Assembly (NCBI RefSeq): GCF_019649055.1
Contig: NW_026570244.1
Span: forward strand, 496,001 to 560,000
Direction: 5' to 3'
Source of the DNA: Paramacrobiotus metropolitanus
Taxonomy: Eukaryota; Tardigrada; Eutardigrada; Parachela; Macrobiotidae
Length of the DNA stretch: 64,000 nt
In this document: piece after piece, positions 1-64,000 of the stretch
Position numbering within the stretch: the first letter of the stretch is position 1
How the letters are laid out: each line of letters begins with the position of its first letter
Translations under genes and position numbers: made by a program
The notes under the pieces: generated by a model
What the model saw: only the letters and a program-made list of their open reading frames with translations
What the model was told of the DNA's origin: nothing
The model's database searches: none

Positions 1-65
1 GATTCGCGCAGAAAGGTCAGCGATTCCCACGTATTTACTCCGTGAGCAGTCGCATAGCGTAGTGT

Positions 66-2006
66 TCAGTCCGGAAGTACCCGACAAGGTACAGAGTAAA
101 GAAGGACGGAAAGTGTCACAAAGCTGGGTAGACCAGCGCGCATGCGTTTTGCAGGAACTGGAGGCGGCGGTGCCTCGTTTTCTGGTCCTGAGTCATCGCT
201 CGTAAGACCTTCCCGATTTCCTGGTTTAGCCGGAGCGTATGCGGGGTTGTGAACCGTAAGTCCCTTTCTCGATGGTTCTTCGTCCAAATTCACAGTTACG
301 GTAGATTCCGCGTCGGAATCAGAATATGCTTCCAGAGGAGGTGGACTGTCAGAGTCCTTCCTCGCAGTAGAAGCGTTTTCCGTCATCGGAAACAAATGTG
401 CGCAATGAGGACATATGTCGCTGACAGCGCATTCTGCGTGATATTTGTGGCCGCGAATACACTCCATCATCGGCGGAGTGCATTCTACCAATACCACTTC
501 CGTACCGCAAACGCACATTCGGTGGCGGTAGACGGCTATGAGACATTGGGTACAAAGGAAGACGGGACGACCTTTCTGGTACAGGACGCGGGCATCTGTT
601 GGTTTATTACACCTTCCGTTATTTTTCCGCGTTTCACAAAGACGAATGTTAAAAACGTCTGTCGTTCTAGATGAAATAACCATTGCGTCTTCTCGATCCC
701 TGTTAAGGAGTACGAAGTCCTGACCGATCGCCCGGAGGGCATTGTTCGTAAAGCATTTGCAGTCAAAACTGATATCCGTATCATGGTACGCGACATGACA
801 GGCGTGCTCCCTGGACGAAGTCGGAAAAATGCCAACATTAGGAGAGCTATGGATTGGTAAAAACGGCATCAATGCTTTAAAAGCTATTGCCCTGGATTCA
901 TCATTGTGGGGGATCAATGTTAGAAACTGATATATCAGCGGATGGTAGTGAAAATTTCGGCGATAGGTTTCGTAAGTGTCGGCAACTTCACCAAGGTTTT
1001 GCCGTAAAAGCCATGCCCAGAGCCTTTTTGTCAGTGGCGCAGAATCAGGATGCGTTGTTTTGGCATAGCGGAGTACTACACAGACCTGATCAGTTGGGTC
1101 TGCGTAAGAATTTTCCTCAACGATAAAAAACGAATGCGCAAAATCGTGAGCTATTCTGTTATTGAAATCCCGTTGCGCGTGCTCATAAGAGATTTGACCG
1201 GGAGGATACCCAAGATGTCGATGGTAAATTCTGGTCGTACTACACTGATCACAATGGTTGGGTTCTTGTGTACGGTGCCCTGCCTGACAAGTTTTAACGG
1301 TCAAATCGTTAGGATGCTGAAAGTAGCCGTCGGTAAACAACTCGTGGTTGGTGGCTTTATAAAAGCATTCCAGACAGAAGAAGTCTGGAACAAGCTTATT
1401 ATATAAATAAAGACCGTAACGTTGAGCCCGATTGCTACACCTCACGATCGGTGCATTGAGCTCGGAGTAATTAATGGTCTGGGCATCGCACCGGCCCGGG
1501 TCAGTGTTACACTGAAAGGTCAACGAAGGCGTCGTCATATCAAGTTGTGTCGTTGCGCATCTGCATGCGAAAGGTGCAGGAAAACCGCGTGTTAATCCGT
1601 AATTTCCTACGGCTAGCTTAGCCAAGTACAGCGAGGGAAAGAACGGCTTGAGCGGTATATCTGTATCAATTTTGGAAAGGGCACTTATGCAACTTGTAAA
1701 TTCCGCAAGACGAAGATCGTCAAGAAAAGTTTTGTTTACGGTTGTTATACGCTCGATTTCATTGGAATCCAGAAATGGTTCAAGATAACGTTTTAACACC
1801 TCCAATCGGGCGAACGAAACCGCGCGTGCACTAGGTACTTCCGAAATTACAGTTGTCAAAACTGTTTGACGATTGGCAAGAGGGTGAAGCTCATTAGCAA
1901 CACTCACGTGACAGAAATGGTCAAGTACGTACCGGTTGCCCAAAGTCGATGGGTTCAGACCGGTGTACCTGTAAACTGGTGCCTGACGGCCGTTGGGATC
2001 AACGCC
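66..2006 (-). CDS. Cys-rich protein with two related Cys modules and a RING-H2-like finger
   Basis: This is a long intact reading frame (about 647 codons) whose upstream edge is a strong 3' splice site: a CT-rich tract followed by TTGTAG at 2010-2007. It is therefore probably a downstream exon, with its first exon not identified; the first ATG-type start inside it is not obvious. The central part holds two similar Cys-rich modules, each starting with C-x-C (CRCATT and CKCFTN) and containing a later F-x-C-x-x-C (FFCLEC and FLCTQC). Near residues 475-520 comes CVCG, then C-x2-GH-x2-H-x2-C and CPHC, which matches the core of a RING-H2 finger and suggests ubiquitin-ligase-type or protein-binding activity. 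The last ~100 residues are acidic and proline-rich, hence probably disordered. The function is unknown. It lies just downstream of the decayed gypsy pol on the same strand, so it could be a host gene or a third ORF of a mobile element. Confidence 0.6.
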   Translation of the reverse strand, partial: GVDPNGRQAPVYRYTGLNPSTLGNRYVLDHFCHVSVANELHPLANRQTVLTTVISEVPSARAVSFARLEVLKRYLEPFLDSNEIERITTVNKTFLDDLRLAEFTSCISALSKIDTDIPLKPFFPSLYLAKLAVGNYGLTRGFPAPFACRCATTQLDMTTPSLTFQCNTDPGRCDAQTINYSELNAPIVRCSNRAQRYGLYLYNKLVPDFFCLECFYKATNHELFTDGYFQHPNDLTVKTCQAGHRTQEPNHCDQCSTTRIYHRHLGYPPGQISYEHAQRDFNNRIAHDFAHSFFIVEENSYADPTDQVCVVLRYAKTTHPDSAPLTKRLWAWLLRQNLGEVADTYETYRRNFHYHPLIYQFLTLIPHNDESRAIAFKALMPFLPIHSSPNVGIFPTSSREHACHVAYHDTDISFDCKCFTNNALRAIGQDFVLLNRDREDAMVISSRTTDVFNIRLCETRKNNGRCNKPTDARVLYQKGRPVFLCTQCLIAVYRHRMCVCGTEVVLVECTPPMMECIRGHKYHAECAVSDICPHCAHLFPMTENASTARKDSDSPPPLEAYSDSDAESTVTVNLDEEPSRKGLTVHNPAYAPAKPGNREGLTSDDSGPENEAPPPPVPAKRMRAGLPSFVTLSVLLYSVPCRVLPD

Positions 2007-2228
2007 CTACAACAAAAGAGAGAGAAAGTATTAATTTTAGATAAATTAAAATACCAAAGCTGTCATATGAAAATAAACTACTTGTTTCTTTTTATTTTTT
2101 AAATTTTATTATCTTTTTATTTAATTTTAACCGATGATACATGAAAGAATAAAATATGAATGCTTATTTTTCTCTCTTTTGTTTTAGGCGGTCCGAACGT
2201 CGAACCGTCTCCGTTCCGTTAGTTCCGG
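2007..2228 (-). other. AT-rich intron-like spacer with 3' splice site
   Basis: This AT-rich stretch lies between the integrase stop and the Cys-rich gene. On the minus strand it ends in a long CT tract and TAG, a convincing acceptor for the next exon. Close to the integrase end there is a purine run (AAAACAAAAGAGAGAAAAA) that could be a polypurine tract of the gypsy element. On the plus strand the same zone also resembles an acceptor (CTCTCTTTTGTTTTAG, near 2170-2187), so strand assignment rests on the open frame next to it. Confidence 0.4.
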
Positions 2229-3600
2229 TTATCGGAACGTCAGGTGGGTTGTGGACACTGGATCGTTTGTTTCTCGACCCTGTTCGAGATCAACGTTATC
2301 CAAGTCTCTTTTCCCCTTTTTAAGTGGTTCGGCCAGAACCGACTCAACGTACGGTGTGTCCAAGCGCTCGCTATAGTGGCGCAAACGCTGTACATGGACA
2401 ACCTGAGTCTTCGGCCGACCACGAAGAGATTCAATTTCGTAATTAACTTCGGACACTTGAGAGACGATCCTCCAAGGCCCGTGCCAACGAATTAGAAATT
2501 TTGGAGATAGGTTATTTTCAGGAGAAACAATTTCTTTTGGCGGTCCTTTTAAAAGGACCAGATTGCCAGGTGCAAAGGCGTGTTCACGACGGGTAACATT
2601 AAAGCGCGGAGCCGTCTTATCTTGCGCGTGATTCGCCATGAGGCCGGCAACCTCGCGTAAGCTACTTAGGTACGTCTGAATTTGACTTGGAAGCGTTTCA
2701 TCAGGCTCTTCGAAACCAAGGTTTTCGCCAGGATTGATAATATTATCGATTGGATGAGTCGGGTTATACCCGTGCAACAATTCAAATGGAGAGACCTTAA
2801 CCGTGTCGTTCACCATTGTATTCAAAGCAAAAGTTATCGGTATCACAAGGTCATCCCAATTTCTATGTGTCGGAGACACGTAGTGCGCAATCGCTTTAAC
2901 GAGAACACCATTTATCCTTTCGGTGGCCTTAGGGTTGTATGCCGTAGTCGTACGATGAGTAATGCGCGCTAGGCGCAACAAATGTTGCAAGAGACTTCCG
3001 GTGAAATGAGTCCCGAGATCCGTAAGGATCGACCTTGGGCACCCATGTCTGGAAATAACTTGCTCGTACAAAAAGTGTGCCGCGTTGGCGGCAGTTGCAG
3101 CTTTCACGGGTCGCGCTTCGATCCACTTTGTCAAGTGATCGACGGCAACAATTATGTACCGGTTCCTTTACTGCTCGGTGGGAATGGACCAACGTAGTCC
3201 ATACCCACACATCGAAAGGTTGACCGATTTTGATACGTTGCAGAAAACCATATGGTGGTTTTAGCGGTGGTTTCAGTACCTGACAGGAATGGCACGAAGA
3301 AATGTATTCCGCAACATCGTGGGCCATGTTCGGCCAGTAATATTTGAGATACAGAGCTTGAAGCACCGGGTGATCCCAGGATGACCGAGATCATCGTGAT
3401 ACGCCCTTAAGAGAGTGACCTTTAGTGAACTAGGCACCACAATGAGATATACCGGATCGTTGCCGCGAAATACGATTTTATACAAAATTTTCTCCTTTAC
3501 GACGTAGTGCTGAATTCGCGTTCGAAATTTCGCGGTGTCGGTGGCACCGTTCAGGATTCCCAAAATCTTTTTACAGAATTCGTCAGTTCCCTGTAGAGCA
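2229..3600 (-). pseudogene. pol: gypsy integrase with HHCC finger and GPY/F-like tail
   Basis: The HHCC zinc finger is visible in pieces (HDDLGHPG, then CHSCQ), followed by GMDYVGPFP with the first catalytic Asp, ILTDLGTHF with the second, and NPKATERING with the Glu. The last 300 residues are open (2229-3134) and end in a GPY/F-like module (WHGPWRIV...YEIESL). Frameshifts near 3370, 3200 and 3140 split the protein. It would have inserted element cDNA into chromosomes. Confidence 0.85.
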
Positions 3601-4120
3601 GGGATGTCGACCGTTGAATCTGGTACGACTAGGGCGCAAATCTGCGGTAACGGTGGTGGTAAAGGTGATCGTGAGAGAAAGTCGGCTACGTTATTGGCAC
3701 TTCCTTTTCGGTACTGGATCCTTATGTTGTATGGGCGCAAAGCCAGGATCCAACGAGCGAGACGACCACTCGGGGTCGGCGTTTTAAACAAAGGAATTAA
3801 GGAGTTATGGTCCGTCACTACGGTGAACGGTTTCGGACCTCCGAGGTAAAATGGAATTTGTCAGTAACCGACCAGAAAATAGCGAGGAGCTCCTGCTCGG
3901 ACGTATGATAGTTCTTCTCTGCATCGGTTAACGAACGACTTGCGTAGGCAACAACTTTGAAACCATCAGCTTCGCGCTGTGTCAGAACGGCGCCCAGTCC
4001 ATCGAGACTGGCATCCGTTTCCAGGACGTGCTCCTTTTCATTGTCAAAGTGGGTGAGGATTGGTTTTGTAATTAATGAGTTTTTTATATCGTCAAAGCGC
4101 GCTGCGACGCAGCAGACCAA
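3600..4120 (-). pseudogene. pol: gypsy RNase H domain
   Basis: The frame at 3818-4120 contains LETDASLDGLGAVL (first RNase H Asp) and AEKNYHTSEQELLAI (catalytic Glu region). The next piece, in another frame, contains VTDHNSL (third acidic site) and ends in KGSANNVADFLSR, the usual tail of gypsy RNase H with its last Asp. A frameshift near 3818 separates them. Confidence 0.8.
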
Positions 4121-5050
4121 TGAAACGTTGTGTTTTTTCTTGTTAACTCGAGAAGCGGGGCGGCAATGCGCGAAAAATTTTGATGAATCGCCGATAATGG
4201 CTAGCAGCGCCCAAGAATCCCTTAACGTCCCGGATACATGCAGGTACCGGACGAGCTAGATAGCCTGAACGTTTTCGGATCTGGGGCAATGCCCTGGGAA
4301 TTTACCATATGACCTAAGAACTTTAGTTCCTTCTTCCCAAAGAAGCATTTGCCTGGTTTGATTTTCAGTCCGGCTTCTCGAAGCCGTTGCAAAACGATTT
4401 GAAGGTTTACTAAAAGATTTTGCCACGAGTCCGCATAAATTTCAACATCATCAAGATACAGTATTAAAATCTTTCCTTTGAGATCGCCCAGGACGCGATC
4501 CATCATGCGACTGAAAGTCGCAGGAGCCGTACGCAATCCAAAGGGCATTACTTCAATTGGAAAACGCCGTCCGGCGTTCGGAAACAAGTAAGACTCTTGG
4601 ATGAGTCATCCATCCTGATTTGCCAGTAGCCACTAGCCAAATCAAGGCTAGTAAAGTAACATGAATTTTTAAGACTGTCCAAACAGTCGTCGATTCTGTA
4701 ATGGGTAGGGATCAAAAATAGTGTCCTCATTCAAAAGCTTGTATGAAACACAAAATCTTAAAGACTCATCTCTTTCGTGCCAGTACCACATTGGCACATC
4801 GTTCTGAAATTTCGCATGGGCTGATCACGCCCTTTCGCAACATATCTTGGATCTGTCGAGTGATCTCGACTTTTGCCATTCCGCGAAACGCCGAAGCGGT
4901 TCCACGACTGGATTCGCTTCCGGTTTCAGAAAAATTCTGTGTGTCAACACGTTACAGGTACCGAGGCCTGATCGTCGGTCGAAAGACCTCAGTAAAATCC
5001 ATGAGCAAACGTACTAGTTCGTTCCGTTGTTCGACCGAAAGGTCACCATA
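4121..5050 (-). pseudogene. pol: gypsy reverse transcriptase domain
   Basis: The piece at 4548-4730 holds SLDLASGYWQI, which carries the first catalytic Asp of the RT palm. The piece at 4222-4587 holds MPFGLRTAPATF and the YLDD box (catalytic Asp pair), followed by FLGHMV, the usual RT thumb landmark. The two pieces are in different frames and the N-terminal fingers are scarcely readable, so the enzyme is broken although all catalytic motifs survive. Confidence 0.85.
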
Positions 5051-5888
5051 ATTCAAATTTTGAAAATTAATGTCTGAAACTTTTGCCGCAATTGTGGTAG
5101 GACCAAAAGGTCATCAATGTCATCTGTGATTTGAATTATTCTTCATAAAACGCTTGAGGTTTTCCGGCAGTAACTCTTCCAACGCGACTGCACTATTCTG
5201 AATCTCTTGGTCCGGAACCTCGAGGGTTCGCGTTTCTGTAACAGCTCTATTGGCATCCCTGATCCCGAAATTCTCTGTAACGGGTTCCTGATGCTTAGGA
5301 TTGTTTTCTCTTCGACCTCAAGGTTAATTAGTTCCTGATTACCCGCGACCTCAGTGGCAGGTTCCTGGTCTCCGGACTCGAAACCTCCGACCTCTAACTT
5401 GAATTCTTTCTGAATGCCAGTGACCTCGGTGACCGGTTCTTGGTCTCCGGATCGAAATCCCCGACCTCAACCTGACCTTTTCAAACTTTTTGTTCTCGTT
5501 GCGCTTCAGCAACCCAAAATTGAAAAACTTTTCACGATCGGCTAATGCCCTTATCATACTATCTTGTCTCCTTTCCTTCCCATCTTGGGAGGAACCTGCG
5601 TCCAACAACTGTAACCCTCGGGGCCTGCGGGTTCTGTACCATCAGTGTCTGTTTTCCCGGAAACTGTTCCGCCAGCAGAACAGCTTGGGAAACTAAGTTC
5701 GTAGATGCGGCCAAACCTGGGCTCGCCTTCTTTCTGAGCTCGCCCGAAATACATTTCTCAGACGGATTCTCCGTTAGTATTTCTACGGCAACTCGTTTGC
5801 CTGTCTTCGACCATCTCGTGGGTCGGATGGACCGTGTAGAAGGTAAATGGGATTAAAAAACCGGCTTCCCATTCCTTCATCCTGACCA
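5051..5888 (-). pseudogene. gypsy linker between protease and RT, with imperfect repeats
   Basis: This stretch separates protease from RT and has no recognisable domain. A phrase of about 80-90 bp is repeated at roughly 5345-5400 and 5420-5475; on the minus strand both give acidic text like SGDQEP-TEV. Reading frames are broken. Linkers of variable length at this position are common in gypsy elements, so it is probably a spacer and not a separate gene. Confidence 0.45.
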
Positions 5889-6383
5889 TTATCCGGGTTT
5901 GCAAGGCCGGAAACAGTAATAAAGCAAGGGCAAGACTACAGAATCATTACGCAGTGCTTTAGAATGAAAATCAATTTGAATCCGTGTTTGATTAAGGTAA
6001 TCAATTCCGATTATTACCTCAAAGGGTGCTTGGGTTATAACAAATAATTCACATGGTTGTACTTGGCCCAAAACTTCAAGATAGACATCAATCTTTTTAT
6101 TTAATTTACGTTGTGATGTTATTGTGGTGACGTATGGGCCATCAGTATCAATTATTTCCAAACCATTAAGTTTCGCAAAACCTTCCGTAATTAATGAAAT
6201 CCCTGAGCCGGTATCGAGTATCGCCCGGCATGATATATTATTCACACGAGCCCGACAGATAATTGGACCTACTTCACTATTTTTATATGGGTTTATGATG
6301 AAATGGTCTGTGCGTGCGTCGGTACCACGCACAGACCCATTCAGTTTAAAGAGGCAGGATCGTCCATCGGGAGCTGTTCCCAT
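5889..6383 (-). pseudogene. gypsy retropepsin (aspartic protease) domain
   Basis: The frame contains the active-site motif LDTGSG followed by SLITEGF, and near its end the second conserved block VIIGIDYL, matching the two landmarks of a retroviral-type aspartic protease. It would cut the Gag-Pol polyprotein and work as a homodimer. The domain is itself uninterrupted over about 160 residues, and it overlaps the end of the zinc-knuckle frame by about 40 nt, consistent with a frameshift-type Gag-Pol junction or with decay. Confidence 0.8.
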
Positions 6384-7581
6384 GAATCCGCCTGAAGGTT
6401 ACTGTGATAGAAAACTCGTGTCGGATTTGCAGCTGTACCGGCTGCCGGAAAAACTGGCGGGAGCTGTGGTCGAGCGGGTTGCTGACCACCTGTAATCATA
6501 GGGACAGGTTGGGCTGGACCCATAGCGGGATATGCATTAGGTGGGGGTGGCGGTCCGTAAGAACCGCGAGCTACTGCGTTGGCGTAGGTGCTTCGACCTC
6601 GACCGCGACCGGTCGATCCTCGGTAATTCCGACTTTGTGGGTTTTGCCAGCAGACGCCCTTAAGATGGCCTGCTTTCCCACAGTAATGACATTTACGAGA
6701 CTCGCGCTGCCGGGTATCGCGGCGTTGACCACCGGCTTCCAACTAGCTAAGCCTAGCGCGAATAGGTTCCATTTCAGCTGGATCAGGCACCGCAACATCG
6801 ACTCGTACGGCTTTTGCCTGCGTATCGGTTGGGGCGAAAGTTTCCGTAGGACTGTGTCGTCCGTTTAACCGTTTCGGTTTCAACCCGAGGCGGTCGGCGT
6901 GAAGGTCCCGCACCAGCTTCAGGAAAGGCTAAACGTTGCCTATATTTATAGGCGCGCGATATATTCAGTCGCTCGAGAAAATCTGTGGTATCCTCGATCT
7001 CGTCATAAACGGAAACGATTTCTGCTTTTAAGCCATCAGGCAAACCTTGGAAAAGGTGTAATATCAAATCATCAGGGAAGCGTTAGGATTACGCGTCGTC
7101 ACAATACGCGTAATTCGCGTGACATACGCGAGAGGGTCATCAGTTGAAAGCATTTTCAAACTGGTGCCTTCGAGGTCAAAGTCGATGGATTTTTCCCAAA
7201 GGTCTCTTTAAGAGCCTTCTTCAAATCATCCCAGCTATTGTCATCGGGACGATTGACAAACCAATGGAGGGCGTCGCCCTGAGACAAGCTCGAAGACAGC
7301 TAAGTAACTGTCCTGACTTCCACCCGTAAAGGGTTCCCTGTGACTCATATTCAAGAATAAAATTATCGACATCCTCAAGAAAGTCCCCGTGAATTTCGGC
7401 ATGTCCCGAATATTAGGGGCCCGAAGCTGAAAACCTTTTTCTGCTGGCTGATTATCGTCATCAGCGTCGCCTGGCGCCATGGCCTTTGCTGACTTTTATT
7501 TGCTCTACGAGGTTTCCGGTTTTGTTTACGTAGTATCGAAAGGCGACCTTTCAGTTCGGTCCAGCTTAAATTTTGATTCAC
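6341..7581 (-). pseudogene. gag: gypsy gag remnant with CCHC zinc knuckle
   Basis: The N-terminal part (about 7241-7480) contains the Gag-like phrase MPKFTG followed, in another frame, by an acidic helix region typical of metavirid Gag. The middle part (6783-7067) continues the capsid-like region, and the C-terminal part (6341-6742) contains C-x2-C-x4-H-x4-C (CHYCGKAGHLKGVC), a nucleic-acid-binding zinc knuckle, then a Gly/Arg- and Pro-rich tail. These pieces lie in different frames and at least two frameshifts separate them. In a working element Gag would form the particle that packages element RNA. Confidence 0.75.
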
Positions 7582-8360
7582 AGCGGACCGGAGAAGGTAC
7601 CCTGTGGGCGAAGGCGATAGGGATTCAATTCTCTGGTCAAAAGGTATTGCCGAATGAACACTCAGATCAGGTGATTCATAGAAAGCTGTGTTGTGTAGAT
7701 CTGCTTGATCAACCGTGTGGGGGTCGGAGTCCGAAGACGACTCTACGACGTTCCCAGGAAGGGTTGGCTCTGGCTTCTTGTTTCGATGCTTGAGCCAAAA
7801 TTTATCAACCGTGGAATGGGAGCTATACCCGAATCCAGGTTAAATCAATCTTATTAACACACAATTTCAAACGACGGGTAGGGCCATGACACAAAAAAGT
7901 AGTAGAAAACAGGAAATGGGTTTGGTACCACGATTGTTCAAGAAGAAATTATCGGACCGATCGCTGAATACAGAATTGGTAAAAACAGGCGCAGCTGACT
8001 TATCAGTTTTTGTCATCCGGCTGCGCACAACAACAGCCAACAATCTTGGTAAGAATCTTTACCAGAAAAACATAACGGGATGATTCATCCCGAGGTAACG
8101 ATTCTCTTATTTTAATATAGAACGGGTCACGTTTTGGAAAAATAAAGTTCATCTGATAACATACATGTTGAATGCTATGTGCAGCATAATATTTATGCTG
8201 TTTAAATGGATACGTACAAAAATAAAACGTAGCTCTATAGAGCATAACCGGAAAATATGAATATTATTTGCAAGAAGAAGACAAAAATAATAAAATGAAA
8301 TCCAGAAAACTGTAAATAAATTTCCGAATGATGAAACCACATCAAAAAGAAAAGAGAATC
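7582..8360. other. Non-coding stretch, probably element 5' leader and flank
   Basis: No convincing gene is seen. If the gypsy element is complete, its leader and 5' LTR should lie here, but I found no partner sequence at the other end. The second half is AT-rich. Confidence 0.4.
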
Positions 8361-8663
8361 TTACAATCGATGCGGATTTTGTCGATGCGCATTAACCAAC
8401 AACGTGTTACAGCAGGGACACACGGTTTCTGTTATATACTGGAAAACATAAAGGTCACTCAGGTTTTGTCGAGGCGCAACTAAATGTGCTCTCCTGGACT
8501 CAAGGACAATACAATGGACAAACAAAACTTTTGCATCATTGCTGAAAATGGTAGTACAAAAATCTGCGAATTCATCAACATCATCACTTTCTTTTGTCTG
8601 CCAAACGCTGTGAATTATTCGGCCCGTATGATCACGTGAAACAGTTTTATATGTGAATTGCAT
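8361..8663 (-). CDS. Small CPCC-motif protein, paralogue 1
   Basis: The start is set at an internal Met (MQFTYK, 8663) because it aligns with the starts of the two neighbouring paralogues; an upstream in-frame Met at 8726 would add a hydrophobic 21-residue leader. The protein is about 100 residues, with an acidic middle (DDVDEFADFC), a short beta-like segment (AKVLFVHCIV) and CPCC near the C-terminus. The CPCC may bind metal. I do not recognise the family. It is the last of three tandem genes on this strand. Confidence 0.5.
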   Translation of the reverse strand: MQFTYKTVSRDHTGRIIHSVWQTKESDDVDEFADFCTTIFSNDAKVLFVHCIVLESRRAHLVAPRQNLSDLYVFQYITETVCPCCNTLLVNAHRQNPHRL

Positions 8664-8732
8664 TTCACAACAGATTATTGAAAAGAAAGAGATAAAGGAA
8701 TATGTCGATTTAGTCCAATGCAACAATGAAAT

Positions 8733-9005
8733 TCATACATAAGAATGTTTACAACAAGGGCACGTTGCCTCAGCAATATATTTTTGTATATACGGATCCG
8801 TACTTTTCTCACGTACATTAATACCGCTTCCGATGGGGTTGAATGTCACGTAATCAATTAATAATGCCTCAGGATTATTTTCAAAAAAGGCATCACAAAA
8901 GGAATTGAAAGCTTCTTCGTCAGCGTGATTTGCATTCCGAAAAAAACGCCAGTAGATTACGCCATCAGATGTACGGCGACAAAGAACTTTATAGTCGAAT
9001 AACAT
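8733..9005 (-). CDS. Small CPCC-motif protein, paralogue 2
   Basis: This 90-residue frame begins at ATG (MLFDYK) and shares a layout with its neighbours: M-x-[FY]-x-[YL] start, an FC-x3-F-F-x-N block (FCDAFFENN) near residue 37, and CPCC six residues before the end. No signal peptide or membrane segment is seen. The conservation of layout between unequal copies argues that these are real genes, but the role is unknown. Confidence 0.55.
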   Translation of the reverse strand: MLFDYKVLCRRTSDGVIYWRFFRNANHADEEAFNSFCDAFFENNPEALLIDYVTFNPIGSGINVREKSTDPYIQKYIAEATCPCCKHSYV

Positions 9006-9135
9006 TTCTTAAAATGTCTGAAAGAAAGTAAAGAAATGCCCGACAATGATTTTCATGAAAAGAGAATGTACGCAATAAAGACGATTAGAAAATGCAAATA
9101 TTGAAATATTAAAATACGGAGATTAGTGATTTATT

Positions 9136-9417
9136 CTATTCAGGAATTTGCAGCACATTGCGCATACCACCAAGCGATACCAAACGATCAACAATATCCT
9201 GAACAAGAGAATCCGTAATAGGCATTTTAAATAAAATCCCTGTATCTTCAGTATCCAGGTTTTTCCACTCGACATACAATACAGTCGAATTTTGAATAAA
9301 CAGATTATTGCAAAATGCCGCTAGTTCATTATTATTTTGGAACGAATAAGTCTGCGACAATTGATGTATATACACCTGATTATTAATTCGCTGCACAAGA
9401 GATAATTCATATACCAT
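9136..9417 (-). CDS. Small protein, paralogue 3 (CPCC lost)
   Basis: This 93-residue frame starts at ATG (MVYELS) and keeps the FC-x3-F-x-x-N block (FCNNLFIQN) and the following beta-like segment (TVLYVEW), but its C-terminus lacks CPCC and instead ends QIPE. It is therefore a diverged or altered member of the same tandem family. About 130 bp separates it from paralogue 2. Confidence 0.5.
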   Translation of the reverse strand: MVYELSLVQRINNQVYIHQLSQTYSFQNNNELAAFCNNLFIQNSTVLYVEWKNLDTEDTGILFKMPITDSLVQDIVDRLVSLGGMRNVLQIPE

Positions 9418-9671
9418 ATTTAAATTTTATCACGAACGATGCATAATTAATAAGCGGGATAAATTATAACAAACGTTCCGACAATAGTCAAAAGTACACA
9501 ACAGTATTACAGCATATACATTACGGCAGAATATCTGACATCACTTGATGCATTGACTCTAACGTTCCAATCGGAACGTATAAGAGTATGGTATATTCAA
9601 ATATACCACTGGCAAATTAGCGTTGGTGAAAAATTAATTTATTTTAAAAATTAATAACTGGTGCAACTTAC

Positions 9672-9914
9672 AATACGGTGTTGCGCTTGATCCATCGTAG
9701 AACTGTGAACGCGGGAAAACGGCTTCCGTAGACGAAACGTAAGGCGGCCGGGTGGTCAGGTAACGGAATAACGATGCCGTAAATACCGGTCGCACGCGAC
9801 TGTAGTAACCGACAGGTGGCTTCTCAGGATCGTCGGACCATTTGTTACGTAAATAATTGGCAGAGCGAAATAAACGAAAGGTCACGGCGGTATAAGACCG
9901 GCCGGTTTCGTAGT
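9672..9914 (-). CDS. Putative internal exon, unrecognised protein
   Basis: An 81-codon open stretch is bounded on the minus strand by an acceptor-like ATATTAG (upstream) and a donor-like ATT|GTAAGT (downstream). The encoded text is rich in aromatic and basic residues (TFRLFRSANY, GYYSRVRPVF). I recognise no domain and found no partner exon; it may be a chance frame. Confidence 0.25.
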
Positions 9915-10565
9915 CTAATATGTGGTGTTTACGGAAATATGCATAAACGGCAACGAACGAGACGGCAATTGCGAGTCAGGAATTGTTATTGAAGGAAATT
10001 AGGCTGCACGGCTGTGACTGTCGTAGAAAAGCGCAAAAACATCGGTATAAAAGAGCAACAAGTGGAACGGTATATCAGATAACGGCATGTACGGGCATAT
10101 CGCCCTTAACAATCAGAAAGCGCATTTCATGAGAATCGTCACATACTAAGTGATTCAGGCATTGGGCAAGGGAAAAGTAGCGAGCCGAGCATCAGGACAA
10201 AGTACATGTAACACTAGTGCCCTCGCACATCGCTATTAATACTTTAAATTAACGTTTGCGCGTACAAACAATACTTTTCTGGAGTTGTAACTTGACCTGT
10301 AGTAAAATCATTGTTAACGGCCCCTGCAGGAAGGGGATGGCGTATACGTTAAATGTACGTAATAAGATAATTACGTACAATGTTTACACAATAGCAACAT
10401 TCGCGGTGACATTTATTGGAAAAATAAACTGACAATCAGCAGCAGAAGGAAAATAAACTGACAATATCCTCTGCGTCATTACTCAGCTACAGTCTACAAA
10501 ACAACGCCCTTGACATACCTACCACAATCTTCACGATCTCACACCACGTAAATCTTTCTCAAACA
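9915..10565. other. Intergenic, nothing recognised
   Basis: No gene, RNA or repeat is recognised. A 16-bp phrase (GGAAAATAAACTGACAAT-like) occurs twice near 10415-10465. Confidence 0.4.
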
Positions 10566-10777
10566 TTACATCTTCTGTCGCTTTCTCGGTTTCTCCAGTT
10601 CAGCAAAAAAATTCTCGATCATATCCTCTGGAACACAAAACTCCGGAACATATGTATTGCACTCGTTCGAGTAACCCAAGTGTTTCACAAAAAAAAATCG
10701 CATGCCACCAAATGCCTTCACGGCAATGATCCTCTCCGGTCCAGTACACGCCCACTCACCAACACATGCGCGCACTT
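10566..10777 (-). CDS. Last exon: chromo-shadow-like domain
   Basis: The exon is defined by acceptor ATGCAG at 10783-10778 and the stop at 10566. About 70 residues follow, aligning by eye with HP1 chromo shadow domains: PERII (HP1 has PE[KR]II), a hydrophobic strand RFFFVK (HP1 MFLMKW), then VP, and a final helix with CVPEDMIENFFAELE (HP1 CPQ-VI-FYEERL). The basic tail KPRKRQK could be a nuclear localisation signal. Such domains dimerise and bind PxVxL-type partners; here this is inference. Confidence 0.5.
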
Positions 10778-11293
10778 CTGCATTTACAATATTATTAAAT
10801 TAAATAATAATTCACAAACTTCATCTTTTATAAAAATTTTGCTTGATCATTAGGTTACCTTTGTAATATTTTGTGTGCCATCGAGTCTTAAAAGACCCGA
10901 GCCCACACCCAGTAATAAATTTTCCTAACAATCGCTTTGGCTTTCTCTCATGGCCTTTCTCTTCCGCTTTTTGCATTTCGTTACAAAAGCTTACAAACTT
11001 CATTCGCACGTCTTCTGCATAATTGCTCACGTCCAACTCACCATCAGTCAGATGGAACAAAACTGTAATAAAGTAAAGCATCACTAATCCACAGCCATAC
11101 TCCATGCATACTAATATACTTTGAACATCCACCTTCACCATCTGTTCCATTCTCAACCACTTTCCCATTTTTGGGTTGCTCAATACATTATCACCAAATA
11201 ATACTTTCACAAATTTCACCCACTCATCTTTATGGCAAAGCCCAGAAGAACAGAAATTATGACACCCTAGAACACCAAAAAACCGCATATTAA

Positions 11294-11838
11294 CGGAAGT
11301 GGCCCGGTACATAGTACCAAATTCGTTTACATAAACGAAAACCGTCACTTTCGCGCACTGCCAAACACATTTTGTTTCAGTTCATCACATCCTGTAACCA
11401 CATAATTTGTATACACTGCCGTGAATACCATTCTAGCGCGCAACATCCGGTTCGGAATATTTGGTACTAGCAAACTCCAAGAACTATAATCAGACTCGAT
11501 CAGGTGCAGCTAAAGTATCATTATGGACAGATCTGCTTCAAAATTATGCAAATAAATGCACATAACAACGAAGAACGTTATACACCGATCCACATTGTTC
11601 AATCAAACCGATTTGAAGAAAATCAAAGAAATCGGGATCGTTTTAAGAACGATCATCATCGCCATTTTTATTTATGTGCAAAACTTGAAGAAGATCGATC
11701 CATAATGAGACTTTTAGTACACTACACTGATACAGATTGTGATAAAACAACAACAAAAAGGGATTTCCGAGTGCGTAAAAGCGAAAATTTTTGTGCACGT
11801 ACTCGAATTTTCTACCATGAACCAAACAACTTCCTTAA
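11294..11838. mobile_element. TTAA-flanked foldback miniature transposon, copy 1
   Basis: TTAA stands at both ends (11290-11293 and 11835-11838) and the ends form an imperfect inverted repeat starting GGAAGT. The arms share phrases such as TTCGCGCAC near each end and the element holds CGCGCAACATCCGGTTCGG. TTAA target duplications are typical of piggyBac-type elements. It has no transposase and interrupts the Ulp1-like gene. Related copies lie at about 16285-16925 and 40340-41090. Confidence 0.7.
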
Positions 11839-12448
11839 AACCATCAATATATAACACAAAATAACAATTCGAATTACCCTTACCCTTTTCCCCCACAATA
11901 ACCAAACTCCCATGTGAACCAAATTGAGTCTTTGTGTAAAACGGCACCAACACACATTCCGCATCACGGATCCACTGAGATGCCTCCAAATCACCCAAAC
12001 CCGGCACACCAATAATTTCACCAAATTGACCTTTAGCATCACCAAACGTTGTCACCCATCTTAGCGATTCTACTCCAAAATAAACGACTCTTTTCTCCAG
12101 TCCTGCTCCTCTCAAAAAACTTCTGACCATATGATCAAAAAAACTGATCGGTTCCGGCATCACCGGCTTGAAGCAATTAAGCAACTTTCTGAAAAAGTTG
12201 AATTCTTCCCGTTTCTCCGCGATATTTTCACCACGTACGGATAACCCTTGCTCAATTTTTCCTCGAATTCCGGGACATAGAGTATCATATTTAGCATCGA
12301 ACAAATGCCTAAACAATTTCTCACTGTCTTTAAATCGCTCCTTGCACTGATAACCTTTGCTCCCTTCTCCTAACCAATTTGCGCTGCATAAAAACTCTTT
12401 TTTCACTCTGCATCTCGTGCTTCTTCTGCACTCAACTTCCCCCGACAT

Positions 12449-12896
12449 ACTAAAATACTGACCTTTCTAACTTATCTTTAACAAAATGCTAGACAGGTAC
12501 ACAAATATACCACTGCAAACCATTACACTGATTACAGTAATCATTTTCTAATTAAAATTGACAGTCAACCTTTACACCACCTCAATCCCGCAACCGTCTC
12601 TTTTATTTAGGTACTTATATCCTTATGTATCCGCATCCATTCTTTCGTTACTCGGCAACATAATGGAAGTGCATAAATTTTCGAACTACCTTCTCCCTAT
12701 AACCCTTACCACACACAGTATTACCACGTCAACTTTATTCTCACATCTCTCCTTCACTTCCACAGTTCGGCAAGATGGGGCGAGCGAAGCGAGCCCCCGT
12801 CTTGTAATGGTATACCGGTCATTTACTTTGATCCCACGACAATGCGACCTAAGAATGAAAATCACTGGACTGGTTATGGCACACTGTTAAATAATC
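12449..12896. other. Upstream flank, nothing recognised
   Basis: This lies 5' of the Ulp1-like gene and should hold its promoter; I see no clear motif. A palindromic GGGGCGAGCGAAGCGAGCCCC lies near 12777. Confidence 0.4.
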
Positions 12897-14010
12897 ATGT
12901 CAGTCGCAGTTTAGACAGAATGTTACTGCACTGAAAATAAATGTGGATAAATTAGTGCGTAAGGAAAGACTCCAAACGTGCAAAGCGCAAACGCAGTTTC
13001 CGCGAATGGATTACGAATTGGTGACATGTCCCTGGCCATCACTCTCCAATTATTTATCATGCTTATACGATTTTGAATGCGCATGGTGCGCGCCTTATTT
13101 TGGTTAAAAGTTTGCAGTCATCGGGATTTTACCTTAGCAGTCTTAGGAAAGCTCAGCATTTTACTAGTCAGACTCACACTCAGCGCCTCAGCGCGGGCCC
13201 CTTATTTTGAATGCATTATTTTGAATGCGCCTTATTTTGTTCAGTGCAGTGTTAAGTCGGATTTACGGTACATTGCTCCACCTTGTCTTGCAATAAACTT
13301 CCTGTCGACGATCAATCAGAGAGGCACGGAGTGGGCAAATCATTGTCATCTGGAACGGTTTTCCTTGGACCGCATTGTGTTTTTGTCCACCTGATTCGAC
13401 GCCGTCTCCGGATGGTGGGAAGAGTCGACACTCTGCGAAAAACGAAATATGGCCGCAATCAAGTAAATAGAAATATTGCCTAATGGTATTCACTTATTGC
13501 AAAAATAACGGGAATTGTTCGTCAAATTTTCAGCTGCCGCGTTAAATAGGCGGCTAAAGTAAAAGCTGAGTGGGCGGAATGTTGTTTCAGATAAGTTAGT
13601 CAGATTGCCGATTCAGCAACCAGCCTACGCACCGTACCCAGTTTTCCTGCTATCTCGCCAGACGGTAAAGCATGGGCATTACGCTGAAATACAATATATG
13701 GTACCCGTTTCAAGTGGCGTGATTCATATGTTTTCGAATTTCGCTCAGACCTTGCAGTTTGCGAGTCCGGTTGTGTGCAATGTGGCATTTTGGAAGGTGT
13801 GCCTTTTTCTTAATATAAGTATGTACATCGTCGTTAACATATTTGACTGCGACGACTGAAATTGCTACTACGCCCGCTTTTTTTTAGAAACTGCAGATTT
13901 TCTGGTGGCAGCTTCTGTGGCTTGCAATATGCATTAGATACAGCCACGATTGCATGGACAAAATTAATGGTATTCCGTTACTTACTCCGTTGTTTCTGAC
14001 AAACCTATCA
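12897..14010 (+). repeat. Diverged segmental duplication, copy A
   Basis: Long stretches match 22850-23880 in the same orientation, for example CAGTCGCAGTTTAGA at the start, GGAATTGTTCGTCAAA near 13510, CCGATTCAGCAACCAGCC near 13608 and CTTACTCCGTTGTTTCT near 13980. Copy A has an extra ~400 bp (13015-13410) with repeated CTTATTTTGAATGC. No intact gene is seen. A short frame near the 3' end (CRFSG...ALDT) is shared by both copies. Confidence 0.7.
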
Positions 14011-14036
14011 ACGAACCGGCCCAACGCCAAATTTGA

Positions 14037-14156
14037 ACTATGTTACTACGGTATTACGAGTGTTGCAAGACGACGGTCGTTCGAGGAAAATACGACCATG
14101 GTTTTCTTCGTTGTAGCGACACTCGGGGATTCTTCGTTAATACCGTAGTAACATGG
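14037..14156. mobile_element. Short foldback MITE (~120 bp)
   Basis: Inverted ends ATGTTACTACGGTATTA (14039) and TAATACCGTAGTAACAT (to 14154) enclose a further pair AGTGT/ACACT and TCGTT/CTTCGTTG, so the whole folds back. Scattered ACCGTAGTA-like half copies follow up to about 14330, probably remnants of the same family. Confidence 0.6.
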
Positions 14157-16080
14157 TTAAGTCAACCGTAGTAAAACCGTCGTAATTGAAACAGTAGTCG
14201 GCGGTATGTAACTACCGTAGAAATACGGTGGAGAAGCAAACACATTCTACGGTGGGAATACAGTCGTCCGTACTATGGGATATCTATTTTGTATTTCTGT
14301 GGGCGGAAACCATCGTAACACGGTAGTATTTTTATTTCAACTGGAACTTTAGCGTTTACTAAGATCACCAAGAAAAGGCTAGCAAATTAATGATAAAAAT
14401 ACAAAGTAAAATAAAAGTCCATACATCAGATCTCTGAGTCTGCTCACTGTCAGTGATGTAAAACAGTAAACCAGGAAAACGGAAATGATTTTAGAACTCT
14501 GAGTGCAAACAAAAACAGGAATATTTTTTATGGAATCCTTAAACTGCTCCGGGTCAGTGGAATATTTCCGATAAAAGCGAGACTGACAGTTTGCGACGCT
14601 TTATCCGAGTTTTTGCGTGGCGCATTTCTGCAAAATAATAAAAATAATGATCAATTAAAATTATCACTGAATACAGGGTATCGAAGAGACAGTAGTGTAA
14701 TAATGGAAACCGACTAAATTAAGCAAATGATAGCGTGCGGTAAGGTAAGTGATTTTTCTCAATATGAATAAATTATGTAAGTAATATTGCAGAAGCAAGG
14801 TATTTTGCGTGTTGATTTAGTACAAGTAATGCGCGCGTATATTTTGTGTCTACATAGCGAACATGGGCAGATAAGTCATTAAAATTATTACCAATTGCAG
14901 TGACAGAACGTGGCAGCCTTCACGCGATGGCGATGTATGGTGGCGCCGCCAATGTGTAGTCGCTGGGATGCGTTCAGGGTATCTGCAACAACAGCGGTTT
15001 GGGAGAGAACTAAGGTCTTAGAATATTGCCAATAGCAATTTTTCGACCAGACGAAAAATATTGCACCCATCCTAGTATTTTACTTCCATAATACGTATTA
15101 GAATATTTTACTTGCATGATACATAGAAGAAAATGATATTCACTCGCTTTTGAATATTACTGTATATGAGTCACAGTCACACTTTTATATTCGTAGCATA
15201 AAAAATCATTAAAGGAAATCGTAATTGACTTAATCTTAATCTTTCCTGTTGCAAACTTCTGGCCGAGGACTGTTGAAGGTTTTAAACGTTTCCAAATTCT
15301 CTACAAAATGCATATCGATTCAAAACCTTGCAGCCTGCACTCAGTGACTGCAGTCCATGCAGTTCTCCAGAAAACTTTTCGATTTTTTAATCCTATTCTG
15401 CAATAACGCGATAATTATTCATTCTCACAATCTCACAGACTCATTTCTGCAGAAACATGCATTATATTCTGCAGCATTTTAAAGTATTTGAGAAGCTTCG
15501 GTAAACAATACAATGTTTGAGATACTTCGAAAAGATAACCTTACCCTTATAGTTCTTAGTAGTTCTTACCTCCGCCGCATCCGCCGTCCGCGGAATATTT
15601 TTGGACATCAGTCCAGCCTGGATAAGCTGTATGGGTCTTTTGAAGCATTACGAGCTATTCCTAACTTTTTCAGGCCAAGTTCGAAAAAGAATAGTTACAG
15701 TTTTAATAGAATTTAAGCAAATGCGCTTCTAAAATAGTGGTTTTAGGTTTACATTTCAACACATGCGGCTCAAATGTTAGTACAGTTCGGTTTGCTCTGA
15801 TTCGGTAACGTGGCCGAGAGAAAAAAGCAATGTCTACCGCCACAAGGTGATAACTACGTCTTTACCACCAACAAGATTAGTCAGGTAACTACCGGCTCGG
15901 CCAAGCCGCGAAGGTAACGAAAAAAATGAATTTTTTGGAACAAAACCCTCCAAAATATTTCAGTTTCGGACATTTGTACAAACGCTCTAAAGTGAAGAAA
16001 TTTTTTGGGCTAGCTCCAAGAAACCTTAACCATAATAACGAAAAAAAAGTAAATTTTAATCGAGCGGCGCGCCAGAAGGC
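14157..16080. other. AT-rich intergenic stretch
   Basis: No gene or RNA recognised. Degenerate TACGGTAGT pieces of the preceding MITE family occur in the first 170 bp; the rest shows no structure I can support. Confidence 0.4.
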
Positions 16081-16930
16081 TTCGTAAATTAAAGAGTATT
16101 CGTAGTGTGTCGGTACCTGGTACCAAGTAACAACAGATAACTCCCGAACCGGATGTTGCGCGCGCAGTTAGATCTTCGTTCAACTCATACTAACTTCTAA
16201 GTGGATGTTGCGCGCACGCATGGCGTATATATGTATACAAATCATCTGGCTACAGAATGCCGTAAATTTAAAGTGTTTAAGGGAAGTGTCCCGGTACATG
16301 GTACCGAGTTGGTGTACATCAACAAAGTCTTTCAATTTCGCGCACTTCTAAACCTTTTTTCTCTTGTTTATGATATTCTCTAGCCAGATGATTTGTGAAC
16401 ACTGGCGTAAAAACCGTTTGGGCGCGCAACATCCGGTTCGGGAGATATGGCTGTTAGAAAATCCCAAAAAGTTTAAATGCATTCAGGTGTACCAAAAGTC
16501 TCATCATATACCGCTCTCCTTCAGATTTTGCACGTAAATGCACATAAGCTCGAACAAGGTTTTTACACCGATCCACTGTTCTAGAATTTTTCAAATTTTG
16601 AAATTTATTTTAAAATCCGAAAAAAAACATGAAAGTTTGGATCGGTGTAAAACGATCCTCATGGCCACGTGCATTTACGTGCAAAACTTGAAAGAGATCG
16701 GTCCATCATGAGACTTTTGGTACATCTGAATGCATTTAAATTTTTTGGAATTTTCTAACGGCCATACCGACCGAACCGGATGTTGCGCGCACAAACGGTT
16801 TTCACGCCAGTAGATACAGATCATCTGGCTACAGAAGTGTCATAAACCGAAACAAAAAGCGTTTGGGAGTGCGCGAAAGTGAAAGTTTTCGTGCAACAAC
16901 ACGATTTTGGTATGCACAAAGTTGCTGACA
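16081..16930. mobile_element. TTAA-type foldback element, copy 2 with an extra partial arm
   Basis: The main copy begins at TTAA-GGGAAGTGTCCCGG (16286 on) and ends near 16925, with inverted arms that share CGCGCACTTC/GTGCGCGAAAG and ATCATCTGGCTACAGAA/TAGCCAGATGATTTGTG. The centre is an A/T-rich inverted stretch with GGATCGGTGTAAAA. A partial arm with CGAACCGGATGTTGCGCGC lies just upstream (16081-16285), suggesting nested or tandem insertion. No protein is encoded. Confidence 0.65.
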
Positions 16931-17916
16931 GGTGAGTGTATGTGTAAGGGTCACTGTTCAGGGCTACTGAGAGAACGGAATTTTCTACTGCACACGAGCG
17001 GAAGACAGTGCGTAATCGCGAAATTCATTGTCTAACAGCTTGGTTTTTGTGTGCGTCTTCCGTTCGTATGTATATGTAATAGCAGGTCCTGTAACTTCCG
17101 TTCACTCAACAGCCCTGGCCATGGATTCCTGAATTTGTGCACTGGTATGGACTTTGGGTTGAAGCGTTCTGAGAATCATATATCGGGCCGCAAAGCGCAG
17201 TAGATCAAATACTCGTAGTATGCGGTCAAATAATATCTCGTACTATCTGTTCGCTTTAATCTTTCTTCGCCTCGCCATGCTGCATCCTAATAAATCTTGG
17301 ACAATAATCTCGGATCGTAAAATAATTATTTTCAGGGAACTTGACTGTAGGTCAAAATACAGTCGGAGGCGCAGCCGAAGATGACTCTTGTAAATGAAAT
17401 ATTGAAAACCGGGTTTTCCGTATAATTACTGTACAACTTTGGTAGGGACTATTTCAAAGCAGCAATTTTGTTTTCTTGCAGATGGATGCACCCAAGGCCA
17501 ATGAGAAAGCTCAGCAGGGCTCGTGTGTGACGGTGTACCATGACCGCATCATTCGATCATCAATGTTATAAGCCGTTGTACAGTTCGTCTTACACTTATG
17601 TCATTAATTGCATTGTTGTGCTTATTGCCAAGCACACTACTAAATAATAATAATTATAATCCATACCACAGCATCCATTGGTTTTCGTTACCTTACCAAC
17701 CGGTTATCACGCTTTTATTGAATTAATTAGCTTCGATTTTGATACGTAAATCGCCTCAATAAAAAATACGAAACATTTTCCGCGTAAAGTACGTACTAGG
17801 CAGTTTTTGCTGCCTCCACAGATTTTTTTGCAGCACTTCCCGTACGTTTATTGTGGGGAATCGAGCGATTTTGGTGTGATTTTTCATCAGGATATTTGGC
17901 TCTCCTCAAATGAAAA
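16931..17916. other. Upstream region of Ig-like gene 1
   Basis: No coding signal. An inverted pair flanks about 150 bp near 16970-17110: GCACACGAGCGGAAGACAGTG... and ...TGTGCGTCTTCCGTTCG. The promoter of the Ig gene should be near 17800-17900 but no TATA-like element is convincing. Confidence 0.35.
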
Positions 17917-19664
17917 ATGATGAAAAAATCGGTGGCAGTGGATATTTTTTGTGGGCTGCTAGTTCTGATTGCTGTGTGTAATCTGCAGTTTTTGGATGCA
18001 TGCGCAACCCACTCGGCGAGGCAACCTACCCGAACGGATGCAGCACTAGTACTGCAAAGGGCGAAGGCCGACCTCAGAGCCATATTCGAAGAATGCTGGA
18101 ACTATACCGGTAGGTCAGCGTGTGTACAGTAATTACGGGTGATTGTTGTCTTATTGTTGGAACACAGTGCACAGGCTAATTTAATGTAGAATTACGGATA
18201 CCGCAGTATGGTATCTTAGCAAGGAATTAACTATATAAGCAGACCGTAATACCAGCTTCCTCAGACGGGCGCCCATCATGGAGATCGAACGGTTATAAAA
18301 AAATTAAGAGGCATTTTAAATTTTTTTGCAATGTACCTTATACCATAGAACTTCAATGGTATTTAAGGTAAAGAGCAGGTCCTAAATAGCTTCTATGATG
18401 GTGTTACATCGTTCGCAAACATCATTTGACGTGCAAATATTCTTCTATCCGTACAAACATTGTCTCCGAAAACTTAACACTGTACAATAGACGAAGTATA
18501 CGAAAAACATACAAAAACAAGAGACATAAAAAAACGGAATAACATAAGAACAAAATTAGAAGAATAAAAACTAAATAATATTAATAATAAGAATAAAAAC
18601 AGAAACAAGAAAATGAGAAGATGAGTACATAAAAAAAGAAGAAGAGATAAGAAAATGAGAGGCGACCGTAGGACGACCGGCTGATTTCTAATTATTTTTG
18701 TCAAGCGTGCATGAAAATAATATATCATTGTTATGTAAGGTATTGTTGAACTTGATATAAGTATGATTGGGACAGATACTTAAGGAGCAGAAAGCGCGAG
18801 TTGTTTGTCTCTTGCATAAACACCTGACTGCATGACGTTTATGAACGTTAAGGAAACGTATACTGCATTCATTGTGTGCCCGCAGCTTTTCGTCAGATCC
18901 ATCAGGCGGAAGTGTTGCACATGAACACGAATCCTGTTCGGCTGCCGGAGCTCTCCGCGCCCCCTCCCGATCCTAAAGGTAACGTGCACCGTCCTTTCTT
19001 GGACGAGACCATCAGCCTGGCGTGCGCGGCCGGTTCGAGTCAGCCGAATGATGTGGTGTGGAAACACGAAGGTCACCCGTTAGCCCTCAACCAGACGGCG
19101 GGAACCTTTCGCTACAGCCGCGCTCGTGACAATTCCCTCACTCTGCACAACGTCACCTACGCGGCGTGGGGCAAGTTCGAGTGTCTGCAGCGCTGTCAGA
19201 TGGAAGCGTGGTGCGTCCAGGCGGAGTACTGGGTCTTCCCCAAACCAGTGCCTAGAGTGCACGAGGTTTTCACGCAGCGCCTACTCCCGGTGGTTGTTCC
19301 GCGTTACACGCCCTTCTCGGTCACGTGTCAACTGGAGTTCCCTTGTAGTCCCGAACCAGCTCAGCACTTCGTCTGGCGTTATAGCGGGATCTATCTGTCC
19401 TGGCCGCCGGGTCACTACCTGCAGCAGACGGCCTGCATCGATCCAGACCGGCAGACGTTGATGATCCACACCAACTCCACCGAGATAACCGGCGCCGACG
19501 GTCGTCAGCACTGCGCCTCGACACTGACGCTGCACGTGCCCTGGCCGGAGCACAAATTAGGCAGCCAGGTGGAGTGCTGGGCGCGCTCCGACACCACCCA
19601 GCAGGAATGGTACGTCCTCGCCACTCCCGTTCAATTCAATGGAAGCCTGCCCTTCCCGGGATAA
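17917..19664 (+). CDS. Secreted two-Ig-like-domain protein, copy 1 (intact, two exons)
   Basis: Exon 1 (17917-18109) starts MMKKSV and encodes a hydrophobic signal peptide (FCGLLVLIAV) and a short helical segment ending CWNYTG. A phase-1 intron with GTAGGT donor and CCCGCAG acceptor (18110-18885) leads to exon 2 (18886-19664). The mature protein (323 residues before cleavage) has two Ig-like folds: Cys pair SLACAAG...GKFEC with VVWKH, and SVTCQL...VECWARS with FVWRY. Sequons NVT, NST and NGS suggest glycosylation; no membrane anchor is seen, so it is probably secreted. AATAAA at 19766 is a plausible poly(A) signal. Exon structure and phase match the copy at 59.2-60.3 kb, supporting the model. 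Partner and role are unknown. Confidence 0.8.
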
Positions 19665-21079
19665 ACGTGGTTGAACTTTCCTAATATTGTAATTGAATGC
19701 GGCTCGAATTAAGAAATTTGTTGTTGGTGCTCGTCTTGAGAACTCTTACCAATACGTGATCAAAAATAAATGTTGACTGTCGACTGCGAACATACAACGA
19801 TGCCAGCTTGCCTTACATTTTAGGCTACCCCAAGAAATATCGTGTAACATCAAACGCCATGCCGCTTAATTTTAAAACTCTTTAAATGGATCGCGTAATC
19901 GTTTGCCACACATCATGTCGACCATACTTTTAGTGTAGGTACCTGCCGTGTATCGACGAGTATTAGGTCACAGCCAATCGGATGACAAACTGGCTACGCA
20001 AAATAATTTATCATCAGTATTACGAATACGCCTACGCACTTGACCTACTGAAACAGACGGTACAACTTCACCTGGAAAATTCAAACTGAAAGTACAACTT
20101 GACATACTGAAACTTTGCGGCCCTTCCGCAATATTCTGTATGCACGTGACGGTTCCCGGGCAAGCTGCTGTAGTGTAGTATGACTGACCATTAGTCTAGT
20201 TGGTACTTGAAAATTCTTATGGCCCCACTTTTCTTGAAATGAAATTTAAAAGAAATTTTCTTACCAAGTGTCCACACTGGGCAGAATAATCCTATGTAAG
20301 CATGATCCCTGTCCCTTTGGAACCTTTCCTGGGAAGAGTCACAACTGCACAGACTGGCACAGCTAACTCAGACGAAGGAGTCTCTATGCGCAGATTCTCA
20401 CAGGAAACGGCGTTGGTCGGCGGCGGCTTCGACGCATTTTGCGGTAGAAGCCGCTATACTACTGTAGAAAACCTTCTTTCACGCCCAGCGCAGCAGCCGC
20501 TGCGGTTCGTCTTAAAAATTGGCGTAATAAAAACTTTTCCGTAGACACATAAGTAAACAGTAATTAGATTATCTGCTGTCTTAATGCTGATATCACAAGC
20601 CTGATGATAGGCCTCCGTTTACTGTCGGTTGGGTGCACGTCCCGGCGCCGCGCCACGACGCTAAACAGGCCGATGTTGGTGGACTAATTGTAGTCACAAA
20701 TACAGTTACAGTGTACCGTAACTAGAGATTCAACGGTTATTTGAGCGCTGGATATACAACTTAAAAAGCTGAGGATAGAAAGGCGCGATTACGCGCGGCG
20801 TTTGAGCGTAGCGTGTACGAAACGATTTTACTTATAATAGATACGTACGCGTACGCGTCTCCTGCAGTCTAAATGCAGTCCGGCTGCAGAGACAGCTTTT
20901 TTCGCTGGAAAAGCATCTCAGATGTTCGCGCACTGTTTTGTGCAATCTTGGCTAAACTTTGTTCTTCCTTACCTTCCGTCATTTTATTTCGTAACAGAAA
21001 CGTTGCTACATGAAACGTTTTTATCATTAATATTTTAAAGCACGGGTTGTTAAGTGGCCAAGTGCTGACAATTACCGGC
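19665..21079. other. Intergenic, downstream of Ig copy 1
   Basis: After the poly(A) signal no gene is recognised. Several short open frames are not supported by codon pattern or neighbours. Confidence 0.4.
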
Positions 21080-21405
21080 TGAGGCAGTCAGATTTGGGGT
21101 CCACGTATCTCCCATACGCCACAAGCACGGCCACCAATCAGACGTCGTCGGACTTATGGCCAGGGTCATGTCGAAGGTGTTCTCGAAGGCGGTGGCCTTG
21201 GGAATAATCATGCTGGAGACGGTGTGGAAGGCGTGCGTCAGCGTTCCCGCGCAACGGAAGCAACTTCCCCGACAGGAACATCTCGCGCGGATACGACAGG
21301 TAGTCCGTGCCGTTTAAACCGCTGGTCAACTGCCGGTCCTCGCGCAAACTGGCCACCAACGCCAGCGCCACAATCACCTTCGTCTTAACACGGAGCAGTA
21401 TTCAT
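21080..21405 (-). pseudogene. Fragment of an unrecognised receptor-like gene
   Basis: On the minus strand GC-rich text reads VIVALALVASLRED, then LNGTDYLSYPREMFLSGKLL, then, after a frameshift near 21250, MIIPKATAFENTF and SDWWPCLWRMGDTWTPN. The codon-like composition differs from the AT-rich surroundings, so this is probably an exon remnant. It may belong to the same gene family as the fragments at 44.2 and 53.7 kb, which also lie beside Ig-family copies, but I see no direct sequence overlap. I do not recognise the domain. Confidence 0.4.
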
Positions 21406-21948
21406 CCGTGTTGATTTACTTTGATTTCCTTACAATGGTCCCAGTTAAACTGTGCATCGGTAACTCGGTAACCCATGCTTACGTGCTATATTCGTTGTGG
21501 TAAGTGGTCCGGGTAAGAGCCATGATACGGCGCTTTTTGCACTTTCTGCAAATTAACCCGCTTTGCCAAGAAAATGCACAGGATTGCTGGTGAGTCTACC
21601 TGGCTGGATTTTGCCTAGCCATGCTTTACTGTCGGATTATCTATCGCCGGCTAGTGATGATTACTGCATAATTAATCAATTAGTAACGTGACTGTGTAGT
21701 TCTCAGTCTCAAAAGGGTGCATGTAACGAATGATGTTCGCTTACTGGAACAGGCTTACAATAAAAATCTTCGAAGATGAACCTTGGACAGGTATATCATT
21801 GCATTACATTTGCATAGGTAACGGAAAATTATGATCGAACCTTTATCCCGTATGCAGGCTGTTGCCGGCTAGGGCCTGTCAGCAGCAAATCAAAGTTTGT
21901 GGAAAACCAGCGTGCTGTATAAATTATTTAGCACGAAACGAAGTTAAT

Positions 21949-22015
21949 TGCTGCCGCTATTTCGAACGATTACGATTATACAGTATAATCGTAATCGTTC
22001 GAAATATCGGCTGCC
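21949..22015. repeat. Long hairpin, 22-bp perfect arms
   Basis: Arms ATTTCGAACGATTACGATTATA and its complement are separated by only CAG (21981-21983), and pairing continues imperfectly for about 10 more bases (GCTGCCGCT/ATCGGCTGC). Confidence 0.85.
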
Positions 22016-22628
22016 ACCAGCTTATTCTTCTCGTCCGATTCGGTTTTACGAATGCCCGTCAATGCAACGGGATCCGATAGGCTCCGCTCTCTGAAAGATT
22101 GAATAAACGGTTAAATTAATGGCTTTTTAAGGGTTTAATTTAAATTACGGTGTAGCGTGGCATGGCTTGCAAGCTGCAACTACTGTTACCTGCCTTGGCT
22201 AGTGTCTGTTAAACAAATTTTGATATCACTAAATCGGAGTGCCTTAACTTTTACAAGAACCACAACGGACGCAGACACCACATTTCGCTTTTATCCATGG
22301 CACAACGAGGTCGTGCAGACTGCTTGCGAGATAATATATCGCATTCACGTCAAATAGAACTCGCATAATCGTTGCTTAGCGCATTTTCAGTAGACCGTGT
22401 TATATGACCGGGGGGAACCGGGTGGGCCAAAACGGCTTAAAGACGCTATCCTTCTGCCGAAATGCTCCTGTCTTTTCACATTATAGAATATAGCAAAGAC
22501 ACAAACATTCCGGCAGAAGTTAGTGCTAACCCGACAATACCACGGCGAACAAATGTATACTTTATAAATGATCCGATTGGGTATTCTGCGCCGCCAGCAT
22601 AGGCACTGCTAGCCGGTTGAAAATTTTC

Positions 22629-22698
22629 TGAACATCACACATAATGAGATGGTCGAACGGCGAACCGTTCTATTATCTCATTGTGCGTGATGTTCAGC
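22629..22698. repeat. Imperfect hairpin, ~30-bp arms
   Basis: CTGAACATCACACATAATGAGAT and ATCTCATTGTGCGTGATGTTCAG pair with few mismatches around GAACGGCGAACCGTTC. Confidence 0.8.
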
Positions 22699-22850
22699 TC
22701 CGCGGATAGAATTGCCCGAATTTCGATTTTGCTGTCTCCGAAGAGCCGGTTCTTTTGAGTGGAACCGTTTTCCACTGCTCAACGATTAGTAAATAGGCCA
22801 ACTAGAAGATCAAGGTGGATAAGAAGTGCAAGATCGGCTGTCAAGTAAAT

Positions 22851-23885
22851 CAAGTCGGTCGCAGTTTAGAATGTTACTGCACTAAAAATAAAATTAATGT
22901 GGATGTGGCGCCAGGAAAGATTGGAGATGTGCAAATCGAAAACGCAGTCTCCGCGAATGGAGAAGAGTTAACGCACTCTATGAAAAGCGGATATGGCCAT
23001 AATCAAGTAAACAGAAAGGTTATCGCCTTAAGATACGATTACTGCAAAAAAAAAACTCGTATTACTGCAAAAATAAGGCGAATTGTTCGTCAAAATTTCC
23101 AGCTGCGAAGTTAAATACGCGGCTGAAGTGAAAGCTGATTGGGCTGAAGGAGGGCGCGGGCAATAATATACCGCGGGCATGTACGTTCCGCTGTATGAGA
23201 GAAATGCCGTTTTCCGCGATTTTCAGCCAGAACAGCTGCTCCTATGTAGCTTGTCTGTGCGCGTACTGCCGCAACTGCGTGAGTTGCGCGAATGTATCAC
23301 ACATTCACATTATAGTTGTTATCATTCTACTTAACCTTAGCATCAGTATGTATTGATCATCACCTGAGTCATTGTTATTTTAAATAAGTTAGCCAGAATG
23401 CCGATTCAGCAACCAGCCAACGCACCGCGCCCAGGTTTCCTGCTATCTTGCCAGACGGTATTAAAAGCATGGGCATTACGCTGAAATAAATTATGGTACC
23501 CGTTTCAAGTGGCGTGAGTCATATTTTTCCGAATTTTGCTCAGACCTTGCAGTTTGCGAGTCCGGTTATGCGCAACGCGGCATTTTGGAAGGTGTGTCTG
23601 TTTCACGTGGCGTAATATTACCAAGCACTTACTGCATGTGGACATACTGGTCGTAACATGACAATTATGCATTGTCCCTCAACGTATATGTTATACGTAT
23701 ATGTCAGCGACCACTGAAACTGCAATTACCGTACGCCAACTTTCTCTCAAATTGCAGATTCTCTGGGGATAGCTTATGTGGCTTGAAATATGCATTAGAT
23801 ACAATTATGACTGCATGGACAAATGGTAGTCCGTTACTTACTCCGTTGTTTCTAACCAACCTATCAACGTACCGGTGTTTGTTCA
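22851..23885 (+). repeat. Diverged segmental duplication, copy B
   Basis: This matches 12897-14010 in order and orientation but lacks the extra ~400 bp of copy A. Shared landmarks are GGTCGCAGTTTAGAATG, CGCAGTCTCCGCGAATGG, AATTGTTCGTCAAAA, CCGATTCAGCAACCAGCC and CTTACTCCGTTGTTTCT. A frame near the 3' end (LCGLKYALDT, PLLTPLFLTNLST) is also visible in copy A with one frameshift; whether it is coding is unclear. Confidence 0.7.
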
Positions 23886-24518
23886 TTGTAGACTTGTAGT
23901 ATATACAGTACAAAGAAAACTCGTTAAAACTGAACATCCATTAAAACCACCAGAAAATAACCCACCGGCTGCCTTCAAAAGAAGTGCACTGGTTTGCCAA
24001 GTTAGGCAAGTGCTCCTTGGCAGAAACAATTACTAAAAATAAAATAAAAGCAGGGAATGCTCTAATCAGCGCTCGGAGACCCTGTTTTCCAGTGCAAACT
24101 GTAGTAGCAGGGTAATACCGCAGTTACAAAGCATAATTACACATGATACTTTTCATCATTGTATTCGTATTGGGCCGCGCCCACTGAATCATTGCCGATG
24201 AAAACATTTTTTTAACGGTAACCGATTAATTTTATCCGATTGACTTCCTTGCAGACAGTTAAATTTTTCTGAGGCGAGCCTACAACGGGAAATTTTATTT
24301 ATTATTTAACGATATCGATTAAACATAATATGAAGTCAGAAGCATCGCATAGCACTAACAGACAGCGGAAAGGAATGTACGTTATACACTGTGCAAGTGT
24401 TCAGTGTACATACATCAAGGCATACGCGTACTTAGAACAGCTGTTCAGTACTGACCCGATAATAATGCAGAAAACACTCGCTGTCTGTGCTGAGGAATCA
24501 TTTTACGAAGTGGCTATT

Positions 24519-24665
24519 TTACCCCAGTGTTTGTGGCAAAATAGCTTTTGGCTATTTTGCCCCAGTATGTGGGGCAAAATAGCCTTTTGCTATTTTGCCC
24601 CACACTGCGCTTAAATAGCCTTCGGCTATTTTGCCCCAGTACAGTCCGCCAAATAGCTGTTAGCT
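24519..24665. repeat. Array of GGCAAAATAGC/GCTATTTTGCC hairpins
   Basis: Four hairpin half-sites follow one another: GCAAAATAGC-TTTT-GGCTATTTTGC, then GGGGCAAAATAGCC-TTTT-GCTATTTTGCCCC, then AAATAGCC-TTC-GGCTATTTTGCCCC. A related array is at 36277-36420. Confidence 0.8.
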
Positions 24666-25269
24666 AATTCGTCAAATGCTCTATTAAGCTAGATCCAGGA
24701 TGGATCCAGATACAGAGACCTAAACGGGATAGGTCCTGTGGAGTGAGCAATGCTGAAAGTATTGCGAACTATGCAATAACACACGATATTCGCGCAGCTA
24801 ATTGCTAACTTTAATGATCCAAACACACTGACTCTACACTGATCGAAGAGCCGCTTTCAGCGCATTTCGCATCCGCATTCGGCTCCGCCCATCACATGGC
24901 CGAGAGAAAGAACGGCTTTAGCCGACAACCAATGACCAGTGAGACACGTCACAGACAGTAATCCGTAGCGTAGCGTGGCGAAGGTGAACGCCGGTGAATC
25001 CATCGCTCACATGCCTCTGGGGGGATGCCGAGCTCCGTTCGAGGCCCGACATACTCCGGAATCCACGAAAAGACGATAGTCGCCAACTGTCTGTGCGGTC
25101 TACTGCTAATAAAGAAAACATCAGATTTTTTTATTCCATTTTATCACATCAATTTCATTAAGTATAATTCCATTAAACACGATGTGAATAAAGAGATCCT
25201 TCTTATAAAAGTACTATCAAATCAACAAAAACAGATCAACAGTTAACAGATCAAAAGAAGTTTAATCAA
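24666..25269. other. Intergenic, nothing recognised
   Basis: I see no gene or repeat that I can support here. Confidence 0.4.
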
Positions 25270-27249
25270 AATGTAGACTAGGATCCTCCATTTTGACTCG
25301 TAAAAGTCATGTCACACAGGTCTTGTCCACCGCCTTCCACACTTTGGCCCATTCCGCTCTGTTGAGCAATTCCGCGCATGTGCACTGCAACTTTCATCAC
25401 ATGAGATCCGCTTGAGAATCGGGTGCGTATCAGTGTACGACTTAGGAATACTGCTTCATCTTTGGAATTTGGTGCGAATCAATCGCACGACTTCATAATA
25501 CTGAGGTTCATAAAGGTCATGGAGGGACGTCCGTAGACAAGCGTAACTCGCTTCCTCCCTGGTTAAGGTCATCCTTGTTGAGATGATCCGAGATGTGCGA
25601 CCTGTCTGGGCAATGACGTGACAATAAAGTGACTCTGTTGGCCAGTAATGATCCCACAGGTCATCCTTCAAAACTTCAATTCCGATTCCATTAAAGGTCA
25701 TGGAGGAACTTAGCCAATTTTCTGTGGCTTTCAAGCACCTTTGCGCTTGCCTCCATAGTTAAGGACGTTTGTTCTGACCCTTTTGTCGCACATCCAATTT
25801 TGACATTCCTCGAGCGGCCAGAGTGCGGCAAAGTTCACCGTCGCATCTCCGATGGGGCCGGCTGACTACCGCAGTAATTTTACCCCACATATAAATTCCA
25901 CATGAACTCCTTATCTTTTTCGCCGCTTGTGGCCCATGTTCGTAACAAGAGATCCGGCTGATTACCGTGGTCTCTCTCGTATGATTATTGAACACTTAAT
26001 CGCTTACCCAGGAGAGCCGACTTTAATGCCGTGGCAACTCCGCTGGGCCCCGTTATTAGACCGAATCAGTTTTACCCCAGACTTTATTCCACATAATCTC
26101 TTTCTCATTTTCAGTCAATTGTGACTTTCAACTTTCTTAATGAGAGTTTACCAACTAGTTCGCCGTAGAGTACTCCCTCTATTTGACTTTTCCTGCAATT
26201 TTTGAATGCTGAAAACAACAATACAGGAACGCGGTTTCGGTAATATGTTACGTGACCTTTATACTTTACCACTGTGCCTAGTTAGGCTATTATCGTACTG
26301 AACTGAGGCTTTCGCATCCTCTTCTGATGACCTTTCGTTACTTTAACGTGATGACCTTTCACGTTACATTACTATGTTCAATCGCTTCACTCTAACACGG
26401 TGACCTTTCACGTTTGTGACGTTTATGCCAGTTCAAGTGCTCCGTCGATAATCAAACATTCAACAGTTTGTCTGACTTATTCCCCATCCTTTCCGATATT
26501 TAATTCTTCCATTTCGAAGTCGACAGCCATGCAGTTCAAAAGGTCATTCAACGTCACTCAGTTTGTTCTGCCGATATTATCCATTGTCGCATCAGTTATG
26601 GCGATTCCTCACGCACTTTTGTTATAGTGTTACATAGCATCCTATTTTTGGTTTGGAACCGAGTCCGTTGAAGTTGTTTTCAGACTTCCTGTACGTCGTT
26701 TTTTTCATCAAGGTCGCCCGACCTTCCACTTCATCTGTCACTTGACCTTTTAGTTTATCTCTATCACTTGACCTTTTGGTTCTTCGATTATCTTACCCTT
26801 ATCCATTGTAGCCTCGGCTAGAGTCTGATGACCTTTCATTTTTCCGTTTTTCAAGCTCTCTTGACCTTTCAGTGGACCTCTCACTTCTTCCGTTTGCGAC
26901 TCAGTCCGAGCCTGATGACCTTTCGACTTTAACAACGAAAACAATAACGATTGACTGGTTTATGTCTTTTAACCTTTGCACCTTCCCAACTTTTATTTGT
27001 AATATCATAGACGCCCGTTATTCAAATTTTTGGATTAATATCTTTGCGTCCGTTAGTTTTCCGATCAAAGAGTTCCTTGTCGGCGGCATCCACTTTTTCA
27101 CCCCATTGGGTTGGTAATTCCGTGGGAGTCGGTTTCGATTTCTTTTGCTTGACCTTTCGTTCCTCAATAGCTTTCGCTATGTCACGGCCAAATTGATCGG
27201 CTTTCGTTTTGCCGCTTCTATCGCGTCTTCTCTCGTTCTTGAAAGGTCA

Positions 27250-27480
27250 TTCCTATTACTGGTACCAGTGCGTGGTTCAAAATATTTCGGATTACGCTCT
27301 GCTTTTTCACCCACGTTCGGGTGGATTCAATCACTGGTAGCAGTACGTGGTTCGGAAATATCTTTTGATGTACGTTCTGCTACTTTAGCACCGTTCTGCT
27401 GACTTTTCGAACGGTCATTTTCATCTCCGGTAGCAGTGCGTGGTCCAAAAAAATTTATGCTGACGTTGTTCGGATTAGGC
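27250..27480 (-). repeat. Three imperfect repeats encoding EPRTGTS-like text
   Basis: GGTACCAGTGCGTGGTTC, GGTAGCAGTACGTGGTTC and GGTAGCAGTGCGTGGTCC occur at about 27259, 27330 and 27434, each followed by AAAATATTT/CGGATTACGCTCTG-like sequence, with spacing of about 75-100 bp. Confidence 0.6.
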
Positions 27481-27777
27481 TCTGGTGCTCTTAACGCCGT
27501 TTTCCGGTGACTTTTCTGCTAAATTCCCAACATCTGCGTTCAACTTTATTGTAACCGCTGTTTCGAAATCTTGGTCCTCTTTCTTCGGTCTTTCTTTTCT
27601 CTTTTTCGGTTTATTCATACTAAACTCATCTTTTATGTCATTTGCATCCATTTCGGGCAGCAGAGGTGGTTCGAAAAAGACTTTCCAAGTCTTTTTAGGA
27701 AAAAAGTTCAGCTACTTCTGGCATCTCATCTAGTGATGGCAGATGCTAAAGTTTCAGACGGTCAATCGAAACGACTT

Positions 27778-28086
27778 TTAAGTGACGACTTTCTTTGCGA
27801 TGACTAACTCGAAATATTTTCCTCTGAGGCCTGTCACTCCTGCCAACGGCTTCACGTCAGTTTCGGCTTGTAGCCCTGGTGTGAACATCAGTCTCGTTCG
27901 AGCCGGTGCGTGTCTAGCCAACTTGACCTTTACACGTGAACAGACTGATGGTTTTAGCTTAATCCGTTGATCGCTGTAAACTCTGATCACATCTTTGGAC
28001 AATCTTGTTCGTTGTACTTTTATTCTTCTGACTTTGATTTCTTGTTTTTTTTCCTCGTCAACCTCATCGTTTTCATCCAAGTCCAA
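27778..28086 (-). pseudogene. Pol linker-like domain (pre-RT)
   Basis: After an acidic start (MDLDENDEVDEEKK) the text RIKLKPSVCSRVKV...LMFTPGLQ...VTGLRGKYFELVIA resembles the beta-rich segment found between protease and RT in many LTR-element polyproteins. No RT follows downstream, at least not in readable form. Low-level similarity by eye only. Confidence 0.35.
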
Positions 28087-28382
28087 TAAGTCTCCCTGTT
28101 CAGAAAGGTCATTTACACCTGAATCTTCTGAAGCCGTTGAGTTATCTCTCGAGCTCGTTCATTCCGAATCGGAGTCACTGCTCTCACGTTCTTGTTTAGT
28201 AACTTGACCTTTATTAACCTTTTCAAGTGGACGCTCATCAACTCCTTCGTCCTCGGATGAAAGGTCACTTTCGTTTTTCCGCGAATCGCTAAGTTTTTTC
28301 GCTTTCGGAATTTTGAGCAGATGTTTGCCCGTTTCCTTTGTCTTCCGTCCGGATAGTGCGATGATTCTCGGGTGGCTCCGTG

Positions 28383-28898
28383 CTACGCGTATTTTCGTCG
28401 ATGACCTTTCCGTTTGATTGGAGTTTGACCATCTTCGTTCCGATTTGACCTTTCCAGTTCGTCAATTTCCTCGAGGCTCATTAATGACCTTTTAGTCTTT
28501 TCGATCGGTGGCCGTTCCTCACCGTTATCGAGTAACCTTTCATCGATTTCTGCCTCCGTTACTGGGTTCTGTAGCCCATCTGATATCCTTTGCACTTCTT
28601 CAAAAAACTTTTTCCGCATTTCTCTTCTGTCCGTTAGCATTTGGGCTATTTCGAAAGCTGATGGGGATCGTTCTTCTGTTTCTTCTACGGTTTCTTCTTT
28701 AGTTGCTTCCTTTGTTGTATCCTTATCGGCCTTTTCATTTTTAGTGGCCTCATTACCTTTAGGTCTTTTTGGGCCAACAAAAACACAATTTGCCATCAGT
28801 TCCTCAGTGACCCAATCATCGCTCGGAATCGTTTTGTAACATGCACCAAGTGTCACCGCCGCGTTCTGGGTATTCCACTCCATCCGGGTAAGGTGCAA
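28383..28898 (-). pseudogene. Acidic charged frame, 171 residues
   Basis: A frame dominated by Glu, Lys and Thr (TKEATKEETVEETEE) with a helical middle (AFEIAQMLTDRREMRKKFFEEV). It carries octamers at 28402, 28446 and 28485, read as KGH, ERS and KRS. Probably the linker of a Pol-like polyprotein; no domain recognised. Confidence 0.35.
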
Positions 28899-29222
28899 AG
28901 GTCACTTTTGTCTTTATCAATAGCTCCGGCTCTCATCTTTTTCGAGTTACCCAAAAGAAGTCCCAAAATAATTCCGTTCTTGCGTCTTCCCATAATTGAA
29001 TCTCGCCGTTTATTTCCTGTATCTCTCTTTCGAGTTTCCGTTGTGATAGTATTGGTTCATGAGGATCCTGGATTCCGTTGTCCACACACTGCTGCCAATA
29101 ATTTAACCATTTTCATCTCCCAGTTATAGAGTTCTTTACACATGACAGCCATGCTCGGTATCTATTCCAGTGATACCGTTCCACATGTGGCTTCCACATT
29201 CCATTAGTCCTTATGATGCTTT

Positions 29223-29810
29223 TCAGTTCTTTCTGGACTTGATGACCTTTAAGGTCTGCCAGTTCCGCGTTACATCTCGGCCACTCTGAACGGTCATCTT
29301 GGGAGGCGTCTTGGCAACGTTTAGTGCATTCCCATTGCGGTTACACTCTACACCGAATCTCGCAATAACCGTGGCTGCTACTCCCGGCTCGTTCCTCTGG
29401 AGTTGTGACCTTTGAGGGACTTCTGGAACAGCGTCTTCATTTCCATTGTCATTTTCCGTTGCAGTTGTGTCCTGGTCGCATTCGATTGGGATCACGCTTC
29501 TCTCATCAGATGATACTTCAATGATTTCCTGTTCCTTATCCATCTGGTGACCTTTTAACTGTTCAATCGCCTTATCGCTGATTTCGCTCGCGAACATCTG
29601 TTCCATGTCGGTGATCTGTTTTGGAACGTGCCGTGACCTTTCGTTCTTTTTATCCTTCCATATTTTAGCAGTCTTTATTCCCAGTGCCTCTGGTACTGGG
29701 ATAGGCTTCGCCCACTCCAATCCTGGTACAAGCGATTGTTTCGCTGCGATTGCCGCTTCCTTCTGTATGGCAGCTATCTGTTCGAGCGTCAATGAACTTT
29801 CCTTTTCCAT
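29223..29810 (-). pseudogene. Acidic frame with PVPEALG phrase
   Basis: 195 codons are open. The N-terminal part has an Ala-rich helix (IAAIQKEAAIAAKQSL) and IPVPEALG. The phrase recurs in DNA at about 29690, 29815, 29868, 29935 and 30085 (CAGTGCCTCTGGTACTGGGA on the plus strand), so the region contains degenerate tandem repeats. LKGHQ, ERSR and others come from octamers. Unrecognised. Confidence 0.35.
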
Positions 29811-30012
29811 GACCAGTGCCTCTGGTATTGGGATAACTTTTTCGATTTTTCCATTTTAATTTTTTCCTCGGTGCCTCTGCTACCGGGATGAGCTTTTTGT
29901 TATTCTCTTTTTTGCTGCACTATTGTCATTCCCGGTGCCTCTGGTACTGGAATGACCTTTCCTCCTCCCTTTATTGGTAGCGTTGGCCGATTTATCGTAT
30001 TTTCAATTTCCT

Positions 30013-30504
30013 TTAGGATGATATCCATTTGCTCGAATATCGGCAATTCATTTGATACCATACCACTCTTTCCTTTTCCATTCCCAGTGACTCTGGTACT
30101 CGGATCGGCCTTTTATTATCAGCTTGAGCATTTATCGTCTTTTTTCCAGGTTCGGTGACCTTTCCCACTTTAACTTTTGCAACCGGTTTCGGATCATCTT
30201 CAACTTCTTCTTCACTTTCGTTATCAACCAGTACGAACTTCTTTTCTAAGAAGTCAAATCCCAGTAGTACTTGCACTTCGTCAGATTTCGGTCGAACGTA
30301 AAAGGAATTTTGGCTGGTCCGTTTCCGTAAGGTCACGGGTGCTTCGCAGTAATGCGTTACGTTAAACCCTGACGTTCCCCTGATCCCGTTTTTGCTCGCA
30401 AACTGGTCTAGTGGCAATGGAAACGCTTTGAGTCCATTCTTTTTACAAAACGGTTGACTAATCAGCGATGTCTTAGCAGTAGAATCCAACATTGCATGAC
30501 CTTT
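30013..30504 (-). pseudogene. Retropepsin-like domain with altered active site
   Basis: The frame begins MLDSTAKTSLIS, where a working retropepsin would have D-[ST]-G; here Gly is replaced by Thr (DST), which should inactivate it. It continues with a flap-like G-x-SGF region and ends with LLGFDFLE, the second landmark of aspartic proteases in LTR elements. A KGH triplet encoded by the octamer at 30497-30504 sits just before the active-site Asp. An acidic tail (ESEEEVEDD) and PIRVPESLG follow. The fold call rests on the two landmarks and their spacing. Confidence 0.55.
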
Positions 30505-30762
30505 ATGTCTCCAACTTTGACTTCGTGCGTTTACGCTTCAATTCGTTTAGGTAATTTTCCGTTTTGAATTTTAAAATTTCGGATAGTACATTTGACTGGA
30601 ATTAGCGATACAGATCCCGGATCCATGCCGGAAAGCACTTGCCCCTTCGCTAAAGTGCTGTTGCATTTCAGTATCGAACTCAATTTATCAATCCTGTCTG
30701 GCACGTCAGTTCGAACACCGTAAAATTCTCAAGTCTTTTGCATGTTTGTTACTTTTGACTCC

Positions 30763-31212
30763 TCACACTTTTGCAGCTGTAACTCCAGTGACCTTTTCAA
30801 AGTTATTCACTTGTTTATTCGCGATAGTGCTGTCCTCTTTACCTTTAGTCATTTCAGTTATAGTCTGGTACAGCATCCCCTCTTTTCGAATATTCGGGTT
30901 TTCGCGTAGCTTCTCGATAATTTCCCGTGTAAGTCGCTCGGCCACTGTCAGTTCCTCTTCTTCGCTATCTCGCAATTCCTCAGATGACCTTTCGTAGACG
31001 GTCATCTCTTGATCGTTCTCGTTCATCCAATTGGTGACCTTTTGTGTCACTTCGTTATTAGCTAGCGTCGTATCAGTTTGTGAAGACATCACATCAGTTC
31101 TGGCTACTGAACCTTTAGTGGCGTTATTTTGCTGCGCTTGCACCGCATCATTTGACCTTCCTTTTTGTATTTTCTGCGCTAAGTCCGATGACCTTTCAGT
31201 TCGCTTCATCAC
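30763..31212 (-). pseudogene. Gag-like acidic frame with octamers in several frames
   Basis: A 149-residue open frame contains ERSSDLAQ, QKVTNWMNE and ERSSEEL; in each the text comes from an embedded AAAGGTCA read in different phases. A predicted helical segment (LTVAERLTREIIEKLRE) stands in the middle. No known domain is seen. Confidence 0.35.
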
Positions 31213-31885
31213 AAATCCGCCACTCAGTAACTTTTGTATGGGAACTTTTCTCCATAGTTTAGCGGTTTATGTTCTGGCGGTGTTATAGGTAAAATATTGC
31301 TGCATAATTATATGACCATCGAAGCGTTTAAAATAGAGCAGCTAAAGCTGTTAATAGCTGCCCTTTAATTGTTGCCATCACACAATAAGGATCAATGCAC
31401 CAGTTGCATGTGATTCATCATTGTATGCTTATTTTCTATTGTCACGCCCGAGTCACACCCTATTGTTAAATCATGCCCTAGATCTTTCTTCATTGTTTTT
31501 ATGCTGATTTAGATTTTCTATCCCTGATGCTTAGAGTATAGAAGCAGCACTGCGATGCTGCCAGAAAATGCGCTCTGTTCATTTGGACTTTCCATCAGTA
31601 AAGAGTTGCCACTAGCTGCTGTTTTGTTGCGAGTATAGTTGGTTAGAGTTAGTGCCATCTTCCACTATTCCCTGCCATCCCGGATAGTTATGTAGCCACA
31701 TTGATACTCGTAACAGCGGTGCGTTCCGAGGATCTTTCAGGTTAGCGAGTGTCTGCGTATACTCGGCTGCGTTAAATGCTGAGGCTGGGCTCAATGACCC
31801 TCGCGCTGGTTTCCCGGTAACCAACTTTTCTAGTCGTTTCCTCTCACATCGCGTTCGCAACTGTTGTATGTCTCAGTAATCCTCT

Positions 31886-32158
31886 TTAGACGTTCTTCGC
31901 TTTCTGTTTAGCTTTTGGCGATACTGGTATCCACATCCCATGGTTTCCGTTAGGTCGGTAGGCCACCACTTTTTGCCACATTTCCTTTCGTTGCACCGGT
32001 TCTGCATCCTCAAGTGAGTCATCGGAGGTCTGTTGTAACCGTTCGCTATCCTTTTGTTGCGCTTTTCGCAGTGTCAAGTCCGTTTCTTGACCTTTTAGCA
32101 CGACACTTTCGTCCTGACGTTTAGCGTTCGCCCTCGCTCCTTGACTTTTCACTCGCAC
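31886..32158 (-). pseudogene. Basic/acidic coiled-coil-like frame
   Basis: A 90-residue frame rich in Lys, Gln, Arg and Glu (LKGQETDLTL, AQQKDSERLQQ) ends with a more ordered piece (WQKVVAYRPNGNHGMWIPV). The KGQ is encoded by the AAAGGTCA octamer at 32088. Possibly Gag-like; unrecognised. Confidence 0.3.
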
Positions 32159-32352
32159 TTTCCCTACGGGTGTTGACCTCTGATGATTCGGTATGCCGTT
32201 TTCTTCTATGTATTTCTGGAATGGTGCACTTCTTCGTCGTCATCTGCAGTTCTGTTCTGCAACTTCTTTTGGTTCAGCAGCGCTTGCTGAATCTTCGCGT
32301 TACGTAGTGCACGTCGTCCCGCTAACACCTTTTCGCTGCAATACGGTGACTT

Positions 32353-32559
32353 TTAATTTAGCTGCCCGTTTTGCAGTGTCGCGCTAGCATCACGACAATT
32401 TCCACTCGCAGTACAATTCTGCGGTGACCGTTGGTCCCGTTGCCAGATTCCACTCGCAGTACCATTCTGCGGTGACCATTGATTCGCTTGCACATTTTCA
32501 CCTGCAGTATCCTGCTGCGGTGACCTTTTATCCACTTGCACTGATTTCCCGATAACCAA
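32353..32559 (-). pseudogene. Frame with imperfect SPQN-GTASG repeats
   Basis: Three copies of an approximately 18-residue phrase (SPQQDTAGE, SPQNGTASG, SPQNCTASG) are encoded by ~54-60-bp imperfect tandem repeats, each carrying a GCGGTGACC core that resembles or equals TGACCTTT. It is probably the disordered N-terminal part of a Gag-like protein. No domain is recognised. Confidence 0.35.
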
Positions 32560-32620
32560 CTCATTTTGCTGCTGTGGCGGTATCCTTATAACCGTTTCAT
32601 TCTCATTTTGCGATGACGGT

Positions 32621-33960
32621 ATCTATATAACTGACCAATCACATTCTTCCATTAAAAATTCCGATCTGCCTGATATCACGGTCAACGACCAAACATGCGC
32701 ACTGTGTACAAAACTCCGCCTGCTTATGTGCTTGAACTAACACGGGCCTATGTTGTGGGCCGGGGGGAAAAGCAGCGGCCGACGCTGACCGGATGCGATG
32801 ATCAGTTTCCGTCGATAAGCCGTTTTCCTGGGCTGCGGATTGAACTGCCAGGGCACCCAAACCGCCGCCACCTTGTTGGGGCGAGAGAAGTGGCAGCACA
32901 ATGTTAAGGAAGTTGGGGATGGGGTCCTACAGGCACATAGCTATCGTACTGGTTACTTCAGTTCTGGTACCTTGGACAAGTTGACTTAGGTCATCGGAAC
33001 CTAACTTAAGCTAAAAATGGCTTACCACCCGGAAGGACAAGTCGACCGCTTAGTGCAAACCATATAGGACGGTACACTGAAGTAGTGTGCTGCGACACAA
33101 AGGATGGCCATCAATAACATTGAGCCTTACCGTACGTCGTAACCCAAATCAACCGGGTAAAACAAGTAAAACAAGTAAAACAGGTAAAACAGTTGACGGC
33201 GATAGCGGACATCAGCAGCCAAAAGTACAAGTTCGGTCAAGTGACCCACAAACAGTACTACGACGCTATCATCAACCTAAAGCAGCGAGGGAACCTCATC
33301 GACGAATTGGCTGTTTTTTACTTGCGGGAAAACGTTACGGAACCAAACCTAAGAGTGGCTTTGGACATCCGTATGCCGAAAACAACGCAAGAGTTCCAAG
33401 GCAACGTCCGGGACTGGATTCCGGGAAAGCCGATATACAAAGTAACCGAGACCGGGAACATTACGAACTAAATTACCGTTAAAAAGGCGACGCCTATTCC
33501 TACGGAACTGGACCGTGCCGTACGCCCCTGGTTTCCCCGGGATGAACAGGACAATGTTCCGGTCTCCGGCGACAATGACATCAGGCGAACCGAGCCAAGA
33601 AGCGAGGGGGAGCAACCGAACAAAAGTGCTGGCTGGCCCCCGACGGTTTAGCTGGCTTCTGCTGAATCAGCAACTCCGCCGACCTGCTCTCCACCGAGAC
33701 TCAGAAGGGAACACCATAGAATCACAAACAGTAACCCCGACCACGGATCTGCTCCAAACTTAGGGAACAGTCCACAACAAAGACTCCCCGACGTCAAGTC
33801 AGGGACTTGAAGGACGTCACCACCGCAGACCGCGGAAATAGCCATGCCATGCTACCATCCGCATAATTACGAATTCGCTACCATGACAGGATGCTCGATG
33901 CCGGCATCTCGAGTGTTTCTAGCTGGATTTACCGAACCAACCTCCGAACACGGAGGTTAC
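32621..33960 (+). other. Possible second element, short Gag-like frame
   Basis: Between the octamer region and the 165-bp repeats, GTAAAACAA simple repeats occur near 33158-33190. A 92-codon frame (33193-33471) reads QKYKFGQVTHKQYYDAI...ELAVFYLRENV; its hydrophobic pattern could fit a Gag-like helix bundle, but I do not recognise it. The rest is not coding in any supported way. Confidence 0.3.
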
Positions 33961-35160
33961 CCCGGACACAAGCTTAGAATCCCGGCAATGACCTCTCCAC
34001 GTTGCCTAATAGGCGACAGGAGACCAAAATAAGGGTCTTGTCCAGGCACATCGAGGATCTAGCCCAGCAGATCGCTTAACCGAGGTTACACTGGATGCAA
34101 AGGCTATCTCGAATACGGAGCCACACCCGGTTAAAAGCCACATTCATCTGGCAACAACCCTTTCCAACTTGCCCAATAGGCGACAAGAGACAAAAATAAG
34201 GGTTTTGCCGGACCGAACGCCGGAAATTATCTTACAGAACCGCCAAACCGAGGCTATCTCGAATTCAACCGATGCTCGGATCAGGACTCCTGCCTAAAGG
34301 CTCAATAAGTCCGACTGTAACCCTATCCTCGTAGCCTAATAGGTGACTGAGGACGATTTTGAAGGTTTTGCCCTGACAGAACAATCACCAGACCGTCAGA
34401 TTACGATCTGGAAGCCGAGCGCAGGATACTTCTTGGACTTCGACTCGATCACCGAAGTTGCCTTTCGGGTTCTGATTCACAAGCGAGGCTGCTTCGGATA
34501 CACCGAGGCACCTTCGGATACGGACTGAAGCGCAAAAGCCGGACAGTACCCCGTGACCCCGTCCACGTTGCCCATTGGGTGACAGAGGACAAAAATCAAG
34601 GGTTTCGCCCGGATGGAACATCCAACAGAGTGCTGAATCGCAATCTGATTATGCATCTGAGGCCACCTCTCGGATTTTAAGTCTTCGACGATGCTACTTC
34701 GGATACCGAGTTTACCCCCGGGATCAACCCTCGGGAGCCCGGCATTACCTGGTCTATGGTGCCCTGTTAGGCTAGTGGATGCGAAATCGACGGGTTTGTC
34801 CGGAAGAAAAACATGGAACACCGCAGGAAGAACTCCATCGGAGCCGACCAGAAACAAGGGTCAGAATCTTAATTAGGCGACCGGACACAAAATCCTGGAA
34901 CATCAAAAGAATCTACGAGGTGACCGCATAAGGTCCCGAAGCAGCATCTGAACCATTAAGAACATGGTTTACACTGCACAATGCAGCGTAAACCATGTTT
35001 AGACCCCATTGAGGCCGACATAACCGGTCTAGGTTATCCATTAGGCGACAGGACACAAAATTACGGCTTTCTTTTCCGGACAAACCACGGAAGTCTGGCA
35101 TTTCACCGGATGATTCCCTACCAAGTGACCCAATAGGTCGCCTTCCTTACTCAGAGAGGA
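33960..35160 (+). repeat. Degenerate ~165-bp tandem repeats (AATAGGCGACAGGAGAC core)
   Basis: The core GCC[TC]AATAGGCGACA recurs near 34003, 34167, 34334, 34573, 34765, 34873, 35037 and 35127, usually followed by AAAATAAGGGTTTTGCC. Spacing is mostly 164-190 bp with shorter units. Plus-strand translations recur as GDRRQK-x-GF with many stops, so a repetitive protein may have decayed here. Confidence 0.65.
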
Positions 35161-36276
35161 TGCCTACACGGCTTTCGCGGACTGCGGCGGCGTCTCACCC
35201 GATTAACTCCGGCTGGACGTAGGTACAAGCCTGTCATAAATGCTATGAAAGTTCCAGTAAACTTTAACAGGAGAACCTTGGTCGGAAAATGAATTTCATG
35301 CCCGTTTCTCATCCAGCTAACGCAGAACCACATCGTACCCAAAGTGAACTGGTCAGAATTAGGTTTCGTGCCCGTTTCCTACTTGACGCTCGGTGAATGA
35401 AAGCGGTATCATCGGGTTTCCCGAGAACCGATTCCTCGGACCCGGGCGACCGGATATCCAGTGGACGAGATACCCCGGGAAAGGATGGTCTCCAAATTTT
35501 TCTCGGAATAAGGACGCGGACCAAAGTCCAGGACCAAAGATTTTGAGTTTCCTTTTTCTAATCCCAAAATGATGTTCTTCTCTAAATCTTTAACAGACCT
35601 CTTTTGTTATGACCTGCTCACCAAGGATTGTGATGCCTTTACTTAACTAGAGAGACAGAGTAATACCTTATTTTTTTCTTTTGCCGTTTCGGATGCTCGC
35701 CAGCAGAAGCGTTACCAACAGAAGCCGACACCGGTTCGACAAAAACCCCGACCGCCCATTGGATTTTTAGGTTTCGGGCGGTATCACGGGTCCGACGGAG
35801 AACGCGGGACCGAAAGATCCACACTGGACACCCTCGAAGCGCTGTCATCGACACCAATAGTGTCGTGTGCGAAGCGGGCACTGGGTCGGTATGAGGCCGA
35901 TGTCCTTCGCAAAGGCTCGGATTCCCGCCCAGAGGCATGTTAAGCCAGTCGCTATGGCAAGCTACGGCAAATTAGCTACGAAGTATTTTGCCGACCATTG
36001 TCTGCATCGAACGCAGCGAGATGCTGCAATAAGCTTTCGTCAAGGGGTAAAATTTTGTCTGTCGCCCACGAAGAGCGTCGGTCACGCTTTTCCAGTTCCA
36101 CATAATACCTTTTGCCAGTGGTATTGGTTATTTGGCGCTCGCTCGGTGCACGAATGTGGTTAACAACCACCGCAAGTTATTATTTATTAGTAGTATCACA
36201 TTGTAAGCACACAACCCGATTAACGGGAATTCAACGACAGGTCAGTAAAAAAGAAAAAGGCTGTTGCAATGCATAC
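35161..36276. other. Intergenic, nothing recognised
   Basis: No gene supported. The GC content is higher than in the flanks up to about 35960, perhaps the remaining end of the 165-bp repeat element. Confidence 0.35.
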
Positions 36277-36420
36277 TGGGGCAAAATAGCAGAAGGCTAT
36301 TTAGCCTCACACACTGGGGTAAAATAGCTAAAGGCTATTTGAACGCAGTGTGAGGCAAAATAGCAAAAGGCTATTTTGCCACACTGCAGAATACTGGGGT
36401 AAAATAGCCATAGCCATCAT
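36277..36420. repeat. Array of AAAATAGC/GCTATTT hairpins, second locus
   Basis: Three hairpins follow one another: GGGGCAAAATAGC-AGAA-GGCTATTTAGCC, GGGTAAAATAGC-TAAA-GGCTATTT, and GAGGCAAAATAGC-AAAA-GGCTATTTTGCC, closed by GGGGTAAAATAGCC. They match the array at 24519-24665, and both share ACTGGGG[CT]AAAATAGC. Confidence 0.8.
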
Positions 36421-36489
36421 TTTATCCAAGTGTATAGAGAAAGGGCCAGGTGCAGTAGAAACTGACGATGCCCTGATAAAACCACAATT

Positions 36490-37170
36490 ATGAGGAGCTT
36501 CCAGTGCCGTTTTATTTCATGCAAAATGATATGGTTTGTAGGAAACCACTGTTCGACAATGTACATGGTGGAGCCTGTGCAGTCCGAGTTCTTACCGTAC
36601 AATTACCCGTACAAAGGCAGATGGTCGCGACATGTTGAGCTGAACAATGAGACGAAGCGCGGCTTAGAGCTCGCGGGCTATCCCTGCCAAAGCGAACCGG
36701 CTGGACTGTCTGACGAACACAGCCAGCGGCTGGACGGTATGACCCTGATTCCTGTGCGCGATGGTAAGGCCGTGGTATGGGATGCAACTTGCTGGGATAC
36801 TGTGGCTGTGTCTCATGTACATGCTAGCTCGCTGAAAGCCGGGAGTGTCGCGCAACTGGCTGAAAACAGCAAGCGGCGGAAGTACGCTTTCGTCGAGGGT
36901 TTGGGCTATTTTTTCTACGCTCTGGCGGTCGAGACGTTAGGAACTTTTGGAACGTCGCTTGCGGAACTGATTCGTTTTTTGTTGGCCGGAAGATCCGTGA
37001 CGCTACAGGAGAGCCTAGATCCACGGCTTTTTGAAGACAGCGATTAAGTTTGGCTGTTGTCAGAGGAAACGCACGCAGCAGCTGTTTTGGGTACCTTGAG
37101 TGCACGTCATAAGATCTTGAATGACAATAATGGTTATGGGTGTTTTTTCAATGTTAAAAATTTATTCATT
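36490..37170 (+). pseudogene. C-terminal nuclease-like domain of a mobile element, copy 1
   Basis: The frame 36490-37047 contains RLDGMTLIPVRDGKAVVWDATC, LAENSKRRKY and AVETLGTFG. From memory this layout ([R-x-D-G-x-T-x-I-P], [V-W-D-x-T-C], [K-R-R-K-Y], [E-T-L-G]) recurs at the C-terminus of proteins of RT-bearing mobile elements in many invertebrates and resembles a restriction-like (PD-(D/E)XK) fold. The end is frameshifted near 37040, with homologous text up to the FFN[V]-like tail near 37150. The upstream part of the parent protein is missing, so this is a fragment. Confidence 0.5.
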
Positions 37171-37797
37171 TTAATTAGTGTAAATCTGTGAAAGCATACC
37201 GATATGTGCATTGGCTGTTGCCTATTAAAAATCCCTATTAACCATGTTTATGAAATTATATAACGAATTTACGGCGTACAATACGGTAATTTTTCATGCA
37301 AAATGCAAATTAAAACCATGCTAATGAGCAATACCCGCGTGCATGCGGGCTTTGTAATGCACGGTGCACAGAATATTTCAGAAAGCATGGGGCTATATGG
37401 GCGGAATCGATGTTTCTTTTATTTTAACGTTTTTCAGGATGGACTGGACTTTCAGTTAGAAAGTAAAACGTATGTAGAGAATTTTTTTCTCTACATTTAC
37501 ATGCAGAATCTGTCAAGCAGAACTTTTTGAGATAGTTTCAGAAAGCATTAGACGAAATAGTTTTGTACTGCATCGCTGCACTGAACTGCCAAACGAGGGT
37601 GTTCGCGGCAGGGTGTAAAACCTGGCAATGGCACCTGCCAATGGCACTGCCAGTGGCATGGCAGGCGATAAAACCTGGAAATTCTGGCAGCTGGCAACCG
37701 ATAAAAGCTGGCAGATGCCACAGAAAATATGGCACAACTAATAAGCGGGTTCTAGTGTTTGGTCAGCAGCATAATTTATGAAAATCTTGCCAGTGTA

Positions 37798-40339
37798 ACG
37801 GAGGGACGCTCCGCCCTCCTGAGTAGCTGATTCGCTGTTTCTGGGGATTTCCACCCCATTCACTTTCCTGCTGTTTTCACGGATCTGCAGTACAGTTGCA
37901 CTGGCTGCAGATACCGATTTCAGCAGTTGGTGGTTTTGTGGTGTGGCGGCAACATCGCCAATAAAGTCGATGTTTCCGGGTTGTCTGTCGAGGATACGCG
38001 TGGTGCCCTTACGGCCCCGCGTTATACCAGTACACCGTCAGTTTTGCATGTAAAGTGTTAACACCATTACTGGACGTGCACAAATTCGAAGTCATACCGG
38101 TATCCAGAATTTCAAAAGGTCACACTGCATTTCGCCGTTTGCACAAACTAACGCAAGAAAACAGAATCACTAGGCGCGTTACAAGTACAATCGCGGCACT
38201 TCCAAATCTGTAAGGCAAACCGCTGGAATAAGCCTTGCGGTTGAGCGTGAAGCTGCGTGATACGAGTACAAGTACCTTAATCGGTTAATCGAAAAAGGAT
38301 GACTGATGAATGAATTATTAATTTTCTCCGTACACTCATTTGGTGGTTTAACTTGTGATGGCTACCGTAAGCTTACGCCAGCGATTAATTAGGTTTATTT
38401 GAATGCAAATCGGATAAGATTTCATGAGAACAGCTGAGAATATGAACTTTGAGAACAGTTTTAGTGGCTCAATAATTTGGTTTTACCAATTATTTTTTGG
38501 GTAGCCGTATTTCACCACAGTACTGCAATACAGCAAGCAAAGTTATTCGCACATAAATATACAATAAATTTAAATTTTTATCATTCCCACTCTCCAATGG
38601 AGTGATTCGGGTGCGAGTTAAAATTCATGCTGTATAACGTTGCGCTATTGGAAATAGGCAAAATGATTGTATTCAAAACAGCGTTAGTAATACGGTAATA
38701 GTATTTGTGTACTGATTTATATAAGCCATAATAAGGTAACCTGTTTTGGCTAATTTAGAATGATTTGACCGCTCTTTTCAGCTTTTGTTAATTCACTATT
38801 GAAATTATTAGTTTTCAGCACAGTTGTTACATACTGCTCGAATAATTTGCACGAAGCATATACCGTGCAGTGCGTCAAAGTGGTCACAAAAAGTAACTGA
38901 AATTGTAACATACATCATACGTAAATACATGTAGTTAGCACCCCGCCAGTACTGTACTGGGGGGTGCTAAACGAGAATAACAAACTAATTAATAACCATA
39001 CGTATACTGCATCCTTAGTCCTTACTCCTTACCAATCGAAACTATTTGTACTAGTAATAATAAAATATGACCTGGTGATTATACTCGTACTACTACAGTC
39101 ATAATAAAATTAATTTATTGATAATGTTCAGCACTGTACAGAAAATGTTTATTGAACATACCCAGTAATACTCCACGACTGCCGTAATACTGACGACGAA
39201 CAGTTTCGGATTAGAAGAAAAACTACAGTGCTGTAATTTTTAAAGCATCACGAAACATTTCAGCACGGAAAAGAAAGTTGCTAATATTATGAGTGGAGCC
39301 GCTTTTGGACCATGATCTACATTTGTGTTTTGACTACAGACACTGGTCACTATGGTGCCGGCTCGGCTCATGCTTGGTATGCGTGCACGTCAAACATCGC
39401 TGTTATTCCAAAAAAACCGGCGCCCTGTACTCGTATAAACGAACTTAGCATTCAAAGGGTAGCTCTACAAACAGCTACCCTTATCGTTTGTTTTGCTAGC
39501 TGATCATTTCGCCCGTTGTACGTAATGATAAACGATGTATCCAAACGGTACATTTTGATGTTAGATATGGGACAGTATACTCATGGTAAAATCAGTTGCG
39601 CAACGTGCGCTGCAACGTTCACATTTGACTTTTACTTTAAGTATGACGCATTTCTTAGATTGCCTACTGTAATAATGCCGGCTTCTGTCGTAATACCGTT
39701 AATTCATGAAATGTGGACTCTGAATCCAGGTGGATAAGATCACGGTGGAAAGTCCCTCTATTTGAAAGTGAATTCGTGTTAGTCTGTACGTGCATACCTG
39801 AGTCTTTAGTATTGACTATTATACCGATTTTGCGTAAGTAATGGCAAGTATTGTAAATACGGGTATTTTATTTTGTGTTTGCACCTTTTATGTCTCAATT
39901 AATTAGTCTGACATGACATTTGCATGAAAATCTCATGTTGGAAATACCCTGAATACCACAGCCAGCAGGAAGTAGCGCGTAAATTCAAGTTGAGTTAGGT
40001 CTAAAGTTTTGCGTTTTGCCCATCTAAATTTCGAGTATAAACTATGTATAAACCGAAGGTTGGTTTGCTCACTTCCGGAACCGGAGCTCAAATGCCGGTA
40101 TTTGCTACAATCTTTTACTTACAAAGGGCTTTCCCGAATACCTCCGCGTCAGATCAGCATACATTTGGTAACATTAGAAATTCAGCTACAGTTTTCGAAA
40201 ATGAAAACACATCCAACTAAAAAACTCGATTTCAGAGACCTCTGAGAAATCACCGCGGATATGGCGGCTGATTTCTTGCGAAGCGTTAGGTATACGCTGA
40301 TCTCACGCGGATGTGTTCGAGAAAGCTCCTCGCTGATGG
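37798..40339. other. Interior of the 4.3-kb element, non-coding
   Basis: About 2.5 kb of AT-rich sequence without a supported gene. A short pairing near 38941-38968 (CACCCCGCCAGTACTG/CAGTACTGGGGGGTG) forms a hairpin. Confidence 0.4.
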
Positions 40340-41092
40340 AAGTTGTACGGTACATGGTGCCAAATTCGTATACGAATATATGCACCGTGTACGGTAGCTT
40401 TCGCTTCCCTGCACTCCTGAACCCTTTTCTAATGGCATTTTTACAGACAAAATTAATGAGTTGTGTTCATTGGCGTGGAACCGTTTGAGCACGCAACATT
40501 CGGTTCGCAAGTTATGGGCGAAATAAAATTTCCCAAGTTTGGAAATATGGATGTGTATCAAAAGTCTTATTGTAAATTGATTTCTTAATCTTGCATAAAA
40601 GCACCCATTACCATGAAGATCGTTTTTTCGCCGAGCTTGGTTTCTAAAAAATGTTCTTTTTCTAAATTTTAAAGTGAATCTGACGAGAAATATTTATTAA
40701 GATTTCAAATTTCAAAATAAAAATATCAGAAACAAATAGTGCAAATCTGATTCGGTGATCCTCAGGGTAATGGCCTTTGCAGTTAAAATTTGGAAAAAAC
40801 TGATCTATGTATAATGAAACATCTATGTATAATGAAGATCTGTGCATAAATCGTGTATAATTTTGGTATTTTTGTGTGTATAATTTTGGTATATTTTCAA
40901 ATTGTTGAAATTTATTCTGTCATTACTCTATCTCCCACCGAACGTTGCACCCATAAACGGTTTTCACGCAATTGTATTCTTATCATCATTTGACTATACA
41001 ATTACTTAGAACAAGGGAAAAAAGGTTTGGTGTACGCTAAAGCCAGAGTGTACTTTTGCACTATGTACCGGGCCACCGGCACACTTTTCTTA
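40340..41092. mobile_element. TTAA-type foldback element, copy 3 (diverged)
   Basis: The left arm has GGAAGTTGTACGGTACATGGTGCCAAATTCG and, after 150 bp, GAGCACGCAACATTCGGTTCGC; the right arm has CCGAACGTTGCACCCATAAACGG and GCACTATGTACCGGGCCACCGG. This is the same layout as the copies at 11.3 and 16.3 kb, with an A/T-rich centre. Only the right side has a TTAA nearby (41089). Confidence 0.55.
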
Positions 41093-41806
41093 ATGTCACT
41101 GAAACCAAAGCTCATCCGCTTATGCTGCATTTGTGCCGGAGTAAAAAGGAATGCAACGAAAGGCGAGTAAAAGCAGGCCGCAAGCGGTGGGTTGGCTGCA
41201 GCGTCTACCCTCTACCGTGCTGGTACTGCACTGACCCGGTGGGTGTAGGTGATCAAAATGTGTGTATGGTTGTTAACCGATACAGCATCGCGTTTAAGCG
41301 CAAGCCGTATTTCGGAGGCGTGCTTCCTAGATCTGGGAGCACCGCGATTGTATATTTAACGCGCCTTGTCATTCTTTTTTGTGGTACTCTGCACAACGGC
41401 AAAACACAATGTGATGGTATTGTGACCTTATGAAATTTTGTATGTCTGCGCTTGCTTACTCACTTTATGCATGATTTACACTTATATCATGAAAATTGAC
41501 ATCTTATAGAATTATAGAGTTGACCAACCACTTTTAACCGGCTTATTAAGTGTGCCACATTTTATGCGGCGTCTGCCAGGTTTTATCGTTTGCCAGATGC
41601 CAAAGAATCCAGGTTTTATCGCCTGCCATGCCACTGGCAGTGCCATTGGCAAGTGCCACTGCCAGGTTTTACACCATGCCGGTGTTCGCAAGGTGGTTCA
41701 GCAGTTGGAATTTAGATATTTTCGGTAAAACTCTATTTGCACTGCTCAGCTTATCTTTTCCTGGACAAGTTATATACTGAATTGTAGAGAGTTAAATTCT
41801 CTACAA

Positions 41807-43379
41807 TTTGGTATGCAGCTAACGGCTGAAATAGTTCAAGAAAACGTAATACAAGCGTAAAAGACGTTCACTCCTATATAGGCCTATGTTCTCTTCTGAA
41901 ATTTTACCTGCGCAAGCGCTGTACAGGGAAATAGTGGGTGGTCGTGCACACGGTTAAGGCTCATTATTATTCAGACAAACACGCAACAAGCAATTCATAG
42001 GAAACTTACGTACCTTTCAGATTCTTGTAAGAGCAGCATCCCCAACGCTGAAACAAAGGGGGAAGCCGATGCGCTTAGTTCTGCGAGTTCCGTAGTCCAC
42101 GTATACATGATTATTATGTATAACTGGACTATTGGGGCTCTCGGAAGCTGCATGCATGAGACAGCAGATAACGACAACCCTGCAGTTCCATCTGTCGATG
42201 CATTTTCAGCATGATGATCGCTCTGGATTGTTAACTGGGTTGGTTTTGCACGAGGCGCAGAAGGTTGCTGTTTTGCTTGACATCAGTCTGGATGTCTGCT
42301 ATTATCGATAAAACAGAACAGAATAAGTACCTCATTAGAATTCCGTCTCGTTTATGCTCGGCTGAGTAGCGTCGACCCAACCGATTATAAACGAGACCAA
42401 TGGTTGCGTTGCGATAAACAGTGGCGGCGACGGCGGCATCATGTTTTATTATGGTATTTTACTAATATTTACGGATTTTGCTAATATTATCGGCGGCATC
42501 GTATTTTAATAATAATTACAATTGCCATGCCGCCGGCACGAGCAATCGTAAATATTAGTAAAATGCAACTGGTGATAACTTCACAGACATGTGCTGCAGC
42601 CATTGTGCAAATTCTGCTTACTGACTTACTGTAAACGATTATTGATACTGAATTATTATTAACGATCACTGATGTACAGCAACCTCACTTCCTGATGGAA
42701 CTTTTCAGAATAAATGTAATAGACGGCCATTACTCTCCTAAACGGAACAAACCATAGCAGTTTTTATAAAAACTGGTGCGAGTTACCGTTACAACTCACA
42801 GAAGTCGACAACGGTGTAACTAGACTTTCCTATAGCCAGTGGCTGCATCAAGCTGCATCCGTGCATTGTAATGTGGTTAATATTGGGTCTGTGACTCTTA
42901 CCTCTACCCTGGCGATTCTGCTGAGCTGATTGTCTAGTTCTTCTACCTACATGCAAGTCTGTTGATATTCTGTATTGTATTGTGTTGCGTGCATACGAGT
43001 AGCATAATACCAGATTTGGAGGACAACATTGTGCATCTGCAGTACCATATCACACGCCAGATCTTCTAACGCGACCGCCTCCGACTCACTCCCACTGGTC
43101 AAAATCAAACCACTTACCGTACTAAGCCAACGCACTCAGCGCACTTCGTTGTTTTCTGCTCAATGACGGACAGTAGATAAAACCCGAGTGGACCCTCTGG
43201 CCATTGCACGCTTATAGCGCTTATATAGCCACATTCGTTTATAACCCGTCTGCAAGTATACATACAAGTAGCTGGTCCTGAAAAAAAGCGTAGCAAACAT
43301 TAATTAAGAAAACTGGATGAAAAGTTTTTCTCATTAACTCGAAGCAATTCTCATTCAGCGAATAAGGCCGCTCAGTGCC
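41807..43379. other. Intergenic
   Basis: No gene supported. A small inverted pair near 42455-42565 (ATTTTACTAATATTTACG / CGTAAATATTAGTAAAAT, with GGCGGCAT nearby) may be a miniature element. Confidence 0.4.
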
Positions 43380-44110
43380 ACCAAATAAAATTCGCAGGGT
43401 CATCCGAAGAAAGGCAGACTCCCGTTGAACTGAACGGGAGTGTTGAGGAAATGCCACTCCTGCTGGGTGGTGTCGGAGCGCGCCCAGCTTGGAGCCGGTG
43501 TCATTCTGCCAGTGCACGTGCAACGCCAACGTCCAGGCGCAGTGCTGGCGACCATCTGCGCCGGTTATCTCGGAGGTGTTGGCGTGGATCATCAGCGTCT
43601 GGCGGTTGTCCTGTAGGCGGGCGATCTGCTGCCGGCAGTGGCCCGGCGGCCAGGCCAGGAACACTCCGTCGGCACCGTGACCGCCGGCAGCCACTGGGCG
43701 AACAGTCTGGGATATTCGGCCGTTGGTTTAGGGAAGACCCAGTATTCCGCCTGCAAACACCAGTCGTCGGTCTTGTTCTGCTGACAGCGCTGCAGACACT
43801 CGAACGTCCCCCACGCCGCGTAGGTGACGTCGTGCAGTTGCAGAGCGTGATCTGTACGACTGCAACGAAGGTCTCCTTCGGTCAGCCGGACGGCTAACCG
43901 GTGACCTTCATGTTTCCACACGACATCTTCCGGTAATTCCGGATCGGCCGCACATCATGCCAGGCTGAGCGTCTCACGCAAAAAAGGGCCTTACATAACC
44001 TTTGGGGTCCGGACGGGGCCGAGAGAGTTCCGGCGCCCAAACCGGATTCTTGTGCCGGTATAACACTTCCGCTTGTTGGATCAGGCGAAACGCTTCGGGG
44101 ACTAGAAGGG
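43380..44110 (-). pseudogene. Ig-like family, copy 4 (frameshifted exon 2)
   Basis: On the minus strand an exon-2-like sequence runs from about 44090 (after AG, text AFRLIQQAEVLY) through the first Ig domain (VVWKHEGHRLAV-like, AAWGTFECLQRC), the linker with WVFPKP, and part of the second (LAWPPGHCRQQ, RQTLMIHANTSEITGADGRQHC). It is broken by frameshifts near 43960-43900, 43690 and 43490 and has lost the segment of the second domain that holds the first Cys. Exon 1 is not seen. No function is expected. Confidence 0.8.
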
Positions 44111-44159
44111 TTACGACAACTACCGTATGCATCAACGCTAGAAAATAAACAACGAAAGA

Positions 44160-44570
44160 TGCAGTTACTTATGTTGGTGAACAACGGAGGTCACCTTGCT
44201 GATGACGGTGAGGCTGAGCCCGTTAAGAGCCGCGAATGGGGGACGTGAAACCGTGACCATAGAAATCCTCCGCGGTACACCAGCACGACGGTGTTGGAGA
44301 GGGCCACGTTCCCGTCGTGCAACGTTCGGCGCGCCTCGTATACATTGACCGCATTCTTGTAGTCGCCGGGCAGCCGTTTTTTTGGCCATGGTAGTGCCGA
44401 GCCGCTGGCCGATGAAGTAGTTGTGCATCAGTCAGTTAACGGACTGATGCACAACTGTTTCGTCGGCACTGACGCGGTGCCCGTTGTACTCCATCCGGCT
44501 GCGTTGGGACAGCTCCATTACCAGCTGCAAGTAGCGCTGCTCCTACAGCATCAGGCTGCGCACTTCCGCT
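44160..44570 (-). pseudogene. Second unrecognised gene family, fragment A
   Basis: GC-rich minus-strand text MHNYFIGQRLGTTMAKK, then (after a frameshift) NAVNVYEARRTLHDGNVALSN and VVLVYRGG, preceded upstream by MELSQRSRMEYNGHRVSADE. The same text occurs at 53.7-53.9 kb. It lies directly upstream of an Ig-family pseudogene in both places, so the two genes were neighbours before duplication. I do not recognise the protein. Confidence 0.45.
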
Positions 44571-46600
44571 TTACTGGAGCAGTCGACGTCATTTCACGGA
44601 TTAAGCAAAATATACCCTTCCCAGAGTATTCGAAATTTGCAAAAGGTTGGAACCATTTCCTTGCAATTGCATTGTGAAGAAGTCTTTAGCCATGCCATAA
44701 ATTATGTTTCCTGAATGCCTTGAATCTCCATGTTTCTTGCGTAAGGGTACGTAAACGTTTTTCGCTGTACCTTTACGCAGGAAATAAATCACCGGGCTTG
44801 TACAGCACTGTGAGCAGTTTTCCAGAAAACCAACTGGATTTATTACTGGAATATGGCTGCTGAAATATCTCTTGCGTATGGCTCTCCACGTGCAAGGTTA
44901 ACTACGAGTAGTTTTAGTATTTTTCTGAATTAAATACTGTAGTTTCGATAACGCGGCTTATTCAGAGAAACTGCGTTCAGATTTTTACACAGCCTAAGTG
45001 TACGCACCTAATTCACATTTGCACGAAAGTCAAGCCGGCTTCGGCGGGATTCGGCGTTGGAGCGGAAATGTTATTATTACGAGATCCAGTAGTACTACAG
45101 TAAAATCTGTGAGACGGACATCGGCGAACATTGAACACTGTTCTGAGACACAGCCGCCACAATGTCCAACATAAAAAGTGTACAATGGTATACACTTCGC
45201 ACTATGCAGCACGGAGTACTCGCACTATCACTGGTTGGAAAAATGCCTGAATTGCTCCGGTCTTTTGTACGAGGCACGGTTGACATAACTTACAAAATAC
45301 AAAATAATATCTGACTTCATCTGCTCCTCTACAGATACCCGTGTTTGTATGCGGGTCGTCTAGGCTGTACATTGCAGTATGCAAATGTGCGATTGTGTGC
45401 AAGTGTACCTGTTAAAGCGTGCTGCAATGCTCGTAAGGGCTCAAGAGACAGTGTACATATTGGTAGAATCATTCAAGCGAATGCGTGCAGGTGAATTGCA
45501 TGCATCTGGCGTTTTGCAAGCAGACTATTGGTTTATCCGGTCATGACTGCGGGACTTTCCCTTACCATAGTGAATGCTGCTTGTACATGAAAACCACGCC
45601 AACCTACCGGTTTATCAAAACATGGGCTGGCGTGAATTACAAATAAATTGACAGTCATGCAGTCACCATGCACCACGGGTCCACGACGCCAGTGCATGGA
45701 AATATGACAAATTAAAACAATGCTCTTACAGCATCTCAACGGGAATTCTTATGCAGCGCTTCCAGGGAGCTATCGACTGCGCAGGATGGAGAAGGAGGCG
45801 AGGTCACGAAACCAGCTGCGATTACGATGATCAGAATCGGAGAATAGCGGATCAGTGGATCAACGCATGGCCAAATCGCATGTCTAGTTAATTAAACCGT
45901 CCCGAACGTTAATAATTAACAAATCTACAATCAGGTTAAGATTTACCAGCTTTCTAAAAATGTGTGCGGTCAATGTTACGGCACATCGAGATTTTGCTGA
46001 CCGACAAAATGTTTACCAGTTGTTGAACGAAAGTCTGCTCAATTAAGAAAACAAAAAAACCACGAGAAACCATAAGGATCATGAGAAACATCAGGACACA
46101 AAAGAGTAGTTTAAGAATTACATAGGCAAACAGAAGGACAGCATAAAGAAACAATCAGTACAGGAAAACTAAGAGAAAATAATAGAAAATCTAAGAAACG
46201 CAAGCAACATCACCCAAAAAGTCAACAATTCGAGTAACAAGAAGAGTTGGGGATGCCGACAATTTGCTGACCGCAATTTTGCTTACCGACAAATGTTTAC
46301 AGTACTCGACAATTTCTTCAAACGAATACTCGATGATCCACAAGTTGCTGAACAACAGAGTTTGCTGAACCCCGACAATTTGCTACTGACTGAATAAAAC
46401 ATAAAACAGCGAAGCCAAACACACTTCACTGCTTTATCGAAGATTAACTTGCGCAGGTGGAACCGGTAAATCGTCCGGGTGAAATCATCGTCCAGTTCGT
46501 TCACAATATCGAAACTTTCACCAAAAAATGAGTGGGCGAAATTTACTGCGTCCACTGCATTTATATACATTTATTTTATTACGGTACAAGTAAATACGGG
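44571..46600 (+). repeat. Segmental duplication, copy 1 (non-coding part)
   Basis: This matches 54180-55860 in order and orientation: CAGAGTATTCGAAATTTGCAAAAGG (44624), GGAAATAAATCACCGGGCTTGT (44779), CACCTAATTCACATTTGCA (45005), CAGCATCTCAACG (45731) and GATCGCATGTCTA (45875) all have counterparts there. The last 500 bp contain TTTGCTGACCGACAA-like repeats and A-rich tracts. No gene seen. Confidence 0.75.
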
Positions 46601-46804
46601 TTTACTGTTTTTGTTCATAGAATGTCCAAGTTAGGACATTAGTAATTCTATGGGAATGAACCCATAGACCAGGACACAAGTGGTTCACTTGGTTCTGAAC
46701 CAATAGAACCAAACAGTGTTTACAACGCAGCAACGGAATGAGAAGCGAAACCAATAGAACCACATAGTACCAACACTGAACCACAAGTCCGCCAGTAAGT
46801 ACAC
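46601..46804. repeat. Degenerate edge of the minisatellite
   Basis: GAACCAATAGAACCA-type phrases appear irregularly (46692, 46750, 46781) before the regular array starts; this may be its ancestral or decayed edge. Confidence 0.55.
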
Positions 46805-49800
46805 ACGCACTTACCGGCACGCTATCACACTACCACTTTACCCCGTGAACCAGGTGAACCTATAGAACCACATAGAACCACCAGTGAACCACCACTGAAC
46901 CAAGCACAGACTCACTTGCCGGCACGCTGACACATTGCCACTTTACCCCGTGAACCAGGTGAACCTATAGAACCACACAGAACCACCAGTGAACCACCAC
47001 AGATCCAAGCACAGACTCACTTGCCGGCACGCTGACACATTGCCACTTTACCCCGTGAACCAGGTGAACCTATAGAACCACATAGAACCACCAGTAAACC
47101 ACCACAGAACCAAGCACAGACTCACTTGCCGGCACGCTGACACATTGCCACTTTACCCCTTGAACCAGGTGAACCTATAGAACCAATAGAACCACCAGTG
47201 AACCACCACAGAACCAAGCACAGACTCACTTGCCGGCACGCTGACACATTGCCACTTTACCCCGTGAACCAGGTGAACCTATAGAACCACACAGAACCAC
47301 CAGTGAACCACCACAGATCCAAGCACAGACTCACTTGCCGGCACGCTGACACATTGCCACTTTACCCCGTGAACCAGGTGAACCTATAGAACCACATAGA
47401 ACCACCAGTAAACCACCACAGAACCAAGCACAGACTCACTTGCCGGCACGCTGACACATTGCCACTTTACCCCTTGAACCAGGTGAACCTATAGAACCAA
47501 TAGAACCACCAGTGAACCACCACAGAACCAAGCACAGACTCACTTGCCGGCACGCTGACACATTGCCACTTTACCCCGTGAACCAGGTGAACCTATAGAA
47601 CCACATAGAACCACCAGTGAACCACCACAGAACCAAGCACAGACTCACTTGCCGGCACGCTGACACATTGACACTTTACCCCGTGAACCAGGTGAACCTA
47701 TAGAACCACATAGAACCACCAGTGAACCACCACAGAACCAAGCACAGACTCACTTGCCGGCACGCTGACACATTGCCACTTTACCCCGTGAACCAGGTGA
47801 ACCTATAGAACCACATAGAACCACCAGTGAACCACCACAGAACCAAGCACAGACTCACTTGCCGGCACGCTGACACATTGCCACTTTACCCCGTGAACCA
47901 GGTGAACCTATAGAACCACATAGAACCACCAGTGAACCACCACAGAACCAAGCACAGACTCACTTGCCGGCACGCTGACACATTGCCACTTTACCCCGTG
48001 AACCAGGTGAACCTATAGAACCACCAGTGAACCACCACAGAACCAAGCACAGACTCACTTGCCGGCACGCTGACACATTGCCACTTTACCCCGTGAACCA
48101 GGTGAACCTATAGAACCAAATAGAACCACCAGTGAACCACCACAGAACCAAGCACAGACTCACTTACCGGCACGCTGACACATTGCCACTTTACCCCGTG
48201 AACCAGGTGAACCTATAGAACCACATAGAACCACCAGTGAACCACCACAGAACCAAGCACAGACTCACTTACCGGCACGCTGACACATTGCCACTTTACC
48301 CCGTGAACCAGGTGAACCTATAGAACCACATAGAACCACCAGTGAACCACCACAGAACCAAGCACAGACTCACTTGCCGGCACGCTGACACATTGCCACT
48401 TTACCCCGTGAACCAGGTGAACCTATAGAACCACATAGAACCTAGTGAACCACCACAGAACCAAGCACAGACTCACTTACCGGCACGCTGACACATTGCC
48501 ACTTTACCCCGTGAACCAGGTGAACCTATAGAACCACATAGAACCACCAGTGAACCACCACAGAACCAAGCACAGACTCAGTTGCCGGCACGCTGACACT
48601 TTGCCACTTTACCCCGTGAACCAGGTGAACCTATAGAACCACATAGAACCACCAGTGAACCACCACAGAACCAAGCACAGACTCACTTACCGGCACGCTG
48701 ACACATTGCCACTTTACCCCGTGAACCAGGTGAACCTATAGAACCACATAGAACCACCAGTGAACCACCACAGAACCAAGCACAGACTCACTTGCCGGCA
48801 CGCTGACACATTGCCACTTTACCCCGTGAACCAGGTGAACCTATAGAACCACATAGAACCACCAGTGAACCACCACAGAACCAAGCACAGACTCACTTGC
48901 CGGCACGCTGACACATTGCCACTTTACCCCGTGAACCAGGTGAACCTATAGAACCACATAGAACCACCAGTGAACCACCACAGAACCAAGCACAGACTCA
49001 CTTGCCGGCACGCTGACACATTGCCACTTTACCCCGTGAACCAGGTGAACCTATAGAACCACATAGAACCACCAGTGAACCACCACAGAACCAAGCACAG
49101 ACTCACTTGCCGGCACGCTGACACATTGCCACTTTACCCCGTGAACCAGGTGAACCTATAGAACCACCAGTGAACCACCACAGAACCAAGCACAGACTCA
49201 CTTGCCGGCACGCTGACACATTGCCACTTTACCCCGTGAACCAGGTGAACCTATAGAACCACACAGAACCACCAGTGAACCACCACAGATCCAAGCACAG
49301 ACTCACTTGCCGGCACGCTGACACATTGCCACTTTACCCCGTGAACCAGGTGAACCTATAGAACCACATAGAACCACCAGTGAACCACCACTGAACCAAG
49401 CACAGACTCACTTGCCGGCACGCTGACACATTGCCACTTTACCCCGTGAACCAGGTGAACCTATAGAACCACACAGAACCACCAGTGAACCACCACAGAT
49501 CCAAGCACAGACTCACTTGCCGGCACGCTGACACATTGCCACTTTACCCCGTGAACCAGGTGAACCTATAGAACCACATAGAACCACCAGTAAACCACCA
49601 CAGAACCAAGCACAGACTCACTTGCCGGCACGCTGACACATTGCCACTTTACCCTTGAACCAGGTGAACCTATAGAACCAATAGAACCACCAGTGAACCA
49701 CCACAGAACCAAGCACAGACTCACTTGCCGGCACGCTGACACATTGCCACTTTACCCCGTGAACCAGGTGAACCTATAGAACCACACAGAACCACCAGTG

Positions 49801-51732
49801 AACCACCACAGATCCAAGCACAGACTCACTTGCCGGCACGCTGACACATTGCCACTTTACCCCGTGAACCAGGTGAACCTATAGAACCACATAGAACCAG
49901 GTGAACCTATAGAACCACATAGAACCACCAGTGAACCACCACAGAACCAAGCACAGACTCACTTGCCGGCACGCTAACACATTGCCACTTTACCCCGTGA
50001 ACCAGGTGAACCTATAGAACCACATAGAACCAGGTGAACCTATAGAACCACATAGAACCACCAGTGAACCACCACAGAACCAAGCACAGACTCACTTGCC
50101 GGCACGCTAACACATTGCCACTTTACCCCGTGAACCAGGTGAACCTATAGAACCACATAGAACCACCAGTGAACCACCACAGAACCAAGCACAGACTCAC
50201 TTGCCGGCACGCTGACACATTGCCACTTTACCCCGTGAACCAGGTGAACCTATAGAACCACATAGAACCACCAGTGAACCACCACAGAACCAAGCACAGA
50301 CTCACTTACCGGCACGCTGACACATTGCCACTTTACCCCGTGAACCAGGTGAACCTATAGAACCACATAGAACCACCAGTGAACCACCACAGAACCAAGC
50401 ACAGACTCACTTACCGGCACGCTGACACATTGCCACTTTACCCCGTGAACCAGGTGAACCTATAGAACCACATAGAACCACCAGTGAACCACCACAGAAC
50501 CAAGCACAGACTCACTTGCCGGCACGCTGACACATTGCCACTTTACCCCGTGAACCAGGTGAACCTATAGAACCACATAGAACCACCAGTGAACCACCAC
50601 AGAACCAAGCACAGACTCACTTACCGGCACGCTGACACATTGCCACTTTACCCCGGGAACCAGGTGAACCTAAAGAACCACATAGAACCACCAGTGAACC
50701 ACCACAGAACCAAGCACAGACTCACTTACCGGCACGCTGACACATTGCCACTTTACCCCGTGAACCAGGTGAACCTATAGAACCACATAGAACCACCAGT
50801 GAACCACCACAGAACCAAGCACAGACTCACTTGCCGGCACGCTGACACATTGCCACTTTACCCCGTGAACCAGGTGAACCTATAGAACCACATAGAACCA
50901 CCAGTGAACCACCACAGAACCAAGCACAGACTCACTTGCCGGCACGCTAACACATTGCCACTTTACCCCGTGAACCAGGTGAACTTATAGAACCACATAG
51001 AACCACCAGTGAACCACCACAGAACCAAGCACAGACTCACTTACCGGCACGCTGACACATTGCCACTTTACCCCGTGAACCAGGTGAACCTATAGAACCA
51101 CATAGAACCACCAGTGAACCACCACAGAACCAAGCACAGACTCACTTACCGGCACGCTGACACATTGCCACTTTACCCCGTGAACCAGGTGAACCTATAG
51201 AACCACATAGAACCACCAGTGAACCACCACAGAACCAAGCACAGACTCACTTGCCGGCACGCTGACACATTGCCACTTTACTCCGTGAACCAGGTGAACC
51301 TATAGAACCACATAGAACCACCAGTGAACCACCACAGAACCAAGCACAGACTCAGTGCCGGCACGCTAACACATTGCCACTTTACCCCGTGAACCAGGTG
51401 AACCTATAGAACCACATAGAACCACCAGTGAACCACCACAGAACCAAGCACAGACTCACTTGCCGGCACGCTGACACATTGCCACTTTACCCCGTGAACC
51501 AGGTGAACCTATAGAACCACATAGAACCACCAGTGAACCACCACAGAACCAAGCACAGACTCACTTACCGGCACGCTGACACATTGCCACTTTACCCCGG
51601 GAACCAGGTGAACCTATAGAACCACATAGAACCACCAGTGAACCACCACAGAACCAAGCACAGACTCGCTTACCGGCACGCTGACACATTGCCACTTTAC
51701 CCCGTGAACCAGGTGAACCTATAGAACCACAT
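46805..51732. repeat. 105-bp minisatellite, ~47 units, higher-order pattern
   Basis: The unit is 105 bp (measured from CAGACTCAC at 46907, 47012 and 47117). It contains GAACCA-type subrepeats in one half and CACTTGCCGGCACGCTGACA plus CATTGCCACTTTACCCCGTG in the other. Variants of 90-102 bp and two units with an extra GTGAACCTATAGAACCA block (near 49890 and 50033) occur. Three-unit blocks carrying AGATCC, AGTAAACC and CCTTGAACC variants recur at about 46975, 47285 and 49440, so there are higher-order repeats. Since 105 is a multiple of 3, long open frames appear, but I do not think it is coding. It ends abruptly at 51732 inside an Ig-family gene. Confidence 0.95.
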
Positions 51733-52126
51733 CGGGGAGAGCTCCGGCATCCGAACCGGATTATTTTTCCCGAATGCGTGTTCCGCTTGCACGATTTGGT
51801 TCCAGGCTGCGGATGAAAAGAGGAATTTATAGAAGTTTTGTTTCGATGCATACTTCTATTTCTGAACATAAAATGCCGCCAAGTGAAACTTGGAAAACAA
51901 GAAATTTTAATCTGCTTCGTCTGCCTAATATAAAGAAAAGAGAATTTACCGCCTGACCGGTATAGTTCCGGCATTTCTCAATTGCCGCCAACATACGATC
52001 CATTGAGTCCAGCGTTCGGGATAAACTGGCCTCAAGTTGTGTTGACCGTGCGTCAGAAAATGTCAGGATAATCACACAAATCAAAAACACCAGTCCGTAA
52101 TTTACTGTCACAGATTTATTTACCAT
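51733..52126 (-). pseudogene. Ig-like family, copy 2: exon 1 intact, exon 2 truncated by minisatellite
   Basis: Exon 1 (52126-51958) encodes a signal peptide (GLVFLICVIIL) and a helical segment ending CRNYTG, the same length (169 nt) as exon 1 of the intact copy at 60.3 kb. A GT-AG phase-1 intron (51957-51807) leads to exon 2 from 51806, which reads AWNQIVQAEHAFGKNNPVR-like text and then stops matching at 51733, where the 105-bp array begins. Both Ig domains are missing. The transcript, if made, would read into the repeats. Confidence 0.85.
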
Positions 52127-53060
52127 TTTTCCCGGTTAGGACAATAAAAAATCATGATAAGAATCGATCAGTTTCCCAAAAAGACGCTAACAGGACTCTG
52201 CTAAAACCTCTGCGGGGACAGCAATAGTACGTTATCTCTGCACACGTTTTTTTAAAGGGCCATATAAAATTAAAAAAATAATTCAGAGAAAAGGTGAAAC
52301 TGCTGGGTAAGGAAACAAAAATAACTGAATGCTGTAGTAGACTAATAGTGAAGATAGTATTATCATTACTGTGTGCGGGTAGTAAGTGGAACGGTGTGCA
52401 TTAATAACTGTTACACGGCGTTACTGGCGTAATGTCATGGCAACAGCGGTTGCCATAGGAGACTGGAAAAACTCGACATCAACTTTAGTGAAGGAAATCG
52501 GCAAGCTGTTACAGGTTTACAGCAGCATACTCATGGAGTTCGTTCACTCGAATTTCTCCACCTGCGTATGTCGATTGTCAATCCCAGGAGGCAACGCAGT
52601 TTTCGTACACGGAACCAGGGATGGAGCCGAGAAATTGAAGGAAATATTAACACTGTACTGTAACTAAATTTGTACTGGACGAGCTTTTTAAACTGGATGA
52701 GCGTTCCTGGCTTAAGTATACAGTATAATAAAGTATACTGTACACTGCAATAATACTAAGGAGTTTTCTTAGTCGGGTATATCTTTCAGTGCTCGGTTTG
52801 GACAAGGCCGACGATTAGGATGTTACTGGTGTTTAACGAGTTGTGGTGATTTAATATTTGATATTCTTCAACGGATATTTGATGTTCCTCAACGGATAAG
52901 GATATGTGAGAGTGCCCGTTTACGGGCTTGGCTACTCGAAAATAAATCAATCAATCAATCAGGAGAAGGAGGAGGAGCGTAGCTCCTAACGCAAATAAGC
53001 CGGCATTTTTGCAAAGTTACATGTAGCTTTCCAAACTGCTTTCTCTCTTTAGCGTAATTA
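52127..53060. repeat. 5' flank of Ig copy 2, duplicated at 60.33-60.97 kb
   Basis: Phrases ATCGATCAGTTTCC, AAGTGGAACGGTGTGCA, GTGAAGGAAATCGGCAA, GAGGCAACGCAGTTTTCGTAC and AAAATC[TA]CCAAGCTGAACGTTT(C) occur here and in the flank of Ig copy 3. The open frame 52386-52667 is not conserved in the other copy and is not called. The promoter of the Ig gene should be in the first 200 bp. Confidence 0.7.
52895..52965 (+). mobile_element. Non-LTR element 3' tail
   Basis: GTGCCCGTTTACGGGCTTGG can fold as a stem, followed by AAATAAATCAATCAATCAATCA, a tail typical of the 3' ends of some LINEs and SINEs. Only the tail is recognised. Confidence 0.4.
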
Positions 53061-53339
53061 ATGTCTCACAAAATCTCCAAGCTGAACGTTTCCAACGAAG
53101 AAATTTCCGGGATCCGTCGGCGCGTAAAGTAACTGAAACGCTCGGTGTGGAATCTTAGCGCCAATTTTTTTGTCGTCTGGATTCCTTTCCCAGACGATGT
53201 TCTTCTTATTATTATTGCTACGGCACAAGAGAAACAACCCCAAAGGGACTTCAAATCTGGTCGAACAAAAACATTTTCCTGTTATAAAAACATTTTTGTC
53301 AGATCACCAGATTTTAGTGGAAATTTGAAAGCAGGTACA

Positions 53340-53700
53340 GAACTGGCTCAAGTGGAATTCAGCTGACAGGTCACCGAGATGGGCATGTAGCGCGGCACAA
53401 CTTCCACCTGCAGCCATTAGGAGAACAGTTTGGGATGTTGGGCCGTTAGTTTAGGGAAGACCCAGTATTCCGCCTGCAACCACCAGTCGTTCGTTCCGCT
53501 CTGACAGCGTTACAGGCACCCAAACTTGCTCCACGCCGCGCAAGTGACGTCGTGCAGTTGCAGCGCGTTATCGCCGGTGTGATTGTAGCGAAGGACTCCC
53601 TCGATCTTCCGGGCGGCTAGCCGGTGACCTTTTTGTTTCCACACGACATCATTCGGGAATGCCGGATCGGTCGCACATGCCAGGCTGATCGCAATCTTGT
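53340..53700 (-). pseudogene. Ig-like family, copy 5 (partial exon 2)
   Basis: Minus-strand text ISLACATDPAFPNDVVWK, then RLAARKIEGVLRY and LHDVTCAAWSKFGCL match the first Ig domain, and WVFPKLT-like text follows. Stops and frameshifts are present (near 53510), the second Ig domain is almost absent, and the 5' part is replaced by the second gene family: the text LPGNYKIAISLACAT runs from one family straight into the other, a deletion junction near 53695. Confidence 0.75.
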
Positions 53701-54225
53701 AGTTGCCGGGCAGCCGTTTTCTTACCAAGGCAGTGCCGAACCGCTGGCCGATGAAGCAGTTATTCATCAGTCCGTTGACGGACTAATGAACAACTGTTTC
53801 GTCGGCACTGACGCGGTGCCCGTTGTACTCCATCCGGCTGCGTTGGGACAGCTCCATCACCAGCTTGAAGTAACGCAGCCAGCGCTAACCTGCAGCATCA
53901 GGCTGCGCACTTCCGCTTCACCGGAGCAGTCGACGTCGGGAAGGAGACCATGGGATAGCGTGGCCATCTCTTTGCCGCCCAGAACAACGAGCGTGAAGTG
54001 GTGGCCTGGTAAGCTCTGTGCGTGATTAGGGCGATGTAGTATCGGTCGGGGAGCCGATGTTGCTCCACTCCTTACCGACCAACGTCGTAGAACTGAGAAT
54101 TACCGGGCCGCTGAGGTTTTTTATTCCTCCACAGCAAAAATCAATTCTAGCACGGTCCGCCGGTGGATCCATTTCCTTCGTTGCACCGATTAAGCAAAAT
54201 ACACCCTTCACAGAGTATTTGAAAT
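53700..54225 (-). pseudogene. Second unrecognised gene family, fragment B
   Basis: Minus-strand text MNNCFIGQRFGTALVRKRLPG is homologous to fragment A at 44.2 kb. Upstream pieces in other frames read MELSQRSRMEYNGHRVSADE, EAEVRSLMLQ, GGKEMATLSHGLLPDVDCSG and GGIKNLSGPVILSSTT. Extracellular receptor-like character is possible, but I see no domain that I can name. Frameshifts and stops show decay. Confidence 0.45.
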
Positions 54226-56150
54226 TTGCAAAAGGCTTGAACCGTTTCCTTGCAACTGCACTGTAAAAAAGTCTTCAGCCATGCCATAAGAATCTTTAGC
54301 GTATGCTGTGAATCAACACGTTTTCTTGCGTAAAAGTATTTCCACGTTTTTTGCTGTACCTGTACGGAGGAAATAAATCACCGGGCTTGTGCAGTACTGA
54401 GAGTATTTTTTCCAAAAGTCCGACAATATTCATTACTAGGAAAAGGCTGCTGAAATATCCTTTACCTGTAGCTCTAGCCTCTCGAAGTTATAGATTTCTA
54501 GTTACAGTAGCTTTCGGAATTATGTAGTGTCTATAGCGCGGCCTTTTCAGAGAACCTGCGTTCAAATGTTTACACGGTAGCGCAAATCGTCTGACAATAA
54601 GTGTACGTACCTAATTCACATTTGCAAGAAAGGCAAGCCGGCTTCGGCGTTGCAGTGAGTGGACGTAATAATATTCTAGGAACTGGTAGTACTGGTAACA
54701 TTTGGCGACACCAGTGGCTGCACGATACTGGAAGACTGCCCCACACCGCATCGCTTGTTCCCAGGAACAGCAGCCACAACAGCCAACACCAAAGCATTTC
54801 TACAGTAAGTCCCGGACTATACTGCAAAAATGCTTTGATGTTGATGATACGGTTTGCAGCACGGAGTATTCGTACTGGTTGGAAAAATCAAAATGCCGGA
54901 ATCGCAATAAACAATCTGGCGCTCCGGTCATTTGTACGAGTCACGGTTGACATGACGTACGAATATCTGAATGCACGGTTGCGTTGACTTGTGCTACTCT
55001 ACTTGTGTTCGTGTGCAGGCGTCTAGGTTGTACATTGCAGTATGCAAATGGGCGATTGTATGTAAGTGTATCCGAAATGTTCGTAAGGGTTCAAGAGACA
55101 GAGTCAGAGTGTATTGGTAGAATCGTTCAACCAAATGCGTGCCGGTGAATCACCGTGCATCCGGCAGCTCATTAGTTTGCCAGACTTCCGTGGCGTCGTG
55201 GTGCATGAGACTGCAAGGCATGGTTAGCAACGGAATATTATTCAAATATGCAGTATTTGAATATATATTATACGAGTATATTTGAATATGTATTATTCAA
55301 ATATACAGTATCTATGCAAATACAACGGGGAAATGCGATTTGTGTAATGGGTACGATCCCCGATCAGGATAGCATAGAGGAAGTGTTTCTTTTGTAAATG
55401 CTGTTTTGTTCTGGTGCATAGTTTGTACTCGTACCATGATACTTATTAAAGGTTGTTCACATATTATTCATAATCAGTCTCTGTTTCGATAATCTATTAA
55501 AGGTTGTTCACATATTATTCATAATCAGTCTCTGTTTCGATAATCTAGCGGTAGGTTGATGTGGCTTTGATGCACAAACAGCATAAACTGCTGTAGAGGA
55601 AAGTCCCGCAATCGTGTCAGGATAAACCATAACTGCTCTTAATGCATCTCAACGCGAAGTTGCCTTTTCAGCGCTTCTAGAGAGCCATCGACCGTAGGAA
55701 GCGCGGTCAACGCAATTTAGCCAGATCGCATGTCTAATTTAATTACATAAATATTATTAATCCCGTACCTTAATAAATAAGAACAAAACTACAGTCAGGT
55801 TTAGAAACAGCTTGGCCAGATTTCGAAAAATATGTGCCGCTCATGGAAAAGCAGTCCACTGGTCAGAACAGTAAGACACATCATGGTAAGCTGCTCAGAC
55901 AACATTCATCCGCATTAGACAAGAGTCGACCGGTCGACGGGATGTCGGCCCACACATACGGTCATCACGGTGGTTGCATAATAAATTGCATTATACTGTA
56001 TAAAATTACTGCGGTGCAAAAAGTGCTCCTTTCTTTACAGATCCTTGCGTCGCGAAAAGCTTGTAAACTAAGTAGGTGAATGGGATAGACTATTTTCCGC
56101 AAAAACAATGCAGTTTTTTTTACAGCTTTTATTTCACATCATAACAATGA
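54226..56150 (+). repeat. Segmental duplication, copy 2 (non-coding part)
   Basis: Counterpart of 44600-45960; see shared phrases there. A third, shorter relative of its first 100 bp (CTTCACAGAGTACTTGGAAATT) is at 57724. No supported gene. Confidence 0.7.
55444..55547 (+). repeat. 52-bp exact tandem duplication
   Basis: TATTAAAGGTTGTTCACATA...GTTTCGATAATC is present twice in succession. Confidence 0.9.
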
Positions 56151-56185
56151 TTGCAAGCGCCGGTATACTACGTGAAAGTTAAAAT

Positions 56186-56600
56186 TTAAACATTAAAAAA
56201 ACAACCAAAATCTCTATCTTCTCTTGGGTTAAAAGGTAACGTGCTCAAAACAGCCGTAGCATTTCCTTTTACAACGGCGAGACTTAAACGCTGCTTAATG
56301 AAAGCAGTAGAACGCGCTTCTCCAGTTAAGTCTCGAATTTTACGGCCCATGAAATGCAACAGTTCACTGAAAGCGGGGCCAAATACTCCCAACGTCTCAA
56401 TCACTAAAGGATAAAAAAAGTTTCCATTTTCCACAAACGAATATGTCCGGCGCTTAGCATTTTCTGCGAGCTGAGCCACGTATCCAGCTTTCTTCGAGCT
56501 GCCGGTGACATGCGAGTCTGCGACCGTACACTAACTGGTCACATCCCACACCAGCGGTTTCCCTTGGCGGACAGGGATCAGCGTCATGCCGTCGGGCCTT
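56186..56600 (-). pseudogene. C-terminal nuclease-like domain of a mobile element, copy 2
   Basis: Minus-strand text DGMTLIPVRQGKPLVWDVTS, then a stop, then AQLAENAKRRTYSFVE, VIETLGVFG and QRLSLAVVKGNATAVLSTLP. It is the same family as copy 1 at 36.5 kb, with a single in-frame stop replacing the region of the conserved TC-x-D. The C-terminus is complete (GCFFNV). The upstream part of the parent element is missing. Confidence 0.55.
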
Positions 56601-56716
56601 TTTCGTTTTTTTTACATAATTGTATAAGTTATGATAAGAAACATTTACTTTCCCTGTTTATTTTTGACAGATCGATTTACATGTTTAACCACGCACTGTC
56701 AATGTTGTTTGGCATA

Positions 56717-57208
56717 CCGTAATTATCGAATTTGTGGCCCTGGGGTACAAATAGTTCGAAGGCTATGGCGGAGGGGGGCTTATTTCGGGGAAGGGGCGCA
56801 ATTTCGGGGGGTGGCATTATTTTTCGAACGGTATTTTTTGGGAGGGGGCATCATATTTCAAACAACTTCGCATCCAGTTCTAGTGGACCTGAACGCAGTA
56901 GTTACCGGTATACGCAACAGCGCAACCTTCCCTGCAACATTTTCGAGCGTATACTGAGATCCCTGTACACCTTTTTGCCAACGAATACCGCATTATATTG
57001 ATGTGCGTTTAATGTTTGCTCATAAGCACAACAATTTTTAAAAAGCATTTGCGGTTCACCAATAATTTTGCAGCGCTTGACATTTAATAACGGCCCCCTG
57101 GGGCGTAATTTCGGGGGGTGGCCATATTTTTCAGAGAGGGTCGGGGAGGGGGGCTTATTACAGGGGGGGCTCTTATTGCGGGGGGAGCCACAAATTCGAT
57201 AATTACGG
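56717..57208. mobile_element. TA-flanked MITE with G-rich interior
   Basis: Inverted ends CCGTAATTATCGAATTTGTGG (left, from 56717) and CCACAAATTCGATAATTACGG (right, to 57208) are flanked by TA (56715-56716, 57209-57210), as in Tc1/mariner-type elements. Just inside each end GGGGCTTATT[TA]C[GA]GGG-like G-rich phrases recur. No transposase. Length 492 bp. Confidence 0.8.
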
Positions 57209-57210
57209 TA

Positions 57211-58995
57211 TATGTAGCTTACCGCCCGATCCGGTGAGAAGGTTTGCAGTAGTTTGGACATTTTGCTTACTTTATTTTTGTTTCTACTTTTATGGCTATT
57301 TAGTGTCTGAGTTGAACGCGGTTCAGGCTTCTGTAAATTTTTTTTAACAGTTACGTACTCTGGTATGGCGCACTTGGCTGACAGCCAATAAAACAGAATA
57401 TTATTACAGAACGCTGTTAAAGTCGTACCAACGTTGTGGCACCATGTGGGATGGATGCCGTAGCAACAACAGATTCCCACAGCACAACGGAAAATTGGTG
57501 TCAGATTATTTTGTCAATACGATTGGCGCAACATCGAGTAGTAACTATGCCGTCTGCATTGTATTCAATGTACCGAGTACGTACTCTACTGCTGGGGCAA
57601 GTGATTACGGTAGTTACTAGCAACTACTACCCGTATGGTCGTTTCAGTTGGCCACCTTAACTATGTTTTTCCCGAAACCGATTTTCTCCCAGTTTTCTTC
57701 TTTATCTGACCATGCAAGACTTACCCTTCACAGAGTACTTGGAAATTTTAAAAAAAGGTTGAACTTTTGCAATTGCGACGTAAAAAAATCAGTGACGAAA
57801 GCGTTTTAGCCACGCCACCGAAGCCACTGCACTACACCAAGAAAAATGTAGCCACTGCCACACATGTGCGGCTGTTGTGAACGACACATGTGCACAATGT
57901 CGTAACGCTTCAGGTCAACTTACAAACTGCTACGGTAGTAGCTAGCAATAAGTCGCACTCGGTATACTTACCTAATTAAACAAAATGAAAAGCAAAGTAA
58001 CATCGGTGTTTTTAACACTACTCGTACGGGGGCGGTCTGCGCGGCCTTCCGACTATTTAAGAAATTCGCCAGAAATTTCACTTTAAAGGTATAGGGCCCT
58101 GCCACCCCTGAATTCCTCGGGATTTTTTAGTTCTTCAAAACTGTTCTAACAGTTTTCTTGATTGGGCTTAAAGAAAAGAGAAATCGGGCCGGCCTTTAAG
58201 ACCATTTTGCCGGAAGTGATTAAAATGTTGTCTATATCTCTTCTACGAATTTTTCTTTCTGGAAACTTTCACAGTATTAGTTGTGCAAAAATGTTGTTTC
58301 TACCATTATAAGCAGAAACCAGGTTTACAAAAAAATTGGACAGAAAACCGTACCAGTTTTAATGCAAACACTTTTTTCGTTGATATTCAACGAAAAAAGT
58401 GTCCATAGATATCACGCCCCCCCCGGTTGGCAGCTAGAACCGAATTCTGTGCTGGCTGCGCGAAATTAAAGTTTTACTGTTTACATTTGTCATTGCAACT
58501 GTATCTTCTTTCGGTGTTTGCGCACCTGTTCGCAAATGGTTTTGTCAGTTAATTAAATTTTAAAAACTTAGATTCCGAGGTCGACCTCTGGTTTCACTGG
58601 AATAACAGTCATCTACAGTATGCTATCCAGTTTCAACCCAGCGAGTTCTTGCTGTCAGAACGCGCGCTGCTTACTTACTGTTTATCTCAGTTATCTGCCA
58701 GCAGTGGAGGGTTTCGACCCTTGAATCCACTAAGTGGATGTGACTACACAGGTATTCTTAAGAATTTTTACCTTTTTCATGTTATTGTAAATCATTTTTA
58801 AATCGGGTCGACCGAAAGAAGAAATCAGATTTTTTTGGCAAGGTGAGATGTTCTGGATTTAGCTGAACCATAGCTTTTTTGTGTGCTATTGCGCAGTTAA
58901 TTAGAGCGCGAGCGATGTTCGAGCCTGTATGAACGGTTTTGTGAGGCGTGTCTACTACATTCGATTGGTTGGCCTGACAGGCCTACAGAAATATT
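57211..58995. other. Intergenic with one perfect hairpin
   Basis: No supported gene. At 58368-58402 the arms ACACTTTTTTCGTTGA and TCAACGAAAAAAGTGT pair perfectly around TAT. Confidence 0.5.
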
Positions 58996-59000
58996 AACCG

Positions 59001-59058
59001 CAGCTGAAAACCAAAATACGAGAAGTGTTAACACTTCTCGTATTTTGGTGTTTAGCTG
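59001..59058. repeat. 58-bp palindrome without spacer
   Basis: Arms of 29 bp meet at GTT|AAC (59029/59030) with 27 of 29 positions complementary; the inner 20 bp (ACCAAAATACGAGAAGTGTT) are perfect. Confidence 0.9.
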
Positions 59059-59217
59059 CAAATAACGGCCGTCGAAATCTGTTCCGAATTAAAAACACTG
59101 CTTCATAACCACTTCTCAATAGGGAGATACAATTAACTGATACGAGTACTGTGAATTCAGCCATAACTGCAATATATGTACTGCAATATATGCAAACATA
59201 AAGACGATTTCGCAGTA

Positions 59218-60329
59218 CTAGCACCGGCATTTATCCGGGTACGGTAGACTTCCGTTGAACTGGACGGGAGTGGTGAGAACGTACCATTCCTGTTGCGTGA
59301 TATCGGAGCGTGCCCAGCACGAAAGCTTGCCGCCGGTGTGATTCTGCCAGGGCACGTGCAGCGTCAGCGTGGAGGCGCAGTGCTGACGACCATCGGCGCC
59401 GGTCATCTCGGAGTAGTTGGTGTGGATCATCAGCGTCTGCCGCTCCGGGACAATACAGGCCGTCTGCTGCAGGTAGTGACTTGGCGGCCAAGCCAGGTAT
59501 ACCCCGGCATATCGCCAGATGAAGTGCTGCGCCGGATCGGGACTACAGGGAAAGTCCAGTTGACACGTGACCGAGAAGGGCATATAGCGCGGCACAACCA
59601 CCGGCGGCATGCGCTGCGCGTACACCTCGTGGACCATTGGCACTGGTTTGGGGAAGACCCAGTGTTCCGTCTGCATGCAGAACGCTCCAGCCCCATAATT
59701 TGGACAGCGCTGGTGACATTCAAATTTGCCCCACGCCGCGTAGGTAACGTTGTGCAGGATGAGGGCGTTGTCGCGAGCGCGGCTATAGCGAAAGATTCCC
59801 ACCGTCTGGCTGAGAGGTAACGGGTGACCTTTGTGTTTCCACACGACATCATTCGGCTGACTGGAACCAGCTGCACATGTTAAGCTGATCGTCTCGTCCA
59901 GGAAGGGCCGGTGCACGTGACCTTTAGGGTCGGGAGGGGGCGGAGACAGCTCCGGCAGCCGAACTGGATTCTTTTTCCCGAATGCGAGTTCTGCTTGCAC
60001 GATGTGGTTCCAGGCTGCGGATAAAAAGAAACTATATAAATTTCGTTTCGTTGCAATATAGTTCTGAACGTACAAATGCCGCTGGGTGTAACTTGGCAAA
60101 CAAGAAATTTTAATCTGCATTTTCTGCGTATTATTAAGGAAAGAAAATGTACCGCCTGACCGGTATTGTTCCAGCATTTCTCAATCGCCGCTATCAAACG
60201 ATCCACTGAGTCCAGCGTTCGGGAGAAACTGGCTTCAAGTTGTGTTAACCGTGCGTCAGACAATGTCAAAATAGTTACACAAATCAGAAACATCAGGCCG
60301 AAATTTACTGCCACAAATTTATTCATCAT
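59218..60329 (-). CDS. Secreted two-Ig-like-domain protein, copy 3 (intact, two exons)
   Basis: The start is the first Met of MMNKFVAV (60329). Exon 1 (60329-60161) encodes a signal peptide (GLMFLICVTILTL) and a helical stretch ending CWNNTG; the phase-1 intron is 60160-60015 with GTCAGG donor and CCGCAG acceptor. Exon 2 (60014-59218) encodes two Ig-like domains: SLTCAAG...GKFECHQRC with VVWKH, and SVTCQL...LSCWARS with FIWRY, separated by WVFPKPVP. Sequons NNT, NVT, NYS and NGS are present. The total is about 321 residues, almost the same as copy 1 at 17.9 kb (323), with high identity in exon 2. The C-terminus reads PDKCRC, adding two Cys that copy 1 lacks. Presumed secreted; partner unknown. 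Confidence 0.85.
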
Positions 60330-60990
60330 TTTTTCCGGTGAGGACGACAAAAATACCGATGAACAATACCGTCAAAATCGATCAGTTTCCTGAAAAGAAA
60401 CTCACGGGATGTGTCGTCTGCAAAAAACTATGATTAGACAGCAGTAGTACGCGATCCCTGTGCACGTCTTTTTAATGGGGTATTAAAATTAAAAAAAAAA
60501 ATAAGAAAAAAAAGTGAAATTGAAAACTGCTGGTAACAAAACGAAAATAACTGAATGCCGTAATAGTGAAAATAGGATTTTTTATTTTTGTGGGCTTGCA
60601 ATAAGTGGAACGGTGTGCAATTAATAGATGTGCCGTTAATGGGGTAGTCTCATGGCAACCGTGGTTGCCATAGAATGGCAACCGTGGTTGCCATAGAACA
60701 CGGGGGATAGTCGGATTCCATTTTAGTGAAGGAAATCGGCAAACCGTTACAACAGAATACTGGTAAACTTCATTCAATCGAATTTCTTCGCCAGCATTTG
60801 TCGATTGTCAATCCAAAGAGGCAACGCAGTTTTCGTACTCGGAACCAGGGGTGGAGCCGAGAAACTGAAGCAAATATCATTACTGTAATTAAATCTGTAC
60901 TGGATGAACTTTTTAAACCAGCTTTTGTTTCTCTTTAACGTAATTTAAGTCTCAGAAAATCACCAAGCTGAACGTTTTCAGTTGTGAGGC
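60330..60990. repeat. 5' flank of Ig copy 3, duplicated at 52.1-53.1 kb
   Basis: This shares phrases listed for 52127-53060. It also has an internal tandem of ATGGCAACCGTGGTTGCCATAGA (60653-60697), a palindrome that occurs once in altered form in the other flank (ATGGCAACAGCGGTTGCCAT, 52436). Confidence 0.7.
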
Positions 60991-61460
60991 GATGGCTCCC
61001 TTGCGTCCACCTTAGTGACGCTACTGGAGTTGGGGGAGTGCTTCGTTGCACTGCGCACTGGGGATTTCCCCATGAAATTACCGTCTGTGGCGTGTCTCTT
61101 TTCTGATTGGCTGTTCACTGTGTTCACTATGCGCCGTGCAGTTTTATATGTGAGAATTCTGGTAGACGTTAGCTCACCGAGCATTGAACGTCAGTGTGTT
61201 GGTTTTCACGATAGAGAACGTTAATAAAGTGTACTACGTAGACTGGATATCGTGCGTTGTGCATTTCTTCCTTTAAACGTCACGTATTACACTCCACGGA
61301 GTCCTGTCAGTCTGGGCTACCGTCCTGGACTCTTTCACAGTCCACGGTGATATGGTAGCAGAGCCGTGAACAGACGGTTTCTGAGTTGTCATCTGTTTGG
61401 CGAACGGCCGCGATTATCTGTTTGGCGAACGGCCACATTGATCTGGATCAACCTGATCTC
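60985..61460 (+). mobile_element. Possible LTR end and tRNA-iMet primer-binding site
   Basis: TGGTAGCAGAG at 61353-61363 matches the complement of the 3' end of animal initiator tRNA-Met, the primer used by many copia-type elements. About 350 bp upstream include AATAAA (61223) and could be the LTR, whose borders I could not fix. Downstream a 28-bp phrase (ATCTGTTTGGCGAACGGCC) is tandemly repeated. No gag or pol follows, so the element is deleted or this is chance. Confidence 0.35.
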
Positions 61461-62253
61461 ATTTCACCAGTAAGGCACTGGTTTTCTTCATCTGAAGCAA
61501 GGCGCGCTCATCGATCGGATTGCCAGCATCAGCGGCTGCACTGACTAGAGAGTCTCCTGTAGGAGAACTCGTCGTGCACTTCCAATCAGACGGCAGAAGG
61601 CTGCGGTGCAAGAGCTCTCCTGTCGGAGAACTTGTACTGTTTCCTCTGCTAGGCAGCGGGCACCTCTTGTTGGGGTCAAGGCTGTCGGGCACAAGAGCCG
61701 AGAAGCCACGAGTTGGCAGCACCGAAGGAGGTGCCAAGAGATCAGTAAACGCGCTCCACCAAATTGGCTGTAGAGCGACCTGCTGTTTAGCCTGACAAGC
61801 GCAGCAGAGGGCAGAATAGGTCGGACAGGAAGGCGCCACAACCGTGCGGAATACGGCTGCGCGGGAACGGAAAGTGGAGAAGATCATCTGGATCATCTGG
61901 ATAATCTGGATCATCTTTTCGCAGGATCGGAACGGTAGACAGGTAAAAACCCATTATTAATTATTGGATTGGTCGAGGCGTAAAATACGCAATTCCTATT
62001 GGTCGGTACTGAGTTGAGCTAGATGTAGGCGTAGTTTTTGCACACGACACGCAAGTCTGGCCGTCGATCTGTGACGTCAGGTCGGTCAGAAAATTTTAAC
62101 GGGCACACGTGATTGGTCAGTTAAACGAACTCTGATTGGTCGAAAAATTTAACGGAAAAAACGATCTAAAACGATCTCCTAACGATCTCCCAGTAGTGAG
62201 ATCGATCTCTTTTCATCGGAAACGATCTAAAATTAGCTAAAGGAGGTTAGTTT
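61461..62253. other. Non-coding, with short inverted repeats
   Basis: No supported gene. CTCCTGT[AC]GGAGAACT occurs twice (61555, 61616), and GATCATCTGGATAATCTGG simple repeats lie at 61880-61915. GATTGGTC recurs four times between 61963 and 62150. Confidence 0.4.
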
Positions 62254-62700
62254 TAGGTAGTTAAAGTGGTCAAACTGTTTCTGATCTCACGATATTACCG
62301 TTGACGTGCAAAACAATTCGTCCTTCTTCAATCCATGTATGAACGTAATCCGATTTTTTGCTACACCGTTATCATCCATACGACCGTTTGGTGTAATTTC
62401 CACGTTGCTCTAGGCAGCTACAAAAGATTCACACTATTAGCAACCTCACGGTACATACCGTGACTGGCTTACAAACAGTTCTGTCTGTTATCATAAGCTG
62501 AAATCCGTATTAACGTAACTGATCTTTGGACGAACAGTTTTGCCACTGCCATCGATTCAAAAATATAAAGAACTCGGTTCAGTCTTTCGAGATTTCACTC
62601 GCTCTCAGCAAAATAGTGGTCATCTGAACAACTTTTAAAAAAAGTCATTTTTTGAAAAAACCTGACTATAGCCTTTAAAATCTGGTAAAAGGCTGAAAAG

Positions 62701-63021
62701 TTAAATCGAATGAAATGACTTAAAATTTATTTGGCTTAATTTAAGTAACAAAAGTAAGCAATTCAATCTACGACCGTAGATAAGCGGGCTTGAATATGAT
62801 ATCATACAATAACGGTCATATATTTCCATGGATATTAGCTGGTCAGTTCTAGAACATTCCATCATGAAGAATGGAGCTGTTTCGTGCTGGCCTAGCTGGC
62901 CTAAACCAGGACACATCATTTGCAAGCACGCGATATACATCCGTTGGCGCCACTGAACAATTCTTTTCGCAATCACATGTTTGAACAAAATCCGGTTTTG
63001 TGCTATACCATCCTCTTCCAT
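62701..63021 (-). CDS. Small gene in tandem array, unit 1
   Basis: 106 codons from ATG (MEEDGIAQNRILFKHVIAK). The middle reads CLQMMCPGLGQLGQHETAP; compared with unit 2 the CPVC motif is changed to CPGL. The C-terminus is Leu-rich (LNCLLLLLKLS). A diverged partial copy of the N-terminus (MDDNGVAKNRITF) lies within the same unit at about 62330-62400, so the start region was duplicated earlier. Unrecognised family. Confidence 0.45.
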   Translation of the reverse strand: MEEDGIAQNRILFKHVIAKRIVQWRQRMYIACLQMMCPGLGQLGQHETAPFFMMECSRTDQLISMEIYDRYCMISYSSPLIYGRRLNCLLLLLKLSQINFKSFHSI

Positions 63022-63499
63022 ACGATTGTTCGGTGCGATTCTACGTTGCTCTAGGTAGTTAAAAGCGGTTCAAACTGTTTCTGATCTCACGATAATTACC
63101 GTTGACGTGCAAAACAATTCGTCCTTCTAATCCCATGTATGAACGTAATCCGATTTTTTGCTACACCGTTATCATCCATACGACCGTTTGGTGTAATTCC
63201 ACGTTGCTCTAGGCAGCTACAAAAGATTCACACTATTAGCAACCTCACGGTACATACCGTGACTGGCTTACAAACAGTTCTGTCTGTTATCATAAGCTGA
63301 AATCCGTATTAACGTAACTGATCTTTGGACAGACAGTTTTGCCACTGCCATCGATTCAAAAATATAAAGAACTCGGTTCAGTCTTTCGAGATTTCACTCG
63401 CTCAGCAAAATAGTGGTCATCTGAACAACTTTTAAAAAAAGTCATTTTTTGAAAAAAACCTGACTATAGCCTTTAAAATCTGGTAAAAAGGCTGAAAAG

Positions 63500-63820
63500 T
63501 TAAATCGAATGAAATGACTGAAAATTTATTTGGCTTAATTTAAGTAACAAAAGTAAGCAATTCAATCTACGACCGTAGATAAGCGGGCTTGAATATGATA
63601 TCATACAATAACGGTCATATATTTCCATGGATATTAGCTGGTCAGTTCTAGAACATTCCATCATGAAGAATGGAGCTGTTTCGTGCTGGCCTAGCTGGCC
63701 ACAAACAGGACACATCATTTGCAAGCACGCGATATACATCCGTTGGCGCCACTGAACAATTCTTTTCGCAATCACATGTTTGAACAAAATCCGGTTTTGT
63801 GCTATACCATCCTCTTCCAT
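63500..63820 (-). CDS. Small gene in tandem array, unit 2
   Basis: Nearly identical to unit 1, but with C-x2-C (CPVC) in the middle, which looks like the ancestral metal-binding form. The two copies differ at only a few codons, so the duplication is recent. The partial N-terminal copy lies at about 63130-63200. Function unknown. Confidence 0.45.
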   Translation of the reverse strand: MEEDGIAQNRILFKHVIAKRIVQWRQRMYIACLQMMCPVCGQLGQHETAPFFMMECSRTDQLISMEIYDRYCMISYSSPLIYGRRLNCLLLLLKLSQINFQSFHSI

Positions 63821-64000
63821 ACGATTGTTCGGTGCGATTCTACGTTGCTCTAGGTAGTTAAAAGCGGTTCAAACTGTTTCTGATCTCACGATAATTACCG
63901 TTGACGTGCAAAACAATTCGTCCTTCTAATCCCATGTATGAACGTAATCCGATTTTTTGCTACACCGTTATCATCCATACGACCGTTTGGTGTAATTCCA

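Follow-up and report, generated by a model that had tools for sequence, protein, structure and literature searches.

The octamer AAAGGTCA is under selection as a nucleotide sequence in the coding frame of a tardigrade Ty3/gypsy LTR retrotransposon, in both orientations and with sharp 8-bp limits. The evidence comes from a copy in the window (the whole stretch of 64,000 nucleotides that was analysed, positions 496,001 to 560,000 of Paramacrobiotus metropolitanus contig NW_026570244.1) and from related loci.

Octamer Density in the Window and Genome

An exact count found 35 octamers (AAAGGTCA or TGACCTTT) within 25500-32530 of the window, and every one of the 35 positions listed in a preliminary description of this DNA proved exact. 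The + strand has 7 AAAGGTCA and 28 TGACCTTT; the minus strand being the sense strand of the retrotransposon, this copy holds 28 sense and 7 antisense octamers, in agreement with the two orientations described earlier. Chance or composition as the source is ruled out by a second-order Markov model of the region, which expects about 0.7 octamers in all (0.66 + 0.05). The octamer also ranks top among the 8-mers of the region, with 35 occurrences against 17 for the next ones, which overlap it.

The window outside the element has 14 octamers in about 57 kb. Genome-wide the octamer was found 42,562 times in 169.8 Mb, that is, once per 4 kb, compared with 15,522 for the reversed control word, and its density in the region is ~20 times the genome average. 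Neither of the outcomes that would have spoken against a property of the element was seen: the octamer is not equally dense across the genome (its genome-wide density is ~20-fold lower), and other copies do not lack it, octamers being present in all 20 related loci fetched (20/20).

The Retrotransposon Family

The copy designated C9 is 17,891 bp long and is bounded by two LTRs of 342 bp that are 100% identical (the match runs over 343 bases and takes in one beyond the LTR), with CTAA at both outer sides, as for a target-site duplication. In pieces of L038, a part of this copy, the domains follow the order aspartyl protease, RVT_1, RT_RNaseH, Integrase_H2C2, and rve. The RT protein matches show 38-46% identity among the 120 matches listed and have RVT_1 with RT_RNaseH-type domains, a pairing typical of Ty3/gypsy. 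The LTRs, the target site, and the domain order identify this family as Ty3/gypsy LTR retrotransposons. Its Gag has a CCHC-like knuckle, as judged by eye.

The C9 copy carries 102 octamers (65 sense and 37 antisense), of which 17 lie in an array in the 5' leader, 56 in gag/pol, and 29 in the 3' region; none was found in its LTRs. All 17 of the leader array are antisense (17/17), and 65 of the 85 in the rest of the copy are sense. Many antisense sites of this copy are repeats of one unit.

The window copy is a decayed and internally deleted relative (Table 1). The octamer cluster described earlier as a 7-kb element stands as a cluster, while the size given for the element does not, since the copy extends here over ~24686-32721 and an element with two LTRs measures 17.9 kb. 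About 4.8 kb of the C9 copy that follow the leader remnant, including the octamer array and gag, are absent from the window copy, and ~3.5 kb, comprising most of RT, RNase H, and integrase relative to the C9 copy, were lost at the deletion junction. Five open frames that reach 120 aa or more (126-210 aa) are listed on the minus strand of its Pol part, and the 3' remnant is the only LTR retained. An unrelated Gypsy element at 66-8000 of the window has four octamers between 3416 and 5473; 14 genomic places, the window's included, match nearly all of it as a query. The window matched no Rfam family when gathering scores were applied.

Table 1. Features of the window related to the octamer-bearing retrotransposon
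Feature	Position in window	Strand	Basis
Ty3/gypsy LTR retrotransposon copy, decayed, internally deleted	24686..32721	-	blastn to C9 copy pieces and related loci
Octamer cluster, 35 exact AAAGGTCA/TGACCTTT	25500..32530	both orientations	exact count
5' leader remnant, C9 element position ~998-1092	32627..32721	-	L041 629-723, 80%
Pol N-terminal linker, protease, PR-RT region, frames broken	27794..32629	-	L038 1536-6401, pieces, 72-77%
Retropepsin-like fragment	30013..30537	-	Pfam gag-asp_proteas E 5.5e-5, below curated cut-off
Deletion junction	27614..27794	-	L038 matches end at base 6401 (27794); L042 matches start at base 50 (27614)
3' region with more octamers	25019..27614	-	L042 50-3280, pieces, 76-85%
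3' LTR remnant, octamer-free	24686..25019	-	L042 2303-3362 to 26005-24938 and 3521-3618 to 24783-24686; boundary in window estimated, LTR of L042 starting at 3281
5' leader fragment, related copy	61847..62160	+	L041 441-758, 73%

Conservation of the Octamers

Conservation across copies was measured in the stretch covered by the fetched related loci. When the window copy was set against 19 loci, octamers were identical in 273/384 comparisons and flanking 8-mers in 49/722. The check proposed in the preliminary description, which asked if octamers are better conserved than the sequence around them, thus gave a strongly positive answer. As controls in the same comparison, all 8-mers were identical at a rate of 0.154 and anagrams of the octamer at 0.170. 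Both orientations behave in this way, with 222/330 against 35/615 in the flanks for sense octamers (18 sites) and 51/54 against 14/107 for antisense octamers (3 sites); among 18 close copies, 1662/1940 antisense octamers were kept compared with 1703/3793 flanks. Per-base identity at the sense sites of the window copy is 0.83-0.98 within the octamer and 0.54-0.84 beyond it. Simple inheritance among close copies is ruled out by the loss of flanking 8-mers around octamers that persist, and this includes L021, which holds the fragments nearest to the window copy and has kept 10/13 octamers, 1/24 flanks, and 511/2548 of all 8-mers.

In L038 compared with 17 copies, synonymous-type third bases inside octamers were conserved in 1627 of 1651 cases (0.985), against an expectation of 0.774 taken from the same codons elsewhere. 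The values are 0.988 against 0.790 expected for sense octamers and 0.972 (277/285) against 0.700 for antisense ones, and the remainder of the pol frame has a dS of 0.3-0.8. A codon or peptide explanation is ruled out by this third-base conservation together with the occurrence of octamers at non-coding sites and in all phases, and the earlier argument that codon use does not explain them is borne out; in one copy whose pol frame is open, the sense octamers divide 9/12/11 among the three reading phases and 7 more are antisense (39 counted).

Definition of the Site

The conserved core is 8 bp, and the base that follows it is seldom G (7/760). In the C9 copy, G stands at base 9 of 0/65 sense and 0/37 antisense sites, whereas it follows 37/128 other sense TCA and 43/236 antisense TCA (octamers included in the latter). 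At the 5' end, position 1 of the sense sites, an A, has an identity of 0.94-0.98. Genome-wide, AAAGGTCAC occurs 19,414 times compared with 3,461 for its control, and AAAGGTCAG 4,042 times compared with 2,427, a 1.7-fold excess. Because of this excess, and because 3 of the 14 window octamers outside the element have G at base 9, the ninth-base rule is not general.

The NR5A/ERR-type word CAAGGTCA was not enriched genome-wide (6,332 against 7,867 for the control), which speaks against a site of that type. The NurRE dimer (TGACCTTT-n6-AAAGGTCA) was absent from the C9 pieces L041, L038, and L042 at spacings of 0-20 bp, and one direct octamer pair only was seen in these pieces at that distance.

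Double-Stranded DNA as the Probable Form of the Site

Since the antisense leader octamers (UGACCUUU) face mostly sense octamers (AAAGGUCA) in the rest of the element (17/17 and 65/85, respectively), pairing between the two could serve folding, dimerisation, or packaging of the genomic RNA. We consider this very improbable. Wobble changes are not favoured, with 13 wobble and 13 other transitions in sense octamers, where 5/8 positions permit wobble, and 2 against 6 in antisense octamers, although all these numbers are small. RNA pairing also does not predict the rarity of G at base 9, where A, which would mispair too, is common in sense sites, and octamers are no more unpaired than their anagrams in L038 and L025.

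Alternatively, AAAGGUCA might serve as dispersed packaging signals for a protein that binds single-stranded RNA, such as the nucleocapsid part of Gag with its CCHC-like knuckle, and the scatter of sites through coding RNA would suit such a reader. This is the least probable of the readings, hardly to be expected when antisense octamers are conserved like sense ones (1662/1940 against 1703/3793 in flanks; third bases 277/285 against 0.700). They also share the ninth-base rule, a point to be read with the repetition of one unit among many antisense sites of C9 in mind, and accessibility does not differ between octamers and anagrams. An RNA motif or RNA pairing is thus disfavoured. Because the accessibility and wobble tests lend no support to an RNA motif, we infer that what selection maintains throughout the internal body is a site in double-stranded DNA.

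Candidate Readers of the Octamer

The NBRE, the site of NR4A monomers, is AAAGGTCA in PMC10419244, letter-identical to the octamer, so that the equation with the NGFI-B/NR4A response element in the preliminary description is correct to the letter. A query with the NR4A domain matched three exons at C45:296812-298439 with 83, 73, and 67% identity, the highest among the places listed for this query, the others having 31-66%. By single-exon bit score, C45 (best 77.8) does not come first, because the domain is split across exons there, and C22 leads with 94.6 at 52% identity. By its identity values, the C45 locus is a candidate NR4A orthologue.

Our best guess is that a host receptor reads the octamer, as the exact NBRE, the lack of enrichment of CAAGGTCA, and the presence of an NR4A-like locus suggest. 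The internal body of the family would be kept as a dense platform of ~100 monomeric double-stranded DNA sites, AAAGGTCA with any base but G after it, and the reader would be a host nuclear receptor of the NR4A/DHR38 type, or one that shares its specificity, acting as a monomer. The many monomer sites in the leader array, in the linkers of gag-pol, and in the 3' region may cooperate in cis, and an integrated copy or its cDNA may thereby be held in open, transcribed chromatin where the receptor is present. For this complete proposal, from the platform through an NR4A-type monomer to a cis effect on chromatin, we put the chances at about even. Several observations weigh against it: the dimeric NurRE is absent from the C9 pieces; the LTRs, where a promoter factor would be expected, are site-free, although no more than ~4 sites are expected in 684 bp at the mean density of the element; AAAGGTCAG is 1.7-fold above its control genome-wide; and other receptors could read the octamer, as 63 zf-C4 exon matches were found in the genome.

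These 63 matches, which leave many candidate receptors, also give room for another host DNA-binding protein with a similar site. This might be a different nuclear receptor, or else an architectural or insulator protein that sets a boundary or insulates as Su(Hw) does in Drosophila gypsy. The leader array is placed much like the gypsy insulator. We regard such a protein as improbable, given the exact match to the NR4A half-site and the lack of enrichment of the NR5A/ERR form.

The preliminary description had offered host receptor sites or a DNA- or RNA-binding protein of the element itself; the former is now preferred, RNA has lost ground, and a DNA reader encoded by the element is the main rival. 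Such a reader would most likely be the orphan Cys/His domain of the protease-RT interval, which by analogy with VANC might bind the octamer in double-stranded DNA and counter silencing, a doubtful idea with some points in its favour. The PR-RT region does encode a Cys/His-rich domain, found by a strict text pattern in 9/20 sequences scanned (the pattern misses variants, e.g., L025), and the region has a dN/dS of 0.10 over 17 copies. The domain belongs to no Pfam family at E values up to 5, its best PDB match has E 0.73, and of 398 candidates from the protein collection none reached E 0.01. Sites throughout the body in both orientations, together with a tandem array, resemble the VANC targets described in PMC5735166. 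On the other hand, no DNA-binding fold was recognised in the domain. Moreover, VANC motifs are mainly non-coding, compared with 56/102 octamers in gag/pol, and the exact coincidence of the octamer with a host receptor site would have to be chance. In its full form, this reading would make the ~100 selected words, set into the element's coding sequence in all phases, a body-wide self-label by which the domain recognises copies or cDNA of its own element among host DNA, to protect or import them, an independent VANC-like system in tardigrades whose word mimics a nuclear-receptor site; we think this unlikely.

Significance and Comparison with Known Systems

To our knowledge, where mobile elements have taken up sites for host transcription factors, these are few in number or form one block. 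Here ~100 copies of one 8-bp word extend across an 18-kb element, and selection in the pol frame holds synonymous positions that have elsewhere diverged to a dS of 0.3-0.8, which makes this a clear example from nature of a code in DNA laid over a protein code. The route to the factor is direct, with one word, one candidate receptor, and one copy family. If NR4A reads the octamer, much of the genome excess (42,562 vs 15,522) may tie a tardigrade transposon to this receptor; if a protein of the element reads it, this would be an anti-silencing system of a kind that we know only from plants. Among the papers listed in searches of open-access literature, none described this retroelement, octamer arrays in a tardigrade retroelement, or ~100 NBREs in one mobile element.

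With the NBRE and NR4A (DHR38), the present system shares the word AAAGGTCA and has a genome locus of highest NR4A-domain identity, but it has ~100 sites in one mobile element, over half of them in coding frames. Retroelements bearing a nuclear receptor half-site are also known from mouse, where the NR5A2 site TCAAGG(C/T)CA in SINE B1 is bound in early embryos, according to PMC11102866. That element is short, whereas the NBRE occurs here ~100 times in 18 kb and the CAAGGTCA form is not enriched.

VANDALs are DNA transposons of Arabidopsis. Their motif is found mainly in non-coding parts and is read by the element-encoded VANC protein. It is short (9 bases), dense in one transposon family, and partly in tandem repeats (PMC5735166). 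A short motif at high density in one family, partly in tandem, is common to both systems, but here the carrier is an LTR retroelement and 56 of the 102 sites are in gag and pol, so that the sites are not confined to non-coding parts.

The Drosophila gypsy element has an array of sites for the host zinc-finger protein Su(Hw) in its 5' leader, about a dozen in one short block. Our element reminds us of gypsy as a Ty3/gypsy element with a binding-site-type array in the 5' leader (here 17 octamers), but it differs in its motif, AAAGGTCA, and in the spread of this motif over the whole internal body.

The octamer and its element family

Every octamer position in the preliminary description proved exact: 35 copies of the 8-bp word AAAGGTCA (reverse complement TGACCTTT) lie within window 25500-32530, where ~0.7 would be expected in both directions under a second-order Markov model. 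On the plus strand, 28 read TGACCTTT and seven AAAGGTCA. Another 14 occur elsewhere in the window, which spans G000:C24:496001-560000, and the whole genome (a 169.8-Mb assembly) contains 42,562 octamers versus 15,522 copies of the reversed control word. The observation holds up, and in stronger form than first stated.

A DNA search of the genome gave at least 45 matches (40 of 213 candidates scored). Twenty related loci were taken from the genome, 17 of them full 10-kb loci and three shorter (L021, 9.5 kb; L036, 6.2 kb; L040, 7.2 kb). Octamers were present in 20/20, with 28 to 45 per full locus (n = 17) and 16, 24, and 32, respectively, in the shorter ones. The coding order (aspartyl protease, reverse transcriptase, RNase H, integrase) is that of Ty3/gypsy elements. 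Tracing the copy on contig C9 outward showed that it measures 17,891 bp, with identical 342-bp LTRs and CTAA at both outer flanks. It carries 102 octamers, 65 sense and 37 antisense; by the site list and frames, the LTRs have none. Octamer density within pol is 4.1-8.9 per kb in the linkers and an orphan Cys/His-rich domain, and lower in protease (2.9), RT-RNase H (1.6), and integrase (2.7 per kb). In the window copy, a decayed derivative of this element, ~4.8 kb spanning the leader array and gag and a further ~3.5 kb, with most of the stretch from RT to integrase, are missing relative to the C9 copy, and the reading frames are broken. L021 has kept 10 of 13 octamers relative to the window copy.

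Features of the window, the C9 copy, and related loci
Feature	Location	Observation
Window copy	window ~24686-32721, minus	Decayed Ty3/gypsy element
Leader array	C9 copy	17 octamers, all antisense; spacing 29-31 bp, later 41-43 bp, one 107-bp gap between
gag frame	C9 copy	15 octamers (from site list and frames)
pol frame	C9 copy	41 octamers (from site list and frames)
3' region	C9 copy	29 octamers; contains 177-codon open frame
Orphan Cys/His domain	L038:4570-5420	Between protease and RT
L021	G000:C24:173347-182890	Pair of inverted fragments with the greatest similarity to the window copy (72-88%, depending on the piece)
Tandem duplication	L031:7135-9696	1,273 bp, within one element copy, 87% identity
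Apparent satellite, disfavoured ninth base	G000:C1:2537724-2538368	AAAGGTCAG eight times, 90-91-bp spacing
Second Ty3/gypsy element	window 66-8000	Integrase and protease frames; four octamers at 3416-5473; 14 genomic places (own included) match nearly whole query, 86-100%
Satellite array	window 46749-51732	105-bp unit, 47 copies
Related immunoglobulin-domain-like frames (by eye)	window 18852-19664, 43592-43954, 59218-60180	Last frame: Pfam Ig models below cut-off, matches uncharacterised P. metropolitanus proteins
Octamers followed by C	window 59825, 59918	Within Ig-family frame outside element
Immunoglobulin-domain protein	window	Closest annotated relatives are from the tardigrade Paramacrobiotus metropolitanus; one 99% match, 83% of query covered

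Conservation of the octamer as DNA

The octamers are better conserved than their surroundings. The window copy was compared with 19 loci (L024 and 18 close copies, L021 being handled separately): 273/384 octamers were identical versus 49/722 flanking 8-mers, the 384 comparisons being non-independent and based on 21 window sites (18 sense, 3 antisense). Background identity was 12,002/77,697 (0.154) for all 8-mers and 605/3,557 (0.170) for anagrams; the reversed word (5/18) was too rare for use. In single pairs, 15/21 octamers were identical in L038, a piece of the C9 copy, and 17/21 in L027 (binomial p 4e-8 and 2e-10, given the background rates for 8-mers). In the reverse direction, from the 18 close copies to the window copy, 259/452 octamers and 121/839 flanks were identical. 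Identity at the window's sense sites was 0.83-0.98 at the eight octamer positions and 0.54-0.84 outside. Sense and antisense octamers are conserved alike among the close copies (8053/9247 vs. 7514/18000 flanks, and 1662/1940 vs. 1703/3793). There is some turnover: three of the 21 aligned window octamers are exact in no close copy (best, one mismatch) and two in just one or two, and 14 of the 35 are without alignment to close copies.

Third bases were compared in the L038 pol frame for codons agreeing at the first two bases, with the same codons outside octamers as expectation. Against 17 copies, 1627/1651 third bases within octamers were kept (0.774 expected), both sense (1350/1366; 0.790) and antisense (277/285; 0.700). 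The values were 67/73 (0.653) against L024 and 58/60 (0.695) against the window copy. Mean dS by region of L038 was 0.31-0.84, and dN/dS was 0.01-0.02 in protease, RT, and integrase. Between copies, dS in two linkers (N-terminal and PR-RT) was ~0.31, against 0.74-0.84 in RT and integrase; the low linker value may reflect mosaic ancestry or additional linker constraint.

The base after the octamer is also restricted. G is found there at 0/65 sense and 0/37 antisense sites of the C9 copy, the latter value being weaker than the count implies because many antisense sites are repeat copies, at 0/35 in the window copy, and at 7/760 over 20 sequences. G follows other sense TCA in 37/128 cases and antisense TCA in 43/236 (octamers left in this count). 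Across the genome, AAAGGTCAC is 5.6 times and AAAGGTCAG 1.7 times as frequent as the respective control. Because the octamer behaves alike in both orientations, these comparisons point to a reader acting on double-stranded DNA. RNA accessibility of octamers was not above that of anagrams (L038, L025), and no preference for wobble-keeping changes was seen within octamers. An 8-9-bp word of double-stranded type is under selection, as shown for the part of gag-pol that the loci span; octamers are closely packed in the leader and 3' region, too.

Candidate readers and comparison with known systems

AAAGGTCA is identical to the NBRE, which NR4A receptors bind as monomers (PMC10419244). The genome-wide count of the NR5A/ERR-type form CAAGGTCA was not above its control. 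The genome gave 63 zf-C4 exon matches, and an NR4A domain query found a candidate locus on contig C45 whose three exons (83, 73, and 67%) have the highest identities among the 38 matches listed. These exons are not first by single-exon bit score (77.8, 53.6, and 28.1; top place 94.6) because the domain is split there.

The element's own orphan domain is a rival putative reader. Its dN/dS is 0.10 over 17 copies, and searches of Pfam, PDB, and the protein collection gave no significant relatives. VANC of VANDAL transposons is an example of an element-encoded protein that reads a dense motif and lifts silencing (PMC5735166).

In the favoured reading, NR4A or a receptor with similar specificity would bind the octamer as a monomer, and the numerous sites would act jointly, so that the element is kept open and transcribed in receptor-positive cells; alternatively, element cDNA may be bound in such cells. 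The benefit to the element is the least certain step. Mobile elements with host-type transcription-factor sites are a known class; as far as the literature searched shows, what is new is the scale seen here and the placement of sites inside coding sequence.
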